From NCBI GenBank assembly GCA_963971425.1, contig OZ020515.1, positions 17,314,291-17,378,290 on the forward strand: 64,000 nt of DNA, given 5' to 3'. This document shows, in pieces, positions 1 to 64,000 of this stretch; within the stretch, counting starts at the first letter, position 1; every line of letters starts with the position of its first letter. Made by a program: the position numbers and the translations under genes. This DNA is from Bryoerythrophyllum caledonicum (Eukaryota; Streptophyta; Bryopsida; Pottiales; Pottiaceae). The notes beneath the pieces are model-generated. The model was not told the origin of the DNA and did no database searches. It saw only the letters and a program-made list of their open reading frames with translations.

Positions 1-3000
1 GTTATTACAAGTTTTGTGAAATAGCATTCACGTTTCTTATAAAATGACAATTTATAAATGTAACATGCCTATGTTGAAAAGCAAAAAAAAAGTAAGGAAA
101 AAAAACTTCATAGTTTTAATGTTTTCGGGTAGCAAACTATGAGTTGTTGACTGTTGAGTTAGGTCCACATTATAAAAAGTAGGACTAAGAGCTCTTTAAA
201 TTTATTACAAGACACTCAAGACAAGCCAAAACATGTGGAAGAATACACTACAATATTTAACGAGTGATGACTATTATCTGGAAATCAAGACCTGAAAAGA
301 AAAACAATATTATAAAGGAAATTCATAAAAGATATAAAATCAAAGATAGAATGTCAGCAGAAGTAGAAATTATTTTTCAAAAGCAATAGCTGACAACCTT
401 CTCTATTCCAACCTCAAAGCCAAATTATTCTAGGATATAAAACTCTACCACAATGAGGTCACTTGAAACCTAGGGATCAGAGGCACCACATGAAAATGAC
501 AAATTGTAGGGGGAAATAAATTAACTCCAGATACAGATTTTACAACGTAACGCCCGCGCGTTGTGTTTTCTAAGGACACCCGACGTACCTCACCTTGCGT
601 GAGGTACTGTTCCCGGGAAAACTTGCCCCGTTCCCGAGCCTCATGAGCAGGAGGCCCGCGTTTTTGTGTAATTGCTTAGGCGTTACGCCGGGTGAGGCCC
701 TCCCGGCCGAGCCCCACGCTATACAAAAACCAAACACAATGAGCTTAAAAATAGCAAACGATTTTGTTTTAGAGGAGAATGAATGGGCATTGATGACTTT
801 CTACAACAAATAGTAGTAAGAATTTTTAATGAGTTTTAATTTAATATTTAATGACGGTTTATTGTATATTTTTATATTTAATGAATATTAAATAAATATT
901 TAATTAATAGTTAATGAATTTCTAATGTATATTTAATGTATATTTGAATATTCAATGAAATTTTAATGAAAGTTTAATGCATATTTAATGTATATTTAAT
1001 GAATATCTAATGAGTATTTGATGTATATTTATCATACATTTATTGTGTATTTATTGTATATCTAAGTTTTTTCCTTTTCCAATATTCCTTTCTTTTCTCA
1101 CTTTCCTTCTAAATTGAAGTTCTTGTTTTTCCAATCTTGTACTTGCAATTTCATTTTCCCTCCATATGTACATTTTGCTTTGTCCAATTTTTGGAATTTT
1201 CCTTTGGTTCCATATCTACGTTCTATTTTTCCCAATATTTCTGTTGCAAATTCTTGTTTTTCTACATGCACACAAAGTATTCTTTACTTTGATGCTCAAA
1301 ATGTACACATAATCATTTTCTAGGTTTCATACACTGAATATCCACAAGTAAAAAATCTTGTATTCCACTATTTACTAGAATTGACATTTAGTGTAGTTGT
1401 TGACATTTAGTGTATAGTTTTGTCACTACACTAATTGTAAACTTTGCAATTAGTGTATGGGTTTGTACTCAGTGTCCACTACACTAAAAGCCATCTTTAG
1501 TGTAGCTCTTAAAAGCCTCTGCTTTGAAACTCTCTCCAACATATCAGTGAACATTTAATGAGGTTGATGTGCGCATTATATACAAAAGTTTGATTTGAGG
1601 TCATTAATCAAATACTAAAGCCCTCATAACACAACTCAAGCAATGCAAAGGAAGGGCACAAGGTTGCCCTAGAAATCACCTGAAGTAGATTCGTCACTAC
1701 ACCAAACACTGAAAATAGTTTGGATTATAGTTGATGTATCACCCATACTAATTTTCATCAAGCACATGCATGTCAAAATTTGATTGGCTATTCATTTTCA
1801 AGCAAGTGTGTGTCCGTTGCCAATTGATGTAAATTTCCAATTACTGTAGAAACTCGAACTACTCTAGTCCACATTGTATCCAATGTTTGGTGTAGTCAGG
1901 GTAGATTGATGTTCAAATGGCGGTATTAACTTGTGTTGAAAATCCATTGTTGCATCCCTCCAATTTTCAAGTGCAGCCTATTCCAAGATATTGGTCACTT
2001 GCCTTCAAAACAAATAACGTAGAACTTGAGCATGATGTTCTCTTTGATCAACACGCATTCTCGAAAGAAGAAGAGGATTTTCAAGTGCTTACTATCAAGA
2101 CATCCAAAAATGGCAATTTTTGTGGCGATTGTCTCAATAGATGCCCATCTTCCTCCACCTCTTTCTCATAGTTTAAGTCTCTGATGGAGGTGACCTATAG
2201 CGATTGCTATCAAGATTATCTTGCCAAAACAACCCCAATTGGATCACATAGTCCTAAATCCCTTACCGCCCAGCTATGTTTATGGGAAAACCAAGATTTT
2301 TGCTGATTTTTTTTCTCTGAATCGGATATGATGGAAATACAATGCCTAATATGAATATCTAACCTTTCAAAATTGAACCTAACCCATGACCTAAACTTTG
2401 GAGAAATTTTGCACAACATCCAACAGATGATGGAATAGATTATAGTGTTTAAAGTTATTGTATATTGGTAGTGAAAACTGTGGATTTTCAAGGGTGTACT
2501 ACTTTAACCATCAGTAGATTCTTGCAAGATTTTTTTTACTTTGAACTAGAACGGTTCATAGGTGCACTAGGTTGATAGCTTTGCATTGACAAATCATATG
2601 TTCCAACCTTGTACAAATCAAAACGGAAGTTTCGTATGTGAGGAGAGAGATCAACAATCACAAAACAATGAAGAATCTCTTAAAGACAAAGTTCAATCAA
2701 AATTTAAGACCAAAAATCAATGTGCATGTATGTGAAATACAACATAGTATGTGGCATGGTATTCACTGTAATTTAATGTATTCGATGTATATTGTGTTGT
2801 ATTCCCAGTTTTCCCAAGAGTTCCATAAATCCAAATCATGATATGATTGTTGGAGAGTGTTCATGTAACGTGTGCGCAAATCTGAACCGGGTATCTCGAA
2901 GCCTAGTTCCTCATGGATTTCATGCAAATTGGGTTTTAGCACCTCCGGAGTCCCATTTCGGGCTTCCCGGGCCGTATAGGGTTAGAGAATTATCCCTCTA

Positions 3001-3160
3001 ACACCGCGGGATTCATGGAGACACCATTTTGGGCCTCTTTGGCGTTAAAGGGTTAAAACATCTTCCCTTGCCTCAAAAATCAAGTCTTCGGCTGAAATTC
3101 CTTACCGGACAGGTGGAGTTCTCCAGTTGGCCAGGATCAGCCACGCACCCAACACAAGCC
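1..3160. other. AT-rich intergenic region, no gene recognised
   Basis: No reading frame here has a recognisable domain, long length or splice-supported continuation. The stretch is AT-rich apart from a GC-rich island at about 545-720. An AT-only degenerate repeat built on ATTTAATGTATATTTAATG runs from about 829 to 1065. Around 1390-1510 the short string TTTAGTGTAG recurs in both orientations; it resembles the ends of the MITEs near the old yellow enzyme gene, so a decayed relative is possible. A GC-richer segment near 2890-3060 shows nothing I can name. Confidence 0.5.
585..607. repeat. Perfect 9-bp-stem hairpin in a GC-rich island
   Basis: GTACCTCAC and GTGAGGTAC flank a 5-base loop. The hairpin lies in a 180-bp GC-rich island inside AT-rich DNA, with CG-dense flanks reading GTAACGCCCGCGCG on the left and GGCGTTACGCCGGG on the right. 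It may be the remnant of a mobile element or an old regulatory island. No coding capacity is visible. Confidence 0.4.
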
Positions 3161-3225
3161 AATGGCAATAAATCCACTCCAAGCAGATAATGCCAATAAA
3201 TCCACTCCAAGCAGATAATGCCAAT
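3161..3225. repeat. 28-bp tandem repeat, about 2.3 copies
   Basis: The unit begins AATGCCAATAAATCCACT. It occurs at 3161-3188 and 3189-3216, with a partial third copy to 3225; the first two differ at one base. It lies about 470 bp upstream of the PPR start codon, so it may be in that gene's promoter or 5' leader. Confidence 0.85.
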
Positions 3226-3692
3226 CTTTCCACGCCTCGATCTCGCCCCTCCATTTTCACCTCCACCGTCCGATCTCACCCCCCTCCCCTCCCCAAACCC
3301 GTCACCTACCCTAACTCCAACACCTTCCACACGTCGAAACGGATTTACGTAGCCAACGCCTTTGACCCTCCATCTTCGGAAGGAGCGCAGAGTCGCCAAT
3401 CCCCTCAGAAATCTCCACAAGAATCTCTCTCGCAAGAGCACTTCGTGGAATTCGCTTGGCTTGGAATGAAGTAGAGCGGATTGTGGACAAGATTTCGCAG
3501 CGAAATTGCGCTCAGAATCTCAGTTTCTCGCGTTTTTGTTGTTGTTGTTGAGGAGGAGGAGGAGGAACGGATTTGAGAGAGGCGAGAGCTTTTTTGGTGG
3601 AAGGATTGTTCGCGCACATGTTGAAATATGGCGGTGGTTACTCGAGCTGGTGGTATTCGTTTTGCAGTGATTGGAGTGAGGTTTAGGTTTCG

Positions 3693-6600
3693 ATGGAGCA
3701 TGGTGTTAAGGTAGGGTTTGCGATGGCAGGCTTGAGCAGTCACACAGCGAGCGTTCATTATCATCATGCGCAGCCTTGGAGTAGTAGTACCCTACATTCG
3801 AGCTCGAGGACGACGAGCAGTCGAGGAGGCAGCATCGGGACAGGCAGAGTTTTTTTGTGCATCCAATGCGTGGCGAGTCACGCAACGCGGGCGGATGGCA
3901 GTAGCGCCAGTCGAATACAACCACAGGAGCATGATCGGTAAGAAGAACGACTTTCTCTAATTGAATTTGCAGGTGTCCTTCAAGTTTAGGGTTAGGATTC
4001 AGGTTACGTTGATGTTGTTTTTGCGTTTGTACTCGTTGATATGTTGGCTAGTGGTTCGTGAGTGATTGAGCTTCGTGGTTGATGCAGTAGTCAGACTTGT
4101 GGTGCGAGTCGATGGAGTCTCAGTGGAAGGTTTGAAGTTGGGCAGATGTTGGCAGGTTTAAGGTTTAGGTGACATTGATGTTGTTGCGTTTGTGCTCATT
4201 GATATGTGGCTTCTGGTGAGTGACAATTCTGTTTGATCTTCGTGGATGCAGTAGGCAGAAACGGTAAGGTTCTAGAGTTTCAATTTTAATGCTGAACATA
4301 CGTTGGCAGGTTTCTTGTGTCGAGGAAGATACAGGATACTCGAGAGGAATGTGATTCGGTTGACAAGGCGTTGTTCAGCAATGATGCCGATGTCATCAGA
4401 TCGAACCCTGCGGGGGAGGTATCATCATCAAATGGCGCTGAGACGACGAGTCAATCGGGTTCGTATGAAAGCAGGAAAAGAAGTCCAGATTCTTCCACCG
4501 CTTCTTTTCTGCACCGGAAACCGTCAAGGCGAGCAGACCTCACTCCTCAAGACGCAAGCGCTGAATCTTTGCCTGACAGTAAGGCTTTTGAGCTAGGAAA
4601 CTCACGTTTAGTAATCAAATCAAATCCTGCCAAGGCAAAGACAGATTCGAGCAATGGGAGGAAGACGAAGGCAACCTCAGAAATCGTAAGGAAGGCTGTG
4701 ATCGATGTTCTGGCTCACACTGATGACATGGAGGAGGCGTTGCAGAGAGCCGTAGCTTCTTTTGGGAACCGGAGCACCTACTGGGATCAGGTAAGCTGTT
4801 CAATCAATCACTGCTTGTCTCTAATACCTGTAAACCCGAAGCCTAAGTGAGGACATCTTTTTGTAGATGATAGTTATGATCTAAAACTTTTTGAACCCGG
4901 AGCCTAAATAAGGAGGACGTCTTTTTGCAGATGATGAAGGAGCTAGAGATTCGAGGAGCACGAAGGCAAGCTCTTCACGTGTTTCGGTTCTTGCAAAAGA
5001 AACCAGAGTTTGACTTGAAAGAGCATAACTGCGTGACTATAATATCCATTCTAGGCCGTGAAGGAAAGTTGGGACTCGCCAGGGAGATATTTGAAGGGAT
5101 GGCCATAGATGGCATAACTCATTCTGCCCATTCTTACACGGCCTTGCTGAGTGGGTAGGTCGATATTCATGCAAACTTACTGCTATAATTTATGCATTGG
5201 ATGTGTGTTTATGCATTGGATCGATTGTGGCAGTTACGCAAAGCAAGGGCTTCTGAAAGAGGCGTGGAATCTGATTGAGGTGATGAAGCAAAAGGGTTGC
5301 GTCCCGAATGTTCTAACCTACAACACGCTGATCAACGCTTGTGGCAAGAGAGGATACAGGTTATCAGACTTGGTGGGGCTCTATGAGGAGATGAAGAGGG
5401 ACGGCGTACAACCCAATGACACTACCTACAACTGCATGGTGAATGCGTGTGTGTCCCAGAAGCTCTTTGACACTGCAACCCTCATCCTGCAGGAGATGAA
5501 GGCTGCCAGCTGCTTGCCCAATGTCATATCCTACACTGCCATGATCAATGCGCTTGGTAGATCTGGGAGGCTTGATGAAGCTGTGGAGCTTTTCGAGGAG
5601 ATGAAGGAGCTTGGGCGCTCACCCAATGCCTGGACGTATAACTCGCTGCTCAAGGCGTATGCCCGGGAGGGACGCTATGAGAAAGCCATGGGTTTGTTTG
5701 TGGGAATGGAGGATGAAGGCTGCAGCCCTGATCTTTACACGTACAACACTGTTATTGATATGTGTGGTCGCGGTGGGCTTTTTGCGGAGGCTGAAGGTGT
5801 CTTCCTTGAAATGCAGCGCAAGGGTTGCACTCCAGATAGGGTATCACATTCTGCTCTTTGAATCCTCTTTGAAGCAAGGAGGAGAGAATTCTATGTACCA
5901 TAAAGCTTTTCTTTTTCTTGTTTTCTTTTTCTTTCTCCTTTCTTGGAAGGATATATTAGCTGTGGTTACTGAGATAAAGCTTGAAATGGTTTGTGCAGGT
6001 GACTTATAATACAATGCTGGATGCCTACAGCAAGTGGGGTAGGAGGGGCAAAGCGAGAGATCTCTTGAAGAGCATGAAGCAAACAGGTTGCACTCCAGAT
6101 CTGTGGACTTACAACATCTTGCTTGATGCGGGCGGCAAAGCCGGAAGTGTCAGTGAAGCTATGCAGATATTCCACGAGCTCAAAGCCGCCGGCCACTCTC
6201 CTAACCTTGTCAGTTTCAGTGCCCTAATCAACATGTATGGGCGACTGGGATACTTCGAAGAAGCCGAAAGAGTCTGGGTGGAGTTGCGGGAAGCTGGCTG
6301 CGTCCCCAACGCAACTGCGTATTGTGGACTCATGAACAGCTACAGTCACCATGGCATGTATAAGGTACCTTTCCATGCTAAATTCTTTCTAAAGTCACCC
6401 AAAGTTTTAATACCCCCTCACTCTGAAGAGTCATCAGATCAATAGACGAGCCTGGTGGTCCTATCCTCTATTGAAGTCAACCGAAGAGCTTGGTGGTCCC
6501 TAAACTCAAGTCAAAGTAGTTTTAGTTCTCTTGGAAAGAGTTTGCATGAGATCAACCCGTAAGATTGAACTCCTCGTTGTAGTTTTTGATAATCGTTTCT

Positions 6601-7001
6601 GGATGTCAAATACCAAACCTTTCAGATGTTTGAAAGGACATTTTGTTGTTGTTTGTGGTGTCCAGGCGGCAGCCAAGACATTTGAGGAGATGCAGAGTAG
6701 CGGAGTTGTGCCGGACACCCGAAGCTACACAACACTAATGGAGGCGTATGGGCAAGCAGGGCTGTGTGATGAAGCGGAAAGGCTGCTCAAGGAGATGAAA
6801 GCTGCGGGCTTCATACCTGACATTGTAACATTTGGTGTATTAGTGAAGGCCTTTGCCAAGGCGGAGCGGTATCAGGAAGGGCTCAAGTACTATGATTATG
6901 TCGTACAACATTCAGAACCATTTCATGAACCCTCCCAGATATTGATCTCCCAGCACAGTGCAGCCTATGGAGAGCAAAGGAGATTCTCCGCTGAGCAATG
7001 A
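3693..7001 (+). CDS. P-class pentatricopeptide repeat (PPR) protein, six exons
   Basis: The exons are 3693-3937, 4310-4790, 4931-5154, 5234-5840, 5999-6364 and 6666-7001. All junctions are GT-AG and keep frame, giving 752 residues. The N-terminus (exon 1) is rich in Ser, Thr and Arg and could be an organelle transit peptide. Residues 83 to about 240 are non-repetitive and polar. From exon 3 onward come roughly a dozen 35-residue PPR motifs with the usual signatures (for example VLTYNTLINACGKRG and DLYTYNTVIDMCGRGG). No SMR, E or DYW domain follows. P-class PPRs bind single-stranded organellar RNA and affect its stability, processing or translation. The motif order and the MMKELEIRG lead-in recall plastid PPRs of the PTAC2/At5g02860 type, but I cannot assign an ortholog. 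Further splicing variants within 3938-4309 are possible, since several CAG-GT sites occur there. Confidence 0.88.
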
Positions 7002-7299
7002 TTTGAGGACTACGTTGATGTAAGTATATGCTGCCCAATTTTTTACCCCTGTATTTTAACCCTTCTATGCCTACAAGGGTCGATTTTGGTGTTCTAGGTG
7101 TTGTAACTTTTGCCATGATCAGCTGTCGTCTTGCTGTCCTCAAAACGTCCTCCACAAGAGCTTTCAATAGGATCTCCCTGATCTCCAATCAATGTAGGCA
7201 TTGGCAAAGTAGAGTGATGTTTGTGAAGTGGGGTCGCAGTGAAACGTATCTAGATGATGTTCTATATAATCTATTATGCTCGTTGATTCTCTTAGGCCC

Positions 7300-7725
7300 T
7301 TGTGATGCACATTATTTCTACTTGTATGGTGTCGTATTTGAACATGATAAGGTTCATATATGGAAATGACTTCCAGATATTAGTTGAAGAATCATTAACC
7401 CAAAGGTAGAAGTCTTGTTGTAATTTAATACATTTTTTGGTATTTTACAATGTAAAATACGTGCTTATATGTATGGTTCCCAACTAACGTTTTACCCTTT
7501 AACATCAAAAGGTGCCACTGGTGGCCACATTATTCTACATGTATGGTGTTGTATGTGAACATGATAAAGTATAGATATTGAAATGACCTCCAAAAGAAAG
7601 TTGTTCGTTGAAGAGTCTTCAATCTAAAGGCCACAATATAATATTTTTTCATATTCTACAAACTAAAATATGTGCTTGTCTATACAATTCCCAATTGACG
7701 TCAACGGGTTAACCCTTTAACGACG
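7300..7725. repeat. Diverged ~210-bp tandem duplication downstream of the PPR gene
   Basis: The segment near 7305-7508 (ATTATTTCTACTTGTATGGT onward) is repeated near 7522-7725 with the same order of blocks: TATGGTGT, GAACATGATAA, GAAATGAC, GTGCTT, CCCTTTAAC. Divergence is considerable. It lies in the 3' flank or 3' UTR of the PPR gene. The remainder of 7002-8054 shows no gene. At 7875-7995 the string ATGGCCGTG recurs several times just before the DPH4-like gene. Confidence 0.6.
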
Positions 7726-8054
7726 AGGCGACCATGTACAGATCCGAAACATACCTAGTGTTGTCCAAAATTGACAACACTAGGATAATCCAAAATTCGA
7801 AGGATGTTGGGCCTGGTGACTGACGAAAAGGTGACATAAAAGAGGTTGAATGAAACTAGAATTTCCGGTTCCCAAGGCCGTGGCCTGTGAGGTCAGAGGT
7901 TTGGGACCTTATGGCCGTGATGGCTCCTATGACCGGGGGGTTTGAATGGCCGTGCTGGTCCATAGCCGTGAGGGCTCCTATGGCCGTGAAATTTTCCTCA
8001 AGCATGAACAAACCCTAATTACGCAACGCAGACAGACACACACACACAGACACG

Positions 8055-8552
8055 ATGGGCAGCGATGGCGACGCCGCTACGCACTACGAGGTTCTTAAGG
8101 CGCCGCCGTCCGCCACGCTCGAGGAGATCCGCGCCTGCTACCGCGCGGCGCTCCTCTCTGCACACCCGGACAAGCTGGGCACCAAAGAGGGGACCCCAGA
8201 CGATGGCGCCAGGACGACGTCCTGCTACCTCCGAGTGCAGGAGGCCTGGAGCGTGCTGCGCGACGCGGACTCCAGGGCCCGGTACGACGCGTCCGTGAAG
8301 ACTACTGCGGATGTCGTCGTTGGGGAGGAGGTTGCGTTGGAGGTTATGGAGGAGAGTGGGGGCGAGGGTGTTACTGCGGAGTACTGGTATCCATGCCGAT
8401 GCAGCGACTTCTTCGTTGTGGGAGCTGGGGAGCTGCAGAACGTTGGCGGAAACCCTCACTCGGGGGATGATGGTGGGCAGCGGCAGTCGATCGTGCTGCC
8501 TTGTGGCTCGTGCTCGTTGCACCTTAGGGTTTACTTCTGGGTTTCGTCTTGA
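8055..8552 (+). CDS. DPH4: Diphthamide biosynthesis protein 4-like J-domain protein with CSL zinc finger
   Basis: Single-exon frame of 165 residues starting at the first ATG after a CA-dinucleotide run. Residues 10-80 form a J domain (HYEVL start, HPD at 37-39, YDASV end). Residues 110-160 form a CSL/DPH-type zinc-binding domain, with cysteines at 114, 116, 150 and 153 in the pattern CxC...CxxC. This pairing is diagnostic of DPH4 (yeast Jjj3, human DNAJC24). In those organisms it carries iron and donates electrons to the Dph1-Dph2 enzyme, which starts diphthamide formation on elongation factor 2. The length matches the family. The gene is GC-rich compared with its AT-rich flanks. Function is by homology; the motif evidence is strong. 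Confidence 0.9.
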   Translation: MGSDGDAATHYEVLKAPPSATLEEIRACYRAALLSAHPDKLGTKEGTPDDGARTTSCYLRVQEAWSVLRDADSRARYDASVKTTADVVVGEEVALEVMEESGGEGVTAEYWYPCRCSDFFVVGAGELQNVGGNPHSGDDGGQRQSIVLPCGSCSLHLRVYFWVSS

Positions 8553-8739
8553 AGAATTCGCCTGGGGGTTAGTTTTCCGCGTTCCAAGTTTTGAGTTTCC
8601 CGCTTCGATGTGGTTGCTGTGAGATTATGTCTGGGGTTGCGCAGAAGTGCAGATTTTGATATTACATCCAGGTTACTGAAACTAAATAGGGTTTAGGTAT
8701 TTTGCATAATGGCAAGAGGTTTTCTTGATGGATGAGGGC

Positions 8740-9411
8740 TCCTTGACAATCATCTCATGCTTTGCATCTGGGAATGGCAGGCAGCAGATTCCCAGGTGGT
8801 GGCCGATTACGTGCGCTACTTCCTCAACCAGCACACGTAAGTTGCATTATTCGCTTATGTGTCTTTGTTGTGAGAAATGTGTTTGCTTCGAGCAAAACCA
8901 CAGATCACGATGATGGTGTGTGCTGCGTATCATATGTTTGTCCTAGTAGGGTTTGCGAACCTTCTGTCATCACTTGGCTTTCATCGAACTCACAAGTTGT
9001 TATTTCTCTAGATTTGTCACACCACACCTATTTTAGCACCTGCATGGTCTGGCCTAACCAAACCTTCTGTTATCACTTGGCTTTTATCCAACTCACAAGT
9101 TTGTTGTTTCTCTAGATTTGTCATACCACACACTCAATTGCAGTCGTCTTTGGAGACTGGTTTGATAGCAGCGGGCTGGGACTAATATGAAGGAGGCAGC
9201 ATGTATGGCACCCTTTTAAGAGGCACCCTGTTTGCCACAGGAGGTGAGTCCCTCTATCAATGTATGGTACTGTGTAGGTATTACCAAGTTGGGTTCTTTA
9301 AATGAATCTCTGTGTGGTCAAGTGCCATTAATTTGTTGGTTTCCAGGTGATTTGACAGTGCACTCACTTGGTTATGATGTTTTCAGGGTCGGGATCTAGC
9401 TATCTATATGG
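8740..9411 (+). pseudogene. 20S proteasome beta-1 subunit (PBA1-like) pseudogene fragment, three decayed exons
   Basis: Three splice-bounded fragments align in order with plant proteasome beta-1. Exon a (about 8740-8836) encodes AADSQVVADYVRYFLNQHT before a GTAAGT donor, with frame damage upstream at the expected SGS. Exon b (9144-9243) follows ATTGCAG and encodes GLIAAGWD, a TAA stop, then YEGGSMYGT...GTLF, ending at GTGAGT. Exon c (9387-9411) follows TTTTCAG and continues in phase as GGSGSSYLYG. The in-frame stop replaces the lysine expected between AGWD and YEGG, and the region between exons a and b lacks the expected intervening residues. Retained introns mean it arose by DNA duplication, not by retroposition. 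The N-terminal threonine active site and the C-terminal third were not found. Confidence 0.82.
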
Positions 9412-11198
9412 AAAATGTCCACAATGCTATCTACATGGCCTAGCTGTTATGGGTATAGCTACCTACATCACATCTCCCACTTTCGGCACATCTCCGGGTA
9501 CGTCACTTCCCAGTGTGGGCACATCTTCTTCCCACTCTGGGGCAAAGTTCCCCATTTGGGGGGTTGCGGTGGTGGTGTTGGCCATGTTGATTGCTGTAAT
9601 AGGAATCCGGGGACATTCTTGTTTTAGACTCCATAGCAGTGATGAAAGCATCTAAATTTTTTGAGTGCATTGGTTCTACTAGGTTTGTGGCTCCGGTTCC
9701 AGTTTGAAACGAGTTCCTCTGTGAATTCGATCTTATGTAAGAGTTGTGATCTCGTGAAGCGCAACCTTTCCTACAGTTATGCCTTTTATATTGATAGTAA
9801 AAAAACTATCACCATATAAAGTTGTATATGCGAGACCCTGTGAATTTTGGCCTCTAAAGCTTAGCCAACATGTGGTATTGACATCATCCCTTTTACCCTC
9901 AAGACAATATGACATGATGTTGTATTGAGATGCCACTTGAGTATATAATGAGTTGTAAGGGGTTAGACCGAATATGAAGTTGATGAATCAAAGATGCCCA
10001 TCTTTTGATTTGGAGATGAATGATTGAGACAAGGAATCCTTGGTTTCTGCCCAGTGGTATCAGGTTGCATGAGGGTTTTTTCTGTTGGATTACCAACTAA
10101 AGCCTCATCATAACAATATGGATCGTAGTATTGTAGCTCAAGATGCACCAAAGACTTGGTGTTACTTGAATTGGTTGTGGCTAAGGTGGAGGCACCCAAT
10201 TCCCATTACTTAGGCCAGTTGGGGACTCAAATGACATTGTATGTCAAAAACATTTATGTAGAAAGTTGCGGAATTAGGTACGAAATCCAACAAATATTTT
10301 TTCAAATTGAATCTCAAAGATTTGCAATTGATATAGAGTTTACAAGCCCAAAAACCATTGGAGCCCGTAATCATATTGTAGAGTAGGTGAGATTTGGTGC
10401 CCTCTTTTGCCCAATGCCAGTAAGTGAGAGTAAGTAAAAGAGAGAAGACATGCCATGGATAACCAACTCATGTAGGAGGCCTAATGCCGATCGGCCTTGT
10501 TCGACTTTCAAGGCAAGGCCACCAATGAGAGTTCAATTGAGGTGGAGCAATCCAAAATTGCACACTTCATGACCTAATGCCGATCTTGAATGGGGTTATA
10601 AGATTTTGAGTTATCGGTTTTGGGCCGCTTCATGCACCATTTTATGCATTTACCATTTTCATGCACCATTTTCATGCATATTCTATTGGTCGGAATTGGG
10701 TGCCACTACGTTAATGACTTTTCATATATTTGCCTTCCGCATACTCTTGGTAAATGCAAGTATCCCAATAGAATAAAAATGATATATATGGCCCTTTTGA
10801 TTGTCATCTTGATTGATTTGACTTGAGATATGATTACTTAATATATTCTAATGTAACACCACTCTTATGAACACATAAACCAAGAAATACTCGTGTTCAA
10901 ATCTACCAAAATAATAGCACAATACTCCTCCAAATGTTTGACTGAGAAATTCATTGAACTCAATGAAGACTCAAAAACATAACCACTATTGTCACACTTG
11001 TCCCATATATAGACATGAGTCAAAAGTAAAAGTAAACCTTATATTCTTTGATTTGGATGAACTTGATTAACATGTATGTATTTATAGACAATTCCAAAAT
11101 AAAAGCCAATGTAAAAGAAAACCTTTAAATATCTAAATTTAGATGTATTTGATAAAAATGTAGCAAATGGGTGTCGGTTTAGGGTGTCGGTTTAGGGT
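9412..11198. other. Intergenic, no gene recognised
   Basis: Short frames only. One at 9368-9655 has a hydrophobic stretch but overlaps the proteasome pseudogene exon c and lacks support. Around 10,630-10,680 CATGCACCATTTT is repeated twice. Two TTTAGGG units at 11,179-11,198 resemble the plant telomere repeat but are too few to call interstitial telomere. Confidence 0.5.
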
Positions 11199-11574
11199 TT
11201 GTAGTTTTACCATATATTGTAGAAACTCAAACTATCGTACCTAGTGGTCTTTTTCAACACCTCTTTGTCAAAAGAATTATTTTTCTTTGACATGGTGATT
11301 TAGACACAATGGGTATTACCTAAGTATTACATGGATATCACCTACGCATTATATAGGTAGCCCCTTAACATCACACTTATCCCTCCCGTAAGTTATACCT
11401 TTGCTATGTTATAATCCCACTAACTTATAAACTTAGCTAACTATAACCTCATCTAAGATCTAACTAGTACTGCCATGTGACTAGTGCTCACGTGTCAGAG
11501 AATTAAAGCACAAAATATGTAGATGATGTTGTTTTAAGTTTATGAGACCAATCAATAAATTATATCACTATATA
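11199..11574. repeat. 376-bp dispersed repeat, copy 1
   Basis: Nearly identical (about 98 percent, a handful of substitutions) to 59,966-60,340 in the same orientation. Both begin TTGTAGTTTTACCATATATT and end ATCACTATAT. Copy 2 is cut on its left by LINE copy E and on its right by LTR sequence, so these are not necessarily the natural ends of the repeat. No coding capacity is seen. It may be part of a longer unclassified element. Confidence 0.9.
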
Positions 11575-11953
11575 ACTCAACAATGCTACTATTCCTTCAC
11601 ATGTCACTATTCAATCACAACAAGATCACTATTCAATCACAATAGTGCCACAATCCTCACATGTGCTACCATCTTCCTGTCCAGATTGTTTTGAATGGGT
11701 TTTAAATACTTTTTGAGCTTTTCAACCATCCAACTTGCCTTTGAATAGGATACAAGAAGGCCAACTCAAGTCGGCACAGTCATATGACATTTTCACATGC
11801 CATCTGACGTAGCGCTTGATGCCAGGCCAATTTTAGGAAATGACAGTAGGTGGATGGAGATGAAATTGTACTGAAGTTACCAAGTCCTGTGTTAAAGCCA
11901 CCACTAACTTTTGACCTCTACTAAGTTCCTCTCACCTTCATCCACCAACCCTG

Positions 11954-12220
11954 GGCGAAATGACCCCCTTGTTGGGAGTTATCCAAGGTTGGCCCCGTCT
12001 TAGTTGCATGGGGTCATTTTTTAGCCCTCTTATTTTGGGGGGTCCAAAGGCTTTTTTGAATATTTTTTGGACAAATTTGGGGTCGACAGCCATCGTTTAC
12101 CCTACTAAAACCTCCCTTGCTATAATTAGTACCCCTTCCAAAAACAAAATAGGGGCCAGGTTTGGCCCGACCATCTCATGGTCCACCTCAGGTAACTCCC
12201 AACGAGGGGGTCAATTCGCC
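11954..12220. mobile_element. Fold-back/MITE-like element with ~30-bp terminal inverted repeats
   Basis: The left arm 11,954-11,983 (GGCGAAATGACCCCC...) and right arm 12,191-12,220 (...GGGGGTCAATTCGCC) are inverted complements, with about three mismatches and a one-base indel. The interior (~207 bp) has no known domain. A 127-residue frame spans it but carries no recognisable feature. A short non-autonomous DNA transposon is the simplest reading; no TSD was confirmed. Confidence 0.6.
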
Positions 12221-13780
12221 TTGGGCCATCTACCGAAGCTAAATTTGGCTATAACTTATGGAAGGGATGCGTGTACAGTACATGAGGAATCACCTAGACA
12301 AAAAATAATATTTTCAATAATTTTGGACAACTCACCATTTTGAATTAATTATGTAGGGTACTGGTTGCTTTCGGCACTGGGTGCCGAATTATTTAATTTT
12401 TTTGGACGCACCTATTCGGGGAATTTTCCAACGTTTCGGGAGGTGGCGAAAAAGTCGTATCAAACTTGCAAGCTTTTCGGCATGATTTCATTTGTTGATG
12501 AACGGCTGTGCTCTCGACATAGACATAGACCTGCACCATATGAATGTTCACTTTTTGCTTTTATGTTTTTAGATTTATTTCAATTGTATTCATTTTTAAA
12601 ATTATGACTTTGTTGGTTTTTCATATTTCAAATCAACGGTTATATATTAAAAAAAAATGTTTAATTTTTCAATCTCAACAACTACTCTTATAATTTTCAC
12701 ATATGCAGACAATTGTGAATTATATTTATTTATTTCTTTGGACAAGTCCGTTAAATATTTCATAATTTTGGACAACTCTCCATTTTGAATTAATTATGTA
12801 CAGAAGCAACCACTGTGTAAGGTACTCTATTCCACACTACATTCACTGAACGGTGTACCTGTGAGTACTATCACATTAAATTGTGGAAAAGGATGGATTC
12901 TTGAGTGACTCACTCACATAGCGCAAAACTATTCCTCTCCCAGTTCGACACCAATTGGAGTCCTTTTGGAGCTTTGTGCACATGTTTAGGCACACGAGTG
13001 ACTTGGGCTAGAGGGCTTTAGTTGGTTTTGTGGATCTTGATCTTGTGCTCGGTCGGTCTTGGCGTGCACTTTTCTTATTCTGGTAACTTTTTGCAATTAA
13101 ATCTCAGTTCTATTTGTGCCCCCAAAAAAAAAAAACACTTCCGACGTTGCCTTAATCCCTAAATTACCAAGCCATTTTCGAACCAAACACACTTCAAAAC
13201 TCCTTATTAAAGTGCAATTCACAAGGAAGAAAACCAAAACTTTTATTTCTACTTTGAACCATAGGATCTCAATTAAGATTTCTTCAGCATCATATTCACA
13301 AAATTTTAATAAACTTTGACCACACGGATTGAAAGATTATAGTGTTTAAAGTACAGAAGAGATTTCATTTTCTTCGTTGCTCCTAGTGAATCAACACTCT
13401 TTGATGTCGAATTTTTGCACTACCCAAGGTGTAAATTGATTACCATCATGTTAAGCATGATATTAGTTCCTTGTCCACCAATTTTGAGAGGTAGAAATGC
13501 GTGTAGCATATTCAAAAAAAATGTGCAAGGAGTGGAGGTTCAAAAATTGTCAATTCACGTTTTTTTTTGGTGAACTCAGTATGTTTTAGAATAAGAATCC
13601 AAATGGTCAAAGAAAAGGTTTACACCACGTTATGCTTTGGGGAAAATAAAAAGTAAAAAATATGAAGACCTCTAAGTTTTATGTGGAAAGGAAAATGATT
13701 TTCTAGTGCCCAAACCTTTAGCACCCCGAGGGAACTCTTGGTAATTTAGGGGGTTAAGGATTAGAATATGTGATATAGGT
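12221..13780. other. Intergenic with a 39-bp direct repeat pair
   Basis: A 39-bp string beginning ATAATTTTGGACAACTC occurs at 12,317-12,355 and 12,762-12,800 with one mismatch, bracketing about 400 bp of unique DNA. No gene is recognised between the fold-back element and the promoter MITE of the old yellow enzyme gene. Confidence 0.5.
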
Positions 13781-13975
13781 ACACTAAATATCACTTTTAG
13801 TGTAGCGCCCAGTAAATGACTTGTATATGCTATAAGTTTTTACTTTAAGTGAATATTTTTACCAACTATGTTTACAATGATCCTTTTATTTGAATACTAT
13901 AGAGAGTTGTGCTCTTGGTAAAAATTTGCATCAAGAGTGAAAACTTATTGCAAAAGTGATATTTAGTACAGTAGC
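13781..13975. mobile_element. MITE copy 1 (promoter of the OYE gene)
   Basis: Inverted ends ACACTAAATATCACTTTT (13,781-13,798) and AAAAGTGATATTTAGTAC (13,952-13,969). The interior shares the block ACCAACTATG-TACAATGATC and a later GTTGTG-CTC-GGTAAA with the element at 14,534-14,738 in OYE intron 1. The two are therefore diverged members of one family. It ends about 350 bp before the OYE start codon. Confidence 0.7.
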
Positions 13976-14206
13976 GTTCTGTAGAGAATATGGACTGTTT
14001 CTGGAGTCGAACAAATCATTGGTTGCAAGCCGTCTGGAAGAACCAGTGGCTATTTCCTATCCCTTGCATGATTGTCGATGACGACAATTGCCCTAGAAAT
14101 TTCACGTCATTTCTTTTCCTCACTTTTTACAGCTTTTCAGGCCCAAGAAACCTGGAATCACGAAGCTCCGAGATCGATTTCCTATTGCACCAGACCCAAT
14201 ATATGT

Positions 14207-14216
14207 ATATATAAGA
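14207..14216 (+). promoter_or_regulatory. Likely TATA box of the OYE gene
   Basis: The string TATATATAAG lies about 115 bp upstream of the ATG at 14,328, at a usual distance for a plant core promoter with a short 5' leader. No transcript evidence. Confidence 0.5.
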
Positions 14217-14327
14217 CCACACGTACGACTTCAACTTACAGTACGAGCTTCAAGTCAGACAGAGCTGAGGAAGAGAAAATTTCAGTTTTTTTCTGGTCCA
14301 GAGTTTTCGTTCTTCAGTACTATCACC

Positions 14328-16925
<2,598 letters not shown>

Positions 16926-17583
16926 CCCTGACTCTTCGTACTAAAGAAAGTCCCCTGTCTAGATTCAGCCCAAGGTAGATTTCATGACAGAAAATGGTTG
17001 TGACATGCAGTCATTTCTGCAGTCAACATTTGTCATTGATCATAATCTAAGACTTATAATTTGATATATTCTGCACAATTTTATATCCCTTCAACCTTTT
17101 TCAGTGAAAGTTACACTCGGCCAAAGAGCCTGTCTTAACTGTGCACATTGGCATGTCATTGACCCCCTGAGCAAACTTACTTCACGTTGAGACTAATTCT
17201 ATGCTGAACAATCCAATACTATGCCTCAAGGGAGAGAGCTATGATTACCAACTCAAGAGATGGTGCAGCCAGTCTAATTGCTTCACCTCTGATCTTACTT
17301 GCGATGTAGATGTATGGACATCGATCCAGTTTGGAGATTGATTGCTGAACCTGTGTGCTAAGACTTTTATTTGTCTACTACGCTATTCCAACCCCTGACC
17401 TGGCTACATTATACATGTGCCTACATGATTAGTTACTACCGGTTGATTTCACTCATCACCTGATGCCGCACCGTGATACTATAGTTTCTCACCACTGACA
17501 ACAAGAAGTTGAATATCTGAGTAACCCAAGCGAATTCTTAAGCTGGCATCCAAAATGTGGTCTGGTGAGTAATGGTAGACACC
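16926..17583. other. Intergenic between convergent OYE and VOC genes
   Basis: 658 bp containing the presumed 3' UTRs of the two converging genes. No repeat or coding feature is recognised. Confidence 0.5.
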
Positions 17584-18329
17584 TCAGCGTGCCGACAAGG
17601 CCGGGACAAGGTTGCATATGCTAGCAGTGGAAGCGACGAGGGGCTTCACTGGGAACACTTCGCATGTACAAATCTCTATCATGAACGCATCCGGGTCATG
17701 GAAAAACACTTGCTCAATTGCCACGCCGGCCTCATCGAGGGTATTGCGGGTGTACTTGATGCCATGCTCTTGCAATGCCTGCTCCACCCCTGCGATGGAG
17801 TCGCTCTGCAAGGCCGCCACCAATGGATAAATATCAAGTCTCTGACTCACATACATGAATTGGAAAGTAAATGACGAACATTCTTCACATCCATCACTAG
17901 TGATGTGGCAGCTAACTGATCAGGATTCACTTGAGTTTGTACCTGGAAGGAGAGATGGTCATCTCTGATGTTGATCTCCTTCTCGACAGGGGGGAGCGAT
18001 GACAGCTCCTGGTTCTCAGCTTGCAGGAAATGGATGCTGATCCCATAGTTGTGCAGCCTGTCAAAGACATCCAGCGCCTCGTAAACCAGAATGATTGCCC
18101 CACAGATATGAAACATATGAGCATTCTAGTGTACACATAGGAGCAATATAAAATGGTGAAGAGCAGCTGACCATGCTCCATCAAATTTCAATGCTCCTGG
18201 GCGCACAATGGGGATGAAGCCCAGAACCTTCTCGTAGAAATCGGTAGTGACGTGCACATCTCGGCACACTCTAGACACATGGTTCAAGGATTTTAGCGGC
18301 AACGAGTGCTTCTCCTTCTGGATCATCAT
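17584..18329 (-). CDS. VOC superfamily glyoxalase-I-like protein, three exons
   Basis: The minus-strand exons are 18329-18172, 18057-17943 and 17805-17584, giving 164 residues with in-phase GT-AG junctions. The reading starts MMIQKEKHSLPLKSLNHVS and shows the plant glyoxalase-I-like pattern throughout: YEKVLGFIPIVRPG, then FDGAW split by intron 1, GISIHFLQ, RDDHLSFQ, and QVFFHDPDAFMIEIC. Candidate metal-binding positions are His17, His87 and Glu135, as in vicinal-oxygen-chelate folds. Length and layout match small Arabidopsis proteins such as At1g15380/At1g80160. Substrate is unknown; these are often called lactoylglutathione-lyase-like, but true methylglyoxal activity is not assured. It converges on the OYE gene. 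Confidence 0.88.
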
Positions 18330-18694
18330 AGCCGTCTACTTCCGTCGCACTGGTGACTAGTTTGCAGCTGAGGGTCTTCAACGTGCCAGCAACCGCTGTC
18401 GTCAACTTGCTGGTCTGTATGTAGACCAGGCCGTAGACGAGGTCTTCAGCCGTGCTCAATTGATTTCGGGATGCGTCTTGAATAAAGAGGGCTTAATTTC
18501 TACAGGCGAAATATGGTCTCAATGCGTAAGCGTTCGCAGCACCTACCTTGGGGATGAAGTGGACGAGGATGAATCCCTTTCACCGTCGCCCCGTAGATCC
18601 CGTACCTAGATTTTCCCGAACCTATGGATAGGGTATTGACAGGGCCGAAACCCCGACCCTCCCTCTTCGTTCACCCTCCCTCCTTCATTCTCTC

Positions 18695-18812
18695 GCTCTC
18701 TGCTACTCCTCGGTGAGGGTGCTAAGTTGTTGGGCGCTCTCTGCTACTGCTCGGTGAGGGTGCTGAGTTGTTGGGCGCCCTCTGCTACTACTCGGTGAGG
18801 GTGCTCGGTGTT
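18695..18812. repeat. 41-bp minisatellite, three copies
   Basis: Units start at 18,695, 18,736 and 18,777 with the core CTCTGCTACT-CTCGGTGAGG. The third unit diverges at its end. It lies about 370 bp upstream of the VOC gene start, on the side away from that gene. Confidence 0.85.
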
Positions 18813-19040
18813 GGTGGGAGTTGGGTGGGTGCTGAGTTGGTGCGAGTTGTTTAGGGTTTGGTGGGTGGGTGTTGGGTGCTCAAATTAAGGTGATCTGGAG
18901 ATGTATTGAATGTTGGGTGGAATGTTGTAGAGCTCTGTACGTGCTGTCGTCGGCGTGGTGTTCGGTGCGGTTTAGGGTCGGATCGGATGCACTGCCAGCA
19001 CATCTGCAGATCGGGTGCGTCGTCTGTTTGCTGCCTTGCT

Positions 19041-19180
19041 TCAGATCGGGTGCGTCGTCTTCAGATCGAGTGCGTCTTCTTCAGATCGAGTGCGTCGTCT
19101 TCAGATCGAGTGCGTCGTCTTCAGATTGGGTGCGTCGTCTTCAGATTGGGTGCGTCGTCTTCAGATCGGGTGCGTCGCCT
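19041..19180. repeat. 20-bp minisatellite, seven copies
   Basis: The unit TCAGATCGGGTGCGTCGTCT is repeated exactly every 20 bp, with G/A and C/T changes. A further single copy lies just upstream near 19,005. Confidence 0.92.
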
Positions 19181-21064
19181 TGCTTCATCATCGTGCTCAT
19201 CATCAGCAGGAAACTCAAAGAAAACAAACGTATTCGAGGCGAAACCTCCACCGACGAGAGATCTCGCAGGGCAAGGATTTAGCTCGCTCTCCTCACAATT
19301 GCGCCCGAGATTCAACGACAGCCCAATGACCCTGTGTGTTGGTTGAGCGTTTGCAAGTACACTTAAGAAACCAAGGGTAGCAAAGGTTTCGAATTCAGCC
19401 GCGGCGTGAAAGAGCCAGCCCCGAATTCTGGTGGTCAAACGGGAGAAAAGTTGAGTAAGTCTTTAAATGACATGTGGTTTTCATTCTCTTGCTTGTGTCG
19501 TGTAGAGATCAAAGTCCAACCGAATGGTATGATCAAAGTCCAGGCATCTTGTAAAACTGCTGGCTCGGGCAATGCTGCTCTTCTGATCACTTCGGACGAT
19601 TGTGATGAGTACTTGGAGATTATCATAAACAACTCATTGGCACCTCAAAACCTAGAGCTTGCATATGTTAGACGTGGAGCAGATCGCAATGAAAGCGTGC
19701 TCATGACGAGAAGTCTTGTGTCTCGTCGTTGTGTCATATCTTAGAAGGGTCGTCTCGTCTTGCAGCGTTGTACTTTTGGGATTTCAGATACGAATTCGGG
19801 GGATAGGGTATTGACAGCTCTATTTCTCGATTTCTGTTTTGAACACAGGTGGAGTGGTTGTTTTCTTAGAGCGTGAATATGGACAACACGGACGTTCTTT
19901 CTGCTTCAGCGCTCATTGGTACGTCCCATTCCCACTCTAGTGCTGTGATGCCGCATTTGTGGCATCTAATTTTTGTTTTTGGCTTCATTTTTCTTGATCG
20001 ATACCCTATCCGTCAATTAATCGGACTTGTGCGTTTGTTTTTTGCCTACGGTCTTGAAGTAAGCACTCTCCAACGAGGAACTCTTCAATCCGTGATGTAG
20101 GAATCCGTGCCTGCTTGCAAGTCTTTACAATGCCTTTTCCTTTCCGCACACAATCTCTCCAAATCAAGTCATGATGAGAGGAGGGGGACTTTGGAGGATC
20201 TTGTATGGCCTATAATTGTGCCATATTGAAATCCTCAAACACCTCGACAGAAAATATGCACGACATGGAAGAGCGCGATTTTACATATTCTTCTGTCAGT
20301 ACCCTATCTCAGTATAATGTTCGCAGTCTACGACCATTGGCTGAAGCAGGCATAAATGGCTTCTCACAATGCAAAGACAGTACCCTATCCACACTTATTG
20401 AAGATTTAGGACAATGAATCCGTTGAGAACAATAGACCATGAAACATAGTTCAAACCATGAAGTTTATACTACTCTTAGTAAGGATAGATTCAAAAAAAT
20501 GTTCAAAGTCGAACCCTAAAACCTGACAATACCCTATCATATAGGCCCACAGAAAATTTGATATATTTGTGGAGAATCAAGCTACTTAAGCAATAAACAA
20601 AGCAAAGTTGGAGTAAGCATACATTACCTTAGAGTGCTCCTCAAGAAAGCATGGATGATTGTAAGAATAATGGACTCTCATAGTGGTATAGAGGTGCACC
20701 ACACTCCTCCAAAAAGAAAGATGCAGAAGAGAACTTGAGGATGTTGTTCAAAAATTGAGATCCACTTTTATTAGGGAACTCATTCCTTGAAGGAGAACAC
20801 CATGGAGATGTTGTAAGCAAATTAAGTATTAAAATGTTGCATTTGTTTGAAGTTTTGAATAACACTGAAGTGCATTGAAGGGAATTGAACGAGTTTATTC
20901 CTTTATTTAAAAAATTTGTTTAGAATTTTTAAAACCTATAACTATGATGTTTTATTCTAATACATCCAATAAACTCGAATGGTACAACAATTTCCAACAG
21001 TTTAACCAAATGAATGCAAAAGAATATTGAACAAAATGCGTGTCAGAGTATAAATAGCTCTATT

Positions 21065-21711
21065 TAAATTTTAAAGCAAAGTGAATGGAGGGAAAAAAGA
21101 GAAAGAAAAGAATTGAAGAAAATATGTGTTAGAATATGAATAATTTTATTTGAATTGTAAAGTAGAGTTAATGGAGAAGAAAAGGAAAAAGAAAAAAAGA
21201 AAATATAAATTGAACGAAATACGTGTAGGAGTATAAATAGTTTGCTTAAAATTTTAAAGCAAAGTGAATGGAGGGAAAAAAGAAAAATAAAAGGAAAAAG
21301 AATGAAAGGAAAAAAAGATTGAACGAAATACATATCAGAGTATAAATAGTTATATTTTAATCTTAAAGCAAAGTGAACGGAGGGAAAAAAGAAAAATAAA
21401 AGGAAAAAGAAAAAAAGAAAATATAGATTGAACGAAATACGTGTAGGAGTATAAATAGTTTGCATGTAATTTTAGAGCAAAATGAATGGAGAGAAAAAAG
21501 AAAAAGAAAAGGAGAAAGAAAAAAAAGAAAAAAAGGTTGAACGAAATACGTTTTAGAGTTTAAATACTTTGCTTTAAATTTTAAAGCAAAGTGAATGGAG
21601 GGAAAAAAGGAAAATAAAAGGAAAAAGAAAAAAAGAAAATATAGATTGAACGAAATACGTGTAGGAGTATAAATACTTCTATTTAAATTTTAAAGCAAAG
21701 TGAATGGAAAG
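21065..21711. repeat. Purine-rich ~109-bp tandem array, about seven units
   Basis: The landmark AATTTTAAAGCAAAGTGAAT recurs at about 21,065, 21,152, 21,249, 21,358, 21,466, 21,575 and 21,684. Spacing is 87-97 bp at first and then 108-109 bp. Each unit has an A/G tract followed by TTGAACGAAATACGTG and a GAGTATAAATA string, so every unit carries a TATA-like element. Confidence 0.88.
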
Positions 21712-22589
21712 AAGAGAAAAGAAAATAAGGAAAAAACACAGAGTACCTTATATGCTTATTTTGGTATATGAGAATGTGTCCAAAAATATGAAATGAAATC
21801 AATTAATTATAAGAACATGGATTTTATTATTCAAACATAAAAACCTTTTGAATGAAAAATCAGTATTCAAAATAAAATGGAATACTTTATATATAGGTTA
21901 TAAATTGATCTTTTACAAAAAGGTAGGTTTCAATATTTTGAACGAAATTAAAGTACTTTGCGTTTCCTTAAATTTAACATGAAGGTAGTGAGCATTATAA
22001 TGAAAACCCTACAGTGTGAACCGCACAGCCTCAATTTAGAACCCTAATGTCTTCGTGTGTGTACAAAGAACCCTAATATGTGATATTCTGCAATCCTAAG
22101 ACATAAACCGAATGTGGATGAAGATATGAGGGATAGGGTACTCACAGTTCCATCACAACTCCCTTGTCGATACCCTATCCAATTTTTTAAGCACAGATCT
22201 GACCCCACACTAGCGGATTTTTTTAATGTCGTGATGGCTAAATTAGAGTTTATTTTAAAAAGTAAATATGTAGTATCTTTATTTGGGATTTTCAGTATAT
22301 AATTAGTTATTTGGAGAATTTTGGAAGAATGTGGCATCTCCCATATATGCACATGCCACCTCAACTAATAGATAATAAATTATAAACCATATTTAGTGGA
22401 CACATGGGACATATGGGCGCCACCTACCAATCATAGAAAATTGGAAAGAGGGGAGACAAACACTTTCCCCCCATTTCCGCCCACACCCTACCTCCTTCCT
22501 TTTTTCTAAATGTAGGTTTGGAGATGGCTCCATCCCCTTCTCATCCTTCGATTTTTTACTGCCACTTAGTTACTTAGGTGCTACGAACC

Positions 22590-22900
22590 GTTGCCCCCAA
22601 TCAGCAACCCCCGACTAGAGATAGAGACCTCCTGCGTAGCACCAACGACACTCGCGCCAAGCCTAGCAGCCTCCCTGGTACGTGCCAGCGACCCCCCTGT
22701 GAAGAATCAACGACCCCTGAGCAGTGCCATCCGCCCTCACGCCAAACCCTACGGTCTCCCAACGCGAGTTGCGACCTTTGCACCTAGACCAGAGACCCCC
22801 CCCAAATACGTGCCAGCGACCTCCCAAACCTCGTACCAGCGACCTACCCAAACCCGAGTGCCCCCCACAGCAAGCCAACGACCCACTGAGCAACCTCTGC
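22590..22900 (+). repeat. CAGCGACC-type repeats in the LINE 5' UTR (copy A)
   Basis: The strings CCAGCGACC, CAACGACCC and CAGCGACCTCCC recur every 20-40 bp. The same motif is repeated in copy C (about 43,205-43,480) and, on the minus strand, in copy E (GGTCGCTG, about 57,580-57,850). It is a family feature just upstream of ORF1 and may be promoter or RNA-binding sequence. Confidence 0.7.
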
Positions 22901-23100
22901 GACCTACCAAGCCTCAACACACTACTCCAGCCCTCAACGAACTTCTCCAACCTCCAGAGACATTTCACACCAACAGACCAACGACCTTCCACCCAAGCCA
23001 TCAGGTAAGCCACCCCAAAAAATGTACGTTTCCTACCTCTCTTCCCTTTTGTTACAAACTAAATAGTAAGGTAAATAAAGCAACAAGTAGAGCTAACAAA

Positions 23101-24736
23101 ATGTCCATCACAAAAAGGAACCTTAGATTTGAGGAAAACATGGATATTGATGGAGTGGGAACAAGCTCAACACTAAATTGGAGAGAAAAAGGAATAAGAA
23201 AGAACATAGAGATGGAAAATGGCAACACCAAGAAGAGCAGGAGCACGCAAGAAGGGGTAAGCCAATCTCCTCCCCTTAACGTTATGACCATGTCTCTCAA
23301 GTTCTGGCTAGGATATGAAGATATGGAGCGCATTGCAATCGAAGAAGGGCTAGAAGAACTCCTACACGATGAGAAGGTGGAAGACATGGTGACTAGGGGA
23401 TTCCAAGAGCACAAGGCAAAGGAGTTCAAGATGGCAACGGTGGCCTATCCAAGAATCTCCCAACTTTATTATCCCATTGCTAGGGCGGGCAGCGAGGAGC
23501 AACACTACAACATCACCCAGATTCCTCAACACACCAAAGTCAATGGTGCCACAGATTTGGCAAACGGTTTTCAAGTGGCTATCCACTTTGAACCCCCTCC
23601 CTCCATTTTATTGCATGACGATGTTTATAAAATGATAACCCATAGACTAGAAGTTATGGACATCAAACTAGGTGAAGGAGTTATGGACCCTATCTATATC
23701 CATTGCCATAGTGTTAAGAGAGGTGGGCAAAAGGGTGTGTGGACCGGCATGTTCAAATTACACCTATTGAACCCCGAAACCGATGCTCTCATGTTGTTAA
23801 AAGGCATTAGGCCTTTCATTCTAACCATAAACAACCAAAACATAATTGGAAAAGTATGTAAAGCCTACCCCCAAATTGCTAACTCTTCTAACCTCTCCGT
23901 ACAAGTGCGTAGTGATACATTGATAGGTATCTCCGCTCATCATCTCTTCAAAGGATATCCTCACCAATAGCTTCAAGCGTGGCCAAGACTATGAGATCAC
24001 GGGAGTATCCAAGGTGGAAGGTGATCCCTTTGCCTTCATTGCCGCCACCACTCCCACACAAGCTTCCAAGATCCAACTTCAACACATCACCACCCATCAT
24101 GAGGTTATCAAAGTAAAGAAGAGATATAACGGCGGACGAATGACTCCCGAAACCATGGCAAGGAAAGATGCTATCTCCCTCACCCTCTCCCCTTTGCCTC
24201 TTCTCATGAATGTGCAAGATGTCACTAATGCTATCCAAAGGATCATGGGAGTTAATAATGTTAAGGCCATATGGTTTCATAAAGAAATTGGGGGAAGGCA
24301 TAATGGCAAAGCTAACGTGGAATGTGCTAACCCAATAGTATACAAGCAATTTGTTAGAAAACACTTCGACATTGGTGACAATTTTGTAGACTTCAACCCA
24401 CATTGGAAGAGCTTGGAAGGCACACAACCCCCCACGGAGGAGCAAATCAACGCATTTGGCTTCAACGACATCAATGCCACTATGGTCAACACGGTTGCAA
24501 CCTTCAAGATACAAGACACACCGACCGCCATCACCAAAAAAGAGTTGAAGGAGGCCTTGGAAGAGAACAACAAGAAGGTGATAGAAGAAAGCAAGAGGTA
24601 CACCGACATCCTCCACAACTCTTTGATGGAACACCTAGACAAGATGGAGGAAGCCATGAATGCCACAAGGCTTGCATTCCAAGCCATGAAAGGAAGAATG
24701 CCACCAAGACTCGAAGATAGACCACCAAACATGTAA
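23101..24736 (+). pseudogene. LINE ORF1 of copy A, one frameshift
   Basis: The start ATG at 23,101 (MSITKRNLRFEENMDIDG) is supported by matching starts in copies B (51,811, minus) and E (57,495, minus). The main body from about residue 60 (MSLKFWLGYEDMERIAIEEG) aligns throughout with the open 496-residue frame of copy B. A single-base shift near 23,953 moves the frame, and the protein continues to 24,736 ending RPPNM. No CCHC knuckle or esterase motif is visible. A stretch with WFHKE...HNGKANVECANPIVY may be RRM-like, but that is a guess. The C-terminus is helical and charged, probably coiled coil. Likely role: RNA-binding partner of ORF2. Confidence 0.78.
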
Positions 24737-25741
24737 AGATCAAAGACCTCAAGGTAATACATAGTTACCAATTAGTATTTACTACCCTACACATACCGTA
24801 TTCTACTAGTAGAAAATACAACTACCTCACCAGTACAATACACATAGAAATCCTTACAATTATATACAAATATTGTACGGTTTTTTATACAAATAAAAAA
24901 TACACACTACACTACGTGTATGCCTACATAATAGTAAATACCCAACTACTTCACTGTATACCAAACAAATACCAAATACTACGACCTACATATAAAATAC
25001 AAATACCATATGAAATACTATCCCAACTACTACATCTACCATACCAAATACGAATACCAAATATATATATACACACAAACATACAAACATAAATACAATC
25101 CTAAAACACATTTTCAAACAAATAAACAAAAAACCACATACTTAAATACTCCAAAAGGCACATACACAAAAACACAAACAAATAGGACAAAAAACTATTA
25201 AAAAATACACATAAAAATACATAATAAAAAATACACACACAAATACTTGTACATATATGCACGCGCACATACACCTTTACACAAAACTTTAAAAAAACAA
25301 GAAAATACAAACAAAAAATTGCACCATAATATAAACAAGAAAAAACAACACAAAAATACAAACATAAACAAAAAACAACACAAAAACACAAACATAAACA
25401 AAAAACAACAAAAAAATACAAACACAAATAAAAACAATAGAACACGTAAAAATACAACTACACACAACATGCACAACAAAAACAAAACTACCACCATAAC
25501 CACAAGAAGAGACACAATCCCATACACTAATCAAGAAATAAAAACCAAAACACCAAAAAACCGTTATACAGCCAATATCCCTACACGCGCCATAAATACG
25601 AATACAAATACAACAACCCCCCCGAACAAAGACGAGTACAAACTCCCAAAAAAACACAACTCCAAGGCCATCAGAAAACACCGAATAATAACACAGAAGA
25701 AAAATACTACAAAACACTCCGACTAACCCAAGCACATAAAA

Positions 25742-25786
25742 CTAATATTATTGTTAAGCGGAGACATAGAAACCAGCCCGGGACCC
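25742..25786 (+). other. 2A-like ribosome-skipping motif, degenerate (copy A)
   Basis: Reads LILLLSGDIETSPGP. The 2A consensus is D-(V/I)-E-x-N-P-G-P; here the critical Asn is Ser, so skipping is probably lost. Intact versions occur in copies B and C at the same place in ORF2. Confidence 0.75.
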
Positions 25787-28511
25787 ATGCCTAATATACT
25801 AAAAAGACACCCTACATCACATAAGAAAAATGCCAAAATATACTTCATACCGAATACCATAAAATTCCAACCGGAATATAAACACATTACAAAATCCTTC
25901 GCACCTTTCTTCAAAAATACACATACATTACACCACATACAAAACATTACATACCCAAACATTGCCCAATACATACAACAAAAAAATATGCATCCACCTC
26001 CCCATATCCTATATGCCCTAATAGTCACCACACACCCACACATAGACGACTGCAACCATCTACTAAATCCACAAAACTCAAACACAATCACATGGACCAT
26101 TACACTACTACAAACTCTACTAATCCTAGAGAACCCTCCAGAACGACACATACACATTACGCATCCTTATATAAAGTTTCTTGAAGACAACCAAAATATC
26201 ATAAACCATGAAACCTCAATACATAAAAACCTATACGATTTCCTACATAGTCAAAACATACCTCCCACTAATGAAATAATAAAACTAAAATTCCCGTACC
26301 TTCCTAACAATCTCATCAACGAACTACTGAAATGCTTAAACCCTATGCCAGAATACACCCGTCCCCCACCACCACTTCCCGACATCCCTCCTCTAAATCA
26401 AAACATCAGAATAAATCAAGAAGATACACACATAATCACATGGAATGCCTCCTCACTAAACACTGCCCTACCTAGCTTACAAACTCTGGTCACGCACGCA
26501 ACCACGCCACCAGCCCTCATAGTTATACAAGAAACAAAATTATCCGCCACAAAATCTACAAAATACATACAAAATATCTTTCAAGACTATAAACTCATCT
26601 TTAACAATACACTCACACTTACAAGATGCATCCAACAACGGAGACCATATACACCGGGCCGTGGTGGCCTCCTCACATTAATACACAAAAAATATGCCTT
26701 CCCGGGCAACATCAACAAAATTCCCACTCCTATGCATATATCACCTTACATTCAAATAATCAAAATCACTAACCACCCACTACAACCTTGGTTAATCTTC
26801 CACATGTATATGCCATCCCACCCCGAAGATACTAGATATATCACAGACATACAAAACACTATTACATCTCAAATTAATAATAACCCCAATCACACATACC
26901 TATTATGTGGAGACTTCAACAGAGACATAGCACTAATAGGCCGCCAAAATGGAAATCACAATACCCCTCCTCAAAACATTGACTACCAATGGCGCCGCTT
27001 CACAGAAAACCTAAACTTCATTTATATCCATACCGATACACAATTCTCTAGACAAGGAGCTACAACTACAGTGATAGGAGTCTAATAGACAGATTCTATA
27101 TAAATACAAACAATAATACACAATACACCTCTACAACAAACAAAGATGATATTCTCAACCCGGACCACTCACCCATACGATTGCACATCCTAGACAACAC
27201 ATTAATCAATAGAACTCCCACAATACCAAACAATGACACAATATGCATACTCAACCCAATACCAAAAGACAATATAGAAAAATTCAATACAAATTTTTTT
27301 GAAGAAAATTCCATACAAATAGACTCTCTCACAAACACCCTTGAAAACAATAGCCAACTATTACAAATACAGTGGCAAGAAGCTTGCCACGCCCTAGACA
27401 AACTAATCAATAAAATCTCTGACATAGTGGAACAAACTTGTAGAGCCCACCCAATACCTTAAATGACAAACAGAACTTCTCAACAAGGTGGGTATCTCCT
27501 CGGCAAACTTTCAAAAACTTGGAAACAACACCTAACTACATACCATGTTATACGGAAAACCGTTAGAATCGTAAAAAACAACCCCCAATGGCGTAACCAC
27601 CCCATATGTACTGAACTATTAACTCTACAACACACCCAAATCCCCACTCCACCACCGTCGGAACTACCTCACGATACATGGATAAAGGACATTGCGCTAA
27701 TTGCAAAAAATGCCAACATACAAGCCCGTAAAATAACCTCAACATACGCCAAAGATAACATTAAGAAAGCCATCTCAAAATACAGACAACTATACGAAAT
27801 TAGCCCCAAAAAAATCAACAGAAAAGTCTTTAAAAACCATGAATCCCCGCCAATGGACTGTATCATGAATCAATACAACAATATCCTAACAAGCCCAGAA
27901 GACATCGCGAATGAAATATTCAACCAACAAACAAAAAGCAATAGACCAACAATACCAACATGTAATTATCAACCACAACACCCAAATGAATGCACATGTG
28001 CAATACGCCAATACCCATGGCATGACCTTGATGGATTTACCCTTGACAAACGCGGCGAACCAGAAATCCCATTACATAAATACTTTAACATAACCACATA
28101 CGACACATGTCTCCGGAACCTTGGTAACAACAAAGCCCCAGGCCCAGATCGCATACCCAACTCAATACTCAAAAACATGCCCCCAAGATTTCATAAACTA
28201 TTATTCCTATTCTTCTCTCACTACTACAAACAAAAACAAATTCCAACGTCATGGAAATCTAGTTCAACAATTCTACTATACAAAAAAGGCGACCCATCTA
28301 TTTTACCTAACCATAGACCAATTGTACTAGCTAACACAATATATAAACTCTTCACTAGTACATTCACCTCTATACTACCTTCATACGCTGAAAAATTCAA
28401 AATCCTACACGATAGCCAAGAAGGTTTAAGAGCAGAAAGAAGTACCGCTAGACAAATACAAACTATAATAGCCGCACTAGAAGACACAAGATTTACAAAC
28501 CAAGATATATA

Positions 28512-28613
28512 GAAGAAGAAGAAGAACGCCGGTCCCCAAAGGCAAAGGGCCGGCGCGAATAAAGTGTCCGTTCATTCCACCACCAAGTCCATGCCCACCG
28601 GGCATGGGTTGGT
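28512..28613 (-). mobile_element. 102-bp SINE-like or severely 5'-truncated LINE insertion
   Basis: Flanked by 13-bp duplications ACCAAGATATATA (28,499-28,511 and 28,614-28,626); copy C has the uninterrupted site. Read on the minus strand, it runs from ACCAACCCATGCCC through GGACACTTTATTC to a hairpin and a (TTC)n tail. Its last ~75 bp match the 3' end of the LINE family. It is either a SINE borrowing the LINE tail or a LINE copy truncated to its last 100 bp. It interrupts the RT domain of copy A. Confidence 0.85.
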
Positions 28614-31207
28614 ACCAAGATATATACATACTATACGTTGACTTCAAAAATGCCTTTGGCTCAATAGATCATGCCCGACTACTAGCAATAATGATGGACC
28701 TTGGATATCCAAAAGATGCAACTACACTTGTAGGAAACATCTACTCTCAATCGTCCACTTGTTATATCGGAGAACACTTCGGGAAAACAAAACCCATACC
28801 CATTCAAAGGGGGACTATACAAGAGGATATCCTTAGCCCATACCTATTTATTATATTCCTAGAACCACTACTCAGATGGCTAGAACGAGGCAACAATGGA
28901 TACACTTTTGGCACATCACAAGTCACAATAAACTCTGCCGTACACGCGGATGACCTCGCCACCATAACCAACAAAATTAAATCTATTCAAATACAACTAG
29001 ATAGAGTTGACAGATATAACAAATGGACCGGTATGGACGTAGGAGTCCCAAAATGTGCCGCTATCGGATGCTCAAACAAATCCAAACTAAACCCTACCAC
29101 TTTCAAAGCTTTAATGCAAGCTTCCAACATCAATTATCGGAATCAACCGATCCCTATACTACACCAAAACGAGCCATACATATACCTAGGTACCAATCTT
29201 GTCCCGTCTCTAAAATGGAAAATCCAAATCGACACTACAACAACGAAACTCATCAAACAATGCAAAGAACTAACAACATGTCCGGCCGCCATGAAACAAA
29301 AAATAAAAATGGTCGATACTGTAATACGCCCAGGCGTGGCATACAGTTTCTACGGAGTACCATATTCTATGCCCGCTATCAAAAAACTTGACAAAAAAAT
29401 AATAGCCATACAAAAAACCATATGTGGATTATCAAAATGCATGTCAAATGCAATTAAACAACTCCCGCATAACTTATTTGGGTTAGAAGCTTTCTCCCTT
29501 AAAAACGCATATCTCCGTTGTATAGGGGAACAACTACAAAATGCCTTAAATGATAAAGGTAGACTTGGGAAAATATATAACGGACTAACCCATTATGTCC
29601 TTGCCCAATATGGAGGAGCTGAAAACATACCCAGAATTTAAAATAGTGACTGCATAAGATCACCAATAACACGAACATTCTTCTTATTAAAACACATAGC
29701 TAAAATCCACCTTAAAAGTACGCTTCCAAACTTCCTCATTAACCCTACATCACTAGAAATACTATGGCGACAAGAGACATTAAAACAAAACACACTCAAT
29801 ACCCACCTCTCCCAAAAACTTCTACAAAAACTCCTCTCAAAAAATATCTTTAAACTAAGCCAAATTACTCTACCTGACGGCACACACATCATGAGCAATG
29901 AGGAGTTCAAAACCTATCACTTCACCCCATCCAAATTACTAAAAAGTGCTCTACACATTGCTAAGCAACTCTTCTGCCACCCAACATGCCCCACCACATG
30001 TCATCCCCCTTGCAATATACACCCATACTCCTATATACTTCTAGAACCATTCATGACAAACAACAATAGCATCACTCCAAGAAACATCCCCCCACCAACC
30101 CACCTCCCTCACCCTCCCCATCCACATCACCCCCGCCCTCCAACATACATCCTCAAAAGCCCTACCACATACCCCATTAGTAACATCATACACCATAAAC
30201 ACATCCAGCACACAGATACAAATAAAATACAAAATACCTACACAAAATATCTATGCCAATGGCAACACAACGATAATACATACAACAAATGGCTCCCCCA
30301 AAGAGCCCTTTTTCCACGACACAACACCAACACCTCTACACACAACATCGAAAAACTAAAACAATATTACCAAAAAACTCAAAACAAAAGTTACTCAAAT
30401 ATCATCCTAACTCACCACTCCAAGAACAATTCCCGGACTCAAGATCCGTAACACCACCGATAATTATTCCACTCCTACAAATCCATACATCAGAATGCAA
30501 CCCCAAAAATGACATCCTTGCATCCTCAACCACAATTAAAATGGATAATAATCAAGCTCATCTCTACGAAGAAAATGGCCGACACTTGCACACTATCCCC
30601 GTCACTAGACTTCAATGGCTATGGAATCAATACAACACAAAACTACAAATTCCTACAAACATCGAACCAAAGACCCAACCCTTTGAAACCGAACTAATCT
30701 GGCTCTGCCAAAGATATAAATATAGAATACCAAAAAATGGCCCCCTCAAAAACGCGCAATACACAATACCCACACCCATTTTAGACTCCCTAATCTCATC
30801 CTTTAACATAGAACAATCATACTTTTCTTCCCCGGTCACATGTTCCATAAAACTAAAAAAATTTTACTCACCTTTTGAAAGAGACGAAATATTCGGATCT
30901 TTGGGAAAAGCCTTTGACTACAAATGGACCAACAAAGAGATAGCTGACCCCCACAACGAGCAGGAGATGGAACAAGCACTACACTGGGCTAGACTTGCCG
31001 CCAAACATGATCCAAACAACACTAATATGATCATCATCACACCAAACAACAAATGGTACCAAAACAACAACCAACACTCAGACCCATTTCCAGACTCCCA
31101 TATCATTGCAATATTCGAGGCAGACTCCATACCATACGAAGAACCTACCATCCCACCTGAGCTAAATAAACCCCGAATCGAGCCATCTACACTAAAGAAG
31201 AAGAAGA

Positions 31208-31232
31208 ACGCCGGTCCCTCCGGGACCGGCGT
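31208..31232 (-). terminator. 3'-terminal hairpin of LINE copy B
   Basis: Perfect 11-bp stem ACGCCGGTCCC/GGGACCGGCGT with a 3-base loop, followed on the minus strand by (TTC)n. The equivalent hairpins in copies C (51,701-51,727) and D (56,130-56,157) have different inner stem and loop bases but still pair. This suggests an RNA structure recognised by the element's RT. The label terminator is only the nearest category. Confidence 0.7.
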
Positions 31233-34200
31233 GAATAAAGTGTCTGTTCGCACCACCACTAAAACCATGCTCACCAAGCAAGGAATTAGTAGTATGGGGC
31301 TACTTCCCCCTCTCGAGGGTAGACACTATGTAACAAGTAACCATAGGGATGCGAACCAAAGCAAAAGAAAGCCACAATCATAACAAAGGGATGGGGAGAG
31401 GAGAAAAATGGAGAAAAAGAGAAGACAAGGAAGGGGGGGAAGGACCAAAGGGGGAGATGAGTGGGCGGTGGGAGAGTTGGGGTGTTTTATGGTGTGTTGT
31501 GTGGATCGGGGAGGGTTTGGTTATTCTCAATTTTCCTTTTATGTAATAAAATGGACATAGCATGTTGGATTGCGATGGTGTTTATATTATTGAAGGTATG
31601 TTTAACTGTGTTGATGGGTATTTTGAAGGTTTCCTCGAGGGTGTTCATGGGTGGGATGTAGGTTGTGGCGCGGGCACCGGCCGTGACGACTATGAGGGGG
31701 TCAATTTTCCATCCGAGGTTTCTGATGTCGTCGATGAGGGGTTGATATTTGTTTATTTTGTTTTCAATTGTTTCTGGTGAGAATCTGTCGTTACAATACG
31801 TGAATTCAATAAATTGAATGGTATAGTTTGGATCAATATGGGTGGGTAGCGGGTCGTTGTATGGTAGGCCTTTTACGCATAGTATGTCGGGTTTGAATCT
31901 GGCATTACAATGACATCGTTGGGTTGCACATGTGCATGGGAGTAGCCAAGGTGGGACCGTATTCTCTTGTGGGTTGTCATTGTAAGTACCGGCATTCATG
32001 AGTATGAAACATCGGGATTTGTTATGTGAGGTAATTAGTTTTCGGATTTCCCATACTGCTTTGTTGTGTCTTTTAACGATGAGGGAGTGTATGTGGTGGT
32101 TTTGGCATTTGAGTAAAACGTGTAGCCATGTGTCGGGGTCTGTAGAGGTGCATATGGGGCATGTTATGGATGGGAAGCGTTCAATTCCGAAGAAGAGTTG
32201 TTTACGGGCATTCCCCATGTATTGACCAGTGCGGAATTTAATAAGGCATGTAATTTGTGAATCGGTAATGGTGGGATTTTTCCAGAAATTTGTAGATAGT
32301 TCATTGTCTATGTTGTTGTTGCTTGTCCATTTTTCTATGTTAAGGAAGTTTTCGGAGATCGTGTCAATGTCATTGTATGTGTCTTGTTTTTTAAGGTATT
32401 TTCCTAAAAATCGGACCGGGCCTTTGTCCGGGGTGTCATCTTTGGAGGGCCAATCCTCTTTTTGGAAATAGTATGGGGTGGCATGTGCATGTTCATGTGG
32501 GTCTTTGGCATTTTTATGTGATTTTTCTCTTCCTTCTTTGGCAAGTTTATCGGCTTGATCATTTCCTTCTATATTGGCGTGGGCCCTAACTTTGTGGAGT
32601 GTAGTGGGTTGTGTTCTATTTTGGAGCATTTGTACCATGGACATGAGTGTTATTTTGTCGGGGTGGTTATTGTGGAGAGTGGGGTGTGTTATTTGTGTGT
32701 TTAGTAAATAGAGGACATTAATGCAATCCGTAAAAGTATGTGCGGGTTCGTTGGCATATTTTGTGTTGATGATTTGGAGTGTTTTGTGTATGGCCATCAT
32801 CTCTTCTCTGAGGATGTTTTGAAGTCCATGGAGTCTTTTTGCTAATTTGATTTCTTTATTGGGGTTGTATATGCCATATCCGGCTTTTTCTCTATGCCAA
32901 TGTCCCAGGCTGATTTCTGTTGGTTCTTTGAAGGATCCATCTGTGTAGTAACTATGTATGGGGTCATATTTTGGGTGTGTGTGTGTGTGATAATTAGGGA
33001 GGGGGGGTTTGTCACGGAGTAGTTTGGTGTGTTGTTATTGTATTCTAGTTTAGACCATTTTTTGCTGCGATTGACTGAAGTTTGGGGGGGTATGGTCGGG
33101 CATATTTTTGTGTATACTCGGTTGATATTTAGATTTTTGGCTATGGATGTAAGTGTGGTGAGTTGCTCTAAGGTCCCCATTGTTTTGTTTTGGTGATGGA
33201 CACATAGTATTTGTAGTGTAGCTAGTTCAAGCCTAGGTTTATTTTGTTCAGGTGGGATAGTAGGTTCTTCATATGTTATTGAGTCCGCTTCGAATAGTGC
33301 AATGATGTGTGTGTCCGGGAAGGGACCCAAATGTGGGTTAGGATTTTGATACTAGTTTTTGTCGGGGGTTATAATTAGGGTGGAGGTGTGGTTAAGGTCA
33401 TGTTTGGCCGCGAGGCGGGCCCAATGTAGTGCTTGTTGTGTTTTTTCTTCATTGTGGGGGTGGGCCATACCATTGCCTATCCATTTGTGGTCAAAAGCTT
33501 TACCTAGTGATCCAAATATTTTATCTCTTTCAAAGGGGGAGTAAAATTTGTTGAGTTTGGTGGGGCATGTGACGGGGGAGGAGAAGTATGAATGTTGGAT
33601 GTTGAATGTTGAGATTAATGAGTTTAGTATGGCTATGGGTAGAGTATATTGTGTAAGTTTAAGGGGGTTATTTTTTGGTATTCTATATTTGTATCTTTGG
33701 TATAGCCATATGACTTCAGTTTCAAATGGTTGGGTTGTTGGTTGAATATTTGTGGGGGTTTGTAGTTTAGTGTTGTATTGATTCCATAACCATGTGAGCC
33801 TAGTGATTGGGATGGTGAAGAGGTGTCGTCCATCTTCTTCGTATAAGTGTGCTTGGTCTTTGTCAATTTTAATTGTATTAGATGAGGTGAGAATGTTGTT
33901 TTCCGGGTTACATTCCGTTGTGTAAATGTTTAGTAGGGGGATTATTGTGGGTGGGGTGACGGATCTTGTGTCTTGGGGTTGATTTTGTGGGTGGTGAGCT
34001 CGGATAATTTTGGTGTAAAGTTTGTGTTGAATTTTTTGATAGTATTGTGTCAATTTTTTTTTTATTATGTGTAATGGTATTTTGGTTGTGTCTTGGAAAG
34101 AGGTTTCTTTGGGGGAGCCATTTGTTGTAGGTGTGGTTATTGTTAGTCCATTGGCATAGATATCTAGTGTAGTTTTCGATTTGGTTTTTATCTATTTTTT

Positions 34201-37200
34201 CCTTGTATTTGTGGTGTATGATGTTGTTAATGGGATATGTGGTGGGGTTTTTAAGGATGTGGTTTGGGGGGTGGGGGTGGTGTGGGTGGGAGTGGGGAGG
34301 GTGTATCGATTGTAGGGAGGTGTTTCTTGGGGTGATGTCGTTGTTTATAGTGATGAATGGGTCTCTAAGTGTATGGGAGTATATATGTGTATTGGTCTGG
34401 GTATTGGGTGGGGGGGGATATATTGGGTGGCAAAAGAGTTGTCGTGCGATTTTGAGGGCACTTTTAATTAGTTTTGAGGGGGTGAAGTTGTAGGTTTTGA
34501 ATTCTACGTTGTTCATGATGTGTGTTCCGTTAGGTAGGGAGATTTGTTTTAGTTCGTATATGTTTTTTGATAGGAGTTTTTATAATAACTTTTGAGATAA
34601 TTGTGTGTTGAGTGTGTTATGATTTTGTGTTTCTAGAGTCCAAACTTTTTCTAGTGATGTTGGTTCTATAAGAAAGTTGAGGAGAGTACTTTTTAGGTGG
34701 ACTTTTGCTACATGTTTTAGCAAAAAGAAGGTACGTGTTATTGGTGATCTTGTGCAGTTTGTCTGTTTTATTCGAGGTATGTTTTTGGCCCCCCCATATT
34801 GGGCGAGGATGTGATGTGTTAAGCCCTTGTATATTTTTCCAAGTCTACCACTGTCATTTAGAGCGTTCTGGAGTTGTTCTCCTATGCGTCTAAGATATGC
34901 GTTTTTTAGTGAGAAGGCTTCTAGTCCAAAGAGGTTATGTGGTAGTTGGATTATTATATTAGACATGCATTTTGGCATGCCGCATACGGTTTTTTGTGTG
35001 GCCGTTATCTTTTGGTCTGGGTTTTTGATGGCGGGCATTGAGTATGGTACCGCGTAGAAGCTGTATGCCACGCCCGGTCTTAAAACTGTGTCCATCATTT
35101 TTATTTTTTGTTTCATAGTGGCTGGGCAAGCTACTAGTTCTTTACATTGTTTAGTTAATTTTTTGGTGGTGGCATGGATTTGGATTTTCCATTTTAGGGA
35201 TGGGACGAGGCTTATTCCCAAATATATGTATGGTTCATTTTGGTGTAGTACGGGTATTAGTTGGTCTCCGTAATGAATGTTAGCGGTTTGTATTAGGGCT
35301 TTGAATGCGGTGGGGTTTGTTTTTGATTTATTTGGGCATCCAGTGACGGCGCATTTTGGGACCCCTACATCCATACCTGTCCATTTGTAGTACCTATCTA
35401 TTTTGTTAAGTTGTATTTTTATGTCGTTGATTTTGTTGGTTATGGCCGCAAGGTCATCCGCGTATGCCGTGGAGTTGATGGTGGTTTGTGATGTCCCAAA
35501 TGTGTATCCATTGTTGCCTCTATCTAGCCATCTAAGTAGTGGTTCTAAGAATATAATGAATAAATATGGGCTTAGGGCGTCTCCTTGTATTGTTCCTCTT
35601 TGGATGGCTATGGGTTTAGTTTTACCAAAGTGTTCTCCTATGTAGACGGTTGAGGAATCGGAGTATATATTTCCCACTAGTGCGGTGGCGTCTTTGGGGT
35701 ATCCAAGATCCGTCATTATGGCTAAAAGTCTAGCATGGTCAATAGAGCCGAAGGCATTTTTATAGTCAACATACAGTATAAATATGTCTTGGTTTGTAAA
35801 TCGTGCATCTTCTAATGCGGCTATTATTGTTTGGATTTGTCTAGTGGTGCTTCTTTCTGCGCGGAACTCCTCTTGGCTATCATGCAATATTTTATGTTTT
35901 TCTCCATATGATGATAGTATTGATGTGAGTGTGCTCGTAAATAGCTTGTAGATGGTATTGGCTAGTGCAATGGGTCTATGATTTGGTAGCATGGATGGGT
36001 CTCCTTTTTTGTATAGTAGGATTGTTGCACTTGTTTTCCATGAAGCAGGGATTTGTTTTTATTTATAGCAGTGGGAGAAGAAGAGGTTTAGTAGTTTGTG
36101 GAATCTTGGGGGCATATTTTTTAGGATAGAATTCGGTATGCGGTCCGGTCCGAGGGCCTTATTATTTCCTAGGTTACGTAGGCAGGTGTCATATGTGGCT
36201 TGATTAAAGTATGTGTATAGTGAGGTTTCCGGGTCACCTCTTTTTTCTAATGTGAATCCATCCAGGTCATGCCATGGATATTGTCGTACTGCGCATGTGC
36301 ATGTAGTGTGGTGGTACGGTTGATAGTTACATGTGTTTATCGTAGGTGTGTTGTTTTTTGTTTGTTGCTTAAATATTTCGTTTGCAATGTCTTCTGGGCT
36401 AGTTAGTATATTGTTATATTGGTCGGTGATGCAGTCTAATGGTGGGGACTCCATATTTTTTAATATTCTTCTGTTTATTTTCTTGGGGCTAGTTTCATAT
36501 AGTTGTCTATATTTGGAGATGGCTTTTTGGATATTTTCTTGGGTATGTTTGGTGGTGATTTTTCGGGCTTGTATGTTGGCTTTTTTTGCAATTAGTGCTA
36601 TGTTATTTATCCATGTGTCATGTGGTAGATGTATGGGGGGTGGGTTAGGGATTTGTATATGTTGAAGATTTTGTAGTTCGCTGAGGATGGGGTGGCTTCG
36701 CCATTGGGGGTTGTTATTTACAGTTCTAATGGTTTTCCGTATAGTGTGGTATGCGGTTAAATGTTGTTGCCAAGTTTTAGCTAATTTACGGGGTAGATAC
36801 CCTCCTTGTTGTGATGTTCGACTTGTCATTTGTGGTATGGGTTGGGCTTTGCATGTTTGTTCAATAGTATTGGATATATTGTTGATGAGTATATCTAGAG
36901 AGTGACAGGCTTCTTGCCATTGCGTTTGGGAGAGATGGTTATTAGAGTCTAATGTGTTTATTAGGGAGTCAATTTGTAATGAGTTTTCCTCAAAGAATTT
37001 TATGAGTGTGTTGTTTGGAATGTGGAGTTGTATAGGTGAGTGATCGGAATTCAGGTGAATGTTATTATTTGTTGTGGAAGTGAATGTGGTATGGTTGGTC
37101 GCACGGACATAGAATCCATCAATTAGGCTCCAGTTACTGTAGTTGTATCCTCCTTGTCTAGAGTACGTAGTGTTTGTGGGTATGTAGTTAAAGTTTAGGT

Positions 37201-38421
37201 TTTCTGTAAATTGTTTCCATTGTAGGTCTATTATTTGTGGTGGTGTGTATTGGTTTTCGTTTTGTCTCCCTATGAGGGCAATGTCTCTATTAAAGTTTCC
37301 ACATAAGATGTGGTTGTAGTTGGGATTGTTGGTAATATGGGTGGTGATGTTAGTTTTGATGTCCTCGGTAAGTCTAATGTCTTCGGAGTGGGATGGCATG
37401 TATATGTGGTGAATTAGCCATGATTGTAGTGGGTGATTGGAAATTTCCAAAATTTGGAGATATGGGGATACGTTCATTGGTGTTGGGATTTTTTTGATGT
37501 TGCCTGGAAAGGCATAGTTTTTGTGTATAAGAGTGAGGAGGCCCCTTCGGCCCGGTGTGTATGGTCGTCTTTGTTGTATGCATCATGTTAGAGCATGTGT
37601 ATTATTGAAGATAAGTTTGTAGTCGGGAAAAAGTCTTTGTATGTATTTTGTGGATTTTGTGGCTGAGATTTTTGTTTTTTGTATAATTATGAGTGTCGGT
37701 GGTGTGTTAGTGTGTGTAATTATGCTTTGTAGATTTGGGAGCGCGGTATTAAGGGATGAAGCGTTCCATGTTATTATGCTTGTGTTGTTGTTGTTCGTAT
37801 GTGGGTTGTGGTTTGTGGAGGGATGTGGTTCGGTGGTGGGGGTGGATGTGTGTATTCCGGAAGGGGGTTTAGGCATTTTAGTGCCTCATTTATGATAGTG
37901 TTAGGGAGGTAGGAAAATTTGTGGTTTAGTATGTCATTTGTTGAGGGTATATTTTGGTTGTGTATAAAGTCATATATTTTTTTGTTTACCGATGTGTTAT
38001 GGTTTATGATATTTAGATTGTTTTCAAGAAATGTCGCGTAAGGGTGTGGGGTATTAATGTGTCTTTCGGGTGGGTTTTGTAGATTGTGTAGGGTGTGTAG
38101 GAGTGTGTTGGTCCATTGGGTTGTGTTTTGATTTTGTGTGTTTAAAAGTTGATTGCAGATGTCTATGTTGGGGTGTATAGTGATGGTTAGGGCATATAGG
38201 ATGTGGGATGGGTGGTGTTCACTATGTTGGTTTATATATACGGCAATATGTGGATATGTGTTATTAGTTTGTTGATGTAATGTATGTGTGGGTTTAAAAA
38301 GGGGGGCAAATTTTTGGGCAATGTGTTCGTATTCGGGTTGTAGTTTTATGGTATTTGGTATGAAATATGTTTTGGCATTCTTTTTATGCGAAGCGGGGTG
38401 TCTTTTTAATACATTTGGCAT

Positions 38422-38469
38422 GGGTCCTGGGTTAGTCTCTATGTCCCTTCCAATTAGTATTAGTAGTTT
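38422..38469 (-). other. 2A-like motif with intact DIETNPGP (copy B, second)
   Basis: Reads KLLILIGRDIETNPGP, then MPNVLKRHP. All consensus positions D-I-E-x-N-P-G-P are present, and the upstream helix-forming hydrophobic run LLxLxG fits known 2A peptides. It is predicted to give ribosomal skipping between the Gly and the final Pro, releasing the leader from the enzymatic part. Confidence 0.8.
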
Positions 38470-38628
38470 GTAGTAGGTGGGTTTTTTGTTTTGTTTTAGA
38501 GTTTTTTGTTTTTGTATGTGGCTTTGGTATTTGTTTGTTTTTTGTTGTAGTTTAATGGTATTGTGTGTGGTGTGTTTGTTGGTATTTTTCTTGTATAGAG
38601 TAGGGTGTCTTTTTGATATGTTAGTTAT

Positions 38629-38676
38629 GGGTCCCAGGTTGGTTTCTATGTCCCCTCCTAGAATTAGTAGGTGTTT
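38629..38676 (-). other. 2A-like motif, degenerate NLGP (copy B, first)
   Basis: Reads HLLILGGDIETNLGP, then ITNISKRHP. The Pro after Asn is Leu (a single C-to-T change explains it). It lies about 70 codons upstream of the intact motif and in the same frame, so the element carries tandem 2A modules. Confidence 0.75.
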
Positions 38677-39534
38677 GTGGTATATATGATTGTTGTAAGG
38701 TTTAGAGGTTTTTGTTCTGTTTACAGGTTTTTTAGTCTTTGTTATAATGGGGTTTTGTTTGTATGGGGGTAGGTAGGTGTTTATATTTTGTATGTGAGTA
38801 GTGAGTTTTTTCCTATTTATTCTTATAGTGAGTGTGATTATGTATGTCATGAACTTATTATGTATCCTTGTGTTTATTTGTGTAGTTTCTTTTATTTTAT
38901 TAATGTTAATATTTTTGTATATGTTTGTTTGTATATTTTTATGTTTTTTCGCCATGTGTGTATGTGATTATGTTTGAGGATATTTGTGTATGGATTTGTA
39001 TTGGTATTTGAGGGAGTATTCAAGTTTGTGTGTGGATTTGTATAAGCTTTTGTTTTGGTGTTTGTATTAGTATGTATTTTGGTATATGTACTGATGTTTA
39101 TACCTGTATTAGTGTTTGTATAGAGCTCTGTATTTTTTGCCTTGTATTATATTTGTATTTGTATTTGTATATGTATATGTATTGTATATATATTTATATA
39201 TATATTTGTATATGTATTGTATACACAGAATTTGGTATAGTATTTGTTTTTATTTTTTATTTTGGTATAGTATGGGTATTCCACACGTATGCTGTATAGC
39301 GTATACTTTGTCTATGTATATTGCAATATGTTCTACTATGTATTCTATTGGGTACGGTAAAAAATATTGTGTTGATACTATACAATACTAGTATTTTGTA
39401 GTATAGGTGTATGGTGACTAGTATTAATATGATTTTGTAGTGTATATAGGTAGTGTCTAAGTATATTCTACTGCGGTCGTATTTTGTATAATACGGATAG
39501 AGTATTAAATCTTTAGCCTTGAGGTTGTTGTTCT

Positions 39535-41025
39535 TCACATTTTTGACGGGTCTTCTTCAATCAAGGTGTGAGGCTTGGATCCCGTGATGTTTTGCAACAT
39601 TGCAAAGGTGGTACCAACACATTCTTGGATCTTCAACATTTGGTCTTTGATTTCTTGGAGTTCCTTGGCTTTTGTATCCGCTAGTTCTTTGACTTCTTGC
39701 CTCAACATCTTGTTGTTTGCCTCAAAAGCCTCCACTAGGTCCTTGGTGATGCCTTGGGTCGGGGTGGGGAGGTTGAAGGTCTCCACCGTGTTGATGATGG
39801 CTTTGTTGATGTTTTCAAAGCCAAACTCTATGAGTTGAGCTTGGATGGGGGGCTCGATTCCATCAATGCTCCTTCTATGAGGATCGAACACCACGAAGTG
39901 GCCTCCTATGAGGATGGTTTTCCCCACGAATGCCCTATACACAATTGGATTAGCACATACCACGTTTGCACTTCCATTGTGGCAAACTCCGTTGTCCTTG
40001 TGAAACCAAGTGGAGCAAACATTAGAGTCTCCCATAATTTTATGGATAGCATTAGTAGTCTCAATAACATTCATTAGTATAGGGAGATGGGAGAGAGTTA
40101 GGGTGAGGGCGTCTTTCTTAGCCTTCATCTCTTTGGTGACGCGGGTTCCTCCAAGGGGCTTGTTTGTTTGCATGACTTCTTGTTGTGCGGTCACTTGTAG
40201 TTCTTGGATTTTCTTGGCTTGTTGTGGGGTGGTGGTCAAAATGAAGGCAAATCCATCTCCTTTTGCCTTCTGCACATTAGTCACTTCAAAATCATGCCCA
40301 CGTTTAAAGCTAGATTCAAGGACCTCTTTAAAGAGGTGGTTAGCAGCAATATTATGCAAAGATGGACTTTGTATTTTAACTGATAGGCTAGAATGGTGTG
40401 CAATGCTATGGTAAGTTTTACATACCTTTCCCACCACGTTGACCTCATCGATTTTGAGGATGAATGGTCTAATCCCCTTGAGGAGGAGTAGGCCATCAAT
40501 TGCCGATTTTGCAAGGTGCAATTTGATTAGTCCTGACCATACACCCTTTATCCCTCCCCCTTGTTTGATACTTAGACAATGGATGGAGATAGGTTCAATG
40601 AGTTTCTTACCAAGAGGGATGTCCATGTCTTTGAGGCGGTTGATGACCATACTTTTGACTTCATCATGCAAAATGGGGTTAGTAGGTAATTTGAAGTGGA
40701 TGGCCACTTGAAAATCAAGAGCCAAACCCGTACCTTCGTCCACGGGGATGTTGGTTGGCACTTGTGTCAAGTTGTAATGTTGGCCGCCTAGGCCGCCTGC
40801 CTCTCGTGAGTGTGGATAGTGGACTTGTGGGATGTGTGGGAAGGCTATCCGAGCTTGTTTGACTTCTTGGGCTTTGTTTTCTTTAATGCCTCTGGTCACC
40901 ATGTCCTCAATTGTTTCTTCACTGAAGAGCTCTTCTAGTCCTTCCTCCACCGCTAGGTCTTCCATCACTTGGAAACCTAGCCAAAATTTGAAGCAACTAA
41001 TGTCAGGGGTAGTGATGAGAGCCAT
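39535..41025 (-). CDS. LINE ORF1 body of copy B (496 residues open)
   Basis: Open from MALITTPD at 41,025 to the stop at 39,535. The full ORF1 probably began at 51,811, because the minus strand there reads MSSRRIIMFNKEMDVDELVV up to the C insertion and continues in frame at 41,130. A TAA at 41,125-41,127 now interrupts that N-terminal part. Features include SCFKFWLGFQVMEDLAVEEG near the start, IEDMVTRG, several beta-rich blocks and a charged C-terminal 90 residues (ELADTKAKELQEIKDQM) likely to form coiled coil. No known domain can be named. Homologous ORF1s are in copies A and E. Probably the nucleic-acid-binding chaperone of the element. Confidence 0.75.
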   Translation of the reverse strand: MALITTPDISCFKFWLGFQVMEDLAVEEGLEELFSEETIEDMVTRGIKENKAQEVKQARIAFPHIPQVHYPHSREAGGLGGQHYNLTQVPTNIPVDEGTGLALDFQVAIHFKLPTNPILHDEVKSMVINRLKDMDIPLGKKLIEPISIHCLSIKQGGGIKGVWSGLIKLHLAKSAIDGLLLLKGIRPFILKIDEVNVVGKVCKTYHSIAHHSSLSVKIQSPSLHNIAANHLFKEVLESSFKRGHDFEVTNVQKAKGDGFAFILTTTPQQAKKIQELQVTAQQEVMQTNKPLGGTRVTKEMKAKKDALTLTLSHLPILMNVIETTNAIHKIMGDSNVCSTWFHKDNGVCHNGSANVVCANPIVYRAFVGKTILIGGHFVVFDPHRRSIDGIEPPIQAQLIEFGFENINKAIINTVETFNLPTPTQGITKDLVEAFEANNKMLRQEVKELADTKAKELQEIKDQMLKIQECVGTTFAMLQNITGSKPHTLIEEDPSKM

Positions 41026-41130
41026 ACCTTTTTTCCCGGTGTCCTTTTGGCCGTTTCTGCTGTTCTTGCTACTCCCGGGTTCTTCTTCGATTCTCCTTGA
41101 GCCTTTCTCTTTTGGGGCTGTGCTTTATTG

Positions 41131-41143
41131 TACAACCAACTCG
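41131..41143. repeat. TSD of LINE copy C, left
   Basis: TACAACCAACTCG, repeated at 51,752-51,764. The two flank copy C exactly and mark its insertion into ORF1 of copy B. Confidence 0.9.
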
Positions 41144-43619
41144 GGCACTTCTCGAGTGGCTGGGAGATGGCTGAGTGAGCTCCACAAATTCCGGTGAGGG
41201 GGGGAGGGACTTAGTCTCATTTCTTGAAACGCTAAGGGCAACAAGAGGTTGCTGGCCTTGTTGTAGAGCTTCCCATTTGCGTTTGATTTGAGTTAGGATT
41301 GGATTGTAGCAGAAGGTGTTGGAAGAAGCTCACAAGTTTTAGATCTGTGGTAGTAGAGTTGCAAAGTAGCATCTTATGTGTAGATCTATGGGGAGTTTAT
41401 ACTGAAAGCGATTGGGACATGTGTTGGTCCACAGACTGCAGCATAGGAATGCCCTACAGGCAACTCCTAACACAGATCTAAAAGTTAAGGCACCTAGATC
41501 TAGATATGAGACAATGGTGATGCAAGGTGTGTTTGTGAGACCAAAATCTAGATGAGTTAGGGCTGAAAAGCGTGGGAGCTAGTGTTGGCATCCAAGATAG
41601 TCTTACTCACACACCCAGCACAAACCTGACTCTGCATCAGAGATCTAGTGCCGAATCTGCAGTCATCCCACAAGTCGCCGTACCCCCCCAAGCTGGATAC
41701 TCGACCAAGATCAAGAACATGAGCTCGCCAGAGCTGCCGGAAGGCAACAACTCATCATCAGCACATCAGGCTACACATTATACCCACCCCTTCCCTTATG
41801 TTTTTTATGCTCCCGTTCTCGTCATTTCCTTGCATCCCTACCCATATGCTTTCCATGTTCTTGTCCCCCCCATCTCTTCACAAAATGTCAACTCCACATG
41901 TACTAACAAGTACATACTGAGACATAACAGGCCCAGCCACAAAAAGCAGCTGCCAACAAAGACCAACAAGAGAGGAGAGCAGCTGAAGTTCCCCCTTCCC
42001 CAACCGAAGAACTCCAACATAAAGACCGCACGAGGACATCACCAATCACGGCTGCAACGCAGCCTCATTTCACCACAACAGGCTTCCCCTCACCTTCCCA
42101 TTTTTTGCGAGTATTTATTTTTAACATTAGATATTACTAACACAACATGCAGGCTTTTACACACAATAGTGAGCTTTATAAAAAGGGCCAGCTGCAGCAG
42201 AAGCAGGGCCTCCTTCGGCAAACACAAGAGTACAACAGCTCTTAGATCACTGCAGAGCACAACATCGACGAAGCTAGCTGAGATCCAAGCGCACACAACA
42301 ACAGATCTGCACAAGCAACTCCGAAAATCAACTCTACTGGATCTAGGTAAGTTCCTCACCAACTCTCACTACTTTCCTCTTCTTTGCTGCAACATCAAAG
42401 TCATCTTCAGTTTACAAACTCTTACTTATCACTCATTAAAAACCACGTCAAAAGCACTTAGGCACGCCATAACCCTTAAGCACATCATTAGAAAGATTGT
42501 ATCTACATACTACACGCGGAAGCGCTGGCAAAATCACTACAGATCTACGCAACGGGCAAAAGGAGCACACAAAGACGTCAACTCACCTCAAAAGGTGCGG
42601 ATCCACCAAGTGAACATACAACCCTGCGCGCATACACTCAGGATCTGCACAAACATCACAACCACACACTCCATCAGCAGCTGCGTTAGACGATCTGGAG
42701 GCGGGCAGCAGCAGGAGAGTAGCAGACAAACAAGATCAAGATCTAGGACAAATAAAGAGGTAAGCACTCCTCCAGCACCTTCAAATTTTTCTGTGACTCC
42801 CCTCCCACACCTTTACGATCTCCTCTCCTCTCCCCCCCTCCCCCCTCCCCCTGCCTCTCTCTCGCTTCCCCTCACTGCCCACCCCCCTCCCCCAGCCTCT
42901 CCCTTGTTCCCCACCCCCCTCCCCTCCCGAAGGCACCCCAACCCTCCCTCTCCCTATCGACTTTTCCTTCCCCTCCCTGTGCACCAACCCCCTCTTTCCC
43001 GACTACACTCCCCTCCATGTATCCCAACCACTCTCGATAGGCTCCCCCTCCCTAAACCCCAATCCCTCCTCTCTCGGCTCCACCCCAGCCCCTCCCTGTC
43101 TGCGGAGACCACCACCCTTGACAGACGATCATCAAACCCTCCCTTCCAGTAGTCATCCAGGGCCCTCCTCCCCCAGACTACCGACCCCCAAAACCCTAAC
43201 GACACTTAGAAAACAAGTAGCGACCCCCAAAAACCCAACTAGCGACACTAGAAAAATCAGTAGCGACCCGCCAAACTCTGGTAGCGACCCTGCCCATCTA
43301 CACAGCGCCCTAGTAACCCCCCGCAGCGACCTAGCTCCCCCTCGCAGCGACCCAGTTCTCTCTCATAGCGACCCAGTTCTCTCTCATAGCGACCTAGTTC
43401 CCTTTCACAGCGACCTGTTTTCCTCTCACAGCGACCTCGTTCCTTTGCACAGCGACCTCTGCAGCGACTGCGCCCGCTCACACAACGACCCCCCCTACCC
43501 TCCCTGCAACCTACCTAACCTCACTACTTACCCCCCTAATCCTAATCAAAGCATCCCCTTCCACTTCAGCAAAAGAACACTCAAAACTACACATGCACCG
43601 AAAAACAGACACAAAAGTT

Positions 43620-44060
43620 CTGGTAGTACTATACTACAAAACAAATACTGGTATAGATACTTGTACATACGCTGATATGTATTCTGGTACATGTATATGT
43701 ACGAATACTGATATGGATACTGGTACCTATACTAGTATGCATACTGGTACAAATACTGACACATATACTGGTACATATACCAGTACGCATACTGGTATAA
43801 ATACTGATAAATATACTTGTACGTATATTTGTATATATATTGGTATGTATACTTATATGTATACTGGTACGTATATTAATACAAATAATGATACATATAC
43901 TAATATGAATACTGATGAAAATTCCAATACGAATACTGGTACGTGTACTAGTATGAATACTAACACGAATACTAACACGAATATTGATACAAATACCAAG
44001 ACAAATATTGAGGCATACACTAATACAAACATACGAACGAATACTAATATAAAACCAAAC
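43620..44060 (+). repeat. Degenerate short tandem repeat (ATACTGGTACNT) in the ORF2 leader of copy C
   Basis: Units of about 6/12 bp, such as ATACTGGTACATATACTGGT, repeat for over 400 bp. They stay in frame, giving a Thr-Tyr/Asn-Thr-Gly/Asp-rich peptide (TGTYTSMHTGTNTDTYTG). Similar TATTTGTAT-type repeats occupy the matching place in copy B (39,000-39,250, minus) and CAAATAC-type repeats in copy A (about 24,800-25,450). Confidence 0.8.
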
Positions 44061-44219
44061 AAAACTACACAAACACACACAAAGACAACCACACACCATC
44101 AACGAAACACATACATACACACATACAAAGACGAATACATACAATCAAAAAAACACAAAATAAAATACCAAAGCCACATACAAAAACAAAAAATTCTAAA
44201 ACAAAACAAAAAACCCATC

Positions 44220-44267
44220 TACTACAAACTACTAATATTAATTGGAGGGGACATAATTACAAATACA
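44220..44267 (+). other. 2A-like motif, decayed first copy (copy C)
   Basis: Reads YYKLLILIGGDIITNT. The upstream part is as in the other 2A motifs, but the NPGP end is lost, apparently by a small deletion or by fusion to the next module. About 60 codons downstream is the intact motif. Confidence 0.65.
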
Positions 44268-44429
44268 ATTACACCCACTATAAAAATGAATAAAAAAAAA
44301 TTCATTACCAACATGCAAAACACAAACACCCACCTACCCCCAAACAAACAAGACTCTAATAACATAGCAAAGCCTCAAAAAATTACACAAAAGATAAAAT
44401 CTTTAAAATACAACACTAAACATATATAC

Positions 44430-44480
44430 CACAAATTATTACTACTTCTAGGAGGAGACATAGAAACCAACCCGGGACCC
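44430..44480 (+). other. 2A-like ribosome-skipping motif, intact (copy C)
   Basis: Reads HKLLLLLGGDIETNPGP, followed by MPNILKRHP. It matches the 2A consensus in full and lies in frame between the low-complexity leader and the AP endonuclease. Confidence 0.85.
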
Positions 44481-47400
44481 ATGCCTAACATACTAAAAAG
44501 ACACCCTACATCGCATAAGAAAAATGCCAAACTATACTTCATACCTAATACCATAAACTTACAACTGGAATATAGACACGTGGCAAAATCCTTTGCACCT
44601 TTCTTAAAAAACACACATACACAACACTTCCCACCCAAACATTGCCCATTACATACAACAAAAAAATACGCATCCACCACCCCACATTCTATATGCACTA
44701 ATAATCACTACTCATCCAAACATAGATGAATGTAACCATCTTCTAAATCCACAAAATGTGAACACAATTACATGGACCAATACACTTCTACAAACTTTAC
44801 AAAACTTACAAAACCCACCAGAACGACACATCTACACTCCACACCCTTATACTGAATTCCTGGCAGACAACCAAAGTATTATAAACCATGAGAACTCAAT
44901 ACATAAAAGACTATACGACTTCGTACATAGTCAAGACATACCACCCTCAAATGATACAATAAAACTAAAATTCCCTTACCTCCCTAACAACCTCATAAAT
45001 GAATCACTAAAATGTCTAGATCCTATACCAGAATACACCCACCCACCCCCACCTCTTCCCTACATCCCTCCACTAAATCAAAACATTAGATCAAACCAAG
45101 AAAATACATACATAATCACATGGAATGCCTCTTCACTAAACACTGGCCTTCCTAGCTTACAAACTTTAGTCACAAACACAGACACACCACCGGCCCTCAT
45201 AGTTATACAAGAAACAAAACTAACCGCCACAAAATCTACAAAATATATACAAAATATATTTCAAAACTATAAACTCATCTTTAACAATACACATGCACTT
45301 ACAAGATGCATGCAACAAAGGAGACCATACACACCGGGCCGCGGTGGCCTCCTTACATTAATACACAAAAAATATACATTCCCCGGCAACATCAACAAAA
45401 TCCCTACCCCAATGCACATATCACCATACATTCAAATAATTAAAATCACTAATCATCCACTACAACCGTGGTTAATCTTTCACATGTATATGCCATCTCA
45501 TCCCGAAGATACTAGATTTCTCTTAATATACAAAACACTATTACAACCCATATTAATAATCATCCCAATCATACATACCTATTATGTGGAGACTTTAATA
45601 GAGACATAGCGCTAATTGGCCGCCAAAATGGAAACCACCACACCCCCCCTCAAAACATTGATTACCAATGGCGCCGCTTCACAGAAAACTTAAACTTCAC
45701 TTACATCAATACCGATACACAATTCTCTAGACAAGGTGGCTACAATTATAGTGATTGGAGTCTAATAGATGGTTTCTATATAAATACAAACACCAACACA
45801 CAATACACCGCCACAACAAACAAAGATATTATTCTCAATTCGGACCACTCACCCATACAACTGCACATCCCAAATAACACACTAATTAGTAGAACTCCTA
45901 CAATCCCAAACAATGACACTATACGCATACTCAACCCCATCCCAAAAACCAACATAGAAAAATTCAAAACAAAATTCTTCGAAGAAAACTCCGACCAAAT
46001 AGACTCCCTTATAAACACTCTTGAAAACAATAGCCAATTAACACAAGCTCAATGGCAAGAAGCATGCCACTCTCTAGACAAACTCATCAATAAAATCTCT
46101 GATACACTAGAACAAACTTGTAGAGCACACCCAATACCCCAAATGACAAACAGAACCTCTCAACAAGGCGGGTATCTACCCCGCAAACTCTCTAAAACTT
46201 GGAAACAACACTTAACCACATACCATACCATACGTAAAACCATTAGAATTGTAAAAAACAACCCTCAATGGCGTAACCACCCCATACACAACGAACTACT
46301 AACCATACAACACATCCAAATCCCTACTCCGCCGCCTCCGGACCTTCCCCACGATACATGGATAAATGATATCGCGATAATTGCAAAAAATGCCAACATA
46401 CAAGCCCGGAAAATAATCACAAAATACACAAAAGAAAACATTAAAAAAGCCATCTCAAAATACAGACAACTGTACGAAATCAGAAATAAAAAAAATTAAC
46501 AAAAAAGTCTTTAAAAACCTTGAATCCCCACCAATGGATTGTATCAAAGATCAATATAATAATATTCTAACTAGCCCCGAAGACATTGCGAATGAAATAT
46601 TTAACCAACAAACAAAAACCAATAGACCAACAGTACTAACATGTAATTACCAGCCACAACATACAATAGAATGCACATGTGCAATACGCCAATACCCTTG
46701 GCACGACCTGGACGGATATATCCTTGACAAACGGGGCGAACCAGAAATTCCACTTCATAAATACCTCAACAGAGCCACATATGACACATGCCTTCAAAAT
46801 CTTGGAAATAATAAAGCCCCAGGCCCAGACCGCATACCAAACTCAATACTAAAAAACATGCCTCCAAGATTTCACAAGCTATTATTTCTGTTTTTCTCCC
46901 ACTGCTATAAACAAAAACAGATACCAAACTCATGGAAATTAAGTACAACAATTCTACTATACAAGAAAGGCGACCCGTCCATACTACCCAACCATAGACC
47001 AATTGCACTAGCTAACACAATATACAAACTCTTTACCAGTACACTCACCTCCATACTATCCTCATACGGCGAAAAATTCAAAATCCTACATGATAGTCTA
47101 GAAGGATTTAGAGCAGAGAGAAGTACCGCTCGACAAATACAAACTATAATAGCCGCACTAGAAGACGCAAAGTTTACTAACCAAGATATATACATACTAT
47201 ACGTGGACTTAAAAAATGCCTTTGGCTCAATTGACCATGCCCGACTTCTAGCAATAATGATGGACCTTGGTTACCCAAAAGATGCAACTACACTTGTTGG
47301 AAACATCTATTCTAAATCATCTACATGTTATACCGGTGAACACTTTGGGAAAACAAAACCTATACCCATCCAAAGAGGAACTATACAAGGGGATACCCTC

Positions 47401-50400
47401 AGCCCATACCTATTCATTATATTTCTAGAACCACTACTCAGATGGCTAGAAAGAGGAAATTACGGATACACTTTTGGCACATCACAGGTCATAATAAACT
47501 CTGCCGCATACGCGGATGACCTAGCCACCATAACTAACAAAATCAAATCAATCCAAATACAACTAAACAAAATTGATAGATATTGTAAATGGGCCGGTAT
47601 GGACGTAGGTGTCCCAAAATGTGCCGCTACCGGATGCCCAAACAAATCCAAATTGAATCCTACCACTTTCAAAGCCCTAATGCAAGCCTCAAACATCAAT
47701 TACCGCAATCAACCGATCCCCATACTACACCAAAATGAACCATACATATACTTAGGCACAAACCTTGTTCCCTCACTAAAATGGAAAATCCAAATCCACA
47801 CCACAACGACAAAACTCATCAAACAATGCAAAGAACTAACAACATGCCCAGCCACCATGAAACAAAAAATAAAAATGGTTGATACCGTACTACGCCCAGG
47901 TGTGGCATACAGTTTCTACGGTGTACCATACTCTATGCCAGCTATCAAAAAACTTGATAAAAAAATAATAGCCATACAAAAAATCATATGTGGATTACCA
48001 AAATGTATGTCAAACGCAATAACCCAACTACCACATAACCTATTTGGACTTGAAGCTTTCTCCCTCAAAAACGCATACCTCCAATGTATAGGCGAACAAC
48101 TGCAAAATGCTCTAAACGATAAAGGAAGACTTGGGAAAATTTATAATGGATTAACTCACTATGTCCTTGCCCAATATGGTGGCGCTGAAAACATACCGAG
48201 AATTATAAAAAGTGACTGCATAAGATCACCAATAACACAAACATTCTTCTTATTAAAACATATAGCTAAAGCCCACCTTAAAAGTACGCTCCCGAACTTC
48301 CTCACTAATCCTACAACACTAGAAATACTATGGCGCCAAGAAACATTAAATCATAACACAATCAATGCCCAACTCTCCCAAAAGCTTCTACAAAAACTCC
48401 TCTCAAAAAATATTTTTGAACTAAACCAAATTACCTTACCTAACGGTACACACATCATGAACAATGAGGACTTCAAAACCAACCACTTCACCCCATCTAA
48501 ACTAATAAAGAGTGCCCTAAGTGTTGCTAAACAACTATTTTGCCACATAACATGCCCCACTATATGTCATACTCCTTGCAACATACACCCATACTCTCAT
48601 ACACTTAAAGATCCATTCATCACCCTCAACAATAACATCATCCCAAGAAATATTCCCACACCAACCAATCCCCCTAACCTTCCACATACATACCACCCCC
48701 ACCCCCCAACATACATCCCCAAAAACCCTACCACATACCCCATTAATAATATCATAAACCATAAACATATCCAACACACAGACACAAATAACATACAGAA
48801 TACCTACACAAAATATCTATGCCAATGGCAACACAATGATAATACATACAATAAATGGCTCCCCCAAAGAGACCTTTTTCCACGGCATGACACCAATACC
48901 TCCACACATAACACTGAAAAATTAAAACAATACTACCAAAAGATCCAAAACAAAATATACTCAGATATCATCCTTGCCCACCACCCACAAGAACAATCCT
49001 CAGACTCAAGGTCCGTAACGCCACCCATAATTATCCCACTCTTAAACATCTACACAACAGAATGCAACCCCGAAAATGATTTCCTTACATCCTCAAACAC
49101 AATTCAAATAGATAACAATCAAGCACATCTATACGAAGAAAACGGCCGACATGTACACACCATACCCATTACCCGGCTCCAATGGTTATGGAACCAATAT
49201 CATACAAAATTACAAACCCCTACAAACATTGAACCAACAACCCAACCCTTTGAAACCGAACTAATATGGCTTTACCAAAGATATAAATATCGAATACCAA
49301 AAACTGACCCCCTCAAAAATGCGCAATACACAATACCCACCCCCATTTTAGACTCACTAATATCATCCTTTAACATCGAACACTCATACTTTTCCTCCCC
49401 AATCACATGTCCTACCAAACTAAATAAATTCTACTCACCGTACGAAAGAGACAAAATATTTGAATCCCTAGGCAAGGCCTTTGAACACAAATGGATCGGA
49501 AATGGAATAGCTCACCCCCACAACGAGAAAGACATAGAACAAGCCATACATTGGGCTAGACTTGCCGCCAAACACGATCCAAATAACACAAAAACAATCA
49601 TCGTCAAACCGAACAACAATTGGTACCAAAACAACAACCAACATTCAAACCCATTCCCAGATTCCCACATCATTGCATTATTCGAAGCAGACACAATACC
49701 ATACGAAGAACCTAATATCCCACCCGAGCTAAAAAAACCCCGAATAGAGCCATCTACATTACAAATACTATGCGTCCATCATCAAAATCAAAACCTGGGC
49801 TCCCCAGAACAACTTGCAGAACTTACCTCCATAACAGACAATCTAGACATACAACGACCGTACACAAAACCGGCCCCACCAACACCCATACAAACCCCCG
49901 TAAACAAAAGTAAAAAATGGTCAAAATTAAACTATGACAACAACACATTAAACTACTCCGTCATACCTCCCCCTCTCCCAGACTACCCAACTCATACCAC
50001 ACCAAAATTTAACCCCGCATACAGTTATTACATCGACGGCTCCTTTAAACCACCGGAACAAATTAGCCCGGGCTCTTGGCGAAGAGAAAAAGCTGGCTAT
50101 GGCATATATAATTCTACCAAAGAAATTAAACTAGCCAAAAGACTCCATGGACTACAAAATATCCTCAGAGCAGAACTCATGGCCATTCACAAAACACTAC
50201 AAATCATCACAACAAAATACAAAAATGAACCTGCACATATATTCACCGATTGTATAAATGCACTCTACCTACTAAACACTCAAATAACACACCCAACCCT
50301 TCACAACAGTCACCCCGACCAAACCATACTAACATCAATGGTACAAATGTTACAAAAACGTACACAAATCACAACCCTTCACAAAGTCAGAGCCCATGCC

Positions 50401-51700
50401 AACATTGATGGCAACAAACAAGCAGACAAACTTGCAAAAGAAGGCCGAGAAAAAACACACAAAAATGCCAAAGACCCTCACGAACATGCTCATGCCACCC
50501 CATACTACTTTCAAAAAGAAGATTGGCCTTCCAAAGAAGATACCCCCGACAAAGGCCCAATTAGATTTCTGGGCAAATATCTCAAAAAACAAGACCTCTA
50601 CAACAACCTGGATACAATCTCAGAAAATATTCCTAACATAGAAAAATGGACTAACAATAACGACATAGACAATGAACTCTCTACAAACTTTTGGAAAAAC
50701 CCCATCATCTCAGACTCACAAATAACGTGCCTCATCAAATTCCATACGGGTTAGTACATGGGAAACGCTCGCAAACAACTCTTCTTTGGAATAGAAAGAT
50801 TCCCATCCATAACATGCCCCATATGCCCCTCAACGGACCCCGACACATGGCTTCATGTGCTACTCAAATGCCAAAACCACCACATACACTCTCTAATTGT
50901 TAAAAGACATAACAAAGCGGTATGGGAAGTCCGAAAACTAATCACCTCCTACAATAAATCGAGATGTTTCATACTTATGAACGCCGGCACTTTTAATAGC
51001 AATCCACAAGAAAACACGGTCCCCCCATGGCTACTTCCATGCTCATGTATGACCCAAAGATGTCATTGCAACGCTAGGCTCAAACCGGACATTCTTTGTG
51101 TTAAAGGTTTACCATACAACGACCCACCACCCGAGAACATCAACCAAGACTACACCATTCAATTCATTGAATTTACATATTGCAACGATAGATTCTCCCC
51201 GGAAACAATACAAAACAAAATAGATAAATACCAACCCCTCATAGACGACATCATTGCTCTCGGCTGGAATGTGGACCCCCTTATTGTAATCACATCCGGC
51301 GCTTGTGCCACCACCTTTATCCCATCTATGAAAACTCTCGAAGATACCTTCAAGATACCCATTGATACAATTAAAACTACCTTTAAAAATATCAACACCA
51401 TCGCTATTCAACATGCCATGTCTATTTTACTGCATAAACGCAAAATCGAAAACAACCAAGTCCTCCCTGATAGACAAGACCCCCCTTAGGAACTTCGCCA
51501 CTCTGTCTCTTCCTGATTGGCTGCCTATTTGGTTTTGCTTTTTGTTGTTTAGTTAGTTTGGTCGTGGTTGGTCGTTGTTGGTTGGTTTTTGGCTACTCGT
51601 TACATAGTGTCTACCCTCGAAAGGGGGAAGTAGTTCCAGTTCGCTAATTCCTTGTCCGGTAGGCATGGTCTTAGCAATGGAGCGAACAGACACTTTATTC

Positions 51701-51751
51701 ACGCCGGTGCCCTTCGGGAACCGGCGTTCTTCTTCTTCTTCTTCTTCTTCT
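51701..51751 (+). terminator. 3'-terminal hairpin and (TTC)n tail of LINE copy C
   Basis: ACGCCGGT pairs with ACCGGCGT, with an inner CCC-TTC-GGG pairing; (TTC)n follows to the TSD. Upstream at about 51,600-51,640, CCCTCGAAAGGG forms a second small hairpin that is also present in copies B and D. Confidence 0.75.
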
Positions 51752-54173
51752 TACAACCAACTCGTCAACATCCATCTCCTTATTGAACATGATGATTCTT
51801 CTGCTACTCATTTTAAAGCGACCCTGATGATGTGAATTTTTTTGAAAGTGTGGTTTGAGGTGACTTACATGGGCTCTTGTGGAAGCGTTGATGTGGACTG
51901 CTGGGGGCTTGATGTGGTCTTTGCCGTCAGCTTCTCTGACGGCTGGATGTGATGATGGGAGCTGGCTTTTTGGGGTAGTGTGGTTGTTGTAGATGCTCTT
52001 GGTGAGTCGTTGCTTGACCTTGTTTGGTCGGCTCCAGCCCAGTGCTTCCTGGCGCACTGCTTTGTTTAGCTCTGTGCTCGCGTCGTTTGTCCTGCTTGTG
52101 CGTGCTTCGCCCGGCCTCCCAGCCAGTGCTTCGCTGTGGCGCTCCTTGTGTTTCACTTCGCCCGGCCTCCTAGCCTGCGCTTCGCAGTGGCGCTCCTCTC
52201 GTTTCGCCCCCTGGCGTGCTCCTCTGCTCCTCGCCCTTGGCTCTGGGCGCGCTCTTTCGTTCTTTGTCTGTGTCTTGTCTGGGTCTCCCTGTCCGCTCGC
52301 ACTTCCTCGTTTCGGCTCAGTCTTGTGTCGTATCTAGGCTGCTCCTCTGCTCCTCATCCTTAGCTTGTTTGTGGCTGGACGCACTCTCTGTTCTCGCGCT
52401 CTTCTACTCTTCGTCTTCGTCTTGTTTGGGTCTCCTTGTCCACTCGCACTTATTCTCTTCTTCTTTGTCCTGTTAGGGCCTCCCTGTCCACTCGCTCTCC
52501 CGCTCTTCGTCTTCTTGATGTTTGTCTTCTTTCTTATCTTGCTCACGTACGTCTTGAGTCTGTGTTGCTGCGTCTTCCCTCCGGTTGTGGGTGCTTGGGC
52601 GATTCTTCTCGTCCTTGGCTTCGTGTCAGTTTTGTGTTCGGGGCAGACTTGTTTCCATGTGAGGATTGTCTGCACACTTACAAGTTTAGAATGTGTTTAT
52701 GGTTCGTGAACTTACCTGTATCATCTTGATAGTCTTGGTAGTGTGTGTAAGTGTGTCGTCCTGCTCGTGTTGTTTCCTGTGTGTGGTGAGTCACTCTTTG
52801 CTTCAGTATTGGTGTCTTCTGTAGGTTGCGGGCCTGTGAGGTTGGTGTTGATGGCGGAAGGTTGAGGGAGTCTAGCTGAGGTTTGGGGACCCAGGGTCTT
52901 GTTTGTGGAGTCTTGCAGTGTATTCGGGGGGCGGGGGTTGGCCTGTTACAGGCTGGGGGGGAGGGTGAGTTGTAATCCAGATTGGGGGGGTGAGTTACAG
53001 GCTGGGGAGGGAGGGTGAGTTGTAATCCAGGTTTGGGGGGATGAGCAGTATACTCGGGAGTTGATGGTTGTCTCGTGTCTATTCTTGAGTCTTGTGCGGG
53101 GGGTGAGGGTGGTCCAGCTTCTGATATTGGAGGGGAGGGTCTTGGTCCAGGTGTGTGCAGATCCGCAGTTGGCTTGGGAGGCGAGGGCAATCCAGCGTCG
53201 ACTCTTGGGCTGATCGTGTGCACTAGCTGTGCCGGATGTCCAATCTCTGTACTTTGGGGGGTGGGTCTTGCTCCAGGGAGGTTGTAGTCTAGTCTTCGTG
53301 CTGTCTTGTATGAGTCCTGCTAGTCTAGGGGCATGTGTCCAAGCCGCGTAGTCTTGGTATCTTGGTCGGGTCCAGTGTCGGGTCTTGAGGTTCAGTCTTG
53401 TTTGCACCTTCGTAAATCCTCCGCCTATATTAATCTTGCAGTCGCGCCTTTCGGGGTTGTCGATATATTTGATTCTATTTGAATTTCTTTAGCGCTTCCG
53501 CACACAATGTGATACGACCAAGTTTTTTGACCTAACGCTATGTATTGTGTATTTATTACATTTGTTGTGTTGCCTAAGGAATCTCATAAGCAATGAGCTA
53601 CTAAAGAATGATTGCAGGTGAGAGCAATTGGATACAGTGCAAGGAAAGTAAATGGATCTAATGCAAATAATGAGAGAGAGAAAGATACTTATCGTAGGTT
53701 TTGTTGTTGGAACTTGAGTGACGCAGTTGCAGTGTGGCAGCTCTATCTTGTGTGAGTCTTCAATGTTGTGTGTTGCTCGTGTGGGTTGGGGAGGTGGAGC
53801 GACTGCTGGGGGATGCAGATCTAGGCTGTGGGGATCAGATCTAGGGGGATTCGTCACTAAGATGTGTAGGTGGTGGCTTAGATCTAAGTTCCAACACTGG
53901 TATCCCCACTTTCAGCAACTTACCACCTTAGATCTAGCACAACTATCCACTCTTTGTAAACATATCATCACAAATCTGAATAAAAGCCCTGTCCAACTAC
54001 TTCCAACTCTCCATCAACCTTGCAAAATCCAGACTAGCCTCAGCTCCGTTGCAGACGAGGGCTCCACAGCAACTCCAACCACCTGTTGTTGTTCGAAAGC
54101 TTGGTTTCTGAGACTGAGTCCCTCCACTCCCCTCACCACAAATTGCGGAGCTCTATTCAGTCTTCATTTTGGC
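51752..54173 (-). mobile_element. LINE copy B, 5' part (5' UTR and ORF1 N-terminus)
   Basis: Minus strand. The 5' end is at 54,173, next to the TSD shared with copy A. The first 70 bp (GAGCTCCGCAATTTGTGGTG, GGAGGGACTCAGTCTC) match copy C's 5' end. About 2.36 kb of 5' UTR follows, with internal duplications: two ~45-bp units at 52,107-52,200, a Cys/Leu-like repeat at 52,260-52,500 and two ~60-bp units at 52,950-53,040. The ORF1 start ATG is at 51,811. Possible splice donors (AG/GTAAGT) occur in this leader. Confidence 0.8.
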
Positions 54174-56161
54174 CCATCTACACTACAAATACTATGTGTC
54201 CACCATCAAAATCAAACCCTCGGCACCCCAGAGCAACTTGCCAAACTTACCTCCAAAACAGAAAATTTAAACATACAAAGATTATATACAAAACTGACCC
54301 CATCGACACCTATACAAACCCCCGTAAACCGAAGTAAAAACTGGTCAAAACTAAATTATATCAATAATACACTAAACTACCGAGTCACACCACCCTCCCT
54401 CCCAAACTATCCAAATCATATCACACCAAAATTTAACCCCGCACATAGCTATTACACCGATGGCTCCTTTTAACCACCCGAACAAATCAGCCCGGGATCA
54501 TGGCAAAGAGAAAAAGCTGGCTATGGTATCTATAACTCTATCAAAGAAATCAAGCTAGCGAAAAGACTTCATGGACTACAAAATATACTTAGAGCAGAAC
54601 TAATGGCCATTCACAAAACACTACAAATCATCACAACAAAATACAATAACGAACCCGCACATATATTCACCGATTGTATAAATGCACTCTACCTACTAAA
54701 CACCCAAATAACACACCCTACGCTTCACAATAGCCACCCCGACCAAACCATATTAACATCAATGGTCCAACTGCTACAAAACCGTACACAAATCACAACC
54801 CTCCACAAAGTGCGAGCCCATGCCAACATTGATGGCAACGAACAAGCAGATAAATTAGCAAAAGAAGGCCGAGAAAAAACACACAAAAATGCCAAAGACC
54901 CACACGAACATGCCCATGCCACCCCATACTATCAAAAAGAAGATTGGCCTTCCAAAGAAGATACCCCTGACAAAGGCCCGATTAGATTTTTGGGCAAATA
55001 TCTCAAAACAAAAGACCTCTACAATAACCTGGACACAATCTCAGAAAATATTCCTAACATAGAAAAATGGACCAACAACAACGACATAGACAATGAACTC
55101 TCTACAAATTTTTGGAAAAACCCCATCATCTCAGACTCGCAAATAACATGCCTCATCAAATTCCATACTGGTCAATATATGGGAAACGCTCGCAAACAAC
55201 TCTTCTTTGGAATAGAAAGATTCCCATCCATAACATGCCCCATATGCCCCTCAACGGACCCTGACACATGGCTTCATGTGCTACTCAAATGCCAAAATCA
55301 CCACATACACTCTCTAATTGTTAAAAGATATAATAAAGTGGTATGGGAAGTCCAAAAACTAATCACCTCCTACAACAAATCGAGATGTTTTATACTAATG
55401 AACGCCGGCACTTTTAATAACAACCCACAGGAGGATACGGTCCCCCCATGGCTACTTCCATGCTCATGTATGACCCAAAGATGTCATTGCAACGCTAGGC
55501 TCAAACCGGACATCCTCTGTGTTAAAGGTTTACCATATAATGATCCACCACCAGATAACATCAACCAAGACTACACCATTCAATTCATTGAATTCACATA
55601 TTGCAATGATAGATTTTCCCCGGAAACAATCCAAAATAAAATAGATAAATACCAACCCCTTATTGACGACATCACTGCCCTTGGATGGAATGTAGACCCC
55701 CTCATGGTAATCACATCTGGCGCTTGTGCCACCACCTTTATCCCATCTATGAAAACACTAGATGATACCTTCAAGATACCCATTGAAACAATTAAAACCA
55801 CCTTTAAAAACATTAACACCATCGCTACCCAACATGCCATGTCCATTTTACTATAAAAACGCGAAATCGAAAACAACCAAGCCCTCCCTGAAACACAATA
55901 CCCCCCTTGAAAAATACTTTGCTACCTTTAACACTTCTTGTTTTAACTGATTATGTGGTCTTGCTGCGGGTTTGGTTAGTTGGGTAGTTCATGGTTGGTT
56001 GTTTGTCTGGTTGAATCCTGGTTTTTCGTTACATAGTGTCTACCCTCGAAAGGGGGAAGTAGTTCCAGCTCACTATTTCCTTGTCCGATGGACATGGTCT
56101 TGGTAGTGGAACGAACAAACACTTTATTCACGCCGGTACCCCTTCGGGTACCGGCGTTTTT
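54174..56161 (+). mobile_element. LINE copy D, 3' part of interrupted element A/D
   Basis: Opens with the 12-bp TSD and continues the ORF2 of copy A without overlap. It has RNase H, the CCHC finger, the restriction-like nuclease and a 3' UTR with a perfect 12-bp hairpin at 56,130-56,157 (stem ACGCCGGTACCC). The (TTC)n tail is missing: after the hairpin come six T residues and then copy E. Confidence 0.85.
54180..55856 (+). pseudogene. LINE ORF2 C-terminal part in copy D (RNase H, CCHC, restriction-like endonuclease)
   Basis: One frame throughout, with a single premature TAA at 54,471-54,473 just after DGSF of RNase H and a second stop near 55,854 close to the natural C-terminus. Conserved items: RAELMAIHKTL, FTDCINALYLLN, VRAHANIDGNEQAD, CPICPSTDPDTWLHVLLKC, KPDILCVKGLP, IQFIEFTYCND, KIDKYQPLIDD. 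At the position where copy C has TAG, D has CAA in GQYMGNARK. Confidence 0.85.
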
Positions 56162-57495
56162 TATTTGTGGGGTGCAAATAACACAAAATGGCCATCTACT
56201 GGGACGGTTTTGCTGACAAAGGTTCTGTAAACTATGGGATTGGTACACACCACGTTAGCACTACCATTGTGGCACGTTCCTACCTCCTTATGGTACCAAA
56301 TGGAGCTGACTCCATGGGCTCCTAAGATCTTGAGGATGGCATCTGTGGTGTCATGAGTAGAGAGGAGTAGAGGGAGATGGGAGAGGGTGAGGGTAAGCGC
56401 ATCTTTTTTTGCCTTCTGTTCTTTGCTCATAGGCATTTTTCTATGTGTAATCTTTGGTTGGAGAATCTCTTGATGCGCCATCACTTGCTGGCACTCAATC
56501 TTCTGTGCTTGCTGCGGAGTTGTTGACATGATGAAGGCGAAGGCTTCCTCGCGCGTTTTCTGCACACTCGTGATTTCGAACTCGTGTCCCCTCTTAATGC
56601 TGGACACGAGGATCTCTTTGAAAAGATTGTTAGTTGTGATGCCACAAAGAGAGCGAGATTGAATTTTTACTGACAGACTAGAGTTGCAAGCAATGTTGTT
56701 GTAAGACTTACATACCTTGCCTACCACATTGATTTCGTCGATCTTGAGTATGAAAGGTCGGAGTCCTTTGAGAAGAATTAGTCCATCCAGCTCAGGTCGC
56801 ATGAGATGGAGTTTGATCAATCCAGACCAAACATGTTTCCGCCCTCTTTCTATTTTGAAGCTCAGACAGTGGATAGAGATAGGTTCTATGATTTTCTTAC
56901 CAGTTGAGATACTCATTTTTTGAAGGCGCGCAGCTACCATTGCTTTGATGTCGTCGTGCATCATGGGGTGAGCAGGTAGCTCAAATTGAATCACTATGTG
57001 GAAATTCAGGGCTAAAACCAATGTTTTCATCAACCTTGATGTTTGCAGGAACCTGAGTCAGATTAAAGTGCTGACCTCCAAGACCTCCAGCAGCTCTTGA
57101 TTGTGGGTAGAGGATTTGGGGATACGCGGAAAGGCTATTCTGGCGTTTCTGACTTCCCAAGCTTCTTCCTCTTCAATACCTCTAGTCATCATGTCTTCAA
57201 TAGTTTCTCCAGAGAAGAGTACGTCGAGTCCATCCGCTACTGCCAAATCTTACATTACCTGAAAACCGAACCAAAATTTGAAGGAAGTGAAGTCAGGCAT
57301 ACCAATGGGATTCTTACATGTTTCTTCTATGACTTCTTCGATCACAACTCCTTTAATTTTCTTACTGGAAGCTGAGTCAGTTTCACTTGATTTGTCGATT
57401 CTGTCAACTTGGGGGTGTTTATGGGTGTCTGGCGAGGGGTCAGTGTCCATTCTATATCTGAAGGTGAGGGTTTTTTTTGCACTCCTACGGTCCAT
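56162..57495 (-). pseudogene. LINE ORF1 of copy E, broken and truncated
   Basis: Start MDRRSAKKTLTFRYRMDTD at 57,495. A stop after FKFWFGFQVM near 57,250 and frameshifts near 57,060-57,030 split it. The rest is open from 57,033 to 56,161 (FHIVIQFELPAHPMMHDD, KHVWSGLIKLHLMRPELDG, HNGSANVVCTNPIVYRTFV). The last ~130 residues found in copy B are missing. Confidence 0.8.
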
Positions 57496-59965
57496 TGCTA
57501 CTTTTGCAAAATCAGAGCTGATTACTTGTACCTTACTAGTTTGTCTAAGGCGGCCGTCTTGGAAGGTCGCAAGGGGTAGGTCGCTGGGCACTAGAGGGAG
57601 GTCGTAGAGTAAGGGGGGGGTCTATGGGTAGCAGGGGGAGGTTGCTGGGAAATTGGGGGAGGTCGCTGGGTAGTAATGGGAGGTTGCTAGACATGGATTT
57701 GGGTCGTTGAGGGCTGGAGGGGAGCCATCAGTCATAGGGGGTCGGTGTAGGAGGGGAGGGGTTAGGGAGGTCGCTGGGGAGAAGTTGGCTCAGTGCCGTT
57801 GGGAACGAGGTCACAGGGGGGAGGGCTTCATGTCGCTGGGGGAGGTCGATGGAGGGAGGGTGTTGGAGTCGACGTGAGAGGTCCAGTTGTTGTTGTTGTT
57901 GAGGGTTACGTTTGTTGTCGTTCCTTGAGTTTTTGTTGACGCCATTGTTGTTGAGGTCTTGTGTTCGAGACTCTACAGTGTTGGGACTCGTTGGTGAGGA
58001 TGTGTTGGCTCTGATGTTGGTTGCGATGCTGGCAGTGGGGGGCCCTAGAGCAGTGTAGGCGGCCGCCGTTTTCATCTTTGAAGGGCAGAGTTCTTGAGGC
58101 AGCGGTCGTTGTAGTCGAGGTCGGTGTTGGGAGGGGCTTGGTATGTATTTTTCTTGATCTGCTGCACCTTCATGCGTGTGTTGTCGGTTGCAGTTACTAA
58201 CAGGAATTTGTTGCGTTGGAAAGGGCGTTTCTTCTGTTCTGAGTTGGCGATACTTGACTGTCTGCACCTAGGTCCAGTAGTTAGCGTACAGTTTTTGATG
58301 CATGAGTTAGGTTGGTCTTGTTTTGAACTTGTATCCTTTTTCTTATTTAGTCTTGCATTGGTTAGGCTGATATGACTAGAGATTATAATATCAAAGAGAG
58401 AGAGTGTGCCTAGATATGTGAGTGAACAGATTGATAGAGCTTTACAGTGAGAGAGGTGGGAGGAGTTAGAAGTGATAGTATTTGTTGTTTTTGTCAATTT
58501 GATGTTGAGAGTTGTGGATGACTCTGGTTCCACGATACTTGTTTCCTCGCTTCCAGGGTTGTAGCGCTCCCAAATCTGCAGTTCTTGTATGTAATATGGG
58601 CGGTGTTGACGTTGATTTCTTTCTCCTGAGCTGTGCGCGTGAATGTCACCTGGACCTGTAAGAAATATCTTTGTTATTATTTTTTTGTGTGCGGGGGTGA
58701 TCTGCGATCTTTCAGTTAGTTGGTTTTTTCTGTATGCTTGGAATCTACAGTGATTTTGGCAGTTCTGTCGTGTTTTTTTTGGGAGAGTGATTTTCTGGCC
58801 TCTACTAGTGACGGGTGTGTGCTTACTGTGTACGTAGGGATCTTTCCTAATTTGATTTTGGTAGCACTTCTGCTTTCCAGGTGGAGGTTGGATCTAAGCT
58901 TTCTACGTGTGCATGTGATGTTTTTGCTAACTATGGGAATGTGAGGATAGGTTCTAATGGTGTCTAATGTTAGCAGATCAAGAACATAACAAGAAGCAAA
59001 GCAAGAATCGGAACAAAACAAGAGAAAATCTACATGGCAAAGTACATGCTGTCATAGAGCTTGCAAGATAATAAGAAAGTGACGAGCTGTAAAGGCAACT
59101 GATAGGTTAGGGATAGCCTGATGCTTGCTGCCGCAGGTTGGTCTCGGAGGTGTTGTGTTCAGCACTCCTTGGTGTTGTTGCGAATACGGGTGTCGTTGAT
59201 AGACCGCAGTTGTTGCGGAGTCGGTGCAGTCTGGGCCGGCAGTGTTGGGAGCTGGATCGTCCGGGCCTGTACTCGGGTGCCAGTGTCTGTTGACTTCAGT
59301 TCGCTTTGTAGGATTAGCAGTCGCAAGGGTGGGGTCGGCAGGGCCCTTGCTTGGGTGTCGATGTGCAGGACTTGTGCTCGGGCGTCGACGTGAGTTGTTG
59401 GTTCCAGTTCGCCTTCTTGTTGGATCAGCAGTTGTTGCAGCTGAGTCGGAGGGCCTTATGCTCTGGTGTCGATGTGCGTCTCCAGTTCGTCTTGAGCATT
59501 TGATGATGACTATTCGGTGGCAATGTGTCTCTTTCTTGTACTATCTAGTTGCTATGCATAGGTTGCTGGATCTCTCAATTTTGACTGATGTGGACTGGAT
59601 CAGAGTTTGCAGTGGAGTTTGTGTGAGCTATGACGTTTTTGATGCAACAAACTATTAGATCTGGATCCGATCTAGAACCGTACGCTCAAGGCTAGATCTG
59701 TAGCCAACACTAAAATTCCAACGCTTTCAGCTCATTTTCTTGCAGATCTGCACCTCTACTAGTATTTATCTATCTCATTGATCCAGATCTGAGTTTCAAA
59801 GTCCTATCCAACACACGCTCTCCCCAATCTCACACATTAAATCACAGATCCTAGTGTATGTGGACTCTCAACAAGGCCAACCTCCCCTTGTCTTATCTCT
59901 GCGACTAACTCCTTTGCAGCCTTCCTAACCAGAAAACGTGGAGCTCACTTAGTCATTCTCTCGAC
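56162..59965 (-). mobile_element. LINE copy E, 5' portion only (5' UTR and ORF1)
   Basis: Minus strand. The 5' end near 59,965 has the family start (AGTGAGCTCCACGTTTTC). A ~2.4-kb 5' UTR contains GGTCGCTGG repeats at about 57,580-57,850. ORF1 breaks off at 56,162, exactly where the A/D 3' hairpin and T-run end, so everything downstream of it is missing. It is the most diverged copy of the family. Probably A/D inserted into E, and E's other half was later lost together with A's 5' end. Confidence 0.75.
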
Positions 59966-60340
59966 TTGTAGTTTTACCATATATTGTAGAAACTCAAACT
60001 ATCGTACCTAGTGGTCTTTTTCAACACCTCTTTGTCAAAAGAATTATTTTTCTTTGACATGGTGATTTAGACACAATGGGTATTACCTAAGTATTACATG
60101 GATATCACCTACGCATTATATAGGTAGCCCCTTAACATCACACTTATCCCTCCCATAAGTTATACCTTTGCTATGTTATAATGCCACTAACTTATAAACT
60201 TAGCTAACTATAACCTCATCTAAGATCTAACTAGTGCTGCCATGTGACTAGTACTGACGTGTCAGAGAATTAAAGCACAAAATCTGTAGATGATGTTGTT
60301 TTAAGTTTATGAGACCAATCAATTAATTATATCACTATAT
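59966..60340. repeat. 376-bp dispersed repeat, copy 2
   Basis: The second copy of the repeat at 11,199-11,574, same orientation, six to eight differences. It is bounded on the left by LINE copy E and on the right by LTR sequence, so it is probably a fragment of the pre-insertion locus. Confidence 0.9.
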
Positions 60341-60344
60341 CACT

Positions 60345-60941
60345 TGTCGTGCACAAACACATCGTGCAAAGATAACATCGTGCCAACAGGTGAGAGCGCA
60401 CAATTAGAGGCAAACTCGGAGCAATGGTGACTATACTATCACCGTTGCCTCCGTAAACAACGAAAACAATAGTTCACAAAAGAAACTAACAACCTCCAAC
60501 AACCTAGACTAGGGAAAAATAAATAAATACCCAGACCATAACATTTAGTAATTGGTCTACAAGGACCCCTTTACTAACAAATAAGTGATAAACACTCACA
60601 AATCACAATAAGTCAAGTCGATGCCACTCTTCAAGAGTGAAAACATGATATGGATGAGGCTAACGATGTGCAACACGCACACACCTTCACCTCATCACGT
60701 GGGAGACTCAACTTGAGAAAGATGAGTCTCCCTCAACCACACGTGGAGGTCACCCGGGTTCCAAGTCCCGAGATGAGGTGTCGAAAGACACCACGGTTGC
60801 CCTAGCCGCCACGCGGCACTAAACCTAACCCTAATCTCCCATTAGCACTAAGTCTTGGGCTCTCCGGTAACTCCACAACTCTCTAGATGGTTTCTATCCG
60901 AATACCATCTATACAAACACCTCCATGCGCCGATCCTGACA
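60345..60941 (-). repeat. Probable LTR of the Ty3/gypsy element (597 bp)
   Basis: Bounded by TGTC and GACA. Read on the minus strand it starts TGTCAGGATCGGCGCATGG. Its last 231 bp (minus sense) are repeated at 60,944-61,174 with no difference I could see. The TG...CA ends favour an LTR. An alternative is a short TRIM-like unit with 231-bp repeats around a 368-bp core. Confidence 0.55.
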
Positions 60942-60943
60942 GC

Positions 60944-61174
60944 TGTCGTGCACAAACACATCGTGCAAAGATAACATCGTGCCAACAGGTGAGAGCGCAC
61001 AATTAGAGGCAAACTCGGAGCAATGGTGACTATACTATCACCGTTGCCTCCGTAAACAACGAAAACAATAGTTCACAAAAGAAACTAACAACCTCCAACA
61101 ACCTAGACTAGGGAAAAATAAATAAATACCCAGACCATAACATTTAGTAATTGGTCTACAAGGACCCCTTTACT
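60944..61174 (-). repeat. Second copy of the 231-bp LTR segment
   Basis: A direct repeat of 60,345-60,575. On its right it meets CGCCCCCTTCGCCCG, which is purine-rich on the minus strand (GGGCGAAGGGGGCGAG) and placed like a polypurine tract. The LTR next to the coding region thus appears 5'-truncated and followed by a complete one. Confidence 0.6.
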
Positions 61175-61190
61175 CGCCCCCTTCGCCCGT
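61175..61190 (-). other. Putative polypurine tract of the gypsy element
   Basis: The minus strand reads GGGCGAAGGGGGCGAG directly before the LTR segment, about 215 bp after the pol stop codon. This is the usual position for plus-strand priming. Confidence 0.5.
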
Positions 61191-61403
61191 GCTGAAGCCC
61201 CTTTCACACCGGCGAACCACACAATTAACGTAAAGTGTATGAACGACCGAGCATGAAAACCTCTCAAGTCCAGAAAAATCAAGGTGACCTATAGAAAAGA
61301 CACTAATAGACCATATAGACAAAGGATAGGCCGGGTGCAATGAGAGCCCCATCGTTAATCGCCTCTAACACTTTTAATGGCTAGACCTCGTCTACGTAGA
61401 CTC

Positions 61404-64000
61404 TTAATGTGCTAAACAATTCGGACACGACCATTGACCCACTGGTACCTCTAGAAGAGGTGGGGTTAGACATTCTAGATGCCATCTCGTAGAACACAAG
61501 TCACAAATGACCATTGTGGCTGCCCGTTTGGCACTACCACACAATTGACATCGCAATCCATAGGAGATGTGAGAAATACCAGGGTTTACCGTTCCATCAA
61601 TGTGTGGTAAATGGCAAGGAGCGCAATTGCGTGTGTGATCCTTCCATATCTTACCATCACGACCCTCCAACAGTAACACTCCTGAGTGCTTCACCTCACG
61701 AACTCGCAAGATCACCCGTCCCGCTGTCACATCCAAGGTGGTGGGCGCTGCTTGCTGCAAATACACATAGTCTCCAGGAATAAACCGTCGCACTTGCGGT
61801 CGGTAGCCTCCTCCCCGTATTGTAGCATAACGCAACGTATCCCGATGTTGAGCAATGGAAAGATTCTCCAATGCCATAGGCATCACCCGTTTGAACAAAT
61901 CCGCACGTTGCTCACACACTTGAGCCCACGTATCTGGATTGTCCATGTTAGCCAACACGGTGTCAGCATCTGCCTGAATGGCCTTCGGTAACACCGGTTG
62001 CCTTCCAAACAACAAAAAGTAAGGAGAAAAGGACGCCAAAGATGCTTGCTTACTAAACCGGTAGCCCATGGCTATCCACGGTAATTGTAAGTCCCAATCT
62101 TGATGATGTCCCTTCTTCAAACTATACTTCCGAAGCCCCCTCTTGACGGTTTGCACCATGCGCTCCGCCAAGCCATCCGCTTCGGGGTGATCCCTCGAAG
62201 TAGTGCGATGATCTATCATCGCTTGCTCACACAACGTTTGAAACTCATCCAAGAATTCCCTTCCTTGGTCTGTGAGAACTTCCGCTGGAGCTCCAAAGCG
62301 ACTCAACACACGATCAAGGAAAGAGTAAGCGGCCCCCTCACTAAACTTGTCAGGCAACGCCACCAACTCTATCCATTTCGAGAAGTGCTCGATCATCACC
62401 AACACATACTTATTGTGTCGAGGTGTCATTGGCAATGGACCAGCGAAATCTAAGCTCCACCTATATCCCAAGCCCATGATTGGCAATGGTTGCAATTGTG
62501 GCATCGGAGCGTTAAAAGACGCTCGTACCCGATCACAAACCATACACCGGGCTACCAAGGCTTGAACTTGAGTTTGCATTCCTCGCCACCAATAGTGAAG
62601 CTGGAGCAAGCTATAAGTCCTCCGTACTCCAAAGTGCCCAAGGTCTTCATGCGTGTCCTTGATGAGCTTCACTCTCTCCAATGGAGTTGGCACAACCTTT
62701 TGCGTGCCATCCGGCCACACCCTCACAAGGTGAGTCCTCTCCCACACGAACCGTTTGGCTCGTTGTGAGACCCGATCTCTCTCCTTAGTGGACCACACAG
62801 GCACCACTTCTCCATTCTTTAGAAAATGCATCACGTTCATGTCTTCAAAGATGTCTTTGGCGCCCCCAAATTCTTCACCGCCATCCTCATCTACCGTGGC
62901 CACAGTAGAAGCTCCGGTGTCATCTCCACGCATCGCCAATACACTTAGAAAGGCCAAACAATGCCAACCTGGCAACTGATCGGCTTCATCTTCCCCGTGC
63001 CACCTAGCGCCCGTAGCATCCGCTTGGTTTGGAATTGGATTGCGGCTAAGGCCGTCGGCATCCATATTCACCAATCCCGCTCTGTGCACCACCTTGAAGT
63101 CGTATTCCATCAACATCAAGGCCCACCGCGCTAGCTTGCCTGTTAGTTTGTCAGACTCCATCAACCACTTTAAAGGTTGATGATCTGTGACTAACAAGAA
63201 CTCGTTACCATAAAGGTAACATCGAAAATGAGCAATTGCCCATATGGCAGCCAAACACTCCCCTTCATACGAGCTATACTGGGCCTCCGCATTATTGTTG
63301 GACCGGCTGGCGTACGCAATGACAAACTCCTTCCCATCGTCATCCATTTGCGTCAACACCGCACCAATTCCCAATGCGCTCCAATCTGTGTGTAGCTGGT
63401 ATGTCCTTCCGGCTATTGGCCTTCGAAGTATAGGTGCCGATGCCAAGCGGTCCTTCAACTCTTGAAAGGCCACCTCTTGCTCATCTCCCCATATCCAAGG
63501 TTGATCATTCCTTTTCAACATGGTTAATGGCTTGGCAATAGCACTGAAAGTCTTCACAAACTTTCTATAGTAATTACACAACCCCAAGAATGCACGTAGC
63601 CTACTAATATCCCTTGGTCTAGGAATAGACATCACTACTTCAATTTTACTAGCTACCACACCCAATCCACTTGGATATATCATGTGGCCTAAGTACTCGA
63701 TGCGGTCAAAGTAGAATTTCCACTTACCAGGGTGCAACTTCAAACCGTGGAGCCTCAATCTAGCAAACACTTCCATCAAGTGTAGCCTATGTTGCCTTCG
63801 ATTCGTGCTAAAGACAACGATGTCGTCAATGTAGCATCTCACGAAATCCAAGCCCGAGAATACTCGGTCCATAACCCTCTGGAATTCGGCAGGGGCATTC
63901 TTCAATCCAAATGGTAAGAATTTCCATTGGAACAACCGGTCCTTCCCATCTTTGTCAATGCCCCAGAACGCGGTCTTCTCCTTGTCTTCCTCTCTCAGTC
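61404..64000 (-). CDS. Ty3/gypsy polyprotein, 3' part: RT, RNase H, integrase and C-terminal PHD finger (runs off the window)
   Basis: Open from the right edge to the stop at 61,404; gag, protease and the start of RT lie beyond 64,000. In order: RT with FGLKNAPAEFQ and CYIDDIVVFS; RNase H (LHTDWSALGIGAVL, YEGECLAAIW, VVHRAGLVNMDADGLSR); integrase with HHCC finger (HEDLGHFG, CMVCDRV) and DDE residues (SLDFAGPLP, LTDQGREFLDEF, ADGLAERMVQ); an SH3-like FIPGDYVYLQ region. The last 50 residues form a PHD finger (CQLCG...CDLCSTRWHLECL...WSCPNC) where chromoviruses usually carry a chromodomain. PHD fingers read histone H3 tails, so this probably guides integration. The pol part has no internal stop, so the insertion may be young. 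Confidence 0.9.
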   Translation of the reverse strand, partial: LREEDKEKTAFWGIDKDGKDRLFQWKFLPFGLKNAPAEFQRVMDRVFSGLDFVRCYIDDIVVFSTNRRQHRLHLMEVFARLRLHGLKLHPGKWKFYFDRIEYLGHMIYPSGLGVVASKIEVVMSIPRPRDISRLRAFLGLCNYYRKFVKTFSAIAKPLTMLKRNDQPWIWGDEQEVAFQELKDRLASAPILRRPIAGRTYQLHTDWSALGIGAVLTQMDDDGKEFVIAYASRSNNNAEAQYSSYEGECLAAIWAIAHFRCYLYGNEFLLVTDHQPLKWLMESDKLTGKLARWALMLMEYDFKVVHRAGLVNMDADGLSRNPIPNQADATGARWHGEDEADQLPGWHCLAFLSVLAMRGDDTGASTVATVDEDGGEEFGGAKDIFEDMNVMHFLKNGEVVPVWSTKERDRVSQRAKRFVWERTHLVRVWPDGTQKVVPTPLERVKLIKDTHEDLGHFGVRRTYSLLQLHYWWRGMQTQVQALVARCMVCDRVRASFNAPMPQLQPLPIMGLGYRWSLDFAGPLPMTPRHNKYVLVMIEHFSKWIELVALPDKFSEGAAYSFLDRVLSRFGAPAEVLTDQGREFLDEFQTLCEQAMIDHRTTSRDHPEADGLAERMVQTVKRGLRKYSLKKGHHQDWDLQLPWIAMGYRFSKQASLASFSPYFLLFGRQPVLPKAIQADADTVLANMDNPDTWAQVCEQRADLFKRVMPMALENLSIAQHRDTLRYATIRGGGYRPQVRRFIPGDYVYLQQAAPTTLDVTAGRVILRVREVKHSGVLLLEGRDGKIWKDHTRNCAPCHLPHIDGTVNPGISHISYGLRCQLCGSAKRAATMVICDLCSTRWHLECLTPPLLEVPVGQWSCPNCLAH

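Follow-up and report, generated by a model that had tools for sequence, protein, structure and literature searches.

The octapeptide DIETNPGP at the N-terminus of ORF2 in a Dualen-type plant retrotransposon is very probably a genuine, selected 2A (StopGo) sequence, at which the ribosome would skip, releasing the leader and giving the enzyme a fixed start. Judged from the sequence, a working 2A stands far ahead of the other readings considered. The motif, its frame, its conservation, the selection and the domain set of the element are directly supported. All coordinates refer to the window, which is the whole stretch of 64,000 nucleotides that was analysed.

The core DIETNPGP of copy C is located at 44457-44480 (+), in frame upstream of the AP endonuclease, as the initial annotation had described. 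The G/P junction is the expected skip site, and the translation around the core is HIYHKLLLLLGG-DIETNPGP-MPNILKRHP. The same motif had been placed on the minus strand of copy B; those coordinates are correct, with the core at 38422-38445 (-) and the translation KPTYYKLLILIGR-DIETNPGP-MPNVLKRHP. Both copies were said to fit the rule D-(V/I)-E-x-N-P-G-P, and both do read DIETNPGP. The 30-codon 2A segment of copy C (44394-44483, +) has an L-rich upstream context (LLLLLGG), and its last codon is the ATG after the motif. The leader ORF of copy C (43593-44729, +) spans its two 2A units and the beginning of the ORF2 N-terminal domain; that of copy B (37774-38955, -) spans its two units and the ORF2 N-terminal domain. 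These open frames continue past the 2A into a conserved domain ahead of the AP endonuclease, and coding sequence lies in frame on both sides of the 2A. Copy A carries an altered core, DIETSPGP (25763-25786, +), in which a single letter differs (S replaces N); an in-frame stop lies 12 codons upstream of it. The core pattern (D/G/C/N)(V/I)ExNPGP is present in copies B and C, and absent from copy A and from the upstream units of B and C. A scan of the six frames of the whole window with [DGCN][VI]ExNPGP gave two matches, compared with a mean of 0.0 in 200 simulated order-2 Markov windows.

The relatives of the element are 79 proteins from one search with the copy B leader ORF. By the initial annotation, its reading would fail if the motif were not conserved beyond chance in other copies; the relatives show that it is conserved. 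The motif columns are covered by 64 of the 79 relatives, and 50 of these 64 have the canonical octapeptide [DGCN][VI]ExNPGP. Among the 14 non-canonical cores, 13 differ by one letter and one by two. HIESNPGP, DIEPNPDP, DIETNQGP, DIETNPEP, DIHPNPGP, DVHPNPGP, DTAHNPGP, DIEPNLGP, and DIESNLGP occur once each; DIETNLGP occurs three times and DIETNPRP twice. Two of the 14 have H at p14, a StopGo variant described as active in its own context (PMC12846837). The motif columns are uncovered in the other 15 relatives, and 13 of these ORFs start exactly at the Met after the motif. The query itself included the motif, so the search may be biased to motif-bearing matches; the 13 matches starting just after the motif were still recovered.

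Column counts were made on 82 aligned sequences, including the three window copies, of which 67 cover the motif columns. Nearly all positions are fixed (D 66, I or V 66, E 64, N 66, P 61, G 63, and final P 67), whereas p15 is variable (T 40, P 15, S 8, and L 3). The residue just before the motif is G in 63 of the 67, and a Met directly follows the motif in 76 of 81 aligned sequences. The median pairwise identity is 0.19 in the leader (28 columns, -40 to -13), 0.88 in the core, and 0.51 downstream (122 columns). The description of the leader as low-complexity is borne out by its sequence, and the leader is also unconserved. By the called starts of the predicted ORFs, 4 to 553 residues precede the motif in the relatives. 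Several leaders (P0106, P0149, P0121, P0153, P0142, P0156, and others) contain short repeated words, such as SA(S/Y)RPRH or RPTGLA.

Some relatives place the motif and the enzyme domains in one frame. P0114 has its 2A at 87 and its Pfam AP endonuclease from 310; the corresponding positions in P0108 are 85 and 298. In each protein the two lie in one frame, about 210 aa apart. The 1007-residue frame of P0018 consists of an 82-residue leader, DIEPNPGP, the conserved pre-endonuclease domain, and then, by alignment, the start of the RT; no Pfam family was found in P0018. A different LINE protein, P0068 (1374 aa; RT, AP endonuclease, and zf-RVT), has GIESNPGP near its N-terminus, which is perhaps an independent 2A. 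P0038 (DPYGNQGP), a loose pattern match from the scan of the RT set, was set aside as spurious. The scan of viral contigs with the leader gave 24 pattern matches, none of which was confirmed as a relative.

Comparison of the copies points to selection at the protein level. Within the core, three synonymous codon changes separate B from C, and the amino acids are the same. From RT to RNase H, Ka/Ks is 0.12 for C-A (1075 codons), 0.09 for C-B (1403), and 0.11 for C-D (332). In the pre-endonuclease/endonuclease piece it is 0.17 for C-A and 0.18 for C-B. As estimated from these ratios (0.09-0.18), ORF2 is under purifying selection. Ka/Ks from the 2A on is 0.12 for C-B (57 codons) and 0.56 for C-A (77 codons), the latter from few changes (Ks 0.17). 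Since Ks between C and B is about 1.2-1.6, the 2A has persisted through a long divergence.

The element had been called a LINE. It is indeed a non-LTR element, but the term is too broad: assigned from its domain set, it is a dual-endonuclease element of the Dualen type, because an AP endonuclease and a C-terminal R2-type endonuclease occur together. The pre-endonuclease domain and the start of the AP endonuclease of copy C are at 44758-45609 (+), in a frame other than that of the leader, with homology to 26426-27085 in A and 37477-36062 in B. This broken piece of copy C matched no Pfam family at E 0.01. The AP endonuclease was recognised in copy A (26426-27085) as PF03372 at 7e-7, above the cut-off, and in copy B as PF14529 at 1.4e-4, below it. 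The reverse transcriptase of copy C (46972-47757, +) matched RVT_1 at 4.8e-26; its best matches in the PDB sequence search were R2 proteins, followed by other RTs and LINE-1. RNase H (PF00075, 1.9e-11) is at 50077-50448 (+), and the C-terminal R2-type restriction-like endonuclease is at 50758-51489 (+), behind one stop codon. Plant L1 elements have an APE-only ORF2 without a restriction-like endonuclease; a standard plant L1 was ruled out, as the R2-type endonuclease is present. The AP endonuclease, the restriction-like endonuclease, and the RNase H found here are all features of Dualen/RandI elements, which are described as carrying both endonucleases (PMC4640811; in green algae, PMC8226300) and RNase H (PMC4640811). 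In the descriptions given in these two papers a 2A is not mentioned; the present element differs from them by its 2A, its PCIF1-fold domain, and its apparent land-plant host. The best named algal relative is P0036 (Pleodorina starrii). This protein combines a Josephin-type protease, an AP endonuclease, and an RT.

An unexpected addition inside ORF2 is a domain with the fold of the cap adenosine methyltransferase PCIF1/CAPAM. Pfam and fold results both identify it in copy C at 49213-49611 (+), between RT and RNase H. It is also found in the other window copies (30421-31194, +; 33352-34053, -) and in the relatives P0002, P0003, P0016, P0023, P0025, and P0040. When the PCIF1-like piece was searched as a single sequence against the PDB, only two weak, irrelevant matches came back. 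The catalytic motif of PCIF1/CAPAM is NPPF. Copy C has HPHN at the place that, by our own reading, we equate with it, and NPPF is absent from all 13 aligned rows. The catalytic NPPF is apparently not kept in the domain of the element.

The window contains three nested insertions of this family within 25642-56161. Copy C is whole (41144-51751, +) and is inserted in B, flanked by 13-bp direct repeats TACAACCAACTCG at 41131-41143 and 51752-51764. Copy B (31195-54173, -) is split by C and inserted in A, with 12-bp direct repeats CCATCTACACTA. The 5' part of ORF2 of copy A, as far as it can be aligned to C, is at 25642-31194 (+), and its 3' part (copy D) is at 54174-56161 (+). A and D are halves of one element, and their alignments to C share 12 bp (CCATCTACACTA). 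The intervening 22,979 bp are read as copy B on the minus strand. Because C sits in B and B in A, C is the youngest copy. The frame of copy C is damaged by at least two breaks between 44.7 and 46.5 kb and by one stop at 50752-50754. Since A, B, and C all have downstream frame breaks, no copy in the window is shown to be a working element.

Part of ORF1 is present in copy B (39535-41025, -), with several stops between it and the leader. ORF1 relatives are found in copies A and B and in a further fragment (57306-56164, -); a tblastn search of copy C (41144-43590, +) found none. In A and B the leader is in the same frame as ORF1, and an ORF1-2A-ORF2 polyprotein was considered, but it was dropped for these copies because of the several intervening stops. 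Just after the ORF1 stop, A (24734, +) and B (~39535, -) alike have M-stop-R(S/T)xTSR, which is possibly a translation-coupling signal. At the other end, the 3' UTR of copy C (51590-51751, +) has a terminal hairpin and a TTC tail. The GC-rich hairpin is common to C, B (~31195-31343, -), and A/D (~56020-56161, +); the tails are TTC repeats in B and C and T-rich in A/D. Folding of the copy C 3' UTR is better than that of 200 shuffled sequences (z -3.3). Rfam gave zero matches at gathering score in 31000-57000.

Copies B and C each have a further 2A unit, which is altered and lies 207 nt upstream of the core. In copy B this unit is DIETNLGP (38629-38652, -), one letter off; in copy C it is a decayed unit, DIITNTITP, after KPIYYKLLILIGG (44250-44276, +). 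By our own reading of the words upstream of the units, two types may be told apart, ordered I-II in copy B and II-I in copy C. A 110-bp stretch at the intact unit of B (38547-38440) matches that at the decayed unit of C (44146-44255) with 91.8% identity, against 70.7-77.4% in the longer B-C alignments, and this match stops within the motif. It looks as if the upstream 2A part was exchanged between the copies, in this single case. Picornaviruses with several 2A units, as described in PMC11512398, are alike in having multiple and variable numbers of units per frame. However, many of the picornavirus units described there are active and 50-150 aa apart, whereas the second units of B and C are altered ones within an unconserved leader.

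The mechanism may be as follows. As ORF2 is synthesised, the exit tunnel would hold the L-rich stretch and DIExNPG, which would block the last Gly-Pro bond. The leader would be let go, and translation would restart at the Pro. In intact copies the product would be an ORF2 enzyme with the constant N-terminus P-MPNIL (Pro-Met-Pro-Asn), bearing the AP endonuclease, RT, PCIF1-like domain, RNase H, and R2-type endonuclease. From the features described, we infer the skipping, its efficiency, and its role. The consensus upstream, LLx(C/S)G and then D at p12, is a suitable context, in a by-eye comparison with motifs 2 and 6 of PMC12846837. That survey describes a motif-6 representative as active in reticulocyte lysate, and altering the characteristic residues of the StopGo motifs tested there left nearly no activity in almost all cases (PMC12846837). 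StopGo is also described as functioning in plant cells (PMC4981915). The likeliest role of the 2A might be that of an insulator, which would trim any variable upstream leader; this is suggested by the conservation of the 2A next to a variable, unconserved leader. With the upstream leader trimmed, the element would tolerate 5' repeats and new 5' sequence. A bolder version is possible but rather improbable: the 2A units might be repeated and swapped like cassettes between Dualen-type copies as an N-terminal trimmer, so that any upstream AUG or new 5' sequence could drive a fixed-start ORF2, and the PCIF1-fold domain, probably catalytically changed, may recognise the cap at the 5' end of the RNA made from the element.

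Several observations count against a working 2A, namely the downstream breaks in the window copies, the altered core and the stop of copy A, the 14 non-canonical cores among 64, and the C-A Ka/Ks of 0.56. Other readings of the octapeptide were weighed as well. ORF2 might start at the conserved ATG right after the motif, with the octapeptide being upstream coding or untranslated sequence kept for some other reason. Such a start would agree with the Met found at p20 (76 of 81 aligned sequences) and with the 13 of 79 database ORFs called from exactly that Met; an ORF finder, however, calls such starts whenever the upstream frame is broken or absent. In all three window copies, positions -3 and +4 of this ATG are both C, which is a poor start context in plants. 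The existence of the ATG would leave the octapeptide unexplained, and the conservation ahead of the Met is at the amino-acid level, exactly at the StopGo positions, with p15 free. A start at this Met is considered unlikely. A nucleotide-level instead of a peptide-level signal was also judged unlikely, since synonymous and p15 changes are tolerated.

The L-rich 2A could mainly be a dual-targeting device as in the sea urchin NLRs, in which failed skipping lets the leader route the protein elsewhere. The L-rich stretch upstream would suit such a device, and an N-terminal StopGo with signal function is known (PMC4981915). On the other hand, the hydrophobic run is short, and three of the four relatives' leaders computed are basic (pI 9.5-10.6), the fourth having a pI of 6.5. 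This reading is very unlikely as the main explanation, and dual targeting would not exclude skipping. That the octapeptide is an inactive fossil of an acquired 2A, kept merely through the youth of the copies, might be supposed from the damaged window copies and the several decayed units. Yet B and C both retain the exact core at a Ks of ~1.2-1.6, and the core is kept in relatives with a median downstream identity of ~0.5, which makes a fossil highly improbable. The low complexity of the leader might suggest an artefact or chance, and the probability of this is practically nil given the empty simulated windows and the conservation in relatives; a chance origin of the motif was rejected as already refuted by this conservation.

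The host appears to be a land plant. This is suggested by the PPR tracts at 5151-6442 and the DPH4 gene at 8055-8549 in the same window. Long PPR arrays are a land-plant trait, and the only species-named match of DPH4 (one of 18 matches) is the moss Ceratodon purpureus, at 63%. The plant host assumed in the initial annotation stands as an inference from these two features. The window also contains a Ty3/gypsy polyprotein with a C-terminal PHD finger (61404-63935, -).

The 2A sequences known so far are mainly from animal viruses and from some protist and animal transposable elements. The L1Tc/Ingi elements of trypanosomes reportedly (Heras, 2006) have a 2A at the N-terminus of the frame, before the AP endonuclease, with RT and RNase H downstream. 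The present element shares this order of N-terminal 2A, AP endonuclease, and then RT and RNase H; L1Tc/Ingi differ by their protist host and single 2A, and we know of no R2-type endonuclease or PCIF1-like domain in them. The 2A-bearing non-LTR elements of animals are said (Odon, 2013) to belong to the clades CR1, L2, Rex1, and Crack, with D(V/I)ExNPGP close to where the enzymatic ORF begins. Those elements have animal hosts and belong to APE-only clades, whereas here there are two endonucleases and, in copies A and B, a separate ORF1. A 2017 review names trypanosome and sea urchin retrotransposons as 2A-bearing (PMC5972666). The closest resemblance in context is to the L-rich StopGo class (motifs 2 and 6 in PMC12846837; class A of Rao 2025 as cited there), which also has an L-rich hexapeptide ending in (A/S/C)G before D at p12, followed by DIExNPGP. 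As described there, however, that class is viral and its p15 prefers S, whereas p15 is here mostly T, P, S, or L. The same 2026 survey, with nearly 10,000 viral StopGo sequences, reports almost none in plant viruses, although StopGo is functional in plants, and ascribes the six cases that it has to likely host misclassification; it sees nothing to show that plant viruses use StopGo, and it calls its motifs very rare in cellular coding sequences (PMC12846837).

Among the matches listed in the literature, none describes in its title or the start of its abstract a 2A from a plant genome or a Dualen element, and an earlier listing from a plant is possible. The known 2A-bearing non-LTR branches are Ingi and CR1-type. 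If the present reading is true, the 2A would gain a further non-LTR branch, which is a dual-endonuclease one with a PCIF1-fold domain. A conserved StopGo sequence in a plant genome would also mean that plant ribosomes naturally meet such sequences.
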